NCBI GenBank assembly: GCA_022478985.1
Contig: JAKSZP010006618.1
Location: 124,001-188,000, forward strand
DNA from: Massospora cicadina
Taxonomy: Eukaryota > Entomophthoromycota > Entomophthoromycetes > Entomophthorales > Entomophthoraceae
DNA: 64,000 bases
Direction of reading: 5' to 3'
The position numbers and the translations under genes were made by a program. The notes beneath the pieces were generated by a model. The model saw only the letters and a list, made by a program, of their open reading frames with translations. It ran no database searches and was not told the origin of the DNA. Every line of letters begins with the position of its first letter. Within the stretch, counting starts at the first letter, position 1. Of the stretch, positions 1 to 64,000 are shown in pieces.

Positions 1-752
1 TGGTAATGTGGGCAAAAATCTCAACAACATGTTATGTGCTAGTAACTTGAAAGTCTTAGCAACAATTATCAGAAGAAACGATTTTCTTGGAAAAAATTTG
101 TTGAATTGTAAGCCGGTTATTTCTTTGAAATAGATGCATTTGAGTTGAAGAGCATAAAAGAAAGGAGGTTTTAAGCATCAATTAACTTATAAATAGTTTT
201 AGTGTGGTTGACTGAGTGAAAAATGGGATTACCCAGGCAGTAACCTCAGTCAAAAGGGCATATGAATTTTGAGTGATTTAAATTGTTTTATTGGTGTAAG
301 GGTGGACCTGGGTGATCAAATGGGAAGAGGCTTAGATGCAAATAGAATCCAAGCTTCTGCTGATTAATTAGGGCATTAACAGAATTTTGGTGAGGGGGAG
401 CTTATTTGGTTGCCATGGGAACAGCTGCGCAACAGTTAGGGGGAGGAGGAGGGAGGAACAAAAGTTAGATGGAAAATGGTGTGAGATCAACATTGGAGCA
501 TTCATGGGAGGGTTGTTTGAACCTGAAGAGATGGCAATATAGGGGCACCTGATTTGTGTGGTCTAACTCAAAATAATATGGGCAAATAGACCACCCATCC
601 CCCACACAGTCCAGAATAGTTGGGGGCAAAGTGATTTTGGCTTGAGGGGAAATTGATAGGAAGTTTTATTGGTGTAAAAATATTATCCAAAGGTATGAGA
701 TCCTTTGAGGAGGGTAGCCCCATCTGATAACACTAAATGAAGGATGTGGTAA
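1..752. other. No recognisable feature
   Basis: No coding homology, terminal repeat or RNA-like fold was recognised in this stretch on either strand. It is probably decayed repeat sequence, but nothing in it supports a named element. Confidence 0.4.
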
Positions 753-1300
753 GTGTTGCAGGAAGCTAAACCAGCCATCAACTTATTGTTGAACATCTTG
801 ATGCGGAAGGTGGGTGAACAGTTCAGCGAACTGTCCTTCAAAGTGGAGTCTTCTGACAGACGGGTGCATGTCATGGGGAAGGGGGTGTCCTGGAATATCT
901 GGGGCACAGTTTCAGCAACTGCAGCATCAAATTTGCAAGTGAAGACTCAATTAAAATACTCCTTATATAGCGATTGTCATTGGTATCTTGGGCTTTTTTG
1001 ACTTCCTGGGCATCTTGTTGATGGCCACGTGCATGTAGAGGAAAGGTGTCACATATTTAACATGAAAGTCAAACAGCATGCTGCTCTGGAAGAGCACCAG
1101 AGGCTACTGGAAACTCCTGGTAACCTGCAAGGTGGAGGGCTAGGTCCTGAGATGGAACAAAGAGAATAGAAGAGTTGGAGGACTAGCTGAACCAGCCATG
1201 GCATGCTTTGGCAGAAGCCAAAAAACATAAGGAGTTGACGCACTACCATCCCAAAATGAGGCAGCAGGTAGAACTAGTCAACTTGTTAAGAAAGGAGTAG
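753..1300 (+). other. Degenerate open stretch, unknown
   Basis: An 82-codon open stretch from 753 reads through one stop at about 1000 for roughly 55 more codons. A second frame, from about 1160 to 1300, gives a charged, helix-prone segment rich in Lys, Glu and Gln with one stop. I do not recognise either. Charged segments of this type occur in retrotransposon gag proteins, but there is no zinc knuckle or other diagnostic motif. Treat it as unassigned. Confidence 0.2.
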
Positions 1301-1929
1301 TGCGACAATTAATATATGCTAACATAATTTAAAGTTTTAAGGTTGACTAAAAAGATGTTAAAGAAAAAGAGAGATTTTTCTGATATACTTAAGCAAAGGA
1401 TTAACTAGTTTCTGATTTAATATAGTATAGCATTGAATTGCATGCCCATATAGCACTGAAGCAGCGGGTGCATACTCACCCTTAACTAAGTTTTGGGAAG
1501 CCATAACTCTATCATTAATTTTAGATTTTGATAGTATAAGTTACTATCAAAAATCATTCTTATTAGATTATGATTTCCTTACTAATAAAAAAGAACACAT
1601 GTTAAAGTTTATTGACTTATGATTAAGATCAGCTGATTATTCCTATTTTTAGTACCTTGATTGTCACTGCACCAGTGATTTTTAACACTTTGATGTCTTT
1701 TAAACCTAAAAATAATTTACCATTTAAGGTCTTAAAGAAGTACTTTAAAATAGTAAATGATAGTTTCCGCTCAATCTCACTTTAAAGCATTTTATTAAAA
1801 GTGGCACTTAGTTTAACACTTCAACTTGCTGTGACACCACTCCACAGATGTCCTCAGCTCCACTACCTGCTGCTACTAGGTGAGGCATCGGTGAAGCTCC
1901 TCCAAATGTTTTTCTCCTGGCTGGAAAAC
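1301..1929. other. No recognisable feature
   Basis: AT-rich sequence with no recognised coding homology or repeat relation to the rest of the window. Confidence 0.4.
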
Positions 1930-2700
1930 TCTTGCAACCTAGCTCAGCCACTCCACCTAATTCTTCAGTCCAGTTTATCCCCCATGAAACATCGCATTGC
2001 AAGTATGTGGGTCCACTCAACTCATACCAACCTCAGTGCTCTTACGCTCAAGCCTTTGCTTCTGCATTCATGTCAGGTATGGGCGCTTGTTTTCATAAGA
2101 AGCGAGGAAATCATAGAGCTTGCTTCTTCTACCTTCGCACCAGCTGGATTTATTTATTTTCATCCCTTGGAGGGCTAATTTGATATTGTGTTCTCCTCCA
2201 AAGAGGATGTTGCTGAAGCTGCAGCTACCACATTAAAATTTTAAACAAACTCCCATTCCCTCAACTCATACACGCCTCCCAACAGTTTTTACAATTTTGG
2301 TATCTTTTGAAAACCTCCCTTCGCATCTCCTGGCACAGGTTTTATAGGATGTATTGAAGATAGGGCTTTCACACTATGGCACCAACCCTAATTTTAATTA
2401 CACTGTACCTACCGGTGTAGAGCGCCTTGCATCCCCGCATGCCACTGATAACATAAACCCTCACCACCCCCATATGTCCCAACATAGTCTTCCATGTGCT
2501 CACCTGGCTGCAGCACTTGCTCTCTGCTTCTGGTCTATGGTCAACAATGGTCAACAAGTTTATCCCATCCGTTTTGCCCTTGACCATAACAAGAAACCCT
2601 TCCCCAATAATACTGACACTACCTTCACTCCCTCATCTAAGGCCATGGTTGCTGCTTTTTAATGGGGTATCTTGCTTTCCACTCCAACTCACTCAATCAA
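1930..2700 (+). pseudogene. LINE ORF1-like relic (copy 3)
   Basis: This is a broken coding stretch spread over two frames. At about 2180-2245 it reads as a segment with the pattern D-x-V-F-S-S-K followed by E-A-A-A. That resembles the segment D-L-G-F-E-S-K-K then E-A-A-A in ORF1 of the LINE at 12.4-17.7 kb. Downstream, at about 2540-2590, GQQVYPIRFALD resembles the ORF1 segment GQESYPFRIIVV of the second LINE copy. The zinc knuckle that should follow is not visible. The family role would be nucleic-acid binding in the LINE ribonucleoprotein. Similarity is short and judged by eye, so this could be a more distant retroelement gag. Confidence 0.35.
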
Positions 2701-2789
2701 AGGGCCAGCGCAAAGATCATGTCCCCACCTGTAACTCCAGCCTCCCTCGCCCACCCAAAGTTACACTAGCCAATCAGAGTTAGGGTTGG

Positions 2790-3900
2790 ACTACTAAACC
2801 CAACCAAGCGAATTTCTATTCACTTTCCACATCCAATTTACCATCAATGGTCTCATTCCATTTGACCAATTCCTGGGAACTATTGTATGAAGTTGATTAA
2901 TTGGGTGAAATAATTATGTCTTCCCCCAATTAAATTGACTTTGATCATTTTTTGAACTCTGAATTTGTCACTCAATTTGATCTAAAGTGGTATATTTCTA
3001 ACATGAATGGTATAAGATTACACGGTGACCACAGTTGGCAGTTGCAAAAGCATCCTCCTCAGAAAATATTAAACTATGGGATGCAAATATCTAAGCTGTT
3101 GACATGCTGGACTAAATTTTCCTAAGGTCAGCTTTCCCTCAGAATTCTTCTGCATCACCAAGGCTTAAGTCACAGGGTTATACAAAGCGACCCATTACGC
3201 CATAAAGCTAGTTATACTTAGCTTATTTTATTCTCAAAGATAATCAGACTTCCCATGAACAAGACGAAAAGCTAACATATCTACCTAAACCACATCACTT
3301 CTGAGCACTACCTCACTGATTATTTTTAGGCCCTCTGCACAGCCCAACCCTACACTAAACCTATTTTTGCCTATCTCACACCTCACTATGTGGATGCCCC
3401 CACGCCTTTGCTTTCTGCAGTAGTTTGAGTCAGAAAAGGCATAGGTCTTGGTACCAAACCGCCCTGGCCCCCTCCAATATGGTTAGTTAGAAGTTTACCA
3501 CTTCCCCATCTGGATGGTGTGTTTCTTTTCAGATTTTGTTTGCTAAGCTCTCCAGACATTTCAATTTTTTAGGTTTTTGTTTTTCTCTGTGAGCTTTCAG
3601 TATGTCTGTCCTCAGGTTGTCAACCTAGAAATTAAATTAAATTAAAAATAGAAAATGATTATTATAAAAGTGTCCACCCTAAATTCACTTTTAATTAGAT
3701 ATACACATGATTGGCTATATTATAAATAGAATTTATATTGTTAAATAATTTAAATGTTTCATGAATTTCTGGTGCCTATAAAAAATTCTAGGCGGCCTAA
3801 GACTAACACCAAGAAGACACTGCTCTGGAGCGCCAATGTGATTTTGAAAAAGTTTAAGACAGCCCATGCTATGGTTATGGTACAAGTAACGTAGTCATCA
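2790..3900. other. Unassigned sequence, possibly upstream part of an old LTR
   Basis: No coding homology seen. The segment directly after it (3,920-4,096) matches a segment at 18.64-18.80 kb and ends at a primer-binding-type motif, so part of this stretch may be the unaligned upstream portion of the same LTR. Confidence 0.3.
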
Positions 3901-3919
3901 GGACAGGATGTTAGTATAA

Positions 3920-4096
3920 GTTTATCTTGCAATGGAGGTTTAAGGAGTAATTCAGCCACTTATTAAGGTATTTCCCTCCATTAATATTATGATTCCTTTA
4001 TCATTACCATCTGTAGGGGTAGCAATCTTCATATTGTTTTTATGATGTTTAGTGGCAGAAAATTTATCAAGGGAACGTAATCTAGAAAATTTAATA
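3920..4096 (+). repeat. Putative 5' LTR 3' end (gypsy-A)
   Basis: The segment aligns by eye with 18,640-18,803 on the same strand. The shared core is a TTTATC-x-x-TACCAT block, then a run that is GCAATCTTCATATTG here and TAATAATCTTCACATTG there. Both copies finish in an AATTTAATA-type end. The motif immediately downstream looks like the primer-binding site of gypsy-B. This suggests the distal end of an old LTR in plus orientation. The upstream limit is unresolved and divergence is high. Confidence 0.4.
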
Positions 4097-4117
4097 TAGT
4101 GCTCACTACAAGGGGCC
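4097..4117 (+). promoter_or_regulatory. Primer-binding-site-like motif
   Basis: TAGTGCTCACTACAAGGGGCC directly follows the putative LTR end. It differs at few positions from the primer-binding site next to the 5' LTR of gypsy-B (24,840-24,819, minus) and from the motif at 40,791-40,773 in gypsy-D. The complement would be the 3' end of a tRNA ending GAGCACCA; I cannot say which tRNA. Confidence 0.5.
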
Positions 4118-4707
4118 ACCAAAACAACCACTCACTTACCTTCAGATCACTGGGAATATAAAAGAATCTTTAAAATAAAGTCATTATCCTTTCTACAATT
4201 TATGTAATAATCTTGTGGGCTTTAGCCAAAAGTATGCAAGGAAACTTATGAAAACTTAAAATGAAGAAACACAATGTTTCAACACAGTGAATCCTTTTGA
4301 TAATGAGGAAATACCAATTAATTAACAGTTTGCAGCTTTCTGAAATTTGTTTATCCCAGCACGGTAGAATCTCTATAGTATTGCTAATCAGATAAGAATA
4401 TCTATAAAATATCTTAGAAAAGAGATATTATGTTTGCACAACAGCAACATGGCAGAAAACATCAAGAACATGTTTAGCATTAATAACCAGTTGTAGATGT
4501 ATGTATTAAATGACCTAACTTGATTTAACAGCAATCTGACTATAAGACTAAGCTCACAATAAACTTTTTTAAAGTATGTCACTTCTTATATCAAACCTTC
4601 CATCTTCCCGCTCCTCCATGTTTTGTCATGCCACAACATTGAGATCTGCGACATTATGGTTTTTTGACAAACGCAATAAGAAATTTATTGACTTTTACTT
4701 TATAACC

Positions 4708-4723
4708 TTGAATGCGCCTTTTT
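4708..4723. repeat. Target site duplication, left copy
   Basis: TTGAATGCGCCTTTTT matches TTGAACGCGCCTTTTT at 5,311-5,326 with one mismatch. The two flank the retroposed unit at 4,724-5,310. Confidence 0.65.
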
Positions 4724-5310
4724 TTAGCACTAGTGGTGCCCAATCCAAAAGGGGGAGCTGATAAGCATCTTTATTTGCAAATGGGCCAAGCAAAGGGATT
4801 ATTAAAAATTAAAAATTCCTAATATGGCACCTCAGCTAACAGCCTAGGAAGCAATATCAGAAGATGAGGAAGCTTTAGGGAATCTTTTGTACGGTGCATG
4901 CTTTAGCTGGCAGACCATGGCAGACAACATAGGGGTTGGGCATCAGCAGCATGCGGCATAAGGAATTAGAGCTGGGGGTTATCTTTGTTAATAAGGCCGG
5001 CGGTATCCATCGCCTCAACATATTGAGAAAGTTGATGCTCAGCAAATGTTATTAACGCTGGCACACAAGTGAGCGACTTGATGCGCTGGTGGGTTTAAAG
5101 ATAATTGGGATCAAACATCAAAGTTTTTGCCACATCAATGCATGTGCAACTCGCACCAAACTTGAGCTCTTCAAATTCCATACTTTGCATCTTCTTCAAA
5201 CTTGCAAGGGTTGTTGGGGACTGGAATACCCTCCACAAGGGGCTCTATCGCCTCTTGAAGATGTTGACAGAGGAGGGTGTTGGTAGGGGCAGCAGCTGCT
5301 TCCACTTCCA
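4724..5310 (-). mobile_element. Retroposed ORF-bearing unit, copy 1
   Basis: This 587-bp insertion lies on the minus strand between 16-bp direct repeats and ends in an A-run (about 4,721-4,728). It is homologous over its full length to 9,821-10,400. Its coding part starts at the insertion edge (ATG at 5,311) and ends at a TAA at about 4,966, roughly 114 codons if one frameshift at about 5,180 is ignored. It begins MEVEAAAAPTNTLL. Later conserved blocks include FGASCTCIDVAKT and LITFAEHQ, and it finishes NPQL before the stop. About 240 nt of non-coding sequence follow. Both copies start at the same nucleotide and end in A-rich tails, so this looks like retroposition of a short transcript. I do not recognise the protein: it could be a SINE-like unit, a retrogene, or part of an unknown retroelement. 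Confidence 0.6.
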
Positions 5311-5326
5311 TTGAACGCGCCTTTTT
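5311..5326. repeat. Target site duplication, right copy
   Basis: TTGAACGCGCCTTTTT pairs with 4,708-4,723 (one mismatch). Confidence 0.65.
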
Positions 5327-5798
5327 GGAAGTCAGAAATGTGACAGCAAAATGCAGAGATGGCTTAAGAAGCTCATGGACGTTTTATATAAAATCATATA
5401 AAAAATGAATCATGTGCTCCCAAAGGCCTTAAGAGAATTTTATTAGCAATATAGGCCTAATCTACAAAGGGGTCCATTATGTCAAACTCATGGAGCTACC
5501 ATTGAAAGCTTTATGAGATAAGTATATGACTGGATACCCAGTACAGACATCGCCGTTGGACTAATTGCACCCAATTACAATTTGTTGACCACCACTTTGC
5601 CAATTCCAGAGACTTGGTCGCAGATGAACCTGAACAACTTTTAGGAGACTTAGTAAGCCTTAGATAAGCAGGGACAATAACCGTTCTGTTTAGCAGAGCC
5701 AAGGATACCATCAGTTCATTAACAGGTAGACAAAATATAAGTAATGGTACAAGCTTAGGACTGATCAAGGTCCATAATTACTCCATCTACATAAGCTA

Positions 5799-6440
5799 TG
5801 GATATTCCAAATTTTAAAAATAAATTTGTCACCATGAGTGACTCCATAAATGACGTATTATGTAAATACCACACCCTACACAATCAGCTAGATGTCACAA
5901 CTGCCAGGCTCCATAATGCTAAACATCAGAACTATTGACTATATGCTTCACTGGATGATACCCTTGTTTAATTAGGGTGTTTGGAAAAAAGAATTAGACT
6001 TTATTAAAAACATCACAAGAACACTAACTAGGGTATTGAAGACTGCAAGGAGAAGCCCATGAAGGTTTGCTGTCAGTGTACAGATAATATTCAGAAGAAC
6101 CCCCATTGGAACTTATTGCAACACAAGTTAATGATAATATTAGGTCAAAAAACAGCCACAGGACTCCCTCTAGTGACAGTTATGAAAAAGAATTATTAGA
6201 ATACTTAACATATGTAACTTTTCAGGGGATCTTATTACATAAACACTGCAACGCTCACACATGCAGCGCTACCTGCACATAAGAATAATAATGATAAGGG
6301 AATCACTTTGCGCACCATAACTTCTCACATTAAATTGACTTTATCAAAAGAATTTATACTCCAATATGTCCCAAGAACATGTGGCTTCAGAATAACAAGT
6401 ACATTCCCATTGAAAAACTTCCCCTTTTAATATAAAATGT
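5799..6440 (+). pseudogene. Degenerate reading frame, gag-like at best
   Basis: One frame from an ATG at 5,799 runs about 210 codons with seven internal stops and no frameshift needed. It begins MDIPNFKNKFVTMSDSIND and continues as a charged, helix-prone segment. A Cys pair occurs as KVCCQCTDN at about 6,065-6,091, but no complete CCHC zinc knuckle is present. It lies 1.7 kb downstream of the primer-binding-like motif at 4,097, where the gag of a plus-strand gypsy element would be expected. The assignment rests on position more than on similarity. Confidence 0.25.
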
Positions 6441-6449
6441 GAATGAACG

Positions 6450-7960
6450 GGTTCTTATAATAGATTAAAAAATTATAAAAGGAGCGTTAAGCTGGCATGA
6501 GTTTAGAATGGCAATCTCCACCGTCAACCTCAAGAGTTTTTATCAAGTCACTTGCTATTTGGAGGATAGCTCCATCTATTAAAAGTAGGTTAAATAACCA
6601 CGTTAAGCTTTTTGAGTAATTTAAAAGATGTCCTAGCACATTGCCAACTTCCTTAATATTATGTTTCAATGCAATAAAACTTCACAGATCTCTCTGACTT
6701 TTTCACAAAGGAAGCACATGTGCTATTAAAATTTAGGTTCTTAGGAAGATGAGTTCTCCATAGCATTTATTTCTGCCTTAAAGCTATATTATAAATACTT
6801 GAAGTTTAAGCTCCTGTCCTACAAGGAGATAAGGATTCAAGTAAGATTTTTAACTACTTGTGCTGGCTCGCCACCTGCTTCTGACCCCCAAACATGTAAT
6901 GAAAATTTTTAAAACTTGCAAATGCGTTGAGACCTCCTCACAGAGTCACACATAACCCACTACAAACTCAATAACTGAAAAACTAACGACGCTTGATTAT
7001 GCAACGTTTCTTTCATAACCTGCCACATCTGCCACCAGAGGAGCCACTACACATTGCCCTGAGAGGCATAGGGTACACATGGTGCAGCTGACCATTAATG
7101 ACATGGAAAAATCCCAAGGTGCTTAGAGGAGGGATTCTCTATCTCTGCCAAATTGGCCACTCAATTCTCATACATACATGCAAGATACTTCTACAATAAG
7201 CCTGGTATCTCCTCAGATTATATATTATATTAGATTACCGCCGCTGATGAGTATGAGGTAACAAACAACTCACAATAGAATGCATACATGATACAAGAAT
7301 CCCAACTAAAAGATAGAAAATCCATAAACCTGTCACATATTTGAGCAAGGTTTATTGAACAAACCACGCTTTCCTTCAACTCATTATCTTTGAAATAGTA
7401 AATACAACCATTTTAAACAGCGTGACTTATAAATATATTTTTAGATAGAAAATAGCATTATGTGTTTCTTTAAACGAAAATTTTCTTAAACATAAATGTA
7501 TGAACCACTAGAAATTGTTTTTGGTTTAATTGCACATATTGCAATGTTTTTTGATGAATATAGTTTTTAATGATATTTTATATTGGAGCCCCACTAAATA
7601 ATGTGTCTACCAAAATGGTAGCCAAGTTGCCCTAAAACTGGATGATAATTATAGAAGATTATATAGCACACTCAGCCCTGAATGCACAATTTTAGAGGAA
7701 ACTTATATCTCTTAACATCTCCAATTTGACAATTTTACATATTGGCACAAGTGATCATGTTGACCAACCAGCATTATGAACTACTGATCAACACAGCTTC
7801 TATGTGCTATTTTTGGGACTATCGTTAGCATGGAAGAGAAAGCATCTAAATTCAGACAAAAATTCTGTTTACTTCACATTTCAAGGCTTGCCTCAGGACA
7901 ATAGGTTCATTAGTCAAGAAAATTTGCCATACTAGGATGGGTAGCCCCCATATAACACCA
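6450..7960. other. Unassigned AT-rich sequence
   Basis: No convincing coding homology or repeat structure. Short Cys-rich readings near 7,000 are too weak to name. Confidence 0.35.
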
Positions 7961-7969
7961 TCAGATAAA

Positions 7970-8380
7970 AGAAAAGATTAAGGTTCTACTCAACCATATC
8001 CACGATTATAAAGGATTGCCATACATGTAAGCTAGCAATTGAAAATATTTCCTCGAAGCACCAGGAAATTGTAATCAAAGAATGTAATTTTAGTACCAGA
8101 GAAATTTTATGGAGAAGTGCTTGCTCTACATTAACTCTCATAGCTGGAGCCCCATGTAGCTCTGGATGTGATACTACACAGATATGGAAAAACATGAGCT
8201 TTGTTAGCCAACTTCAGCATGGCAGCTATAATAAAAAGACCAAGTGTTATATTATTTGTTCTTGGTTTCATTCAAGGGTATTAAAAGCATCTACAATTTG
8301 GCCCCATGAAAATTTAGCCTTCCAGCGGTGCTTTGCTGAGTATTACGCCTGTAATTCTATAGAAAGCCTAATGATGTAAA
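7970..8380 (+). pseudogene. Possible gypsy integrase zinc-finger relic
   Basis: The plus strand reads FYSTISTIIKDCHTCKLAIE at about 7,986-8,045. This fits the second half of a retroviral-type H2C2 integrase zinc finger: an aromatic residue, about ten residues, then C-x-x-C-K. The preceding His pair is not visible. The following open stretch to 8,379 has no clear DDE motifs. If real, it belongs to a plus-strand gypsy element distinct from the pol relic at 10.5-12.4 kb, which has its own integrase. Confidence 0.3.
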
Positions 8381-8821
8381 AAATTATAAGAACCTTGCGT
8401 TAGTCTTGAAAAATATTAAAGGATCACTACTACAGATGACAATGACCTAGGATGCACTTGTGACGTATTACGCCAGATAAACGCAGGGGACCATGTTCCC
8501 GTTTGCCACTAGATAATTGCTATTCATTAACTTTGTAAGATTCAGAGACTAAGTAGATTAAGGACTTCTGGAACGAGAAATTCTTAAGCCGTCTAAGAGC
8601 TCATGGGCTTCTCTGGACAGATCTTAAATATTAATTACAGGAAGGCTTAAGCAGTGATAGACTACTGCAAATATAAATATAATAAAAAAGCTCATGACCT
8701 TGTAAAAACCAATGATGCATTGGGACTCTTAAAAAGTGGCTGAATTTTTTTGATGAAGGGCCAGACCTTAAACTTTTGACAGATTGAACTTTCCCAAGTC
8801 TGCCAGGGAGCAATTTGCATT

Positions 8822-9815
8822 ATGGCCTCCGGGTCAAAGATGGAAATCTTTTCCCATACACAAGCACAGCCATCATTGAGATGGCCATGGCAGTTTTTAA
8901 ACTTTGCTGGATATATTGACTTCTTCCATTTTAAGGGGTATTTTAATCTTGGCTTTTACTTAGAAGCTGATGTGGCAGCGTCATCTAAGCTGCCAATACT
9001 TTATAGAGATATACCTACCCCCACTGTTTGCACACAGTTCCCAGATGAGGCCAAGTTGGTGGTACAGTTTGCCAGGTTGCCATAAATTCTCTCCTCTGAA
9101 CACCTTCGCCACGAACTGATGGAGGGTTTGGCCATTTACAGAGCAGACCCCATCTTGCAGTTTGTGGTTCCCAGTGAGTCAGGTCAGTTTGCAGGGCCAT
9201 GTTCCTTTGTGATGATCCGCCTTTTCCATCACAACACCCAACTCGCAATTCCCCCTGCACTATAATCAGATCTGCACCTGATCACCCTTTTTGGGCACAT
9301 GTCAAAAAACGCTGCACCATATACCCTTGTGCTTCAAATTAGATCATTTAAAGCGCAAATGCCCCATAGCTTCTGCCTCCACCACTTCCACCGCTCCTCC
9401 TTCTGGCGTTGGGCCAACTGTTGCCTCACACAAATTTTTTGAGTGGGTAGCAATCCTCCTGACCCAACCTCAGCTAATTATGGCGCTTCTTCCAAAGCAG
9501 CAGCCAATAAAATTTTAATTTTTTTATAAAATTTTTTTTGGACTTATGGAATCCTGAGCTGATGCTGAGACAGTTTTGGCTGAGCTGCTGTGGGCAACTG
9601 TTTGCAGGCAATTGGGTTCTGCCACTGCATAGAATCCAGTGGCTGGCCCAGCATTAGCCAAGTTAAATCCATTCTAGTGCCTCAAATGGATTGACAATAG
9701 TGAACAGCCATTTAATGCCAAGCCAGATTTCGCTTTGGAAGACCTTTTTGTAAATCCTCCCAATTTGTGTCCCACTATTTTTGATCTAAAAAGTTTCCTA
9801 GGTATAAAATTATAA
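8822..9815 (+). pseudogene. LINE ORF1 relic (copy 4)
   Basis: A broken reading spread over several frames. At about 9,105-9,150 it reads EHLRHELMEGLAIY, matching ILEQHLKDGLAIY in ORF1 of LINE 1. It is followed by HPFW at about 9,280, then a zinc-knuckle remnant CFKLDHLKRKCP at about 9,330-9,370 in which the second Cys is replaced. A Ser/Thr/Pro-rich linker follows, as in LINE ORF1. An A/T-rich run at 9,508-9,540 interrupts it. The rest (9,545-9,815) reads as an acidic C-terminal part resembling the LINE ORF1 tail and ends at a stop. Family role: nucleic-acid chaperone of the LINE particle. It is more diverged from LINES 1 and 2 than they are from each other. Confidence 0.45.
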
Positions 9816-9820
9816 ACAAA

Positions 9821-10400
9821 ATGGCGGTAGAAGCAGCAGCTGCTCCAGCCAACACCCTCCTCTGTCAACATCTTCATGAGGCAATGGAGCCCCTTGTGGA
9901 GGACATTCTCATCCCAAATTTCCCCCATGAATTTGATGAGGATGCAAAGTAAAAATTGAGGAGCTCACTTTTGGAGCAAGCCGCACTTGTATCAATTTGG
10001 CAAAAACTGCTCTGTTTGACCTCAACTATATCCAAACCCGCCAGAGCATCAATTCTTTCACTTGTGTGCCTTCTCTCATCACTTTTGCTGAGCATCAACC
10101 TAAATACATTGAGGTGATGGACACCGCTGGCCTCATTAATGAAGAAAACCCACAATTATAACTCCTTTTGTCACATGTTGCTAATGCCCCAACCCCTATG
10201 TTGTCTGCCACGGCCTTCCAGCTAAAGAGGGCGTAAATAAAGGTTTCCCCAAGCTTCCTCAACATCTGATATGGCTTCCCAGGCTGATAACTTAGGGGCA
10301 TTATCAGGAATTTTTTACAATAATCCCTTTGTTTGGCTCATTTTCAAATAAAGATGCATGACGGTTCCCCCTTCTGGGTTGGGAACCACTATTGCTAAGA
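9821..10400 (+). mobile_element. Retroposed ORF-bearing unit, copy 2
   Basis: This plus-strand copy is homologous end to end to 5,310-4,724. The reading begins MAVEAAAAPANTLL at 9,821 and ends at a TAA at 10,159-10,161, the same stop position as copy 1. That gives about 113 codons once a single-base deletion near 9,950 is allowed for. Conserved blocks are FGASRTCINLAKT, LITFAEHQ and NPQL. About 240 nt of trailing sequence and an A-rich tail (10,401-10,415) follow. A short AAACAAA repeat at 9,814-9,820 and 10,401-10,407 may be the target duplication. Each copy is frameshifted at the same place by a different indel (one insertion, one deletion), so the source ORF was continuous there. Function unknown. 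Confidence 0.6.
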
Positions 10401-10489
10401 AAACAAATAAAAACTTTACCAATCATGAACAGTAGAAATGCGCAATAATCGCCCACAAAGCCTAACAAAGCCCACTTAAATTTACCAAG

Positions 10490-12447
10490 GATTGTACAAC
10501 GCCTTAAAAAATTTCAGCGGGTGATGGACACTATCCTCAGAGACCTCAAGCTTTCCTAAGATCTAGTACCTTAACAATATAGATGACTTCTTGCGTGCTT
10601 TTTCAAGCAATCAGAGAGCCTTCAAGAAACTTTTTATTGACTCACTTCTGAAGCGCTAAAAATAAAGCTTAAAAGCAATTTTTTCAGGAACAATTGAATA
10701 AATAGGTTTGTAATAGACATCAAAGGATTATTAAACAGACTGTCAAGGCTATGGTTCAAAAAGAGCATCCACTTTCAACAAAAATTGTGACATGCAGGTT
10801 TTCTTGGAGTTAGATGTTTATCAAAAGATTGTTTATAACCATTATCAATTGGATCAATGAACCATCCTTTGGTTTCAATAACAAAAAGCGTCCTTTGTTT
10901 GACCAAAAATTGTCAGCACGCCACCATCAAATTTTGGATAGTTTTTATCAATGCACTAGTTGTGAAATATCCACACATTAAGAAGGAGCTTATGTTGAGA
11001 GGACAACGCCTTCTTGTCAGCTATTGGCGCTGTGCACTTAATGGGTTAAGGAGAGGATATAGCATCCCATAGCCTGCTCCAATCTGAGTCTATACTGCCA
11101 CAAACGGAACTACATTTTCGCTAAATGGGAACGCCTTGTGGTAATTTACACCAATAGGGTTTTAATTTATATTTAAATTTAATAAAATAAAGATCATTAT
11201 GGACCACACGTCACTTTGCTGGTTTCAAAACCTGCACGACCCTGTGGGGCGACTAATGCATTGGTCCTTAAACTAAAAGCCTATAACTTCAAATTTGAAT
11301 TGACTTGGGATGAAATACCAAAACACAGATTTCCTATCATAATTACTACCCATTGCCATAGCATCATATTTGGAAGACCTCATGTATGAGAAAATGATTA
11401 GTGACTATTACTTCTAATAACCTCCAAATGTGATAAGAAACTTGGATAAAATACAAGAAAAATTTTTTATATGGCAAAATATTAAAAATTTAACAGAGTT
11501 ATCTCAAACTTTTAAAACTGTTGGGAAGGCCAATTATCATAAATGATGCACAAAAAGTGATAGAAAATGGAGGGCTACGTAATAAAATGGAGTTTATGAA
11601 GACTCGATACTATTGGGAAAGTGAGTGCTTTGTCTCCTAAAAATGATCTCATTCCGCCACCAGTGCCAAGTGGAGAGAATATTTGTCAAAAGGGTGTCAT
11701 ATAAAATGATAAAAGCTCGTTTAAATTGGTGAACCATATTCATTGATGTCTTTGGCACCCTGCCCACTGGTGATAACTGCTCAAAGTATATCATGGCGGC
11801 CATAGACCATCTGAAAAGATGGATAGAGGCACAAGCCATACAAGTCCTGGGCTATGTGACCATTGAAAGTCCTAAATTTGATCATTATCTAGAATAATGT
11901 GTACCCAAAGTTCATTCTCACTAAATTAGCACCAGTTTTACTTCAAATGTCATACATAAGTTAAATAAACACAAGGCAATTATAGAGTAATAATGACCTC
12001 CTATCAACTTAGTCAAATGGTACTATCAAATGTGTTCCTAGCCCTTTTTGATATACTTTAAAAGAAGCGGTGGACGTCTTGATATATTGGAGCACGCTCT
12101 TGACCACTGCCTTATTTGAATACATCAGCTATCATTTGACCATGGGGAAAAGCCCTTTACAGCTACTATACAGGTGACACCAAGAGCTGCCACCATTATA
12201 TTCTTGTATAGAAGAAAATACTAGCCTAGACTACACCCACTATTTGTTGACCCTGACTTCTATGATAGTATAGTAGAAAACTGAAGCTCTTAAACCAGCC
12301 TAGCAACAAAATTTTATTACTACAATGAGGATTTACATTGCAACGCCAAGCTACCAGGATTCAAGATAGGTAATAAGTGCAGTTCCATGATAAACATTGC
12401 TTTAGATGAAGAGGCGAATTTGCAAATGAATGGGTAGGTCCCTTTAA
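10490..12447 (+). pseudogene. Ty3/gypsy pol relic: RT, RNase H, integrase (gypsy-A)
   Basis: Pieces of one gypsy pol lie in order on the plus strand with many stops. RT (about 10,500-10,660) reads KNFQRVMDTILRDLKLS followed by a degraded YLDD region, matching FQRAMDTILGDLNLS in gypsy-B. RNase H (about 11,095-11,330) has RNY and a KLKAYNFKFEL end, matching the LKLQAYDFEI end in gypsy-B. Integrase core (about 11,740-11,860) reads DVFGTLPTGDNCSKYIMAAI, matching DVVGPLPTGANWCKYILVAI in gypsy-B. The integrase C-terminus reads NEWVGPFK at the right edge, where LINE 1 interrupts it. The most N-terminal RT and protease are missing. It belongs to the gypsy-B/D/E lineage. The element is dead. Confidence 0.7.
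12431..12447. repeat. LINE 1 target site duplication, left copy
   Basis: TGGGTAGGTCCCTTTAA is repeated exactly at 17,737-17,753. It encodes the W-V-G-P-F-K motif of the gypsy integrase C-terminus. Confidence 0.9.
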
Positions 12448-12589
12448 ATTTTAAATTTATTGCGGGGAAGGCTGACCATGGGACGGACACTTCCGAATAT
12501 GACTCAGGAAAGACAAAGTTAATACCAGGGGAGGCACCCCAGAGAAGCGATGCTATCTCTTGTTGCCAGCGGGAACGCCACTTATGGGG

Positions 12590-15500
12590 AGGGGGAGGGA
12601 ACGTATGAAGGGGCCGTAGCCACTATTGAGCACGTGTGGAGGAAGGGGTCTGATTTGATGAACCAGACTGGGAACCAGGAGGAGACCAGCTGTTGGTGAC
12701 GTGGTGGGAGGTGTCCAAACCTCCATGCTTTAAAAGTGGTCCACCAAATGAGACCAGAATCTGTGGACAGTTTCTGGGAGGGTGGGGGTGGAGCCTGCGA
12801 TGGCATCTAAGATGATAGTGTGGATGGTCCACATGGCGATTGCTACCACCAGGGCACGGAGGGAGAGTGGAAGGAGGAGGCCATTGATAGAGCAAACATA
12901 TCTCTTGACAGACTGAAGGGATGCGTTGTTCCTGGCCCAGCAGACGTTGAACTTCGCGTCATATCACTTTAGAGGTGGGGCACTTCTCCAGGCGGTGGAA
13001 CAGCGTTCCATACTGGCCACACACGACACAGGATGAGTGTAAAGCGTTAGAGAGCTCAGCTGTACGATACACCCGCCTCAGGCAGCGCCACACATGGGAG
13101 CGGACTTGAGGCTGAAACAGAGGATGGTGTGCGTATTTCCAGATAGTTTTTTGAGTCTCAATGGAATAAGGGATGTCCATCATGACCAGGTAGTCAACCC
13201 TGGATAGGACATGGGGCCGAATGGGGATCACGCCGTCATGGATGGGTAGCCCCTGTACCTCTTGTGTGAACTGAGGAGAGGGGCAGCCTCTTCAGGTTGT
13301 ATGTCCGCTAATACGAATTCTCCACTCTGCGCTTTGCATGGAGAGTAGGATTCGTTTGTAGTAGGTTTTAATCCCGTGAGGACCTGTGGCCGATGTGTGT
13401 GATGCAAGGTATTTCATCAGGGAGTGGGGGTTTGATGGATTGTTGAGGCCCAAGGCTTGGGAGAAGTTGGAGCGGGCCGCGAGGGACCAGTGTTGGGATG
13501 GGAGTGTAGGAGCAGTGACGGCTGAGATCCAGGTGCCCAGGATCTGGGCAGCATGGGCTTTGAAGTCAAGCAGGCCCATGCCACCTTGATGATGAGGACC
13601 AAACATGACCTCTAGCCATACTGGTGGAGGGCGGCCTGACCAAAGCCATCCTTGCAGCAAGGCATACAGGGATTTGAAGAAGCTTGGGGAGAAGGGGATG
13701 GCGTGGGCTCCGAACCAGACTTTGGATAGGAGCATAGAGTTGGCTAGAACAACCCTGCGGGTAAGGGTAGTAGGGTGGGCTCTGAGAGAGGCGATTCGCT
13801 TCGTCACGTTGTCCAGTATACGGCACTCCATTACTGCTGATGCATATCCGCCTGTCTCCATCCACACACCCAGATGGCGCACCGGTCCTATGGTAGGTCG
13901 TGGCATGAAGGGGAGCACCAGTGGAGCGGTGTGTGTTGAGTTAGTAAGGCGTGGACGTGGGCGAGCAGATGGGCTGGGTTGGGAACTCATTTGCTGGGGC
14001 CCAGCAGTTCTGAAACTGACCAAGGAGGACGATTTCGGTTTTGGAGGTGTTCAGTGCCGCGTTGCTTACCCGGGAATATTCCTGGATGAGGGCTTCAAGC
14101 GCGCGTGCATCTTTATTATTAGACACCCCCACCACGCAATCATCTGCAAATGCCATCATCTTGACTGGGGTTTGGCCTGGCACATGGACCCCAGTGAGTT
14201 GGGCATTCACATTTCGCAGTAGTGGGTCAAGGCTGAAGTTGTATAAGAGTGGGCTGAGGGGGTCCCCTTGTCGCAAGCCCCTTTGAGGGCGGACTAATTC
14301 CGTTAGGAAGCCTGGGCCACGCACTGCCATTGTTGCAGATTCCGTGAGCAGCATCACCTAGTTGATGAAGTGGGGGGGTAGGCGGAATTGATGGAGGCAG
14401 GCCCTTAGGTATTCCCAGTTTACTCTATCATAGGCCTTTTGTTGGTCCAAGAATACCAGCGCCCCAGAGGCTGTGGACTGACATGCATTAGCCACGGAGT
14501 GCACGTTATCCCAGGTTTGACCTTCTGGGGATGAAACCGAATTGTTCTGGGGAGATGGTGGCAAATGCTACAGTCCCTAAACGGTTAGCCATGATTTTTG
14601 TTAAAATTTTGGTGTCTGTGTTTGTTAGAGAAATGGGGCGCCAGTTGGCTAAGTCAAGCTTATCCCCTTTCTTGAAGAGTGTGACAGTAAAGGCCTCATG
14701 TCCTCCTGGTAGGAGGCGCGTTTCCAACAGGCTTTGGTTAAGTGAGGCGAGCAGCAATGGGGATATATATTTGAAATATTTTTTGTAGAACTCATATGGA
14801 ATGCCATCTGGGCCTGGGCATTTTCAGTTTGGTGCACCATGAATGGCTGTCCATAATTTGTTTGGAGTAATTAAATTCATTATTTCCAGGTATCAGAAAA
14901 TGGTGCAGATATGAGCTCGGTCAAGAAATTCCACCACTTCGGCTGACTGAATTGGTTCAGCTCAGTATAACTCAGAGTAATATTTTTGCGTTTCAATTGC
15001 CACTTCGGCCGGTGTGTCCACAATGGAATTATCTGATCTTCGTACCTGTGTGCAGGCCACGCTCTGGCATGGTGCAAAAATTTTTTAAAGAAATATGTGG
15101 TGCATTTGTCACCTTTTGTGATGCGTGTGGCCCTGTATTGGACACAAACCTGATGTTTGTGTTGCCTTTCAAGTGCGTTGAGGTGGGCGGCTGCCTCCGC
15201 CCACTTCCGGCCCCATGCAGGGCTGTATCCTGTAGCTGGAATGTTGGACTCCAAGTGTGCCAATTCCGCCAGAGCGCGCGAGATAACCACCAATGTGGCT
15301 CATGAGCGTCTGGAGGAGAGATGGCGAGAGTGGCGGATGGTGTCCTCTTTGAAAGTTGCTCATGTGGAAATGGGGTCCACGCAAAATGGTGCAACAAACG
15401 ATTTTGCTGAAGTTGCCTCTTCCACCCACGTGGAAAATTCTGGTGACGCGAGCTTGGGGGGCGGATTTTGCACCAATGTGGGGCCTTAGCAACTGTGACA

Positions 15501-16200
15501 GGTAGGTGGTAGGTTATTGAGACCAGTCAGTGGTCATAGAATTCCATTTTCGTTGTTTTATAGTGGGAGATGTGGGGTTGGATTTTCGCCGGCGTTAGAA
15601 TAAGGTCAATGCAGGTCATGGACCTTAATTGGCCATTGTGGATGTGGGGACGCGTCATGTTTTTGAGCAGCGGGGCATGTCATGGCAGCGCATCCATTAA
15701 CCCAAGGGTGGCCTTTAGAACGCGTAGTTCTACGTGACCCTGTGGGGCGTGGGGTGAGGGAGGCCACCAGTCCATTGGTGAGGTTAGCCAACAGTTCATG
15801 TCACCAACTAGGAAAGAATCAGGGGGTAGCGGAAGGGATTTGACTGACAAGAAAAATTCCCAACGCTTGTGTGCACCGTTTGGGGCATAGATGTTGATGA
15901 TTGCATGCGCTACATCAGCCCACAAGAAGGTGACGATGAGCACTCAGCCATTTAGGAATGTTTCTGAGGATGTGAATTTGAAAAAATTACTTTTCTGAAT
16001 TAGCACCCCACAGTGCTTTGACCAAAAGGATAGGGATGGGAGGAGCATTGTTTTCCAAGCTTCCTCGGAACCTCATGGACAGTGGGACTCCTGGATGGCC
16101 AGGATATCCACGGGTATATTGTGTTGTAAAAAACTCAGTTTCCTAGCCCAGGATGGGGAGGCCTTGAGTCCAGCATACGCAACGTCCCTAGAGTGAAGGT
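12590..16200 (-). pseudogene. LINE 1 ORF2: endonuclease, reverse transcriptase, zinc finger
   Basis: ORF2 would nick target DNA and copy the RNA by target-primed reverse transcription. The apurinic-type endonuclease (about 16,150-15,480) shows FLVGDMNCWLT at about 15,810-15,780, the GDxN motif, and FYDHWSV at about 15,545-15,525, in place of the SDH motif. The RT (about 14,760-13,940) shows FGFIPRRS, VFLDQQKAYDRVNWEYL, RQGDPLSPLLYNFSLDPLL and the catalytic FADD at about 14,155. A thumb and connector (14,020-13,290) contains GWLWSGRPPPVWLEVMFGP. A C-terminal zinc finger CVVCGQYGTLFHRLEKCP sits at about 13,045-12,990. Long open blocks remain (243 codons at 14,023-13,292), but frameshifts at about 13,940, 14,360 and 15,290 inactivate the whole. 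Confidence 0.85.
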
Positions 16201-16202
16201 TT

Positions 16203-16230
16203 CCCCCTTCGCACCTTAGGTGCGAGGGGG
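16203..16230 (-). promoter_or_regulatory. Palindrome over the ORF1 stop codon (LINE 1)
   Basis: Arms TCGCACCT (16,209-16,216) and AGGTGCGA (16,218-16,225) are perfectly complementary around one base. A C-run and a G-run extend the stem past one mismatch. The ORF1 stop (16,218-16,216, minus) lies at the apex. The same structure occurs at 45,218-45,240 in LINE 2. It may act in translation of ORF2 (inference). Confidence 0.6.
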
Positions 16231-17630
16231 TGGGCCCCCAGGCCCCCAGCCTCTTCTAGGGTCCCCACGGGCTTTCACAGCAGCGCGGGTGTTAGCAGCA
16301 ATGCTATCAGAGTTTTTGTTGATTTTTGCAGAAAGAGTCACATTGGTTTTGGCCTTCGCTTTTTGTTTTCCTGACGTCAGACGAATTTTTTGCGGTGCGG
16401 ATGAGTTTGGTGCACCATCGAGCGGGTCAAAAAAAATTTTTTCAGTTGGGATAGGTCCCAAGTCAGTTTTGACTGGAGCTTGGGTGCAACGATTAGGTGA
16501 GATCAAATATCCTATCGGATCCTCAGATTAAGTGGCCTGCTCAGCATGGGCTTCCCAATCTGATTGGATGATGGATTCCTGAGTTGCTTCCACCGCGAAG
16601 GTCTCCATGTCCTCCTGGAGTTGTGAGTGTGGGATAGCGGTGGTGGCCTTGGCCGCTTCCTTGGCCGCGGCCCTATGGGCCTGCTTGGCCTTCTTCCACT
16701 CCTGCAGGGAGATGGGCTTTACCAATAGGTAGCAGCCTTGTGCTCCCCACGGGAAAGCCTCCTTGGTGCTTGCAGTTAGTTTGTAGTGCGCCTCTCCATT
16801 GGCCATGGCCGCCGATGGGGTGCTCTTGGAATGTGATGCCCTCCTTGATGGGGCATGTGTGCGCCTTATGGCTGAACGCGTCACAGTGGGTGCAAATGGG
16901 GGGCGCGCTGTCCACGGTCACCCAGAATGGGTGGGTGGTATGCCCTGCGATATTAATAAAAGTGGAGTGCGGGATCTGGGTTAGGTCCTTCGCGATCTAC
17001 TCAGTTGGGGTCAGAACTGCGATGGCTTTGCCAGTGCAAAGGTGTGGCATCAGCGTGAAGTGTTGCATTTCAAAAGATTGTATTTCGCCATATATGGCGA
17101 GACCATCTTTCAGGTGTTGTTCCAAAATGTCACGTTTTACCATAGTAGGCAAAAAGTCAAACGTGAGGAAAATTTGGTTTGATTTTGTCCATCTGGTGTG
17201 TTTGGTTTCGACGACCTGTTGCCCTTCAGGGAGGTCGACCACTATGCGCACTGCTGCAGCCTCGTCTGCTGCTTTTTTGCTTTCAAAACCTAGGTCCAGC
17301 CAACCGCACAACATGTAGTGAGGTGCAACTTACATAGCGGTTGGGAAAACTTTGTGTACATCTTCACAAAATTTTTCCCATAAGGCCGTTTTTTGGATGT
17401 CCAGATACACATGGACTCCAAATTCCACTGACAAAAGTGGCTGGGAGTGTGGCGTGTTGATGTACTGGTTGTATCGTGCTTGCCATGTGAGTATCTCTAG
17501 GGAAATTGTGACCGCCAGTTTTAAGATTTTTGTCTATTCCGCCAGATTCTCTGGGGCGTTTTCAAACGTTGGAGGCCGCGGGCCTTCCACCTGCTCCTCT
17601 TACCTTGCTTGCCCAACTGCTCCCTGACAT
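16216..17630 (-). pseudogene. LINE 1 ORF1, nucleic-acid-binding protein
   Basis: ORF1 would bind the element RNA in the retrotransposition complex. An ATG at 17,630 opens the reading, which frameshifts near 17,570 and has further stops. A central block (about 17,310-17,000) gives SNQIFLTFDFLPTM then LEQHLKDGLAIY. The zinc knuckle (about 16,900-16,850) reads PPICTHCDAFSHKAHTCP, a complete C-x2-C-x4-H-x4-C. An Ala/Lys-rich basic segment (about 16,700-16,640) follows, and a Lys/Ala-rich tail (16,506-16,216) ends at a TAA inside a GC-rich palindrome. LINE 2 has the same order. The zinc knuckle is intact here but has His replaced by Asn in LINE 2. Confidence 0.8.
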
Positions 17631-17736
17631 GAGCGCAAACTAATCTCCTCTGTGAGATTATCAAACTAGATTCAGTCTTTAATTGAATAGGTTGCAAAAG
17701 TGTTTGCAACGAGAAAGAAAAGTTTTGGAAATCAGT

Positions 17737-17753
17737 TGGGTAGGTCCCTTTAA
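17737..17753. repeat. LINE 1 target site duplication, right copy
   Basis: Exact second copy of the 17-bp repeat at 12,431-12,447. Confidence 0.9.
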
Positions 17754-17930
17754 GGTGATAAAGAAATTGTCCATTAAGCGTACAGGCTATAGAACGTGGA
17801 GAAAGAGTGCATCATTAGCAGGGTATATGCAAAGCTCCTTCGCCCACTTTAAAAGTACTATAATAAAAATTCTCATTATATGTTATGTATATTTTAACTT
17901 TATCTCTAACTTTAAAGTCTGCTACTGCTA
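17737..17930 (+). pseudogene. Gypsy-A integrase C-terminal end, resumed after LINE 1
   Basis: The plus strand reads WVGPFKVIKKLSIKRTGYRT. This repeats and then continues the integrase C-terminal GPF motif interrupted at 12,447. Similarity to YFGPFKVIEEQGSTHILSRT in gypsy-B supports the call. Confidence 0.7.
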
Positions 17931-18639
17931 AACATACCTCCCATAAAACTCTTTCTCCTCATTCCATCCACAAAACACTCTCTTAAGTCATGCTTGACTT
18001 TTTTACCCTTGCCGTGGCTTTCCAATAAAAAATTGACCACTTGTTGGTAAGATAATTAAATTGCTTAAGCTGCAAACTCCCCATACCTTTTTCAATGGAC
18101 GTTTTAGACATTTCAGAGAACTATTATTGTTCAGTCAAAGGGAAAATGTTGTCATATTGGGTGATCAAACAGTAAAGCACAGTTGATTAATTTACAAATT
18201 TATAATGTCTCATTAATTACCACGCTGACAAAACTCACTAAAATTAGTCGATATAAACCATAACAACTCATATACTCGCTGAGGTCACAAAGAAAATTTC
18301 AAGATTAGAAAAGATTAATTTAATAATTTGTCCACTATTACTTCGACTGATTATTGAATATAAACATAATTTGCAAGACAAAAACAATAGCAATATTATA
18401 CAGCCAATAATCAGGATGTTTCACAAATAACTGAAGCTGAAGCAACAATTGTCCAGGTAGCCTTGGATCAACTGCAAGGGAATAACTGTACTGGCACACT
18501 TATAGGATTTTGATAAAAAACCCAGGAAAACTTATGGAGAGATAATAATGATATAAGTAACATTAACAGAAAATCTGATGGAAGGCTAGGTGATTATATT
18601 CTGTAATAGAGCTTAGCAGTGTAATTCTGGCAATTAATA
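17931..18639. other. Unassigned, probably inside or next to a gypsy-A 3' LTR
   Basis: AT-rich with no coding homology. It lies between the integrase end and the LTR-like segment at 18,640, which is where the rest of a 3' LTR would be expected. I could not align it with 2.8-3.9 kb by eye. Confidence 0.3.
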
Positions 18640-18803
18640 AATATACCTTCTTCCATGTAGTCTATAACTTCTTTATCCCTACCATTAAAGGTGTAATAAT
18701 CTTCACATTGCTATCCTGTTTTAGTAATGGTATACCAGTACAGGGCACGTACAGCAGTAAATTTATAGCATGTTTCTAGGGTTTTGAATTTAATAATATA
18801 TGA
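18640..18803 (+). repeat. Putative 3' LTR segment (gypsy-A)
   Basis: Same-strand match to 3,920-4,096, ending in AATTTAATAATATA. If both are LTRs of one element, it spans about 15 kb and contains the LINE 1 insertion and the retroposed units. Confidence 0.4.
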
Positions 18804-19387
18804 AAACCAGCTATATGATTTTTTGCTATTTAAACACTAAACTTGCTTAAAAAGATACACATTTTCATCTTAGATTAAAATATTAAGTAGTTAGACAAAA
18901 ACCAAAATATAGCAAGCGTCTTTGGAACCTTCTAAAAGGTTCTTTATATCTGCTCCTCACGCTAAACTTAAATCTCTAGTATCCTTAGTCATTGTCAACT
19001 TCTGCATACAAGTATATATACCTTAATGACGTTGTATCTCCACATACCATCAAATGAACAATCTCTAAGAATCATTTGACATGCCACAGGGTCTAAGATC
19101 CCAAAAGTACTGAGTTCATCTCCATTGTGATAAAAACATTACTAAGAAAAGGCTAAGATTGCATACACTCATTTTTCATCTGTTAAGAAAACTGAACCTC
19201 TGGAGGATATGGCAATCACAGTTAAGGAAAACCACAAAAACTCAGGAAGTCTAAGATTAACAAAATGCGGCATACCAGGATGTTCTAATTTATTACAATA
19301 TTCAGATAATAAAATTAGAAAGAAAGTGACCCAAAAAAGTATAGGAAATAGGACCTAAAATTTAAAAAATTTTGGTTAAGTTCAAGA
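18804..19387. other. No recognisable feature
   Basis: AT-rich spacer up to the gypsy-B target duplication. Nothing seen. Confidence 0.4.
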
Positions 19388-19395
19388 ATAGACAT
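19388..19395. repeat. Gypsy-B flanking direct repeat, left copy
   Basis: ATAGACAT flanks the left LTR and recurs at 25,341-25,348. Ty3/gypsy duplications are usually 5 bp, so part of the 8-bp identity may be chance. Confidence 0.6.
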
Positions 19396-19910
19396 TGTTA
19401 TAAAATTGGCAGTTTTTGAGAGATACATAAAAGATTTTTTGCACAGGGTTTGCACAGGGTTTTCACAGGGTTCGACCCACTGAGCAATTAGGACCAATGA
19501 TATGATGATTGTTGTCCTCAACATAACAGAATGAACTTATAAATAAATATGGAGCACTCGCTCCCTCAACTCTCTTTTATTTAATATATTCTATACAGCA
19601 GATTCTCAGTGTTACACTCACTCTAAAACTACTAACAACTTATTTTCCTTGATCATCTCATCCCGCTTATATGGTAACGACTTTGGATGGTACCACTTTC
19701 GTGGCTTAGTAATTCACTTCACCATATCTCATTGGTTCCATTAATTATTCATTTGTCAATTCATGATTGCCCAATTTGGCTGATTTCTCAACAACCCAAT
19801 ATCGCCTCATTTCACAGTGCTCAATTAATTGTACTCATAACAACTTGGCGAATTCCGTCTGTTCTACCATATCAACTTAGAGCTTATTGTCCAGTCATAT
19901 TGGAATCGCG
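19396..19910 (-). repeat. Gypsy-B 3' LTR
   Basis: It aligns along its length with 24,842-25,340. Near 19,437-19,470 it carries three tandem copies of a GCACAGGGTTT-type unit where the other LTR has one. Its outer end is TGTTATAAAATTGG. Confidence 0.9.
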
Positions 19911-19940
19911 AAATTACCCCCTCCTTGACTGGACAATAAG
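19883..19940. repeat. Inverted repeat across the LTR and polypurine-tract junction
   Basis: CTTATTGTCCAGTCA (19,883-19,897) and TGACTGGACAATAAG (19,926-19,940) are perfect 15-bp complements separated by 28 nt. The spacer contains the LTR edge and the purine tract. The right arm lies in the internal region and has no counterpart beside the 5' LTR. Confidence 0.8.
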
Positions 19941-20980
19941 GCTCCTATTGCTTATACGCCCAGAGGAACTTTGCATGCACTTGGTTGATGATTCAACCAC
20001 TAGCAGGGTCCTTGATAGTATATGTGTTGACCCCTGTTCCTCAATGACTTTGAATGGACCAAAGTATATACTGGCCAGCTTGTGTTTCCACCCAAACCCA
20101 TTTTGGTCATGGAAAAGAACCATGTCACCTTCCTTGAACTGCACTAACCCGCTTCAATGTACCTGATCAGCGGCCTGATTCCTGATCTTCTTGGCTAAGC
20201 TGAAGTAATAGGCTTCAGTTTGAAATTTGGTCAGAATGTTTGCAAGGTTAGTCAAATAGCAGTGGGGTTCCACACCGCCGATTTCTTCCACACACAAATA
20301 AAGTAATGCTAGAAGAGCTGGGTGTTAGCTGTATAGTAGTTGGAAGGGACTCTTCCCAGTGGCGGAATAGTAACTGATGTTATAGGCAAACACGGCAGTG
20401 GAAAGAAGGGAGGTCCAATCAGATGGTCAATCCGTTACTAATTTTCACAGGATATTCACCAGAGTCCCATTCACTTATTCAACCATTCCATTAGATTCAG
20501 GGTGGTATGGGGTCATTAGAACCCCATGGATAGCCATAAGCTCATTAAGTTTGGGGAAGATGTGCGAGGTGAAATTGGTTCCATTATCAGTGAGAATAAA
20601 CTGAGGGCATCCATGTCGCTGAATATGCACTCCATTACAAGCTTAGCCACTGTAACTGCACCCAAGTCTTGTATTGCCCTTGCTTCAACCCACCGGGTCA
20701 AGTGGTTGATAGCCACAAGAATGTACTTACACCAGTTAGCTCCTGTTGGCAAGGGACCAACGACATCCAGGGAAACAGTATGCCAAGAAAAATGGGGTTT
20801 TACTACATGATAAGAAGTCTTACGGTGGAATGGCTTCTCCACTTGGCACTGATGGCAACAAGAAATGGTTTTGAGCACATCAAAGTTCATACTTTCCCAA
20901 TAGTACTGAGGGTGCAACAACTCCATTGTCTTGCACACTCCACCATGTCTGACTGCCTTGTGGGCACTCATAATAATTTC
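19914..20980 (-). pseudogene. Gypsy-B integrase
   Basis: Integrase would insert the cDNA into the genome. The zinc-binding part (from 20,971) has YYWES then SCCHQCQVEK, the C-x-x-C of the H2C2 finger. The catalytic core shows SLDVVGPLPTGANWCKYI (first Asp, about 20,785-20,735), LTDNGTNF (second Asp, about 20,590) and SNGMVE (Glu, about 20,485), so the DDE triad is visible. A frameshift near 20,620 separates the first Asp from the rest. The C-terminal domain (20,144-19,914) has GDMVLF and YFGPFKV, the GPY/F motif. Stops occur after the Glu. Confidence 0.85.
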
Positions 20981-21209
20981 CAGCTGGGCTGAGGGTCACG
21001 GAAGACTCACCGTAGAATCACTAATCTACTTGTACAGTTCCCCATTCCATTGGAAAGTATTTGTTCGCATCTCATTTAATGCTTTGATCACTTGGGGTGG
21101 TTCATAGTCATACTTTCCGCTGATCATCTTAATGTACATCACATCGCTGAGATCCACCGTCACCACAACAGTTGGCAATCGAGATAAACAGTCAGCGTTC
21201 TGATGCTTT

Positions 21210-23410
21210 CTCCTGGCTAATGAAGGATCTCAAAATCATAAGCCTGCAGCTTAAGAGCCCATCGAGCCAAACAGCCTTCAGGTTCTTTGAGGTTCTGCAA
21301 CCAGCGTAATGATGCATGGTCTGTTACAACTCTGAACTTTAACCCATGCAGGTAAACTCTGAATTGCTTATACGCGTAGATCACTGCTAAGCACTCTTGC
21401 TCAGTCACAGTATAATTAAGTTCATGGCTATTCAGACTTCGCTGCAGTACGCCACTGGGTGCTCCTCCCCTTCATAATCTTGTTGAAAAAACTGCCCCCA
21501 CAGCGGAAAGAGATGCATCCATTTATACATTAAATTCTTCTTTAAATTCGGGTAGCATAACACAGGCGCACTAATTAGTGCCGTTCAAAGTGTATCAAAG
21601 GCGCATTGGCGCCGTTCTGTCCATTTGAACATGGCATCCTTCTTTAGCAGCTCAAACAGCGGACCTCCGATGTAAATGAAATTGGGTATGAAACGTTGGT
21701 AATAACCCACCATCCCCAAAAACACCTGAATGTCCCGCTTACAGGCTGGCTTAGTCATCTACTGAATAGCTTCCACCTTAGCTGGTTGGGGTCTCAGCCC
21801 GGTTTCATCCACCACAAAACTGAGATACTTTAACTGATCCTTGAAGAAGTGACATTTCCTGGGCTTAATCTTAATATTGGCCCCAACCAGTCAGCGAAAT
21901 ACCTCTTCTAGATAGGTAAGGGATCAGTGAATGTGTAAGAGAAAATTTTAATATCATTGAGGTACACAAGAAAACATGACAGATTCAGATCACCCAGAAT
22001 GGTGTCCATTGCTCGTTGGAATGTAGTCAGGGCATTACATAGCTTTGCAGCATATGAGTTGGTTGGAAAAGCCCTTTGGATGTGATTACAACGCATTTTT
22101 CTTGTTCCACTGGGGGCAACTCAATTTGCCAATAACCAGATATAAAATCCATTGCTAAGAAATAGAAAGCTCCATCTAACTGATCCAGCGCGTAATCAAT
22201 CCATGGAAGAGGGTATGAGTCCTTCTTGGTGATAATATTAAGCTTCCGGTAGTTGATTACTATGCAGTTAGTACCAACCTTATTCTTAACAATTAAGACA
22301 GGTGAAGCCCACAGACTCTTAGATGGGTTGAGCATTCCCTGCACTAACAGCTGGTCAATCTTTGCATTAATGACTTCTTCAGCTGCCCTTGATCATCAGA
22401 TTGGCTGAGACCTAATGGGGGGATGATCCCCCAGTGTACAGCTGATGGACAACCCCCAAGCGCACCCTAAATCGTGATCATCAACAGCAAAGATCTCTTC
22501 ATACTTTTGAATTAAGGATCCTACTTGATCTCTTTGGTCTTCCGTTAGCCCCATTAAATTTTTGCGCGGTACAACTGTCATTATGCTGGGCTGTGTTTCA
22601 ATGGGCAGGCCTTTTCATCCAACGAACTGAACTCATGAACCTGGAGGACCTTTTTAACTGATGTGAAATGTAAATACGCCACTATTTGGCGTCGGTGGAT
22701 TCGCATTGGTTTATTCTGGAGATTTGCTACTAAGACCTTGATCTCCCCATGTCCCAGAAGTATAATGCCTGAGGCCACATGAGGCTCAAGCCGTGATTGC
22801 TGATAAGGCCCAATGATCTCCCCATAAAGCCCAGCAGGCACTTCCACCTCTAACTCAGTGTTTATGATTACTTGGTGTCCAGAGGGAATTGATATAGGGA
22901 CCGCAGCTCTAAGTGGTAGCCCTTGATATTCATAAATTTGATTGGTAAGGGCCGTTTCTTGCGCTTAAGTTGATGATATCAAACTGAAACCACCCCATCA
23001 CCATATGTAAGGTTAATATGACTCATGTGTACTGGATCTTTTGGCATTCCGCTGGAAGTAAAGTAGACTGGGATCTGCTGCCCCAGAATTTCAAATGTCT
23101 CTGCGGCATATCAACAACAACCCCAAAGTGGCGCATAAAAGCCGTTCCAATTAGAAGGTCATTGTTATTGTTTGGCAGCACTATGGCTGGGGCTACAATG
23201 ACAATTGACCCAGATTTGCAAAGGTAGTGCATTGTACGCTCCTTCAGAGACCGTGCTTTCCGCGCCTGTAGTCCCATACACCATATGATGCTCCACGTCA
23301 GGCTTTAACGCCAGCCTTGCCACCAACTTTGTGGACACTATCTTGATTGGGGCACCCATATCAATTATTGCACAAACTCAGTTTTTTGCTACAACAGTGT
23401 CACAGTAAGT
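21210..23410 (-). pseudogene. Gypsy-B protease, reverse transcriptase and RNase H
   Basis: Protease (about 23,390-23,020): the catalytic DTG motif reads DMG in IIDMGAPIKIVS, and the second half shows LLIGTAFMRHFGVVVD. RT (about 22,450-21,910): INYRKLN, then FLAMDFISGYWQIEL with the first catalytic Asp, then FLVYLNDIKIFS in which the YxDD box is YLND. RNase H (about 21,860-21,217): VFLGMVGYYQRFIPNF, ECLAVIYAYKQFRVYLHG, FRVVTDHASLRWLQ and ALKLQAYDFEIL. Frameshifts occur near 22,080 and 21,480. The two active-site changes alone would abolish protease and RT activity. Confidence 0.88.
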
Positions 23411-23553
23411 ACACTCAGAATAAGATGCATTCTGATTGTTTATAACATGAACATTTAACGCATCACTTTTTCCAAGGAAGCTCATAATACCCTCCCCAAC
23501 TTTAGGGTATTCTTTATCAATAGCTTTCAAAGGGAGGGCCACATTCACCCCTT

Positions 23554-24778
23554 TTAAGAGAAGCGCATCAGCATATGGATCTGATTCGTCAGTAGAAAGT
23601 TAATTAAACATTTGACAGGCATAAGGCTTTGGTTGCTCCTGGGGCCTGCTTCTGCCATATCCATGAATTGCGTTTGTGTTATCACATTTATCCCTCCAAC
23701 TGGCTGCTGGTATAGAAAAGCATCATCATACCAGAAAACATCCATGGGCTGTGTAGGAATAGGTTCAGGTGGGACGTTTTGAGTCAGAATAGTTGAGGTA
23801 GAGAGTCCCATCTTACTCCGCTCTGACTTTTCCCTGATTATACTGCTCCTATGATAGGTACTGAACCCGACGATTATGACAACTCCTATCCAGGTGCCCC
23901 AGGCGACCGCACAAAAAGCAATTAACCCTATGAGACCTGCGTCCTTGAGTGTTGTAAAATGGGCCACAAAAAAGTTGGACTGGTATCAAATAGTGTAATC
24001 AGGCCCATCCTGGGAGGTGAACTGCTGTTGGCAAATTGGTTGAAACGAGGCTGATGATGATAATAAATCCAGGGAATGCCAACTGGGCGCTGAACAGGGA
24101 GGGATGATTACTCCATATAAACAAGGCTAACAGTGGAGGCAATAGGGTTCCGCTCTATACTGGGTGGAGGGAAGGTAGCAGATAGCCGGCGTAGAATTGG
24201 AAGAAGTTTAAGCAAAGGTACATCAACCTCTAAATATGGAGCCAAAGCAGAAAAAGCCCTTGGTATGGTTTCACAGCAGAGGCCAACGTTATGCTTATGT
24301 CACATTCAGTTAAAACTCCTGACCCAATTAAAACATGGGCTTCTGCTGAGAATTAATCAGCAAACGCAGTGAGGGTCTCATTATGTTGAAACCCAATGGT
24401 TATAAACTCAGCTTTTCTCTGTGACATTTTCGCGGTTCCACAAAACAACCACAGCACCATCTCCTTAACTTCATGGTATGAAACAGAACTAGCTGATAGG
24501 TAACAAACGACTTGATCAGCGCTCCCAACATCCAAAGAGGAGAGCAATAGTTTCACCCTCTGTTGATCTGAAGTACCTTCAGTTGCAAACTCAAATTGGC
24601 GAAAGAACCCATGAATACTTCCTTTGAGATCAAATGGTGGCAACTTATCACTGTAAACCTTCTGAAGTAACTCATCTTGCCTTTTGAGCACAGTATCTAA
24701 TGCGAGTCTCAACTCCTCATATGCAACAGGCCCAGCATTTTGTGCAGATTTCTTATCAAAGCAACCTGGATGTGACAT
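23554..24778 (-). pseudogene. Gypsy-B gag with zinc knuckle
   Basis: Gag forms the particle and binds RNA. The ATG at 24,778 is the first after the primer-binding site, 41 nt downstream of it, and opens 141 clean codons with LPPFDLKGSIHGFFRQFEFA and LLLSSLDVG. A stop near 24,350 and later frameshifts follow. The zinc knuckle CFLCGRLGHLDRSC lies at about 23,920-23,870 in a different frame and is a complete C-x2-C-x4-H-x4-C. Confidence 0.8.
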
Positions 24779-24818
24779 AGCCAGCAGCTAAGCTTTCATT
24801 GTATTGTTATTGGTTAAT

Positions 24819-24840
24819 GGGCCCCCTGTAGTGAGCACCA
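24819..24840 (-). promoter_or_regulatory. Gypsy-B primer-binding site
   Basis: TGGTGCTCACTACAGGGG begins two bases after the 5' LTR, as expected for a tRNA 3' end finishing GAGCACCA. I could not assign the tRNA. Confidence 0.7.
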
Positions 24841-24841
24841 C

Positions 24842-25340
24842 TGTTTATAAAATTGGCAGTATTTGAGAGATATGCCAACAGATTTTTTGCACAGGGGTTG
24901 ACCCACTGAGCAATTAGGACCAATGATATGATGATTGTTGTCCTCAACACAACAGAATAAATTTATAAATAAATAAATATGGAGCACTCGCTCCCTCAAC
25001 TCTCTTTTATTTAATATATTCAATACAGTGGTTTCTCGCTGTTACACTCACTCTAAAACTACTAATAACTTATTTCCTCAATCATCTCATCTCACCTGTA
25101 TGGTAATGACTTTGGATGGTACTGCTTTCATGGCTTAGTAATTCACTTCGCCGTATCTCATTGGTTCTGCCAATTAATAATTCTTCAATTCACAATCGCT
25201 CAATCCAGCTGATTTCCCAACAAACCAATATCACCTCATTTCGCAGTGCTCAATTAATTTGTACTCATAACAACTTGGCAAATTACATCTGTTTCACCAT
25301 TTTGACTTAAGGCTTATCATCCAGTCATATCAGAATCGCG
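24842..25340 (-). repeat. Gypsy-B 5' LTR
   Basis: It matches 19,396-19,910. Its sense-strand 3' edge, TTTTATAAACA, is followed by the primer-binding site. Confidence 0.9.
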
Positions 25341-25348
25341 ATAGACAT
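25341..25348. repeat. Gypsy-B flanking direct repeat, right copy
   Basis: ATAGACAT, identical to 19,388-19,395. Confidence 0.6.
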
Positions 25349-26199
25349 AAGAACCATAGAAGGCATGGATTTTAAGAAAATTTGGAAAAAAACTTTCAAT
25401 TTGAGTTTTTCAGGGAGCAACAAGGGCCAAACAATTTCATAAAAAGTCTATAAAAACAGGCATTTTTGCATAAATAATATAGTAAACTCCAAGCAAAAAA
25501 TAAAATTTAAGATTTATAATCTATTTATTCCTTAGATTATATCCTAAAAATAAGTATTAAAAGTTTATAATTTTTAATATAATAAAGTTAAAGATGGGAG
25601 TCAGTTATGGTCTAAGGTTGGATTTGAGCTCTAAGACCTTTTTAGATCATAGTTAATTTTTATTGAGGTTGGTTATCTTTGAATGTAACATATATATTGG
25701 GATTTTCACAATAGTAGGCTCATGGGGCGTCTTTCCTTATTCCAACTTAATTTTTTCATAGCTCTTTCCCAAAATTTCGTCAGTGGAATGGCCTACTATT
25801 CATTTCTTGTATATGCTATCTGAGAGCTTATCTATAAAAATTGAATGGATAATTTTAGGAGATTTTCACATTCATTTTTCTTGCCATTTCAAGGGTTCTC
25901 AATAAAAGATAAAATGGAGCTATATAAAACATCAGCCTACACTATTAAACTATTTAAATCCACTATATATGTTACAGACAAGATAAAGTTCTCTTTTTGA
26001 GTGTGAAGCTTTATGGCTGAAAATATGAGGGAGACTGTATGAGGCTATCATCTTCAAGGAACTACTTTGAAATCTCTTAATCAACTTTGGAGCATTAAGA
26101 AGTTCCAGACTGAAACTCAGATGTTCTTGGTCACATCATAAACTCTTTAAGACGCCTATTACTGAAGGTAATGGCATGATGAGCGGGACTAAAGGATTT
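25349..26199. other. No recognisable feature
   Basis: AT-rich spacer, no coding homology seen. Confidence 0.4.
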
Positions 26200-27220
26200 T
26201 ATAACTTTTGATAAGATTAAAATTATTCTTCTTTTCTTGATGAGTTACCACACAAAAAGACAACCAGAACACCTGGTGCAGCCAACCACAAAATTATATA
26301 GATTTTGGAAAAAATTGCCACTATGGGACAGTCATTTCAAAAATCTGAAAATGTGTCTGCTAAGGGTCACCACAAAACTACATAAAGTTAAAAATGTATA
26401 TTATAAGTTGTAAATTAAACTTGAGAAAAATCAAAGGATAGACCAAAATCAGAACCTTTAGGGGTCTCCTCCCTATATACTGATCTGTGATTAAAAGGGT
26501 TTTGCATCAGGGACAATCTATTTCCAATGCGGTGAGATCTAAGAATCAGCCCATTACCAGATTATCAATAAAATCAAGATATAACCATTTAAGGGCGTAT
26601 TTCTCCAACCTTAATTAATTGCTGCTATTAAATCTTTACAAAATTTTACTTTGTGGACTGGTTATGGCCTAGCAGAGTAATAAGCCGTATGACAGGTCTG
26701 GAAGGGCATGCCCACAGGCAGGGATGGTAAAACTGTTCATAATATAAATCTAATGAAAATGAGATACTTCAATCTATTGTGGAAAGACTCACTGCAAAAT
26801 TGCTCAAATTGGAAGACTTATAAAGCGTTTACCAAACCCAAATACAAACTTATTAATTCGTTGGCGTTTGAGACATGTTGACAACCTTATCTAAAGTCAA
26901 AACCCATTTTCTAGTGAATATGGCGTTGGAGGGGAAGAAAACCTTTAGGCCACAGATGGCCTCTAGTTTCAGTACCTCCATGAACAGCTCCCTAATCCTT
27001 TACAACAAATCTTTAGTAGTAGGAAGGACTAAAAAGGAGAATTCTTAAGGAGTTTGACTGTGACCTACCATTCATACACTACATGGGATAAAGTTGCACT
27101 TCTTGTTAGGGATGCAATTGGATTTTAGGGCCTTTTTAGTTCTTTATGGGATCTACTTCCAGTCCAGGGATATGGGTTTCTCCCAAAGACTTACATTATT
27201 TTTTCTCTTTGAACATGAGG
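26200..27220 (+). repeat. Dispersed repeat R6, copy A (uninterrupted)
   Basis: Same-strand homology to 42,840-43,623 and then to 48,959-49,145. The two parts of copy B are contiguous here and are separated by LINE 2 there. Shared blocks include GCATGCCCACAGGCAGGGATGGTAA near 26,705 (a Cys-poor GHAHRQGW reading) and CATACACTACATGGG near 27,075. Translations are badly broken. A few readings resemble pol of an LTR element, but I cannot identify the family with confidence. Confidence 0.55.
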
Positions 27221-28855
27221 AGCTCCTCCGCCATGAGCTTGGGAGATCAGTAGTACTTGTGAGATTTGGGTAATTTATTATCCAAGATACCTGCGACCTT
27301 CTGGGGGAATGGGAGGCCGCGGTTTCGGAATCATGAAATGCATCATCAGCTCCTTGCAATAGTACAATCCTTAGCGCTTGTCCAGGTACTCTTTTATGAG
27401 GGAATCCCATTTACAGGCAACTAAATACTAAATTGAGAGATAAGATTATAAAAGCCAGGATGCTTGATCTCGGCCTCCTGGGAATCTTTCACCACTACTG
27501 ACTCTGGTGTGTCATCTTTTTACTTTTTAGGGGAAATCTATGAAGCATGAAAAACGTTATGCTGACATCAATGATAAGGAAGCGTCAGACAAATAACCTA
27601 TTTACATGAACTTTTTCACCACATGAGGACCTGAAAATCACCATCAAATTATGTTGAGAGAAATTTTATTCACAAGTGGCGCGTATCTCACACATGAAAT
27701 AAGGAACCTTCCTAAAATCATTGGTGGGAAGCCCCTTACAATCTGAAGCCTTTTTTTAGTCATTAGTAGCCTTTGATAAATGCTTTCTTACCAGGATTTT
27801 TGCATCCCAGAATTAGAGCAGGAGTTCTTAAGAAGCAAGCTCCTATGAGCGACGGTGAGGAACAATTTAAAAAATAGGGCTATACCCTAAATTAGGCGCA
27901 TATGAGGAGAAGTTCGTGGAATAGTATAACATACTTTGTAAGTTAACTGCGCCAAGAGGTGATCAGCAGCCTAAGAGCTTTGAAAAAGAAAGCATACCAA
28001 TTAAGATAAAACTACAAAATCTGATTACTTTGTTAGACAGCTTCCTCCTAGGCCTCAGAATAAGAATGTTGTGGGTGAAACTCAGCTTAATAGAGGGAAT
28101 ATCAGACATTTACAAGTCTGTGATGATGAGGAAATTAATTTATTAATAGAAATGATTTAGTTGTCCAAAAGACCCTGGCTGTCTCTTGGTGGAACCCTGC
28201 AAATTGAGGAAACACATTTACAAAAACTAATAGGGTAAATAGCACAAAGTCTGGAAATCCAATTCCTATGACCTCACGGCCTATTATGGGGCACCCATTG
28301 AAGGGTTCACCCCCAGCCTCTACTAATACCATTCAAGCACATACATGGGGACCATCCCCTTTTAAAGGCGTGGCTGTGTCCCCCAAGGTGAAATATTTTT
28401 AAAGAAAGGGGATTGGCTAGGATATATTAAGTTGTTATCCCATGGGTACGTCTTTCCCCAAAACAATCCCTCATTCATCGTTCAGCCTAAAGGAAGCGAG
28501 TTTTCAGAGCTTTGATAGGTTAGATTCACATATTACCAAATTTGGAAATCCCTAAGCCAAACGAACGTCAAGCCTTGACAGTTTAAACTCCTTTATCAAT
28601 TTAAGATATACTCTCTTTTACCCCTGCGCAGTGCCTATTAAAAACTATAAATTTAAACTTTCTAATATTTTCTTATTTTTTATTATTTCCCTATTAGTGG
28701 TGAAAAAATCCCCTGATTTAGATTGTTGGATTTAAGGCAGCAAGCACCAGCAAGCCAATTTCCAAGCCAAAAATCCAACATATGCTTTCCATCTGCATCA
28801 GACTGTAGATGATAGGTGATAGAAGACATGTATTGATTTTAAGAATGGTTAACAA
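27221..28855. other. Unassigned, possibly the rest of R6 copy A
   Basis: An 85-codon open stretch lies at 27,410-27,153 (minus), and fragmentary plus-strand readings run to about 28,150. None shows a recognisable domain. After 27,230 the sequence no longer aligns by eye with copy B. Confidence 0.3.
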
Positions 28856-28859
28856 AACG

Positions 28860-29215
28860 CTCCAGAATTGGGCTGTAAATTGGGGACCTTACTATCCCTT
28901 TCTTCAAGGTTAGTCCAAACATAGTAAAAACATGGGTAACAAAGAGCCTAGCCATCTCTTTAAGGAAATAGCTCAATGACAGAAAATTATAAATTTTGTT
29001 GAACTAATCCACTACAACCATGATTGCATCAAGCTCATAGGAATTATAGTGTCTCACAATAGATTCACTAGATATGGGGGTCCAAGGTCCCTCTGCCTGC
29101 TGTAATTGATGAAGCAGAACATACTTCCCCAACATATCTGATTTTGCATGAGCAAAAGTATCACTTTTCGCTATCCAAGTGTAAATATCTTTTGAACACC
29201 ATGCCAATTATATGA
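28860..29215 (-). pseudogene. Gypsy-C integrase fragment
   Basis: The reading GKYVLLHQLQQAEGPWTPIS, then YELDAIMVVVD, then EMARLFVTHVF is the integrase zinc-finger end and core of a chromovirus-type gypsy. Gypsy-F has VPVQKAEGPWTSLSVDF, DIMLGVDHFTKF and EMARLFLLHVF at the same points. The residue that should be the first catalytic Asp (gypsy-F SLSVDF) is changed to Ser. Two frame changes and several stops are present. Its RNase H and RT lie upstream on the same strand at 29.8-31 kb, interrupted by a SINE. Confidence 0.7.
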
Positions 29216-29508
29216 CAAATTTACAAAATCAATGTATTACTATTCTCTGGATAAATAACCGCTAAAGGGTCATGATTCTCTAATAATCTCATCGCAAGGA
29301 AGTTAATCAAACTCTGTTATTAAATAGAATCATCCCATCCTCCGGGGTATAGTAGCTCTATTGTGGGTTCAAATTACCATATGATTAAACAATTTAGCCC
29401 GTCTAAGCAAGATGTTTGACCAGACATCACAAGGGAGACCAATTGTGCATCAGGAGACCAGTCTGCAACAAAAGCTGCAAGAGGGGTAATGACTAGAATG
29501 TTGAAAGC

Positions 29509-29523
29509 AAAATCACCATAGTA
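29509..29523. repeat. SINE-1 target site duplication, left copy
   Basis: AAAATCACCATAGTA, identical to 29,811-29,825. Confidence 0.95.
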
Positions 29524-29810
29524 GGGGGTGGAAGGCGAGTCAGTAAGGGTGTACAGCTACCAACCTGAAGGTTGTGGGTTCGATTCCCGCCCTTCACACA
29601 TCAATCAGGGTGCCAGCCAAAGGAAGCTATTGGCGGTTAGTAGGTCTCATAACACGAAAACTTCACCCATGACGTAACCAGAAAATTTGAGTCCCAATCA
29701 GGAGGTGGAAAAACTTTCTTTGACGGAGTTGACCCTGTTCAGGTTTCATGTTGTTTCTTTCTTTTAGTAATGCCTGTCCCCTGGTCAGCTTGCCTTGGTT
29801 GAATAAAATA
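29524..29810 (+). mobile_element. SINE-1, complete tRNA-derived SINE
   Basis: A 287-bp unit between perfect 15-bp target duplications. The head is tRNA-like. GTGGAAG at its start and CCTTCAC pair as an acceptor stem with one mismatch. GTGGG-TTCGATT-CCCGC is a proper T arm with a 7-nt loop, and GGTTCGATTCC matches the RNA polymerase III B box exactly. The D and anticodon arms have decayed. The body (29,600-29,775) is unrelated to the other SINE family. The 3' end, GTCCCCTGGTCAGCTTGCC (29,776-29,794), matches the LINE 3' end in this window, and an AATAAAATA tail follows. It sits inside gypsy-C between integrase and RNase H. The exact duplication suggests the youngest clear insertion here. Confidence 0.9.
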
Positions 29811-29825
29811 AAAATCACCATAGTA
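29811..29825. repeat. SINE-1 target site duplication, right copy
   Basis: AAAATCACCATAGTA, identical to 29,509-29,523. Confidence 0.95.
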
Positions 29826-31000
29826 AGTTCTTGAGACTGCTCATTAATGGGGATTAAGAAGGGGTTGTGACTCAAAATGTTAGAAAATAAATTCAATATG
29901 CCTTTAAAATTCTTGTAATTGAAGTTGAAACTGCTAAGGTCATGGGTAGTTACAGACCATAAAACGTGCCAACTTCTGAGGCTTCTTAAGATATATGATG
30001 TCTTGATGATCCATTCTGACAATAATTTCATGTTGCGCTTACTGGAGAAAATACCACCATTGTGTGAGAGACTATGTCACCGCAGCAAGCTCCTTATCAT
30101 AGATAGCCATTAATTGCTCCAGGGATAGAATTTGTGAGAAAAGTAAGTGACCAGAAGCAACACTTCACCATGGTCTAATGTAACACAGCCCTCATAGCTG
30201 ACGCAGGTGCTACAAACCACAATAAATGGTTTATATGGATCATCACGCTTGAGAACAGGAGCAGACACAAATACTACATGATGAAATCAAAAGATTTATT
30301 GACAAATTTTCTTTTTCTTAAAAAAAATTCTCTTTGTCAAGGGTGAAGGGGTGACAAAATTGAGATAACGCATGGGAAAACCTTTTGTAAAGATGACATT
30401 ACTAAGAAGCAGTAAATTCGTTTTTGAGTTGTGTGAGAGGGACACAAAATTATAGCTTTAAATTTTCAGTAGGTTATTTTACACCTGTCTTGAAAACTAA
30501 GGAACTCTAAAAAGCTACTTTATCTTTAAAGAATTCCCATTTGGATGACTTAACTTACAAATCTGCTTTCTGATAACAGACATCATAGCACCATTATCCT
30601 TTGCATGCTACTCATGTTTGGATTAAATATCAGTATGTCTTCAACATAGGCCACAGCGCATGTAAAAGAAAGGATGCCCAGGATGTCATCAATCATATGT
30701 TGGAAAGTCTCAGGTGCTTTTTGAGACCAAAAGGCATTATTTTAAACTCAAATATACCCTCTACGTGCGTATTGCTATGAGCACTCTGACTTTCTATACA
30801 CTTTTTAGTTGAGTGGGTTTACAAGGTCAAGTTTATAAAATACATGTGTGATTTGCATTCTTGACTGATTTTTGCTCCAAAAACAGAGAGTAAAGGTTGT
30901 GCATGGTTATGTTGTTCAGATGCCCATATTCTAACAGGGCTGTAAGTTTCAATCAGCATTCTGTGCAAAGACTATAGGCAATGCAATGAGTAAGTCTCTC
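29826..31000 (-). pseudogene. Gypsy-C reverse transcriptase and RNase H
   Basis: RT (about 30,760-30,620): MPFGLK, then MIDDILGILSFTC and VAYVEDILIF, in which the YVDD box is YVED. RNase H (about 30,240-30,060): PFIVVCSTCVSYEGCVTLDH, then VTYFSHKFYPWSN, matching the usual PFIVETDASDxAxGAVLxQ and FFSRKLxPAExNY blocks; the catalytic DASD is lost. The tether to integrase follows (about 29,950-29,860, SSFNFNYKNFKGILN). Stops and frameshifts are frequent. No LTR or gag could be assigned. It resembles gypsy-F more than gypsy-B. Confidence 0.7.
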
Positions 31001-32868
31001 TGAGATATCCATTCCTTCTTTGGATAAGGTCATATAACTAAACCTTTGTCAGATTCTGGTGGTTGACCCAAAAATGAACCCTTCAACAACCAACAGATTG
31101 GGATGATTATCCTCCCAATACTTGATCTAATACTCTAGTTTTCAACTTAATGCCTATTGTAATTACATGGTTTGGGCTGATTATCTCAACGTCAATTCTT
31201 TTTAATATTCTATTAAAAGCTCAAGCCAAATACACTCGCACTTTCAGACTAATTATTGCTGCAACAAAACTTGGCAATTTGTCCCAACTAATCAAGACCA
31301 AGATCAAATATTCAGCATAAGAAATTTTTGGGATTAACCTGAAGATATTGCTTATAAATCCCATGGACAAATAGACATTAAATGTAATCAATTTCCAACC
31401 TAGGGCGAAATTCGTACGTTGATCTTTGTGATTTTACAATAGCACTTGCACATGGCCCACCCAAATGGGAGTATCTAGTGCGATTGAGAGAGGCCTGCTG
31501 ATGTCATGATTAGGGGTGTGTCATTTACCTTAATTGATACAAAAATTTCACAGATGTATTTTGTCAGCAGTATGATAGTACTCAAAATAAGAGGATCCTA
31601 GGATAATTTTGCACATTCTTAATGCGATTTTTTCCCTGAAATCCTCCCAATTTTGAGAGTATTTTGCCACCAATAAACCTAGAAATAGGTCTTAGTTATA
31701 TCAGTTCAAGAGCCCAACTGAGGTGGAAGATAATCTGTTAATATTGCATGCTCAAATATGGACAGGAGATGCCCTAGAGATATAAATACTGGCGCCTGAC
31801 CTAATTAATAATCATCAACAAAATATCATATAATAAGGATAAATTTTATTTTATCTCTTTCCTGTTTTTTATCAGAATTTTTTCTTTGGAGAGTGTTGAC
31901 AAGCTGGAAGTACCAAATCCACAGCTTGTAACGTTGCCTGCCTTAGATGAAGTTCCCATGTTTGAAGGGAAAATTAAAACTAGAATCAACCAGAGGAGTC
32001 AGGCTATTTGAATACGCCTAGTGAGTTTACAAACAGTCAAAATACCGAAAGTCACTGGCAAAATTGAGGATCATTTGGCTGAAGTTTGTCCCAATTAAGA
32101 GTGCAGGATCTAAATTATTAAGTGAGCAATCCTCGGAGCTTAACAACCTCCAAGTATTTTTCTTCTTGTTTGGTATATGGATACAACGTGCAGCTTATAT
32201 TAAATCAAATTTACTGTTAAACATAGTCCAAATCATACTCAGAATGAGGCGGGAGTCAATTGGATATTTTAGTATTAAAATCTATATAAAGTGAATTCTC
32301 ATAAGTAAAGTTGGGTGTTAGATATTGAGGAATGGTGTTGCAGTGATGGATCCCAATTATATTTTTGTGGATAACGTATCAATGTGAGAAATCTCCCAAT
32401 GTAGGCGTGTTTTCTCATAGACAAAAATTTGGAAACTATGCTTGATTGCTGTTGCAAAAGCTACTAACCTACCTCAAAATAATTGAAAATAATAATCACT
32501 GCAATGCTGTGAAATAGTAAAAAAAGTAGAACTTTTACTCATAAAATGGGATAGGATGTCTCACTATGTAGCGGGTCATTGGAGCTGAAAAAGCATGCAA
32601 TGCCAATAACCTATTTCAAGATCTAAATTAAGGTCTTGAGCAACTTTTTAGACTCATAAAATTCCCACCAACTCCTGTTTCCAGGAGGGCATCAATGAAC
32701 AGCTTATGGTTTTAACTGAATTTACCAGGCAATAAAAGTAGAAACAATATCGTTTATTTGCAATTTCATATAAATACCTGGCTGAGATGAGCTATTACTG
32801 GGATATCAAATGGGCTATTTTTAAGGAGGGGAACAGTTCCTTTGGGTGGGTGGGTTACATTTTTGCAC
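31001..32868. other. Mostly unassigned; one short open block at 31,893-32,010
   Basis: A plus-strand block at about 31,893-32,010 reads ESVDKLEVPNPQLVTLPALD and stays open for about 40 codons, with a gag-like composition but no diagnostic motif. A TATA-like run followed by GGCGCC occurs near 31,780-31,797. Otherwise nothing recognised. Confidence 0.25.
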
Positions 32869-32869
32869 C

Positions 32870-34093
32870 TGAAAAAACAACTGAGCAAATTGTCACAGTT
32901 GTTGTCACTGGTATTGTCACAATCAAAGAGGTATAACTGTATGAAGACAGTATGCCTAAAAACTTTATTTGGGAAGAAAATAAGCCTTTATTAAAAAATT
33001 CTTTAAATCTGATGTAGTTTAATTGGGTACTTCCTGAGCTGAAGATCCGTCATGAGAATGTACTAGTACTTCGCAGATGAAGGTAGATGCTAAGCTTTCT
33101 ATTTTCACGTTAAACCCTGTCATGATTTGATATGATGAGAGACTTAAATTCCCTACTCTCAAATTGAGCCTCAACAGATTGACTCTCATACCAGCGCAAA
33201 TGGAACCTAGCTCTGAAGGCGCCAAACTATATTTGATAAAGAAGAATCGCGCATACTAGAATCAATGGTAACGCCTTCAGGAGTCCCATCCATGCATATC
33301 AATTTACTAGAGGAGCAGCCCCAACCACTGCAGTGACAAGGACGATGCAATACAATGAGGGTGCTGACCAAGCAGTTGGGACAGAACGTATTGAAAGATC
33401 ATGATCTTATTGGGTACAAAGGTCCCTGAGGCACTATGTCCTTACACGCCATATAAATATTGACACTTTTTAGTTTAACAAGATAGTCTTTATTTGCCCC
33501 ATTTTTCACTTTTCAACCTTTCCACTAATTGTAAAGTTTGATCCCATTTATGAACTTTGGAGAAAGTCAAGAGAACTTTTACGCCTTAACCTTTTCCAAT
33601 ACAAGGCCCTTCCAATATTTATGCTGGTCTTTAGTGAGTCTGCTTTCTCTGAAGCTCCCAAATCTTCTAGTGTTTCACATTTATGGTCCGCTAATGGGCT
33701 TTCACATCGATGCTAAAACTGGATGGTCATCTGTCCAACATCAGTTACATCTTTTTAGTCAGTGGATGCACTTGTGATTAATTTGGCTGAGTAAAACTAG
33801 TAATTTTAGGCCGATAAGAATGGAATGGGTTTGAAGAATGAACTTTCAGTTGACAAATTGATGGGCATCAATCCATCAAAAGTCAGTGTCAAATAATTAT
33901 TTGATATATAAATGCCTAGATTAGGTCAGAAAATGCTAGCAGTATCTTATGGCGGATTGATAGAAAATTTTAGTCTGCAAAGGGACACAAAAAATAAGAC
34001 AAGGTGGTCAGGGGTAACATTGAGGTCTAATAGGCATTAGGATGTGATTTCTGTGGTCAATCTCATATGGTTGGCCAAACCTAAATCTCAACA
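32870..34093 (-). repeat. Gypsy-D 3' LTR with extra 475-bp block
   Basis: It matches the 5' LTR in two parts. The first runs to about 33,116 and the second resumes at about 33,591 (TTTTCCAATACAAGGCCCTTCC, TTTTCCATTACAAGGTCCTTCC in the partner). The intervening block is absent from the other LTR. The end reads AAATCTCAACA. Confidence 0.75.
33117..33590. repeat. Extra block within the gypsy-D 3' LTR
   Basis: Present only in this LTR. It contains a TATA-like ATATAAATATTG near 33,452. It may be an inserted element or native LTR sequence deleted from the partner. Confidence 0.4.
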
Positions 34094-34299
34094 TTTGTCC
34101 ATACATGAAAAACCTAGGGAATCAACGAATTGCCTGCGGCCAGTAATAGGATTATTGGTTGGTGGGGGTTAGCGTCTTGGTGCCCTGATGGGATAGTTTC
34201 ATGAATTTGTCATGTACTCTGTCAAATGATGTGTTCTTTATCGGGGTTTTTAAATATATATATATATTAATTAATGTCTTCTCTCTGATATTGAATGGT

Positions 34300-35220
34300 T
34301 TCTTTCAGATGTGTTTGAGCTTACACATTCTGCCAAGCCCATGATTATTGTAATAGCACCCTCTACCCTACGCTGAGACAGTGCAAAGGATGGCAATTAC
34401 AGTTGTCATGCTCTCTACATCTCAGCTTCTTGGCTAGTTCATTGGAGAAAGCCTCATTTTGAGATATATCAACGTTTGGGTGAGCTTTAAAAGTATCAAC
34501 TGGGGGTCATTCCTTCTCCATGAAAACTAGATTAAGGATCAGAGGTAATGCAGGTTGTCACCCATACAGGAGTTGGAATGGTATATTCTCTTGGATGAGT
34601 AAAACGCAATATAGTATGCAAAGACAGCGGAAGGCAGGCAGAGATTCAAACTGGATAGTATGCCAGATGCAAATTTTTGTAGTAAACCATTTATAGTGTC
34701 ATTGACATAGTCCACTGTACAATTGGTTTTGGGGTGGTAGGGCATCAACAGGACCTCGCAGACCCTTTATCAAATCATTAAGCTTGGTGATCACCTGAGA
34801 AGTAAAATTAGTGTCATTGTCCGTCAGAAGAAATTGGGGCAGTCATACTTATAAATAATATGCTACAAAATAAATTTGGTGGTCATTGCGGTCCCTAGAT
34901 CTCTTATTGGTTTAGCTTTAACCCATTTTGTAAAATGATCAATAGCCATTGCAATGTATCTAAATTAGCCTCCGTTGGTGGTTAGTAGCCACATGGTATC
35001 GATTGACATGGTGATGAACATGAATTTTTGGATTATCCAGTTGATACAAAGTGCTTTTACAATATGGAGCTTCTGATTGGAATCTCTTGCAGCAGCCAAT
35101 GGCCTTGTGAGTGTCATAGTGCATCAATTTCAAACAGTAGTGCTTTTTTAGCTGTTTGTATGTCTTTTTGAACCTCCACAAGATGTGGCTTTGTGAGCGT
35201 CAATGATAAAATTTATACAA
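34300..35220 (-). pseudogene. Gypsy-D integrase
   Basis: The core end reads MMPYHPKTNCTVDYVNDTI (34,748 onward), matching the [12 protein letters not shown] block of gypsy-B; the catalytic Glu is Asp here. Upstream, a 73-codon block (35,181-34,960) has LKLMHYDTHKAIG then CCKRFQSEAPYCKST, the zinc-finger region with the first Cys pair altered to C-C-K-R. Many stops separate the two. Confidence 0.7.
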
Positions 35221-35439
35221 TTGGTTGGCTATGGTATAATAATTATTGCAGTTTTCTATCAGTTTAAGAGTTTTCCATCCTTAACGATGGTGTTATTCAT
35301 AAGACAATATAGTGCTCATTGTATTTCACCTGGTTCATTATCATAATGCCTGCTCAGCATCTTGTCATATAGGCTATCCACCATGCTGGCAATCAACGCA
35401 ATGTTAGGAAGCTGAGACAGTCCATCAGCGTTCTGGTGT

Positions 35440-37640
35440 TTCACGCCAGTCTGGTGCTGAATTTTGAAGTGATATGCCTGCAAATCAGTGCCCAGAGAAC
35501 TAGGCGTAATTCTTTCTCCTTAAGGTTCTGTAGCATCTAAATGAGGAGTGGTCAATTGCCAAATTTGATTTGAACTATGTGAATGTAGACCCTAAATTTG
35601 CCCGCACTCATAAATTATGATTAAACATACCTTCTTTGTTACGGTTTAATTCCGCTCATGCATGACTTATGTTCAGCTGCAGTAATTTATTAGATGTTCT
35701 ACTCCCTCATTATCAAGATGGGACAACACCGCCCCTATGGCGGTAAGGACACATCAATCTGGGTTATTAATAATTTATTAAATTTAGGTAAATGAGTATC
35801 GTTGTCTAAGAAAGACAGGCGTTAATTCAGTCAGAAGCAAGCTGACAGTACTTCGTCTATTCATTTTGGGTAACATTCTTCAACAGGTGGAATAGTGGCT
35901 CCCTTATTTTACTTAAGTTTCTATGAATGTCTGGTTATATTTGATTATCACTAAGAAATTTGAATTCCCACTTTCTAGGTGACATCTTCATCTTCTTGAT
36001 AGCCTCCAATTTAGCTTTCTGAAGCCATAGTCACTTATTGTTGATAATGAAGACCAAGTACTTAAGTTATTTTGTAAGAAATTAAATTTCTTAGGCTTAG
36101 ATTTTCAGGTTGGCAGCAATGAAGCAGAAAAAAATTCCCTCGAATATGTAAGAGCTTATCTAATATCAATGAGAAAACAACTATATCATCCTAGTAAATC
36201 AATATGCAAGAAATAATCAGATCTCCCAGTATGCTGCCTATGGCTCGTTGGAATGTGGAGAAGGCATTACATAACCCCTGCGGCATTCATGTGGGTTGAT
36301 AGAACATCTAATTCATTATGATGGCGCATTTTTCTTGTTGTTATTGGGGCAACTCAATCTGACAGTAGCCAGAAATCATGTCCAAGGCGAAGAATTTTGC
36401 TCCACCAAGTTAGTTGAGTACATCATCAATTCTTTCTAGGAGATAGCAGTCCTTCTTCATTATGTTGTTAAGTCTCTGGTACATAATTACCACTTGGTTA
36501 GATCCATCTTTCCTTTTTGCAATAAGACCCAGTGTTCCCACAGTCTCTTGGATGGTATAAGAATTTTCTTCTGAAACAGCTGGTTATTTTCTTCGTTGAT
36601 GACTTCATCGCCATATTGGACCAACGGATGGGATAAGGTATATTGGAGGATAATTTCCATTGCCAATATGATGTATCACATCCTTAACATATCCCAAATA
36701 GAAGTCATCTGCTGCCAAAATTTTCTATTTTTGAATAAGACCATCACCTGATCTTAATCATTTTCCGTAAGGATGACCAGGATTTTTTAAAGTATTACTG
36801 AGCAGATGGCCTCGCAACTTTTTTGTCCAACCCTAGCTCTTCAATCTTCCTAAACTTGTGTACGCCTTGCCTCCTTCCATTGGTAGGATGTGGAGGAAGG
36901 TGACAAATTAGTACCTATTTACATGGAATTAAGTATGGGTATAGTTTAGCTAGCATTACACTAAATTCAATAATTAGAGGATGAGTTCAGGTGCTATTAG
37001 TGATTCTCTGTGCGAGAAGTTGATGGGTGTGAACAATTCGCTATATAGACCTATCAGAATGTACAACTCGATATCCATGTTCGTTATTACTGATGGCTAG
37101 GCGGAATGATCAGTTGGCGGCAAGCCCTCAGCAGAATGCCTTTCAATTTGAAGATCTGATATGGTAAGTATCAAGTTTGGACAAGCCCTCTTTTAAATGG
37201 TTGTGTATAATTCCGTCCTTAAAGAATAAGTTTATAAACAGTAGAGCTTGTTTCTCAGACTTCTGGTATCTACTCCTTAGTACAATGGTAGGCTCTGACT
37301 GAGGATAACCAGGTTATTTTCTTCACAAATTTTTTGGCCCTGTAAGTCTTAATTGAGGTTTTAAAAATATCATAATTGGTGTTTAGTAGGACGATCATGG
37401 GAAACAGTACAATTATAGAACCAAACCTTAGCTATAGCACACCTTCAGTACCTAATAAGTAGTTGGGTTGGCTCCCACGGTTACATGTCTTTTGGATGGT
37501 CTTTAACTAGTGATAGTTCCAGTTTTTTGACTAACTTAGTCATTACAATTTTGTAGGGGCCCACATCTACTATAGACTCAACCCAGAACTTGCCCATGCT
37601 AATCAATGTACAGAAGCTCTAAATAGTAAGAATAATTAAT
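35440..37640 (-). pseudogene. Gypsy-D protease, reverse transcriptase and RNase H
   Basis: Protease (about 37,600-37,500): SIVDVGPYKIVMTKLVKKLE; the DTG motif is DVG. RT (about 36,560-36,130): VIMYQRLNNIMKKD, FFALDMISGYCQIEL with the first catalytic Asp, MPQGLCNAFSTFQRAIGSIL, then DDIVVFS, in which the residue before the catalytic Asp pair is a stop. RNase H end and tether (about 35,500-35,410): LQAYHFKIQHQTGVKHQNAD then GLSQLP. The order and spacing match gypsy-B, confirming one lineage. Confidence 0.8.
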
Positions 37641-37999
37641 GTTTATTAAGTGTACGCTGAGCTTGTCAGTTTGGACCAGATATAACTCTAATTAGTCACA
37701 GAGTAGGGTAGTTCTTTTTTTCTCTGATAAATATACCCACGTTATCCCCTTCTGGTCTTGACATATTGCCAGAAGCTACAAATAAGTTGTACTTCTTTGA
37801 TAGATGTACATAGGGATTTGAACTACTTCTGCTTCCTGGTCAATATTGTTATCTTGGTGTGAGTGGTACCCAATTAATATTCCGTCAGCAATAGTGAGCC
37901 ATAGAGTTAAGTGCGTCATGACATCATGGGTTTGTCTAGGGGATATAGGGTTCCAGCAGAAAATGAATATACCGTTTCTCATCTGCCCATTCTTTCACC

Positions 38000-40772
38000 T
38001 AATCTTTAGTATTCATCACTCCAACATGATTCACCTTGTGGTTGGGCCCCTTAGCCTTGTAATGGCTAGCATAGTGCCCTTTCATGCCTCATTGGTGACA
38101 TGTGATGTGACAGATGACAGTTTCTTCCAGGTCTGGTGGCTTTCATGAGGTTATCTTTGGTGTTCTTCTAGAGGCTTGCTTCGGTTTTCTTGGTTATTAA
38201 ATACCCCTGATTGGGTGCTTCAAAAGTCGCACTGCAGCTATGGAGATAGTACACCATCTAAAATAAATTATAAAATATTGTTTAATAATGGTAACATGAC
38301 CTGGTACGCTAATTATGAGAGTTTAACATGAGTTTTGCGAGGCAATCTGAGCGTTGTAGTCATTCAAGGCTCTTGCGCCATATAGCATTTGAGCCTTGAG
38401 GTAAAAGCAATCAGCAAAATCTAGTATTTGTGCATACATTTAGAATAAAGTATTAAGGAAGGCTGTCTTCCTTGACATCATCTCCTCTATGTCAGATTTC
38501 TTTATGATGATGCTTTTTTTCATTTTGGTAAAGAAGCACAGTATCACTAATTCTGAACTCATCATTACTTGACTCTCTGGTCTAACGAGTTAATTAGCAT
38601 TTCCAGATTAGCCTTCTTGCTTACGATCTATGCCAATCTTGAATAGTGACAAGAAGGTGTGAATGTATCACATCTTGTCAACCTTAAATAGATTAATAGG
38701 TTTAACCACATAAGTGCTAGCATCATCAGTTTGTTAGACGTGGCCTTGTGGCACAGTCAAAAGTCAGTGCTGGCAGCCCTTGAGTCATAGTTCAAGTAAG
38801 TCTAGATTAGTAGACAAGCAGTTGACATATGGCGAGCTGGTGTTTCATTGTGGTAGTCTGGGACAGTTGTGGTGACATGGGTAGGAATTCTGGAATAATG
38901 GTACAATTAAGTCTTTTGGGGATAGATAATTAAGTTATAACTACTGAAATACTTTGTACCATGAGCGCCTTGTCACTTTCAGATTTTGAGTCTGTTAAGC
39001 TTAACCCATGCACGTTGGTGAAGAAGTCTAATAATTCTCTGCGGGAGAGACCTGCTGGAGTCTGCAGAGTTCACTTCTGATTTTGTCCCAGAACTGGTAT
39101 AGTCTATTAGAAAGGTATTGGCGCTCATGATGCAAGGATTTCTAGACCTCTATAAAACTTTAGTTATGTGGTTGCAAGCTGAAGTTCCAGGGCAACATTT
39201 TCATTGGTGAGGTGTGAAATTATCAGGCCTTGTGCCCATGCTAGGTCGTTCAACAAGGTAGATTCTCCATATATATGGGTTTAAGATTAAATAGCTCTGC
39301 TCCGAGCTCCTTTGCAGCTGCGGAGCCTGTTCTTACCAGCCCAAATGCTCCACTTGAAGTCTTGAAACTTGGTATTGTGATCAATCAGTGTATCTGAGAG
39401 GTAGCTAAGCTGCCAAACCAACTTTTCGACCAACTACCTGATGGTTCAACTCATCTGAGCACGGCCTCTTAATTAGCATCCTCCAAAATTACATGCTGCG
39501 CCACTTCTGTTCTCAGGTATTCTATACCCTGGACTCAGTTTTAAGTCACGTCGTCTGCTTCATTGAGATGATTCCACATGCTGGTCCAATATTTTGCCAA
39601 TGATATGAGCCAAATTGCATTCAGTTGGTCAGTAAGTTTGTCTAATCAGTGATTAGCTTCACCTGCCTGATTGCGATTGCATGAAAATTTGCGCAATTAT
39701 CTCAAAAAGTGCCATCCAATTGGTCAATCAGTAGCTAGTTTGACCTGAATTGAGCCTATACAAACTTGAACATTCTTATGAACTTTATGTGATGTTTGGT
39801 GAGGATCTTAATAATTTGGCAGTTTGATGTATGTATGTATGTATGTATGTATGTATGTATGTATGTATGTATGTATGTATGTATGTATGTATGTATGTAT
39901 GTATGTATGTATGTATGTATGTATGTATGTATGTATGTATGTATGTATGTATGTATGTATGTATGTATGTATGTATGTATGTATGTATGTATGTATGTAT
40001 GTATGTATGTATGTATGTATGTATGTATGTATGTATGTATGTATGTATGTGTATGTATGTATGTATGTATGTATGTATGTATGTATGTATGTATGTATGT
40101 ATGTATGTATGTATGTATGTATGTATGTATGTATGTATGTATGTATGTATGTATGTATGTATGTATGTATGTATGTATGTATGTATGTATGTATGTATGT
40201 ATGTATGTATGTATGTATGTATGTATGTATGTATGTATGTATGTATGTATGTATGTATGTATGTATGTATGTATGTATGTATGTATGTATGTATGTATGT
40301 ATGTATGTATGTATGTATGTATGTATCAGGCGATCATTTTGAATATCTGCGCCTGAGTAGAAATCTTCTTGATTATGACAGATATCATCATTTCTCTAAA
40401 ATTTTAATAATTCACGTACAGATATTGATGTTGTCTCTTAGCTTCTGAGCATCCATAAGTGGACTTCGTTGATAGATTTGGCGGAGATAAACCTACAAAA
40501 GAGCCTTTCATGACCTCCTTGAAATGTTTGGGGAGGGATACGTTAGCCATCTGGCCTAATGATTGAGACGCTAGCAGCCCTTTGGGGATGAGCTCCATGG
40601 ATGGAGTGTCATTCTCCTAATTATCCAAACTGTTGAGGTGAGAGTGATCTTCGTATGAAGCTTCTAAGTCCATGAGTGGAGGGATTCTTGTACCCAAAGC
40701 TGATAGTAAAGAAACTGAGGTATTGACTCAAGGTATTTTGATTATTGGTTTCTCTATGGCTTGTTGAAAGTG
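38000..40772 (-). pseudogene. Gypsy-D gag, split by a microsatellite
   Basis: The N-terminal part (about 40,740-40,400) stays almost open and reads MELIPKGLLASQSLGQMANV and LPKHFKEVMKGSFVGLSPPN, with one stop upstream. The microsatellite at 39,827-40,326 follows in the middle of the gag region. A zinc-knuckle remnant GMKGHYASHYKAKG lies at about 38,105-38,050, with two of three Cys ligands lost. The rest of the interval is heavily mutated. The assignment rests on position between the primer site and protease, plus the knuckle trace. Confidence 0.55.
39827..40326. repeat. 500-bp (ATGT)n microsatellite
   Basis: About 125 tandem ATGT units in two perfect runs, about 222 bp and 276 bp, separated by a single extra GT at about 40,049-40,052. 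Because the period is 4, three reading frames are open throughout and produce artificial YVCM-repeat proteins. Confidence 0.98.
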
Positions 40773-40791
40773 CCCCATGTAGTGAGCACCA
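40773..40791 (-). promoter_or_regulatory. Gypsy-D primer-binding site
   Basis: TGGTGCTCACTACATGGGG on the minus strand, one change from the gypsy-B site over 19 bases. It lies at the inner edge of the 5' LTR. Confidence 0.7.
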
Positions 40792-40792
40792 G

Positions 40793-41535
40793 AAAGTTTC
40801 ATCTTAGACTATAACTGGAAATGATTGTCACAGGTATTGTCGCACTCAATCAAGTATAACTGTATGAAGACAGTGTACCTTAAAATATATTTAAAGTTGG
40901 GTAGAATCTAAGCTTTTACTATATATAAATTATCCAGATCCGCTATGGTTTTGTTGGGTACTTCCAACGCTGTAGATCCGTCATGAACGTGTAACAGTAT
41001 TCTTCAGATGAATGCAGATACCAATTTTTCATTGCCACGTTCATCCCTTTTCCATTACAAGGTCCTTCCAATTTATCTGCTGGCCTCTAGTGAGTCAGCA
41101 TCTCCGCAGCTCTTTAATCTTCAGGAGATTCCCATTTATGGTTCGCTAAAGGGCTGCCCACATTGCTGATGAAACTGGATAGTCATCTGTTCAACGTTGG
41201 GTACATCTTGATGGTTAAGTGACCACTTGTAATGGGGTTTTCGAGTAATTCTGGTATTTTTTCAAGGGAATGATACTAGTTTTTGTAACTGAGTGTTCAG
41301 TTGATAAATGATGGGAATGATCTTTCAAAAGTCAGGATCATATGGTGAATCAATTTATAATTCTAGATTTATGTCAGAGAATGCTAGCAAAATATTTGAT
41401 AGCAGATTATTCCCATTAATCTGCTAAGGGACACAAACAGCGGGGCAAGGTGGACAGGGTTAATGACGAGGTTTATAGGGTGTAGGGGTGTTATTCTGGG
41501 GCCACACATAATTTTGTAAAACCCAAATCTTAACA
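40793..41535 (-). repeat. Gypsy-D 5' LTR
   Basis: About 743 bp, homologous in two blocks to 32,870-34,093 and ending AAATCTTAACA. Its outer limit is set by the AACA end shared with the other LTR. Confidence 0.75.
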
Positions 41536-41965
41536 TTACTCTCTGCCTATTGTACCGCAGCAATAGAAATAAATTAAAAGAACTAAAAATACCCTTTTTC
41601 TATTGACATTAGATTCAACAGATTTCATTTGTTCATAAGAGCACACGACTTCCAGACTAGATGAAATTAGAAAAAGATCCGTAAGAAAAAATTCTCCAAC
41701 GCTTGTGATATAATTAATTTACATACTGATTGGAGGAAAAAGAACTAAACAAATTTAGCTTAAACATAAACTATGCTTAGTGTTATATGGGCATTATGAT
41801 AATTTTTAACCCTGGCATATAATACTTGATCATAATGAATATGATGACAAAAAATAAACTAAAAGATTAAGCAAAGGTTGCAAGTTATTAAATATAACAA
41901 AACTAAAACATAGCCTATTAAAAAAGAAGGGAGGAGAAGGCTTAGATTAAAGAGTGGTCCATTAT
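41536..41965. other. No recognisable feature
   Basis: AT-rich spacer between gypsy-D and the solo LTR. Confidence 0.4.
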
Positions 41966-41970
41966 GTCAT
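41966..41970. repeat. Solo LTR target duplication, left copy
   Basis: GTCAT, repeated at 42,811-42,815. Confidence 0.75.
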
Positions 41971-42810
41971 TGTCATGGTTGAACTACTTGATAGTGGGAG
42001 CCAACCTCATGGATAAGGCTTGGTGACAGGAGGCTGAGAAGGTGAAACTTCAGGCTCTTCCTGACCTTAAGCACACATTAGACTAACGCTGGGTACAAGC
42101 CAAACATGCTCAGGTTGGTACTAATGAGGTGCAAAACGCACATCCCCTTGTGTTGGCTCAGGCGTTAAACGGACGATCTATGTAACAAATAAAAATGATT
42201 TAATTCAATTAATTGGAGAATGGGGTTTTGAGACCCGTTTGAGTTATGAAATTATGAGTTCAGGTAGAATACAGCTTCAATTGATCACTTGAGTAAAGAT
42301 AGTTATGGAATATTCTACCAAATCAGATGTGAGCATTTGCCTATTGGAGCGTCATAGGCTTGGGCCCACTTCCACAGACCCATAATTACCCCGACTTGGT
42401 TTAAATATGTTTTTTGCGATCAACACTCCTTGTTGGTCGACTTTTCCCAATAAACTTTCCCCATTTTAATGTTCTTTTAAATGATATTTTAAATGATCCT
42501 GTGCGTGGACCCCTTCAAGGAGGTCTCACATTACATTAACCATTCCCATTTAAATATGATGAGATTATCTCTTAGTGCACCATTGGTTATCCCAAGTACC
42601 CTCCAACCTGGGTCTACCCCTTCTCTCCCTGTGCACCACGTCACTTTTGGTTGGTTATTTATCGCACTCCTTTGCTTTAGTTATTATTGCTTCAGCACCC
42701 TCTTCTGGGATCTAGTATCTTTTTAATTAACAGCTAGTTTCCTTGCGTTGGCTTTGTTCACTGTACACCACCACGCTGGAAACAGGAGAGTTATAGACAC
42801 TCTCCTTACA
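41971..42810 (+). repeat. Solo LTR of the gypsy-F family
   Basis: An 840-bp reverse-complement match to the gypsy-F LTRs (57,518-58,410 and 62,657-63,545), running TGTCATGG to CTTACA. It is flanked by a 5-bp duplication GTCAT with no internal element sequence, so it arose by recombination between LTRs. A TATA-like TTTAAATATG (42,400-42,409) precedes GTTGGTCGACT (42,432-42,442) and an AATAAA (42,449-42,454), the same spacing as in gypsy-F. Confidence 0.88.
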
Positions 42811-42815
42811 GTCAT
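42811..42815. repeat. Solo LTR target duplication, right copy
   Basis: GTCAT, identical to 41,966-41,970. Confidence 0.75.
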
Positions 42816-42839
42816 GAAAATTCATAAAAATAATACTAG

Positions 42840-43623
42840 CCTGCAATTCTAAATGAGTTACCATTTAACAGGAAAACAAAAACACCGTTGGTACAGCCAA
42901 CTAAACAAATTATATATTGAGAAATAAAATTGTCACTTAAGGGGAAGTCGTTTCAAAAATAAGAAAATATGCCCACTAAGGGTTACCATGAAATATATAA
43001 AGTAAAAAGGCAATAACAAAATTTTTTATTTACGAGAAAATTCGAATAATGGACTGACAGAAAAAGCTGTTGGGGACTACTGGCTTATAAAATGATCTGA
43101 GATTATCAGGAGTGTGCATCAGGTATAACCAATCCCAAATCAGTGAGATCTGAGGATCAACATACTACCAGATAAACAATAAAGATCATATTTAAGTTTA
43201 GAAGGGAGGATTAAGTTAATTAGTTTTCAGATTGATGCTATCAAATGTTTTCAAGGTTCTTTTTAATACTGTTTGCAGCCTATCAGACAAATGAGACGTT
43301 TTTTAGGCCTGGCAGGGCATGCTCACAGGTAGGGATGGTAAGGCTGATCCCAATTAAAATCTAATGGGTTGAATTTCCCAAACCTACTAGGGATGTACTT
43401 ACCACACCATTGAGCGATTTTAAGGTTTAGAATTGTTTGATCAACCCACATCAATCTGATTAATTTGTTAGAGTTCATAATTAGTTTAAACACCTTAGCC
43501 AGACTCATTCCTCATTTCTGGTGAACATGAAATTGGAGGGGAGAACAACCTGCAGGCTGGAGATGGCTCTGGTCCTCATCACCTCATTTCACAGCCCTTT
43601 GATTTTTTTAACAAATTATTATT
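42840..43623 (+). repeat. Dispersed repeat R6, copy B left part
   Basis: Homologous to 26,220-27,030 on the same strand, for example GCATGCTCACAGGTAGGGATGGTAA near 43,317. It stops where LINE 2 begins and resumes at 48,959. Coding content unclear. Confidence 0.6.
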
Positions 43624-43882
43624 AAAACTTTTCTTTCTCGTTGCAATCAATAATTGCAACTGATTCAATTCAAGACTGGTAAGCTTGATAATTAACATGA
43701 GAAGATGAGTGTGCGCCCAACGTTGGGTAAAGATTGGGCGAGCGTATAAAGGGCACAGGGTCAGTCTTCGCATCATCAAAATTTTGAGAACACCTTGGAA
43801 AATCCAGCGGCCAAGATAAAACAAAGAAAACAGCGGCGAATATATTTCTGGATATTTTATTCTGACAAGCAAAATGCAACCA

Positions 43883-43899
43883 TTACATAAAACTCCACA
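43883..43899. repeat. SINE-2a target site duplication, left copy
   Basis: TTACATAAAACTCCACA, one mismatch from 44,028-44,044. Confidence 0.85.
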
Positions 43900-44027
43900 A
43901 GGGTGGTTAGCCAAGCAGGTAAAACTGCTTTCACCCTAAATGCAGGTTTTGAGTTTGAAACCTGTACTGGCTAGAAGACATCTCGGTGTGGTATATTTGT
44001 CCCAAGGTTGAACCACCTCAAATAATT
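43900..44027 (+). mobile_element. SINE-2a, tRNA-derived SINE inside LINE 2
   Basis: A 128-bp unit between 17-bp target duplications (one mismatch). The head TAGCCAAGCAGG (43,908-43,919) fits the polymerase III A-box consensus. GAGTTTGAAACC (about 43,950) is a B-box-like element shared with copy 2b. The 3' end TTTGTCCCAAGGTTGAACC (43,997-44,015) resembles the LINE 3' end TTTGTCCCATGGTCAGCC. It splits sequence homologous to the LINE 1 5' region, so it inserted into LINE 2. Confidence 0.8.
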
Positions 44028-44044
44028 TTACATCAAACTCCACA
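44028..44044. repeat. SINE-2a target site duplication, right copy
   Basis: TTACATCAAACTCCACA; native LINE sequence, as shown by the corresponding LINE 1 region. Confidence 0.85.
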
Positions 44045-45230
44045 TTAAACGTCCCTATCATCTGTGGAGCATAGAATTTGAGGTTTTCTGGATATTATAT
44101 AATGGAATTTTGGGAAAGGTTCAGAGGTGATGTGCACAAAATACTTCCCAGACGCTGTATATGTTGCACTTCATTTATGACCCATGGATGGTTGGACCTC
44201 AGGTTAAAACTGTGCAAGCAGTGGATGCCGCTGTATAGGTGCATGTGGTAGGCAATCACCTGTATGGTCAACGGGTTGTCAAAACAAAGCGCATGCATTG
44301 GACCAAGTCAAACAAAATTTTTGGCAATTTTGACTTCCTCCCCACAATGGTAAAAAGTGAAGTACTGGAGCACTACCTCTCAGTTGAGCTTAAAAGCTAT
44401 AGGAAACTTCAATATTTTGAAATGCAGTGCTTCACGCTTATGCCAGAGCATAGCATGGGCAAAGCAATTGCAGTGTTCACCCCTACCATGGTCATTGTGG
44501 AAGACTTAACCCAAATTCCCCACACCGCAGTTATCAGTATTGATGGGCAGGAATCCTACCCATTCCGCATTATAGTAGTTAGTGCACCCCATATCTGCAC
44601 CTTTTGTCATGCTTTTGGCAATAAGGCACACACCTGCCCTTCCATAGAGGGCATCACTCAGAATGAAATCCTCTCAAAGCAATGGGAAGACATGACTCCC
44701 ATTACAAACCTGCCATTGATACCAATGCCGCCTTCTCATGGGGTGCACAGGGGGATTATAATCAGTTGAAACCTGTGTCCCCACAAGAGCGCAAGTAGCC
44801 AAACAGGCCCATAGAGCAGCAGCCAAGGCAGCGGCTACAGCTGCATCTGTGGTCATGCCTGTCCAGACCTAAGCTGACATCAAGTCATTTGCGGCTGAAG
44901 CGGCTTGGGGATTGCTCACCAATTAAATCTGGGCCCACCATTCTGCAGACCAGGTGTTTGAGTCAGATTCTCCCGTGAAAGTTACTAAGCACCATTTGAA
45001 ACCAAACTCTCCCACCTGACCTCTCCAAGATTTTTTCAAGCTCCAATGCTGCACCAAAGGAGAGCCTTAATATAAAAATTGACCTAAATCAAAAAACACC
45101 AAAACTGATACTAAACTCAGCTAAGGATATCCTCAAGGACACATACATAGGGGTGCAAACCTGATTGTAAAAAGCAGCTGCTGATCAAGTGGTGCAGGAA
45201 GGGAAAGGGGGTCCATTCCATCGCACCTAA
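44045..45230 (+). pseudogene. LINE 2 ORF1
   Basis: The RNA-binding ORF1 of LINE 2. The best open block (44,239-44,769, 176 codons) reads RVVKTKRMHWTKSNKIF, FDFLPTMVKSEVLEHYL and FEMQCFTLMPEHSMGKAIAV, collinear with LINE 1. The zinc knuckle CTFCHAFGNKAHTC (44,600-44,641) has Asn in place of the His ligand, so metal binding would be lost. An Ala-rich basic tract and a stop-ridden tail follow to the TAA at 45,228-45,230 inside a palindrome. The start codon seen in LINE 1 is not conserved. Confidence 0.8.
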
Positions 45231-45240
45231 GGTGCGATGG
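45218..45240 (+). promoter_or_regulatory. Perfect palindrome over the ORF1 stop codon (LINE 2)
   Basis: CCATCGCACCT (45,218-45,228) and AGGTGCGATGG (45,230-45,240) pair perfectly around one base, 11-bp arms. The stop TAA (45,228-45,230) lies at the apex, as in LINE 1. The arms extend past the base mismatched in LINE 1 with an A-T pair. Confidence 0.7.
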
Positions 45241-48200
45241 GGGTCTCCTTCACTGTAAGGACATTAAAAATTGCTGGACTTAAGCCTCGCTGTCCTGGGC
45301 TAGAAAGATGAGTTTCTGTTAAAACTTTACCTGTGGACATCCTGAAATTCAGGAATCCCATCGTCCACACAGTGCCAAGGACACATGGGCATCCATGCTC
45401 CTCCCCTCCCTTTCTTTTTTGTAACCGCACTGTGGGGTGCTTACATGCGCAACCCATAGGTTTATATTTATATCTAAAAATTTGTATCTTGATGGTTTTA
45501 TGATGGCCATGTCCTTTTCATGGGATGATGAAGTACACGCTATAATTAATATATACACCCTGACCTGTGCGTGGCTCACTAAGATTTCTCTTGGCCATAA
45601 CTTCCCTCCCATTTCCACCTGATCCATTTGTGGTGGGCGACCAGAACTGCTGGGCCAACCTGGCCACCAACCTCTGGCCTTCAACGCCTACCCCCTGTGG
45701 GGCGCATCAAACTCCAAGTTCTAAAAACTACCTTGGGGATTTTTAATACCCTCTTTAAGCATGCACTGTTGCTACCCAACATGTCCTGTCCCCATGTGCA
45801 CAACAGTCAACTGAGGTCTATGTCGCGCATCAACCTCATTCTTGTCCCATTGAAATTTAGCACCATATTGTGCACTTTACAACAACAAAAACTGATTTCT
45901 CCAACTACATGATGGCGTCAATTTCCTTCACTTTATTAAACCCAGAGGCACAGGCACATAAGTGATGAAAACTTTGTCCAGCCAAGATCACATCGCCCAT
46001 GCTTTCAGCATGAGTGGATACCACAACTTTGGCACTAGAGTTCGCTACATTATTCTGTGTTGATCCACTTTCTACCTGGTCAGGCTTCACAGCAAACACC
46101 AGCCTTCAGGCACACCATATCTCATCATAATGCTCTAGAGCTGCCACAGCGGTCATTAAGTGCATGCTAGCAGAATTGGACAACCTAGAGTCCAACGTCC
46201 CTGCAGCAGGGTACAGCCCAGCTTGGGGGTCAAAAGTGGGAAGAAGTGTCTGATTGTCTCAACGCACTGGTAAGACAACGCAAATATCGCGTTTGTGTTC
46301 AGTTCAAGGCAAAAGATACAGCAAATGACACGTGCACCGCCTACTCTTATTCTGCAAATTCTTTGCACTGCAACAGATCTTGGCCTGCATGCAGGTGAGG
46401 CAGCTGGACAACTTCGTCACAGACACTCCAGCTGAAGTGTCTTTCTAAGTTTGAACCTTCCAAACCAAGTTGTATAAGTCTGATCCTTTCAAACCTGCTG
46501 CAATTGATGATTTTCTCAATTGTGCTCATATCTGCACCATTTCCAGATACTCATAGTTAATATCTCTAATTTCTTGTGATGAACTCTGGTATGCCATTCA
46601 TGGTGCACCGCACAGGAAGTGCTCAGGTCTAGATAAGATTTTATTGAGTTCTGTAAAAAATTTTAATTTTTTCTCCTCAGTAATGCTTGCCTCAATAAAC
46701 AAATGTCTTTAAAACGCGTCTCCTTCCTGAGGGGCCAGGAGGCCTACATGATAAAGCTGTATAAGAAAGGAAATAATTTGGACTTGGCTAACTGGCACAC
46801 CCATCACTTACTAATACAGATACTAAGTTTTTTACCAAAATCATGACCAACTGCCTAGGGGAGTTTCTTAAAAAGTAATATCCTCTGAGCAGTTCAGTTT
46901 CATCCCCAAGAGATCAATATGGGATAACGTCCACAACATGACCAATGTCTTCCAATCCACGGCTACTGGGGCGCTTGTGTTAGACAAGCAAAAAGCTCAT
47001 AATAAAATCAACTGGGATTACCTAAAAACCCACCTCCAAAAATGTACCTCCCCAACCAGTTCATTAATTGGGTGATGTTGCTCTTGGAGTCTTCCACAAT
47101 GGCTGTGCGTGGCCCTGGTTTCTCACCAAAGTGGTTCACCATCAAAGGGGTCTCCGCCTAGGGGACCCTTTAAGCCCACTTTTATACAACTTCAGCCTCG
47201 ACCCACTTTTGGGAAATGTGAATGCCTGCCTTGCTGGTGTGCATAGGCAAGGCCAAGCACCTGTCAGGATGCTGACATTCTCTGACAACTGTTTGGGTGG
47301 AGTGTCTAACAACCATGGTTCACGAGCGCTGGAGGAAACTATCCAGGATTACTTCAGGGTCAGTAATGTCGCCCTTAATGCCAACAAACCAAAAGAATTC
47401 TCATCAGCCGGTACCAAGCCCCATAGTTAGTCTGTTCTGGCAGCTAGATCTCTGTTTCCTTGCCCCAGTCACCCCATACTTCCCCAATTGTGCTCCTTTT
47501 TGTGCCAAGATCCACTGCTGGTCCAGTGTGCCATTTATAAGTGTAGCTGGAGGCGGGAGGGTTCGCCTCATTGGTAATGGAGCACCACATCCTAGACAAT
47601 GTCACGAAGTGCATCGCCTCTCTCAGAGCACACCAGACTACCATCACAGGATGAGTTGTGCAAGCCAACTCTATGCTCCTGTCAATAGTCTGATTTTTGT
47701 ACCATGACATCGCCTTTTACCCCTCTTTCTTCTCCTCGCTATATGCCTTCCTACAAGGGTGGCTTTGGTTAGGCCGCCCTCCCCCTGTGCGCCTGGATGT
47801 CATGTTTGGCCCTCGTCATAGTGCTGTTATGGGCCTGCTCAACTTCAAGGCCCATGCCACCAAATACTTGGCACCTGGATTGCTGCAGTAATCAACCCCA
47901 CACTCACAGACATTACTAGGCATGCGCAGCCTTTTTTATTTTCCCAAGCCTTTGCCTCCGCAATCCTACCCACCCCCATCCTCTACTTAACTCTCTAGAC
48001 TCTATCCCTCTGCCACAGGTCCACATGGTATGACCCACTTCAAAATTATTCTCCTCTACATGTGGAGCACTGAGTAGAGAATCAGCATCAGTGACACACC
48101 ACACAGAGGTGTCACCCTACTCTTGTTTCAAACAAAAAGTCCATATGCAAGCCTTTTTGAACAGCCTGGTACCCCACAGTGTCCCCCCTCGTTGCCTGTG

Positions 48201-48800
48201 TGGACTATCTTGACAAGCTGGGCATCCCATACTCTCTGGAGACCCAGAAGGACATTTGGCGGTACACACGCCATCCTATGTTACAACCCCAGATTCGCGA
48301 TCATGTGTGGAGATGCCTGAGAAAGTTTTCCTGTCTGCTGAGAGGTTCAATGCTTCTCAATCTTCATGCATTGTGTGTGTGATTAATATGGGTCATTAGT
48401 CCATCACATGGAAGATTTCCTGACGTCACAGGCGATCTGGTGGGATATGCGCCTCTTTTTCCAGAAGCGTGAACAGACATTTATCTTAACTAAAAACATC
48501 TTCGCCTTTTTCATGACCTCCCCTATCCACCCTTATCTCCGTGCCTTAATTGTTGCAATAACACTATGGATGATCCACACTATTGTCCTTGATGCACTGT
48601 CTGGCATTACGCCAACCCTCCGTGAAGCTGTGCGTCACTTCCACTCCCACCTCACAGATCACTTTCAAGCTTGGTTTTTAGGCAACCTGCCATCCCACCT
48701 ACGCTGGGTTGGCGTCATTCTGGCTCCCCATCTGGTTCCTCTCGTCAGCTTTTTCCTTCATTCATGTTCAGTTTTGGCCTAGGCCTCCCCTGTCACTCCC
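45241..48800 (+). pseudogene. LINE 2 ORF2: endonuclease, reverse transcriptase, zinc finger
   Basis: Collinear with LINE 1 ORF2 but more decayed. The endonuclease region (about 45,520-45,900) has HAIINIYTLTCA; the GDMN motif region is degraded. RT (about 46,880-47,430): FSFIPKRS-like block, LVLDKQKAHNKINWDYLKT, then VRGPGFSPKWFTIKGVSA with LLYNFSLDPLLGNVNACL, then FSDNCLGG at about 47,280, where the catalytic FADD is changed to FSDN. The connector GWLWLGRPPPVRLDVMFGP lies at about 47,757-47,813, and the C-terminal part (VDYLDKLGIPYSLETQKDIW, about 48,200-48,260) matches LINE 1. The final zinc finger is lost. Confidence 0.8.
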
Positions 48801-48958
48801 CCTCTTACTTACACTGGCAGTCTTGCTGGCAACAGGAGTTAGCTTCAGCTCCTCTGGATGCCCCTAGGTTTTATTGGTGTTTTGTAGTTAATGTTTATTA
48901 GAAGTGTTTGTCCCATGGTCAGCCTTCCCCAATTTTATCTAAAAAATTTAATTTTTAA

Positions 48959-49145
48959 GTAAAGAAGATAAAAGGGATAAAGTTTATGAGCAGACTATGA
49001 CACATCGCTCATGCACTACATGGGCTAAATCACCTTTGTTGGTGAGTGGTACAACAGCCTATTTAGGCCCTTTCTTGTTTCTGTGTGGGAACTCCTTTCT
49101 GTCCTGGCATAGAGCTGCTTCCCTGGACTTACAAGGATGTCATGA
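48959..49145 (+). repeat. Dispersed repeat R6, copy B right part
   Basis: It continues the homology to copy A (27,040-27,220), sharing CACTACATGGG and a CTTACA run. It lies directly after the LINE 2 tail. Confidence 0.6.
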
Positions 49146-50615
49146 AGCTCATATTTGTGTACCATTATTAAATTAATTAATTGTGATTGATAATGGTCCA
49201 ACATAGGGAGTCAATGAGCTTTTATAAAAGGTGCCTAAGTCCTTAGTGAATGGTGGAATGTTGACATATTAGCTGCGTGTCCCATCTACTGTATTACCCT
49301 GAGTGGTCCCATCTATTTTAGTCCGTCCTCTAGCATGTATGTTTCAGATCTAGTTTTTTTTGGCATTAAACATCACTATCACTCAATGCTTGCACTTTTG
49401 GCCTTAATAGCATTTATGGTCCACATATTCTTTGTAAATCCTCACAGCATCCCCAAAATGTTCCATTACCATATAATGTATCTCTTTAAGTTACAAGTCT
49501 TTCATAAGCCACTCCTACTTGAGCGGCTGGCTAGGGTCCTAATTTAAAGTTGGACTATACTTATAGTTGGTGAAGAAAGGTGAGATTAAAGTTTAAAAGT
49601 TCTTTAGGTTGGTTGAGGAACTAACCATGGTCAATTGTGACACCCAGTTTTTCTGTTATAAATTTGTGTAGCTCTGCAAGAAATTTTTGTAAACCTTGGT
49701 TTATACTATATACTTGTCCATCTGTTAAAAATGAAATGCAGTGGACCAGCAAATAAGTTTTAAAACAAGGAAAATTGGGCTCATGTTAAATTTTAAAAGC
49801 CTAAACATGAGGCATGGGTGCCAGGAGGTGTTCAGTTCATATGACCTAACTTTACTTAGGATGATCTTCAGTACCAAAATGGATTCCAATCAATGATGCT
49901 GAGCAAATCCGTGTTTTTAGGGATCACAAAAGCACTTTCCATGGTCAAGACCGCAGTATGTTTGACATCTTGAAAACCACAAAAAAGAATGGAACATATT
50001 ATGCCAAGTATAAGTTGAATTGATTTTAAAACACTTTATTATAATATAAACTTTCAATATCTATAGGATAACTGGATCCCTGTAGCGCAAAAAGCATAGA
50101 GGTCCTCCTTAATCATGATTTTTCTTTAGCATCTAGTATGAGGCCCAAACAATTGTCTTTATAGCCGTAGGTGTCTGATAGTTGCGACCCCACTATATTG
50201 GGACTTTCATATTGGGGCACTGTAATTTAAGAAGCTTTTTACTCAAATAATTGATCAGTGAACTAGGTAATCAAATTCTCATAAAAGACCCAAAACACAT
50301 CTTAAGATTTTCTCATGTTATAAAACCACATAATTTCAGGATAAGCAAATGCCTTTTTATGAGATATAATTCTGGAGAGGGGTGGTTTATTTACTTACCA
50401 TGACAAAAGTGACTGGGTTTTATAATCCTATCATCCTTATGAACTCTGACATTGCCCCCTCATGATTCTGTTGTAAGAAGACTTTTGTATATTCTGGAGT
50501 TTATTTAAAGTTCCTTCATAAATTATACAACTTTAACAGCTTTAGAGTCAGCGGGCACCCTTTTGGGATATTTCTTAGCTTGGGAATTGTTACTTAGGCA
50601 ATGCAAAATAAATAA
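49146..50615. other. Unassigned, one integrase-like phrase
   Basis: At about 49,178-49,200 the plus strand reads LIVIDNGPT, resembling the second-Asp motif of an LTR-element integrase. Stops close by prevent a firm call. The 70-codon open stretch at 49,335-49,547 is not recognised. The rest shows nothing. Confidence 0.3.
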
Positions 50616-52052
50616 TCTATACATATAAAACAAAGTCGTGTTAGTTACACCATTTATAGCTCAAGAACGGCTAGACCGATTTTTATGATCTTTGCTTTGT
50701 TGGATTTTTCTCCGCCCCGAATAGCAGAATAACTATTAAAACATGGGAAAAATATAGTAAAATAAAAAAATTCTATATGTAACAAGTGAAAATTTTGTAT
50801 ATACTTCGATGGTATTCGCTATACTGTTACGGCCGAGAAGTTTGATATTCGGTTGATTCGGTAGTTTAAATGGTTCTGTTGAGCGGTTGGCGGGTTTGTG
50901 TTGATTAATAAGCTTAACGGTTTAAATAAAGTTAGTGATTGGTTGATTTAATAATGTTGATTGGTTTTGGTAAGTAGTTGTGTTTTTGGTTGTTCGATAC
51001 ATTTAGTTTTGGTTTACGAAGCGGTTGGTGATTGGTTGATTTTTAAACTAATGGTTTTAGCTAAGTGGTTTAGTGGTTTAGTTAATTCGATAGGTTTAAT
51101 TGGGTATGGCTGAATGGTTGGTAAATTTATATTGATTCAGTATAATTTGATTACTTAATTTTATCGATAACCATCTACAAATATAAAAAATATAAGATTA
51201 TCGGATGAACTTTAAGCCCACAAACAAATCAGTGTTAAACTGGGTATCAACAAGAATTAATCTTAAATTTTATTTACAAAAAAATCAGTATGTTAATTTG
51301 TTTATATAGATGCATTATCTCGAGCAAATAACCAAAAATCACCAAACTTGGCACAAGTATTCTATAAAGTTTGGGAACGGAATGCTAATATGTAATTGTT
51401 TAAAATAATCATATAAATTTAAACATCAGTTCTATATAAGATCTAGAACGTATATTTCTAATGGTAATTATATATCAATTTGGCTGTGTATTTTCATATT
51501 CATTTAATTCAATAGTTTCATAGGCTTTAATATTTAGTTGGTAGTTTTTGGCTGTTTTGTAAGTTCAATAATTGGTTTTTGCTGAGTGGTGGTTTATTTT
51601 TTAGTTGATTCGATAGGCTCAATAGTTTCAGATAAGAGATTGATGGTTTAATTAATTTGGCAAACTTAATTGATTTTAGCTAAGTGGTTGGAGGTTGGAA
51701 TTTTTGATAAGTTTAATGGTTTCTGAACTTATTGATAGCTATCTACCAATATAAAAGTTAAAATAATTTAGAATCTGATTGATTTGATAAGTTTATTTTA
51801 TTTTGGCCGAGTGGTTGATGGTTTTTGGTCGAATCGATAGGATACAGTTTGGCTTTGGAGGTGATTAGTTATTGGTTGATTTGATAAGTTCATTTAGTTT
51901 TAGCTGGGTGGTTGGTCTTTTTGGTTGCTTTGATTGAGCAATTAGATTTAACCGAGTAGTTATTGCTTAACTATATATAAAATCTAAATTAATCAATTCG
52001 AATCACCTGAAATTCTATAGACACCGTAGCGAAGCACGGGTAACTCCGCTAG
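50616..52052 (+). mobile_element. Non-autonomous Helitron
   Basis: A 1,437-bp element with Helitron-type ends. It starts TCTATACATATAAAAC after an A and contains CTCAAGAACGGCTAGACCGAT (50,662-50,682), a subterminal block typical of Helitrons described from arthropods and other eukaryotes. It ends in CTAG followed by T. Just inside the 3' end, TAGCG and CGCTA (52,026-52,052 region) form the usual terminal hairpin. No Rep/helicase reading is present, so it would depend on an autonomous partner. The interior is largely a degenerate tandem array. Insertion between A and T with no target duplication fits. Confidence 0.85.
50836..51975 (+). repeat. Degenerate tandem repeats inside the Helitron
   Basis: Recurring blocks such as GGTTGATTTGATAAGTTTA followed by GTTTTAGCTGAGTGGTTGG-like runs appear many times with a spacing of roughly 50-70 bp. 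Units are diverged and partly broken by unique AT-rich sequence at about 51,170-51,490. Confidence 0.6.
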
Positions 52053-52430
52053 TGATATAGAGCATTTGTTATTTATTTAGATTTGGTAATATTATAAACT
52101 TTATTGAGATATGCTTCCAAACCATATATTATTCCTTTTAAGATGCAAAGACCGTCCCAATATTCAAGGAAGTTATCTTTGGTTCTGGAAGGTGTCAAAT
52201 CTTTTGAGCTAGCCTAGGAAGATTTAAAATATAAAAATCTTAACTTTTGATCAAGGCTTGATAATGGGCCCATTAGTAATCTCTGCTAAACAAGGTTTAA
52301 CTTATCAGCAACTAGTTTGCCTCTGAACAAATTAAATTATTATCTCTCCTAACAATGCCCAAAATCTTATGAAGGGCAATTAATCTTAGAGTAGCCTTCC
52401 ATAAACTCGATTAACCATATCTCATTTTGT
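52053..52430. other. No recognisable feature
   Basis: AT-rich; possibly the decayed 3' end of gypsy-E. Confidence 0.3.
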
Positions 52431-52439
52431 GAGAAGCAA

Positions 52440-53960
52440 TAGAATATACAGGTCCACAGCAGTAGATCACCCAAAAGGGTCCAAACTTTTTAGTTTTATG
52501 CTTATGGGATCTTTTTTCAGGCTTATAATGGTAAAAAACTACTAATTCTATAACTGATACTTATGCAGAATAGGCTTCCATGCATTGAAATGTTTGTTTT
52601 CATCCATTAATAGTTCTTAATATCTTTCCACAAGATCCTGTAACTGAAAACTTATCTGCCAAAGTTGATATAGCCAAATAAGTGGTATCAGGAATAGAAG
52701 ATTCCAATATGGGCTGGACGCTAGAGGGTAACATTGTATAGAACATAAAGGGTATAAGTGGGGACGTTTTGATGTTTATGCAATAGTTTACTCAATAAGA
52801 CATTCAGGCTCTTGGTAAGTATTTTTCCACAATGACATATTGGAATGTGCTATTTTACAAGGTATGCATAAGTGTACCATTACTCTCTCCACTGCCTTAT
52901 AAGTGAAGAATGATAGAGGGCAGTAAGGGTTTAAAATATTTTCGTCATTAGATTGATTTATGTACCACGTGAGATTCAAAAATCTGTAAATTATCTAATA
53001 TGAGAACTTTTGGAATACCATATAAGGTGAAGACTCGTTCTAGTAAAAAAGAAGGCGGTGCTTTGGATGTCTTAAAATTACCAACATGGCTTTGGTTCAT
53101 AATAATAAATGACCTATTGCAATGATAATATACCGGTGACTGTACATTGCGGTCAGTAAAAGACACTCTATGTTGCTACTGAAATGGGCAAAGAAAGAAG
53201 TTGACTATAAAATTGATGTTGTTAAATTAGATTATAAACCATAATTAGCACAAGTAAGGAAAGAATCAATAACATCAAGTATCAATCAGTCATGCATACC
53301 CAATAATGTTGATCTTTAAGCGTTGGTAGAACTTCTTTAAGGATTCATTTCAATGTTAGGAAGAGATTCTATTCTGATAAAGGTCCTTTCTAAGGGGCGT
53401 GCATAGTGTACCCAGGCATCACCTACGCGTTTTTATAGTTAATTTTCCTTTAACTGTGTCTATCAGTCATCTATGTGAGGTGCTCCAAAACTTAGAGCCT
53501 CCCAACCCCAAGTCATGTGTCATTTAATCAAATCATAAATCCATTTTTTTAAGAAGCATATGATGTTAATATGGGTAAATAGGACAACCCATTAGTGCTC
53601 TGATATATAGCTCCCTTGTCATAGACAATAGAGAAATCACAATTAAGTAGATTGAAGGGCCATCTAGTAAGTCTCCCATTGGGATCCTTCATTTGTAACC
53701 ATAATATCAATGAAATATTGTTTATAACTATGAAAACGCTTCTCATAATCAGAAAAGGGCGAAAATGCTTGATGGCTAGGAACCAGTAAACATCTTTATT
53801 ATGCAACGTGTAATTCCTCTCTGACTTGATCAGGGTTATGCTGAAGTAGGAGGTTGGGTAATATACTTTATTGGGAGTAAATTGCGCCAAAAATATTTCC
53901 AACTGCGACATTTTTGGCACCTAAAATAGTATGAGGGGATTATAAAACTATTGGTGTACT
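52440..53960 (-). pseudogene. Gypsy-E RNase H and integrase
   Basis: RNase H (53,920-53,549, 123 open codons): SERNYTLHNKDVYWFLAIKH, FRPFLIMRSVFIVINN, KDPNGRLTRWPFNLLNCDFS and NGLSYLP, the standard gypsy RNase H and tether. Integrase (53,166-52,788): FLLERVFTLYGIPKVLILDN, in which the usual SDNG is LDNL, and an open block ending with the YKAVER region near 52,880. Stops and frameshifts separate the blocks. The RNase H catalytic residues before SERNY are lost (TPNKVYYPTSYF). Confidence 0.75.
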
Positions 53961-54089
53961 AATATTTTCTGCCGTCACATGGCAAGTACTCAAGGGATCA
54001 AAGGCTTGTTGCTGAGATTTTCTCAAAGAAATTGAAACTCCTTCTAGAGTAAATTAATCAATGGCTTGGAAAGTCTGAAAAAATGAGAT

Positions 54090-54790
54090 ATGGATTGCCA
54101 ATAGTGATTAATTATTATAATAAAGATTTTATACTGCATAAACTATTTTAATGAGACATCTTCTGTATGGCATCAATTTCATAAGGCAATAAAGAGATTC
54201 CTTAAAGAGTAACCTTGTGACCTAAAATCTTAATCTTTTCTATTAAGAGCTTCACACAGATATCATTACAGAGAGTCTAATTGCATCCAATTAAAGTCTT
54301 ACATTGAGTGCTCAAGGTATTCATTGCATATGTGAGAAAACACTGTAAAGTCATCCAAATAGACCGGTATGCAGGATATTTTTAGGTCTCCTAGCATGCC
54401 GTCAATTGCTCTCTGGAATGTTGTATGGACGTTGCATTACCATGTGTCATATGAGTTAGATTAAATAAACCTTTTCTTCTGATTACCACATACTTTTTCC
54501 TACTCTTGGAGCGTGTTAATTTGCTAGTATCTGCTGGCAAGGTCTGCATAGGAGGTGAATCAAGATCCTTCTAAGAGCCAGAGGGAGTTGACAATTTGTG
54601 GTAGTGGTTAGTTGTCTCTTTCCTAATTATTGAATTCAACTGTTGATCATTCAACACCTAAAAGCCTCTATTCTTCATGAAAGCTAATAGTAGTTGTGAG
54701 GCCCACAGGCTCTAAGAGGGCTTTGACAGACCATCTACCAAGAAGCTGCTCTAACTCCATAGTTACTGAACCTAAGACTTTGATTTTTGG
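54090..54790 (-). pseudogene. Gypsy-E reverse transcriptase
   Basis: The minus strand reads YVVIRRKGLFNLTHMTHGNA at about 54,490-54,430. This aligns with CVVITSKGLFQPTHM of gypsy-B, followed by an FQRAIDGML-type segment and a degraded YLDD region. The 5' part of RT (54,790-54,550) is stop-ridden. Same lineage as gypsy-B and D. Confidence 0.6.
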
Positions 54791-55388
54791 TATGAACTAA
54801 CTTAAATAGGTTGAGCATTCCCTCCTGTAATTTGAGTTACAACCCTTTCATCATCCCAAAGTTTAAGAACTTTCAAATATATATCAACTTTTTTATAGAT
54901 AAGGGAAACTACCAATTGTTGTGCTTAGTGGTAAGAGTATTGCCAAACTTCACATTATTTTGCAAAATATTAAAGATTTATCTAATTTTGGGTCAGTTAA
55001 GGTTCTGCAATAAGTAATGAATCCAACTTTATTGATAGTTAAGGTCCAAACTTAGGCTATAGTGTGGTTTCAAGTCAAAGTCTGAGGCTAATTGCTGAAA
55101 TTTGCTAATAGAGCGGTAATAAGACCTTGATTTTAGGCCTAATATCACAGAATAATCAGAGGCTTTAATATGATGATAAGATTACCCAAAAACTTCCAAT
55201 AGATGAGCTGAAGGTCCAGTAACTTGTATTACAAATTCCACTAGAAGATGAGAATAGGAGGGTTTTGATCTTGTTGAAAGAATAATTTGGTACTTCTTCT
55301 TGAGCATTGACCTTAGATTGAGGCAACTTAGTTTTAGGACTGTAACTTGAATTAAAGACATTTAATAAAATTTAAGTACTTTAATAGA

Positions 55389-55398
55389 CAATTCCAAG
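55389..55398. repeat. SINE-2b target duplication, left copy
   Basis: CAATTCCAAG, one mismatch from 55,565-55,574. Confidence 0.5.
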
Positions 55399-55564
55399 AG
55401 GGTGGTTATCCTGGCAGGGAAATTCCTGATTCCATTCCTAGTGCCGTTTTGTTCAATACAAGTTTGAAACCTGTACTGGTTAGAAAACTTCTCGTTGTGG
55501 TATACTTGTCCTATGGTTGACACAGCTCAAAACCTTTTTTTCTTTTTTTTCTTTTTATAGTAGC
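55399..55564 (+). mobile_element. SINE-2b, second copy of the SINE-2 family
   Basis: It shares with 43,900-44,027 the head GGGTGGTTA, the block GTTTGAAACCTGTACTGG (55,460-55,477), a TCTCG-x-TGTGGTATA run and the 3' tail TTGTCCTATGGTTGA. A long T-rich tract (about 55,537-55,558) follows. The internal part after the head differs. Flanks show a 10-bp duplication with one mismatch. It lies inside gypsy-E between protease and RT. Confidence 0.7.
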
Positions 55565-55574
55565 CAACTCCAAG
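55565..55574. repeat. SINE-2b target duplication, right copy
   Basis: CAACTCCAAG, partner of 55,389-55,398. Confidence 0.5.
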
Positions 55575-55859
55575 GCATTCTCTTCTTTTTTCTTTTAGTA
55601 AGTTTACACTGGTAAGTGGGCTGTAATAACATAAAATGGAAAATACAGATCATTGTGACTAACAATAGTAAAGAAGGCGACCAGAAATTGTGTGCCTAAG
55701 AGGTGATTATTGCTATTGCTACTTAAAATAATTTCTGTAGCGGAGACACTAAGTTCCAACTAATAGAGGCAACAATTAGTAAGCTCCAAGGGGTCTTATG
55801 AAGGAAGGTCCAGTGGTTTCATATTTAAAAGGGTGGTTAAAATCAGTAGACTTTTTAAT

Positions 55860-56220
55860 TCGCTTATAAGGCAAGAGAAGATAACATTGACTTAGGAGCC
55901 AGTATTAACAATATCCAAGGATTTCACCTTATGCACCACCACTTTTAAACGAGTGACATAATAGTCAAAGTGAGGGATTGAGTATATAGCATTTGAGATA
56001 TAAGTAACTTTGATGGAGACAGGGAGTTTTTCCAGAGAAGCAGAATAAGAGGTACCTAAAACTTTATGCATAACTAAGGATCTAGGGATATGAATTCCAT
56101 CAGGAATGGACACTATGGAGCAATTGCGCTTTGAGATATTCTTGATGTTTTTAGGCATAGACTCATCAGCAAAGGAGCCTCGCGACCTGGGCTGACGCCT
56201 CTTTCTCATCATTATCAGAT
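55860..56220 (-). pseudogene. Gypsy-E protease region
   Basis: A 106-codon open block (56,212-55,892) ends VHKVKSLDIVNTGS. This is the start of a retroviral-type aspartic protease, with the catalytic DTGS reading NTGS. The next codon is a stop, and the reading then continues VNVIFSCLI. The Arg/Lys-rich start (MRKRRQPRSRG) is in the place of a gag-protease linker. Confidence 0.6.
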
Positions 56221-57512
56221 TTCTTCTTCCAACCCTGACTTTCCTGGTGATAAAGGACCCAACATAGTTTAAATGGTCTCATATAGATTTAGGCTTTGAG
56301 TTTCATTCAACAGCGTTAATTTGGGGTTGAGAGCCCTTATCTGATGAGGTTTTGCGATCTAAACTTTAAAAATGTTCCAGATGCTTCTTTAATGTCAAGA
56401 AGTGATTTGAAAACTAATCAAATCCTTGAAAGTGTAGCTTAAGGTTTCAATTGAAAGAGAAAGCGGATACCATGGCAGTTATTGAATTATCCATTATAAC
56501 CCAATAGCAGGAAGCTAGGGCTTATTCTTCATTTTAAAGAAAAGGTAGCAAAATCTGAAGAAAGCTCTATCATCTTAGATGCATGCACATAAAGCCTGTC
56601 TAAATGGACACAATCAAGTTGCATCAAATTTAATGAGGGCCGCTTTACTTGATCCCACTTAATACATTTTCTAACATAAGGCATTAAGTTTACTTAGGCT
56701 CTGCTATCTAGGCAGGTTTGAATATGCTATACTTTCTGTCTGTTGATGACCATTTACAGAGCCACCTTCATTTTTATGAAAAAAGTTTTTAAAATACTCT
56801 GTACGAGGGATATATTTTTCTTTTAAGGATGGTTTAGAGGAAATAATGGGTTAGGAAAGGATGTGTAAAGCTAAAGTATGAGGTCTCCCAGATTCAGAAG
56901 GCTCAGTTGCAGGCACATTATCTGCAGGAGAGTTTGATCAAGATTTTGACAAAAAAATTAGATCCTGTTAGATGGTTTTAACTCATTATTCACCTAAAGT
57001 TAAGACTTAGTGCTAAAGCCTGAAAAGGCGTATAAGTTTTTGTTCATATCTATCTTCACCAGCATTTATTATTGTTGAAGTTCTAAATTCTGAGGCCTAG
57101 AAGTAGTTTTTAAGTCTAGGTGTTATAGTAATAAATGGTGTTGATTCCCTGACCTGGTTATCCAGCTTTGACTAAAAATGTATTTGATGATTTCTGCTTT
57201 AGCACCAATTACTGTTTGGTGATAATTTTCTAAAAAGTATATGTTGGTTTTAATGTTGGTATCTGATCCTGATGTTAATTCTGAAAATAACTAATTTGGC
57301 ACATTTGCTGAATATGTTTATAGATTTATATATATTGATGGTTTATTTAATATATTAGTGTTTTTACTAAACTAATAGGGCTAGAATTCCAATTGATTAG
57401 GGGTATTTAGAGTTATTAAAACATTGTACCATATGTCTTAATGGTAGATTGGAGATTGGTATTTCAACGCGGCCTTTTATGAAAGGTTATTTTTTATTAC
57501 CTAAGAATGGCC
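56221..57512. other. Presumed gypsy-E gag and 5' end, not resolved
   Basis: Upstream of the protease on the minus strand, where gag and the 5' LTR of gypsy-E should lie. I could not identify a zinc knuckle, an LTR edge or a primer-binding site. Confidence 0.3.
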
Positions 57513-57517
57513 TCTAG
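57513..57517. repeat. Gypsy-F target duplication, left copy
   Basis: TCTAG, repeated at 63,546-63,550. Confidence 0.9.
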
Positions 57518-58410
57518 TGTCAAGAGAGTGTCTATAACTCACCAAAACCCAGCTTGGTGGTGCTTGGTGCACAGGACAAATCAAGGAAACTAGTGGTCGT
57601 TGTTATAATAGAAATATCCAGCAGAGGGTGCTTGAGGTAAAGAGACTTAGGGCGAGGGTGTAGAGCATAGTAATGGTAATAAAAAGTTGAACACTCTTCA
57701 CAACTTGGCTGTGCACTAGAGGGAGGTTCATAACCAAGATTGGTACAGGGTTAGAGTGCACTGGTGACTGGGTTTGGAGGAACCTGGTAGAACTGGTGGT
57801 GTACCAGAGTTTTTAATAATTTAAACAAAAGAAACTGGCTAACATGATGCAAGACCTCCTCAAAGAGGTTCATGCACAGGTGCGCCCAAGTCAACATATA
57901 TAGAAAAACGTAAAGAGAATAAGGAGGTTTATTGGGAAAGACGACTGACGAGAAACATTGGTCTTGAGAAATCATACTTAAACAATCTCAGGGAAATTCT
58001 GGGTCAGCGGAAGTGGTCCCAAGCCTTGTTGTACCAATATGTGCACACTTCCATCCATAAAAGGTAGAAAATTTTGAAACTGACCTCACTCAAGTGATTG
58101 ATTAAATTTTTATTTGACCCAAGCTTATAATTTCAAAATAGAACAGGTTTTGAACCCCCATTCTCCAATTAACCAGATTGTCATATCATCATTAATTAAA
58201 TAGCTCGTCCATTTTAACGCCTGAGCTGAAACAATGGGATGGGCGATTTACACCTCACTTGTACCAACCTGAACATATTTGGCTTGTACCCAGTGTTGGT
58301 CCAAGGTGTGCTTGAGGTCAGGAAGGGCCTGAAGTTTAGTCTTTTGGACCTCCTGCCATCCAGCCTTGTCCTTAAGGTTGGTTCCTTTTATTAGTCATGT
58401 AAACATGACA
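57518..58410 (-). repeat. Gypsy-F 3' LTR
   Basis: 893 bp, collinear with 62,657-63,545. On the element strand it starts TGTCATG and ends TTGACA. GTCATGT and ACATGAC (58,409-58,394) make an inverted repeat at its very start. Confidence 0.92.
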
Positions 58411-58539
58411 TTACCCTCTCTTCTTTTTTGTGCTCCACCTCCCTCCAGGGGCATTCGCCAAGTAAAAGTTTTTATGGGCAGGGGCCAACTTCATGACAGT
58501 GACAGCTGATTTGGACTTTGATCCTGCAGCCTCATGGAA

Positions 58540-59800
58540 ACGCTCATGGGACGCTGCAATTAGCTCTTGGGCATGAGCGCAGTCACGCGCTGGGACCCAA
58601 CTGTTCTCCTGCGTTAAATCCCTTCCAGGATACAAGATACCTGAGCCTTATTATTACTCAGCGAGAGGCTACAATCTCCTCCACTTCCCACTCCAGAGCC
58701 CCATCCACGAGATAAGCCTCAGGAGTCTCTGGAGGGGGGCCCTCAAACAACGTGAGCTTGCTTTCATGGAATACTGAAAAGATCCAAAACGAGGGTTTGA
58801 GATCCAACTGGTATGTGGCGTAGCCCACCTTTTTGACAATGCGGTATGGCCCAATCCTCTTTGGTCCCAGTTTCTTGCATGGTTGCTTAATTGGGATGTT
58901 TTTAGCATCCAGCTTCACGAGATCTCCTTCTTTGTATGCTGGTCTAACTCGTCTTTTACCATCAGCGTTTTCCTTTTAAACCTGCATGGCCACATCCAAA
59001 TTTGTGCTCATCCCTTGGTGTACTTTCTTGATCATTTTTGCAAATTCCACCACAGCTTCCACCTTGTATCCACAACTGGGCTTTAAGTTGAAGGCTGGAT
59101 TGAAGACATAGTTGGCAAAGAAGGGGGAACAACTAATTGATGAACGTTGTGCATTATTATAACTGAATTAGGCCATGGGGAGATGGGAAACCCAATCTGA
59201 GTGATCTGCGGCAGTGTAACACCGCAAGAACTGTTTAAGGAACTGGTTCACTAGTTCTGTCTGCCCATATGATTGGGGGTGATAATCAGTTTAACGGCAG
59301 GGACAAATCTGAAGAGTATTATACAACTCTTCTCAGAAGACTGAAGTAAACTGGGGACCACAATCACCAAAATATTTCTTGGGGAACCCCATGAAAGGCA
59401 AACACATGTAATAAGAAGAGCCTAGCCATCTCAGACACAGTTACTGTGGTTTTGAAAGGAATAAAGTGGGCGAATTTTGTAAAATGGTCCACCCCTAGCA
59501 TGATATCATTATAGCCATCAGATAAAGGCAATTCGACTGTAAAATCAACTGATAGGGAAGTCCAAGGCCCCTCAGCCTTTTGAACTGGTACCAACAACCC
59601 TGCTAAAGGCTGGCGATTCAGTTTCATTTGCTTTCAGACTAGGCACTCTTTACAATATCTGCATTCCTGAGCGGCTAATCCCTTCAAATTAAAGTACGTC
59701 AGATAAGCTCAAGGTTCTTCGCCTTCCCAGGATGACCAACGGTGATTCCGTCATGATGCTCTCAGATGATTTTCAGGCGAAGTAGTCCAGCAGGAACCCA
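58540..59800 (-). pseudogene. Gypsy-F integrase with chromodomain
   Basis: Integrase inserts the cDNA; a chromodomain directs it to chromatin. The zinc-finger end and core (59,627-59,364) read QKAEGPWTSLSVDFTVELPL with the first Asp, then GYNDIMLGVDHFTKFAHFIP and LHVFAFHGVPQEIF. The second Asp and Glu regions (59,350-59,200) are decayed. The C-terminal domain (58,918-58,780) has KLGPKRIGPYRIVKKVG and FHESKL, the GPY module. It runs into a chromodomain, LEWEVEEIVASR then RLRYLVSWKGF (58,700-58,620) and, one frame over, AQELIAASHERFHEAAG. A stop after VASR and a frameshift break it. Confidence 0.85.
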
Positions 59801-60179
59801 TAGGCGCCCCTGAATTCACACATTCTCATCTTTAGCATAAAACCTCTGGTAATATCCTCCTGAATTAATGCGCTCTTTGAAAGGACCATAGTATATTCAG
59901 CTGACAAAGGCTGAGAAAGGACTACCTTTCTAAACATACTATATTACTCCACATTTTCTAGAGGAGCGAGCGCTGGCCCATTGGCCAAGGGAGAGGAAAG
60001 TTGAGGCACAATCTTACCAGGTGGAATCATTAAATGGGTATTATGCACCTCAACCTTCTTGGGATCAGGAGCTAGTGCAGGGTTGCAGCTCAAATCATCT
60101 GCCAAACCATTCCCTTGCCCTTTGTAAACTCATAAGAAAACACAAATTGGGCAATAGTATCATGCTAGTGGGTTTGCCA

Positions 60180-61900
60180 TAGGGCTATAACAAGAGGTGT
60201 GCGGTACTACAGTAAGACACGGTGATCTGTATGTACACGGAAGGGTTGGGATGAGCCATGCAAGTGATGACGCTAATAAGTCAGCGCCTCAACCATTGCT
60301 AATAACTCTTTATCATATAAGTCGTTTTATAACTCAGGTAAATACATATTCCTAGAAAAATATCCTACTGGATGCTCTAATACAACTTCGCTTACTTATA
60401 ATAGGGCTGCTGCTATGGCGAAGTTGGAGGCACCTGAAGCAACAATAAACTCTTTATTGGGGTCAACATGGCAAAGGATGGAAGTAGACAGAAACGTAAA
60501 CTTTACTGCTTGGAAGGCATACTCCAAAATGGGGGACCATTGAAGTACTTTTGCCCCGCTTGCCTTATACAAAGGCACCACAACTTAAGAAAGGTTTGGT
60601 GTGAACTCCTTAAGGGATGTACACGTCCCCAAAAAGCTCATTAATTCCTTAACTGAGTTGGAGTGGGACACTCAAAAATTGCCTTCTCCTTGTCTGAAGT
60701 TATCATGTGTCCTTGGTCAAACATGACGTTTCTCAGGAAGGTAACCTGGGACTTAAAGAACTCGTACTTACTGATTTTCAGAGTAAGGTTGGCAGCCCTT
60801 AAATTCCTACCACCTGCCAAAGGTGTACTTCATGAGACTCATTGTCAGGAGAAATACCAAAATATCATAGATATAAGCTACCGCACATACCCTCAACAGG
60901 TCCCCCAAAGCTGCATCAATATGACGTTGATAGCAGGGACATTCTTAAGCCCAAAGGGCATAACCTGAAACTGGAAGATTCCTTTTCTGGTACAGAATGC
61001 AGTTAACCACTCCTGGCCCTTCTTGATAAGAATCTGATTGATTGCGTTTAAACAATCCAGTTTGGAGAAGACTCGCGCCTTATCCATATAGCGTGCAATC
61101 TGTGAGTCCATGAGGATGGGATGTAAGTCTGGTATGGTGACGTTGTTAAGATTCCCATAGTCTGCGCATGGGCATAAGGTACCACAGGCCCTCTCAACAA
61201 AAAGAAGTGGGGAACATACGGGGGAGGTTTACTGAACAATTGCACTTTTGCTAACTGCTCCTTAACCCACACATCTAAAGCCGCTTCTTCCTGTACAGTC
61301 ATTGGGTAAATTGGGGAAGATATACACACCAGATCCACTGTGAGCTTGAACTTGAAATCAAACTCTGAAAAATCAGGTAGCATATTAGCTGAAGCCGCAT
61401 CAAAAGAAGATTCCAATTCCTACAGACATGAAGGTAGGGGAACCTGCACAGAGGGCTTCAGCAACGGGGCAAGACTGAGAGTGTCAATATTGGCCAGTGG
61501 TGCAAATTGCCTTGAAAGTTGGCTTCAGCCAAAGGAACTACCAACTTAAGACAATTATTCGAAGATAAGGATAGGGTATTTTCTTCCAAGTTAGTTCTGA
61601 CGTCAAACTTTCGCCACCATTCAACACCAAAAATGATGTGGTACAAGAGGTTTTAGATAGCTTGAAGCGGTTGGACAAATGATAGGTGCCAACCTGATAG
61701 TCCACTGACCTCATTTTTCTTCAGCGTGGGAATACCTTGAGTAGGACCTCCTCTAACCATACCACCTGGTAAGTAACGCAGATCAAGGTAGTCAGCAAGG
61801 TCTTGGTCCATAAAATTCTCAGACGCTTCAGTATCCACCAAAATAGTTGTGCTGATCTTCCCTACATGGGATGAAAGGGTAGAAGTCAACAAAAATATCC
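60180..61900 (-). pseudogene. Gypsy-F protease, reverse transcriptase and RNase H
   Basis: Protease (61,860-61,800): TTILVDTEASENFMDQDLAD, the DTGAS motif reading DTEAS. RT N-terminus (about 61,370-61,250): FDFKFKLTVD, PIYPMTVQEEAALDVWVKEQ. RT core (61,090-60,950): ARVFSKLDCLNAINQILI, GQEWLTAFCTRKGIFQFQ, MPFGLKN; the catalytic box is YIYDILVF at about 60,875 instead of YVDDILIF. RNase H (60,581-60,396): VLQWSPILEYAFQAVKFTF then HVDPNKEFIVASGASNFAIA, with DASD changed to GASN. The residue pattern is typical of fungal Tf1/sushi chromoviruses. Confidence 0.88.
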
Positions 61901-61989
61901 AGAATAGTCTTTATTCAGAGCAGAAAACTCCAACACCCCGCCAGAGGACTCTTCATTAGGTATAAACATGCCTCCCGAGTAAGTTTCCT

Positions 61990-62643
61990 TGAATCATATA
62001 ATGGAGAGGGATAATTGACCACTCTTACTGCTGAGGCCACATATCACACCGTATCTTCTGCAGGTGCATAAACATTCCTATATCTGAAAAGTAGTTTTTT
62101 CCACCTCCTGAGTTCTGAGAATCATGGGAGGGGACAAACGGGGGTCCTCAGGGCTAAATACAAATACTGGAATGGGGTCTTAATCAAAGCCATAAAAGCT
62201 AATAAATGGCTCGTTTTGTGATAATTTATTCACAATATAAAACGCATTTTCAGGATTCAATGACTCAATAACCCTTTCCATGGCAGGTTGGCGATGTTAT
62301 CTAAGGCCAACACCATCAAGCTCTTTTTCAATGATCCCACCTTCACTGTCCAAACGTGAGGCTGAGGGAGAAAATATATTTTTGTTTAATTTATAAAATT
62401 CAGTGGAAAGTTGGGGAATCACAACTTTTGGATCATGAAGTAACTGTATCCATCAGGTACAGGCAAGAAGGATGAGTACCTTACGGTTGGAGGTAGTGAG
62501 AATAGCGACAGACTGCTCCAACCCTTGGCAAAATGCAAAAACAGTGGTGAGCCCCGCCATGGCCTTGGCCACCAGCAGGCACACACCATTTACACCTTGC
62601 GAAAGTCCCACATGGAAAAAGTTTGTGCAAGAAAAGATAAAAG
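61990..62643 (-). pseudogene. Gypsy-F gag
   Basis: Gag of gypsy-F, between the 5' LTR and protease. A first block reads GLTTVFAFCQGLEQSVAILT (about 62,550-62,490). Later blocks include RVIESLNPENAFYIVNKLSQ and FSPEDPRLSPPMIL, giving a mostly open reading with about seven stops. No CCHC knuckle is visible, which is not unusual in the Tf1 group. The assignment rests on position and near-open frame. Confidence 0.55.
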
Positions 62644-62654
62644 GTTGGTCATCT
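62644..62654 (-). promoter_or_regulatory. Self-primer-binding site of gypsy-F
   Basis: On the element strand AGATGACCAAC starts three bases after the 5' LTR. It is not a tRNA complement. It is the exact reverse complement of GTTGGTCATCT in the 5' LTR (63,087-63,077), at the predicted start of the transcript, as in the Tf1 self-priming mechanism. Confidence 0.65.
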
Positions 62655-62656
62655 AA

Positions 62657-63545
62657 TGTCAAGGGAGTGTCTATAACTCCTCAAAACTCAGCGAGGTGCT
62701 TGGTGCATAGGACCAACGCAAGGGAACTAGTATTCATTGTTATAATAAAATAGCCCATCAGAGGGTGCTGGAGCTAAAGAGACTTAGGGCAAGGGTTTTA
62801 AACATTGTAATGGTAATAAGAAGTCAAACACTCTTAAAAACTTGGCTGTGCACTTGAGGGCGGTATATAACCAAGTTTGGTACAGGGTTAGAGTGCACTG
62901 GTGACTAGTTTTGGAGGGAACCTGGTAGAACCAGCAATGTACTGGAGTTTTTAATAAAATCTAAATAAAAGAAACTGGCTAACATGATGGAAGACCTCCT
63001 CAAAGAGGCCCACGAACAGGTGCGCCCAAGTCAACATATGTGGAAAAATATAAATTATTAAGAGGTTTATTGGAAAAGATGACCAACGAGGAGCACTGGT
63101 CTTGAGCAATCATACTTAAACAATCTCAGGGAAATTCTGGGTCGGCGGATGTGGTTCTAAGCCTTGGTGCACCAATAAGCGCACGCTTCTATCCAAAAAG
63201 ATTGCAATCTTCAAAACTGACCTCACTCAAGTGATTGAAGTTGTAACTTACCTGAGCTCATAATTTCATAAATGGAATGGGATCCAAACCCCCATTCTCC
63301 AATTAACTAGATTGTCCCATCATCATTAATTAACTAGCTCGGTCGTTTTAACTCCTGAGCTGAAACAAGGGTCTGGGTGTTTTGCACCTCACATGTACCA
63401 ACCTGAGCATATTTGGTTTGTACCCAGCGTTGGTCCAAGGTGTGCTTGAGTTCAGGAAGGGCCTGAAGTTTAACCTTCTGGACCTCATGACGCCCAAATT
63501 TTCCCTTGGGTTTTGTGCCTTCTATTAATTCATGTAAACATGACA
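62657..63545 (-). repeat. Gypsy-F 5' LTR
   Basis: 889 bp, collinear with 57,518-58,410. Confidence 0.92.
63066..63120 (-). promoter_or_regulatory. Gypsy-F core promoter, predicted start and poly(A) signal
   Basis: On the element strand a TATA-like TTTAAGTATG (63,120-63,111) is followed about 33 bases later by GTTGGTCATCT (63,087-63,077) and then by AATAAA (63,071-63,066). The solo LTR keeps the same order and spacing. The start site is inferred. Confidence 0.5.
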
Positions 63546-63550
63546 TCTAG
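63546..63550. repeat. Gypsy-F target duplication, right copy
   Basis: TCTAG, identical to 57,513-57,517. Confidence 0.9.
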
Positions 63551-64000
63551 CTTGTAAAGGTGTAATTTACTAGTGCTAGGTAAAGAGTTGAAATGCGCTA
63601 AAAAGAAGTCATTCTGTAAGGGCCAATTTTTAAATTGAAATTGGATGCTAAAAAAGTGGATAGGTAATATAAAGGTATTCTTTGCTGATCTGATTTCTTT
63701 AGGGTCAAGCTTGTCAGCAATGAATGTCTTTTTTACAAAGAACAACCAATGGGTTAATAACGGATCTTTCCTATATACCCCTTTGCTATTTTATATAAAA
63801 GAGAATTAAACAGGTTAGTTATCTTTAACTCTACTTCTTTTTAAAAGTTAAAGGGAAGTTTTAAGCAACCCAAATCGAGGTAGTATAATTCAGAAGGAAT
63901 CACTAATCATACATTATATCAACTTTTAAACTTAGATTCACTATATAGTTAGTAACCCTATATTGAGAATAGTGAAAATACTGCGAAGGAACACCCTGAC
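63551..64000. other. No recognisable feature
   Basis: The 71-codon open stretch on the minus strand (63,745-63,530) overlaps the LTR edge and shows no domain. Confidence 0.4.

What the first reader, a model, noticed from the sequence alone, without database searches (positions are those of the whole stretch)
29776..29810. Two unrelated SINE heads share the 3' tail of the resident LINE
SINE-1 ends GTCCCCTGGTCAGCTTGCC (29,776). SINE-2 ends TTTGTCCCAAGGTTGAACC (43,997) and TTGTCCTATGGTTGA (55,507). Both LINE copies end TTTGTCCCATGGTCAGCC or GTCCCATGGTCAGCC (48,907; 12,484 on minus). Matching 3' tails between a LINE and SINEs are the known signature of SINEs that borrow the LINE reverse transcriptase. 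Here two SINE families with different tRNA heads and bodies seem to have captured the same tail. SINE/LINE tail pairs are well described in animals and plants and less so in the kind of genome this seems to be.
Basis: partly seen in the sequence, partly recalled or inferred. Interest (0 to 1): 0.8.

Follow-up and report, generated by a model that had tools for sequence, protein, structure and literature searches.

The report
Fungal SINEs borrowing LINE tail hairpin
In the huge, repeat-filled genome of what is probably a cicada-infecting fungus, short 'freeloader' repeats end in the same small RNA hairpin as resident LINE retrotransposons, which is how such repeats are thought to borrow a LINE's copying enzyme.

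Summary
The window lies in a 1.47-Gb genome, probably Massospora cicadina (inferred). SINE-1 is a real repeat: 21 copies aligned, target-site duplications in 6 of 6 tested. LINE-A is bounded by a 17-nt duplication, so the motif is terminal. SINE-1's tail is closest to a sister LINE outside the window (LINE-C, 27/29 hairpin positions). The tail is a 29-nt hairpin with compensatory arm changes. It ends LINE-A, -B, -C, -F, ORF1-only elements of about 1.9 kb, and SINE-1. A model from 8 LINE tails finds 8 of 8 SINE-1 copies and 5 of 6 ORF1-only tails in 290 kb. SINE-2's tail does not beat shuffles against LINE or SINE-1 tails pairwise; it is linked through a third family, SINE-3, and a SINE-2/3 model that ranks type I tails (LINE, ORF1-only, E) next. 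Bodies are unrelated. Best reading: L1-like LINEs that recognise a 3' hairpin, used by at least two, probably three, SINE families. The mechanism is known; this host was not found in print.

The parts
29524..29810 (+). SINE-1 copy: tRNA-like head (A box and GGTTCGATTCC B box, read by eye), body, 3' tail
   Evidence: 21 copies (this one and 20 fetched of the 40 best places) share the 5' end GGGGGTGGAAGG (one AGGGGTGG) and the 3' end; genome search lists 40 scored matches at 91-100% out of 5521 first-look candidates; the head of one of four copies given to Rfam aligns end to end to the tRNA model, 25.4 bits, below the cutoff of 29
29766..29794 (+). 3' hairpin of SINE-1 (type I: AGTAA.GCC / AGC.TTGCC, loop TGTCCCCTGGTC)
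   Evidence: LINE-only model R2, E 4.2e-7; in alignment A2; this copy alone does not fold better than shuffles (z 0.02)
29509..29523 (+). 5' target-site duplication of SINE-1, AAAATCACCATAGTA
   Evidence: 0 of 60 shuffles reach the score
29811..29825 (+). 3' target-site duplication of SINE-1
43900..44027 (+). SINE-2a, nested in the 5' part of LINE-B
   Evidence: duplications at 43883-43899 and 44028-44044; here LINE-B is about 142 nt longer than LINE-A, the size of the SINE plus one duplication (from the coordinates)
43985..44017 (+). 3' hairpin of SINE-2a (type II: GGTG.GGT ... CACC, longer loop)
   Evidence: this copy alone does not fold better than shuffles (z 0.80)
55398..55560 (+). SINE-2b
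   Evidence: similarity to SINE-2a; imperfect duplication TAGACAATTCCAA / TAGCCAACTCCAA, not beyond shuffles
55494..55526 (+). 3' hairpin region of SINE-2b (decayed arms)
12448..17736 (-). LINE-A, about 5.3 kb, bounded at both ends, with broken frames: ORF1 with zinc knuckle (by eye), then an ORF2 with reverse transcriptase (L1-like)
   Evidence: duplications TTAAAGGGACCTACCCA at 12431-12447 and 17737-17753; RVT_1 above the cutoff in two ORF2 pieces
12466..12494 (-). 3' hairpin of LINE-A (GGAAG.GTC ... AGC CTTCC)
43624..48940 (+). LINE-B (about 65% DNA identity to LINE-A), carrying SINE-2a
   Evidence: RVT_1 in one piece at 25.6 bits, below the cutoff of 29.6; ends approximate, no duplication found in the window
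48900..48928 (+). 3' hairpin of LINE-B (AGAAG ... CTTCC)

Best explanation
The shared tail is the 3' recognition element of a group of L1-like LINEs (families A, B, C, F): a 29-nt RNA hairpin (5-bp arm, one bulged U, 3-bp inner stem, conserved loop YGTCCCMTGGTC), followed by a short AATAAA-type end that in some families is repeated as (AAATTTAAA)n. The LINE reverse transcriptase binds this hairpin and starts target-primed reverse transcription at the A/T-rich end. Any transcript that acquires the last 40 nt or so can be copied in trans. SINE-1, SINE-3 and probably SINE-2 (tRNA-like heads, unrelated bodies) and an ORF1-only element of about 1.9 kb did so. Shown here: the sequences, terminal position, duplications, covariation and unrelated bodies. 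Inferred: binding by the reverse transcriptase, mobilisation in trans, transcription of the SINEs by polymerase III.
For: Bare motif in the window: 3 matches against 0.14 expected, all at element ends. LINE-only model R2 (8 tails) over 290,255 bases: 8 of 8 distinct SINE-1 copies present at E 6e-11 to 4e-7; 5 of the 6 ORF1-only tails (which I had found by motif before) at E 4e-10 to 1.4e-7; E tail (L029) 3e-9; apart from two decayed LINE tails (2e-4, 3e-4) nothing else is below 0.09. Covariation on 21 distinct rows: 88.7% of cells paired against 79.0 in shuffles, score 0.348 against 0.164, 0 of 500 for both; slides of 1-3 columns give 18-61% paired. Of 19 unpaired cells 15 sit at columns 1 and 22, mostly G to A; among 20 SINE-1 copies 160 of 214 differences from one CpG-rich copy are C>T/G>A at CpG, so decay after insertion is a likely cause (inference). 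Duplications flank 6 of 6 SINE-1 tested, LINE-A (window), LINE-B (L048) and LINE-C (L040). AATTTAAA/AAATTTAA follows the hairpin in 10 of 19 LINE, ORF1-only, E and SINE-3 tails against 0.86% of random 47-mers, as expected if the end slips during initiation. Bodies: of 12 pairs that include a SINE only S3-LINEA (3 of 200 shuffles) is near the edge.
Against: SINE-2 tails do not match LINE-A, LINE-C or SINE-1 tails beyond shuffles pairwise and are not found by R2 (0 of 5); SINE-3 reaches only E 0.1-0.2 with R2 (3 of 3). Single-sequence folding is not always better than shuffles: z from -3.1 to +0.8 over 12 tails, including -0.02 for LINE-C and +0.02 for the window's SINE-1. The number of pairs with a change on both sides (4 against 2.9, 42 of 500 shuffles reach it) and of further pair types (490 of 500) is not clearly above shuffles. 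Copies are related, so counts are not independent events: the independent evidence is about four arm types, two of them seen in one copy each. One ORF1-only copy (L030) fits the hairpin poorly (E 0.42). The (AAATTTAAA)n end is absent from the two LINE-C, the LINE-F and the E tails in the 19, and SINE-1 and SINE-2 were not among the 19. No experiment.
Confidence: 0.86

Rival explanations
1. The tail was inherited by descent: the SINEs and ORF1-only elements are deletion derivatives of a LINE that kept its 3' end, and the hairpin has no recognition role.
For: ORF1-only elements very likely do derive from a LINE (ORF1-like protein, best blastp E 6.6e-7 to LINE-A ORF1, and similar 5' starts). The donor of every tail must be some LINE.
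Against: Inherited but useless sequence would not keep pairing: arms change on both sides. SINE bodies show no LINE sequence next to the tail. The same 40 nt or so are kept in at least six families (LINE-A, -B, -C, -F, ORF1-only, SINE-1) while the rest differs.
Confidence: 0.08
2. SINE-2 and SINE-3 (type II tail, longer loop, GGTG/CACC arms) depend on a different LINE, not sampled here, whose 3' hairpin resembles type I only distantly or by convergence.
For: R2 does not find SINE-2, and SINE-3 only at E 0.1-0.2; types I and II differ in loop length; SINE-2 fails against LINE tails pairwise.
Against: The type II model R3 gives 8 LINE, ORF1-only or E tails among its ten best hits after training rows (best E 1.7e-6, L046; the rest 0.006-0.13). 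SINE-3 matches LINE-C and an ORF1-only tail beyond all 200 shuffles. The loop GTCCC.nGGT and the end CCTCGAATAAA are shared. No LINE with a type II tail was seen in the 290 kb.
Confidence: 0.3
3. Chance similarity of short AT/GC-rich 3' ends.
For: SINE-2's bare motif is at chance level.
Against: R2 E-values of 6e-11 to 4e-7 for SINE-1, 27 of 29 hairpin positions shared with LINE-C, many copies.
Confidence: 0.01

Closest known systems
SINE/LINE pairs with a shared stringent 3' tail (eel UnaL2 and its SINEs, salmon SmaI and others; cited in PMC3747384 and PMC5135761, passages read)
   Same: SINE ends in the 3' end of a LINE; 3' hairpin; short terminal repeat; bodies unrelated
   Different: By PMC5135761 such LINEs are enriched in L2, CR1, RTE and Tad1 clades; here the LINE looks L1-like, in an early-diverging fungus; no experiment here
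Monocot L1 lineage with ZmSINE2/ZmSINE3 and sorghum SINEs (PMC3747384 section 4.3, read)
   Same: L1-clade LINE, conserved last 45-50 nt shared with SINEs, hairpin with compensatory changes and variable arms but conserved loop and 3' flank
   Different: Plant; loop UCU and flank CGAG there, loop GTCCCMTGGTC and flank usually CTCGAATAAA-like here
Fungal pairs Mg-SINE with MgL/MGR583 and SINE2-1_BG with Tad1-24_BG (table in PMC3747384)
   Same: Fungal SINE with LINE tail
   Different: Ascomycetes (recalled); Tad1 clade by the second name and by PMC5135761.
HAL1 (half-L1) of mammals (recalled; only its occurrence in papers was seen in a search listing)
   Same: ORF1-only, non-autonomous L1 derivative
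   Different: Here with a shared 3' hairpin; about 1.9 kb; in a fungus

Membership tests
SINE/LINE pair of the stringent type | SINE 3' end matches the 3' end of a LINE of the same genome | tested here: met
   SINE-1 with LINE-C 27/29 hairpin positions, E 6e-11 to 4e-7 with LINE-only model; SINE-3 pairwise (0 of 200 shuffles against LINE-C) but E 0.1-0.2 with the model; SINE-2 only through SINE-3, an ORF1-only tail and model R3
SINE/LINE pair of the stringent type | no similarity outside the tail | tested here: met
   of 12 body pairs with a SINE, 11 have 17 or more of 200 shuffles reaching the score; S3-LINEA has 3 of 200
SINE/LINE pair of the stringent type | 3' stem-loop with compensatory changes | tested here: met
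   type I: (strong on two of five measures plus cells changed on both sides); type II: (weaker)
SINE/LINE pair of the stringent type | 3' end needed for retrotransposition | not testable with these tools
   no assay
SINE (tRNA-derived) | tRNA-like head with A and B boxes | tested here: inconclusive
   Rfam tRNA match in 1 of 4 SINE-1 loci given (25.4 bits, full length, cutoff 29), none in L033 (SINE-3) or L036 (SINE-2), none for SINE-2a; ARAGORN 0 genes in 31 loci and in the window; boxes read by eye
SINE (tRNA-derived) | many copies flanked by target-site duplications | tested here: met
   SINE-1: 40 scored places (a cap) of 5521 candidates; duplications in 6 of 6 copies tested
L1-clade LINE | reverse transcriptase nearest to L1 | tested here: inconclusive
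   LINE-C piece: LINE-1 ORF2 protein entries 98-99 bits, R2 entries 53-69; no Tad1, R1 or Jockey reference could be compared; published text gives L1 LINEs as 6.3% of the M. cicadina genome (PMC10515909, passages)
L1-clade LINE | APE endonuclease, C-terminal zinc knuckle (zf-RVT), no RNase H | tested here: inconclusive
   zf-RVT 20.2 bits, below the cutoff of 27.5; endonuclease piece had no Pfam match; RNase H not seen in the pieces scanned
Half-LINE (HAL1-like) element | ORF1 without ORF2, same ends as the LINE | tested here: inconclusive
   no LINE-A ORF2 piece matches inside three 1.9-kb spans at E up to 10; ORF1 similarity 6.6e-7 (L047), 2.4e-5 (L046), 0.096 (L035); same 3' hairpin in 5 of 6; duplications that set the 5' ends are individually weak (p 0.05-0.55)

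The most novel reading that the evidence does not exclude
L1-group LINEs of an early-diverging fungus still use stringent recognition of a 3' hairpin, as monocot L1s do and mammalian L1s do not, so hairpin recognition would be ancestral to the L1 group; and one hairpin whose arms drift by compensatory change serves a whole guild (at least four LINE families, ORF1-only elements, three SINE families).
Probability: 0.4. Interest if true: 0.75.

Novelty: new member of a known kind. Interest (0 to 1): 0.58.

Why it matters
Whether L1 LINEs first recognised a specific 3' hairpin and later relaxed to poly(A), or the reverse, is put as two models still to be tested in PMC3747384 (passages). A fungal L1-like LINE with a covarying terminal hairpin shared with SINEs is an outgroup data point for plants and vertebrates and gives natural hairpin variants to test. 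It also gives a concrete account of part of the repeat load of a fungal genome of about 1.5 Gb, for which the entomophthoralean comparison seen here (passages) names L1 LINEs but not SINEs (0 occurrences of 'SINE' in its main text).

Tried and rejected
Chance similarity was rejected for SINE-1 and kept open for bare SINE-2 strings. The idea that SINE-1 took its tail from the window's LINEs was set behind LINE-C. Another LINE in the same genome (L044, L038) ends differently (...CATCTAGTACTAAAAAAA) and model R1 gave no strong hit there, so the tail is not on every LINE here. ARAGORN found no tRNA in the SINE heads. A scan of viral contigs with the LINE-A tail gave 0. Upstream identities printed come from an alignment with free end gaps and few aligned columns and were dropped; one search is used instead. 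In one search, matches for LINE-B in the window and for ORF1-only copy L046 were set aside as low-complexity, and LINE-F (L030) as ambiguous, although 0 shuffles reach them; 11 of 27 tails had at least one shuffle reaching the score (LINE-A L037, one SINE-3, SINE-2b, SINE-2 L030, L005, S4 and five of six ORF1-only copies). No paper on SINEs of this fungus or order was found: searches (open-access library only).

Full report
What the window is. An ORF2 piece of the window's LINE-A matches two hypothetical proteins of Massospora cicadina at 84% (74% of the query) and 61% (85%) identity, and the window's own assembly has 1,469,884,898 bases in 16,968 contigs. The published M. cicadina assembly is 1.488 Gb (PMC9584336, first of three parts of the text read). 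The species is therefore inferred, not stated by a tool.

The elements. SINE-1 (29524-29810) is one of many similar copies: the search scored 40 places, all matching at 91-100%, out of 5521 first-look candidates (a capped list of the best). Twenty-one copies were aligned (the window's and 20 fetched, chosen from those 40): all start at GGGGGTGG (one with AGGGGTGG) and all end in the same tail, beyond which the flanks differ. The head of one of four copies given to Rfam aligns end to end to the tRNA model at 25.4 bits, below the cutoff of 29. SINE-2 has two copies here. SINE-2a sits inside LINE-B: at that place LINE-B is about 142 nt longer than LINE-A (coordinates), the size of the SINE plus one duplication, so it moved after LINE-B did. 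LINE-A and LINE-B are two old, broken families at about 65% DNA identity. Two LINE-A pieces match RVT_1 above the cutoff, one LINE-B piece below it (25.6 against 29.6 bits).

Terminal position. A search for duplications between the 3' flank and upstream sequence covered 27 tails. Sixteen had no shuffle reaching the score (60 shuffles for short spans, 20 for long ones): 6 of 6 SINE-1, LINE-A in the window (17 of 17 nt), LINE-B in L048 (15 of 15), LINE-C in L040 (13 of 13), SINE-2a, SINE-2 in L036, two of three SINE-3, and three that I set aside as low-complexity or ambiguous (LINE-B in the window, ORF1-only L046, LINE-F L030). In the thirteen others the hairpin begins 38-51 nt before the duplication.

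The tail is a hairpin and more elements carry it. A BLAST of the window's elements against 226 kb of the same genome showed SINE-1's last 45 nt or so at the end of another LINE, LINE-C (L040:6684-9049; L006:1-214), and of further elements. Scanning by motif and model gave: LINE-A (window, L037, L043; decayed L008), LINE-B (window, L048; decayed L045), LINE-C (L040, L006), LINE-F (L030), an unplaced tail E (L029, near a contig start), ORF1-only elements D (L040, L047, L046, L035, L036, L030), SINE-3 (two in L033, one in L007) and a possible SINE-4 (L036). SINE-3 has its own tRNA-like head by eye (GGGGAGGATACCCCAGTGGTAGAATAGGG...GAGTTCGATTCC) in L033.

Covariation. In the type I alignment (22 rows, 21 distinct) the eight-pair stem pairs in 88.7% of cells against 79.0% in shuffles, with covariation score 0.348 against 0.164 and 16 cells changed on both sides against 5.6 (0 of 500 for each); slides of 1-3 columns give 18-61%. 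Position 3-27 is U-A in 8, U-G in 7 and A-U in 6 rows; position 5-25 is A-U in 13 and G-C in 7. At the family level these are a few independent changes (GGAAG/CTTCC, GGTAA/TTACC, and in one copy each GGTAG/CTACC and GGATG/CATCC). Against: pairs with a change on both sides (4 against 2.9; 42 of 500) and further pair types (490 of 500) are not clearly above shuffles, and single-sequence folding is mixed (z -3.1 to +0.8 over 12). Fifteen of the 19 unpaired cells are at columns 1 and 22, mostly G to A. Among 20 SINE-1 copies, 160 of 214 differences from one CpG-rich copy are C>T/G>A at CpG, so these stems were probably better paired when inserted (inference). The type II tails (9 rows) pair in 88.9% of cells against 85.1% (27 of 500), score 0.222 against 0.155 (14 of 500): weaker.

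Held-out tests. A model from eight LINE tails (R2) run on 290,255 bases found 8 of 8 distinct SINE-1 copies (the window's copy appears twice, as window and L001), 5 of the 6 ORF1-only tails that I had found by motif, and E, all at E below 1e-6; two decayed LINE tails at 2e-4 and 3e-4; and nothing else below 0.09. SINE-3 scored 0.1-0.2 (3 of 3) and SINE-2 was not listed up to E 5 (0 of 5). The converse model from type II tails (R3) gave, after its nine training rows, ten next hits of which eight are type I tails: ORF1-only L046 at 1.7e-6, L035 0.006, L040 0.01 and L047 0.12; E L029 0.025; LINE-C L040 0.037; LINE-B L048 0.11; LINE-F L030 0.13. The other two are L046:1-23, cut by the end of the stretch, and L036:4385. 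Pairwise tail scores, one copy a family: S1-LINEC 57, S1-D 43, S1-LINEA 26, S2-S3 35, S3-D 28, S3-LINEC 27 (0 of 200 shuffles each); S2-D 20, S3-LINEA 22 and S1-S3 21 (1 of 200 each); S2-LINEA 15 (22 of 200), S2-LINEC 12 (98 of 200) and S1-S2 12 (95 of 200) are not beyond shuffles. So SINE-2 joins the group through SINE-3 and an ORF1-only tail, and at profile level.

ORF1-only elements. Three D copies have an upstream match to their 3' flank at 1,885, 1,901 and 1,878 nt (individually weak: p 0.3, 0.05, 0.55), and what follows resembles LINE starts (a CTTTTCTTTC-like tract plus, in two of three, a small hairpin). Their protein resembles LINE ORF1 (best blastp 6.6e-7 for L047, 2.4e-5 for L046, 0.096 for L035; a CX2CX4HX4C knuckle by eye), and no LINE-A ORF2 piece matches inside the three spans at E up to 10.

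How it most likely works. As in the stringent LINEs reviewed in PMC3747384 and PMC5135761 (passages), the reverse transcriptase would recognise the 3' hairpin and start copying at the A/T-rich end. The variable (AAATTTAAA)n ends look like the slippage repeats of such LINEs: 10 of 19 LINE, ORF1-only, E and SINE-3 tails have AATTTAAA or AAATTTAA within 46 nt, against 0.86% of random 47-mers; the two LINE-C, the LINE-F and the E tails do not, and SINE-1 and SINE-2 were not in that count. Transcripts with a borrowed tail would be copied in trans. Recognition and copying are inferred.

Comparison. Shared SINE/LINE tails are known, including in fungi (Mg-SINE/MgL; SINE2-1_BG/Tad1-24_BG; table seen). 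The closest parallel is the monocot L1 lineage with ZmSINE2/3 (section 4.3 read), also with compensatory changes. The LINE here is nearer to LINE-1 ORF2 protein entries (98-99 bits) than to R2 entries (53-69) in the only references available, and M. cicadina is reported to have 6.3% L1 LINEs (PMC10515909, passages). Clade membership is not proven here.

Limits. The sample is the window plus 226 kb of a 1.47-Gb genome; of the 28 loci, 8 were fetched as SINE-1 matches and 20 are stretches of contigs known because they hold a SINE-1 elsewhere. 

Noticed in passing
L047:2476-4397 (-), L040:1586-3496 (-), L030:2431-4334 (-): ORF1-only, roughly 1.9-kb non-autonomous LINE derivatives (HAL1-like) with a 3' hairpin of the LINEs (L030 poorly fitting) and LINE-like 5' starts.
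   Followed up: partly
window 17677-17736 (-); L048:9632-9691 (-); L040:3805-3864 (+); L040:3437-3496 (-); L030:4275-4334 (-): 5' ends of LINE-A, -B, -C and ORF1-only elements share a CTTTTCTTTC-like tract; in LINE-A, LINE-B and two of three ORF1-only copies folded it is followed by a hairpin with differing arms (GTTGCAA/TTGCAAC, GCTTGA/TCAAGC, TGCTCAA/TTGAGCA). A 5' structure under selection?
   Followed up: partly
L001, L009-L028 (SINE-1 copies): 160 of 214 differences of 20 SINE-1 copies from one CpG-rich copy are C>T/G>A at CpG sites (40 of 285 positions), suggesting CpG methylation and deamination in this fungus.
   Followed up: yes
L044:9-1600 and L038:200-820: A further LINE with a zf-RVT-like domain (26.8 bits, cutoff 27.5) whose 3' end (CATCTAGTACTAAAAAAA) lacks the hairpin; one SINE-1 copy (L021) lies right behind such an end.
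   Followed up: partly
window 39827-40326: A 500-bp (ATGT)n microsatellite, 99% matches.
   Followed up: no
window 20516-20995 (-): Open frame that looks by eye like a Ty3-type integrase piece.
   Followed up: no
window 57513-58411 and 62652-63546; 4719-5312 and 10403-9820 (inverted); 19398-19911 and 24845-25341: Other dispersed repeat pairs at 78-83% identity, not identified.
   Followed up: no
L036:3783-3826 (-): Possible fourth SINE-like element with a type II tail; head not defined, no duplication beyond shuffles.
   Followed up: partly
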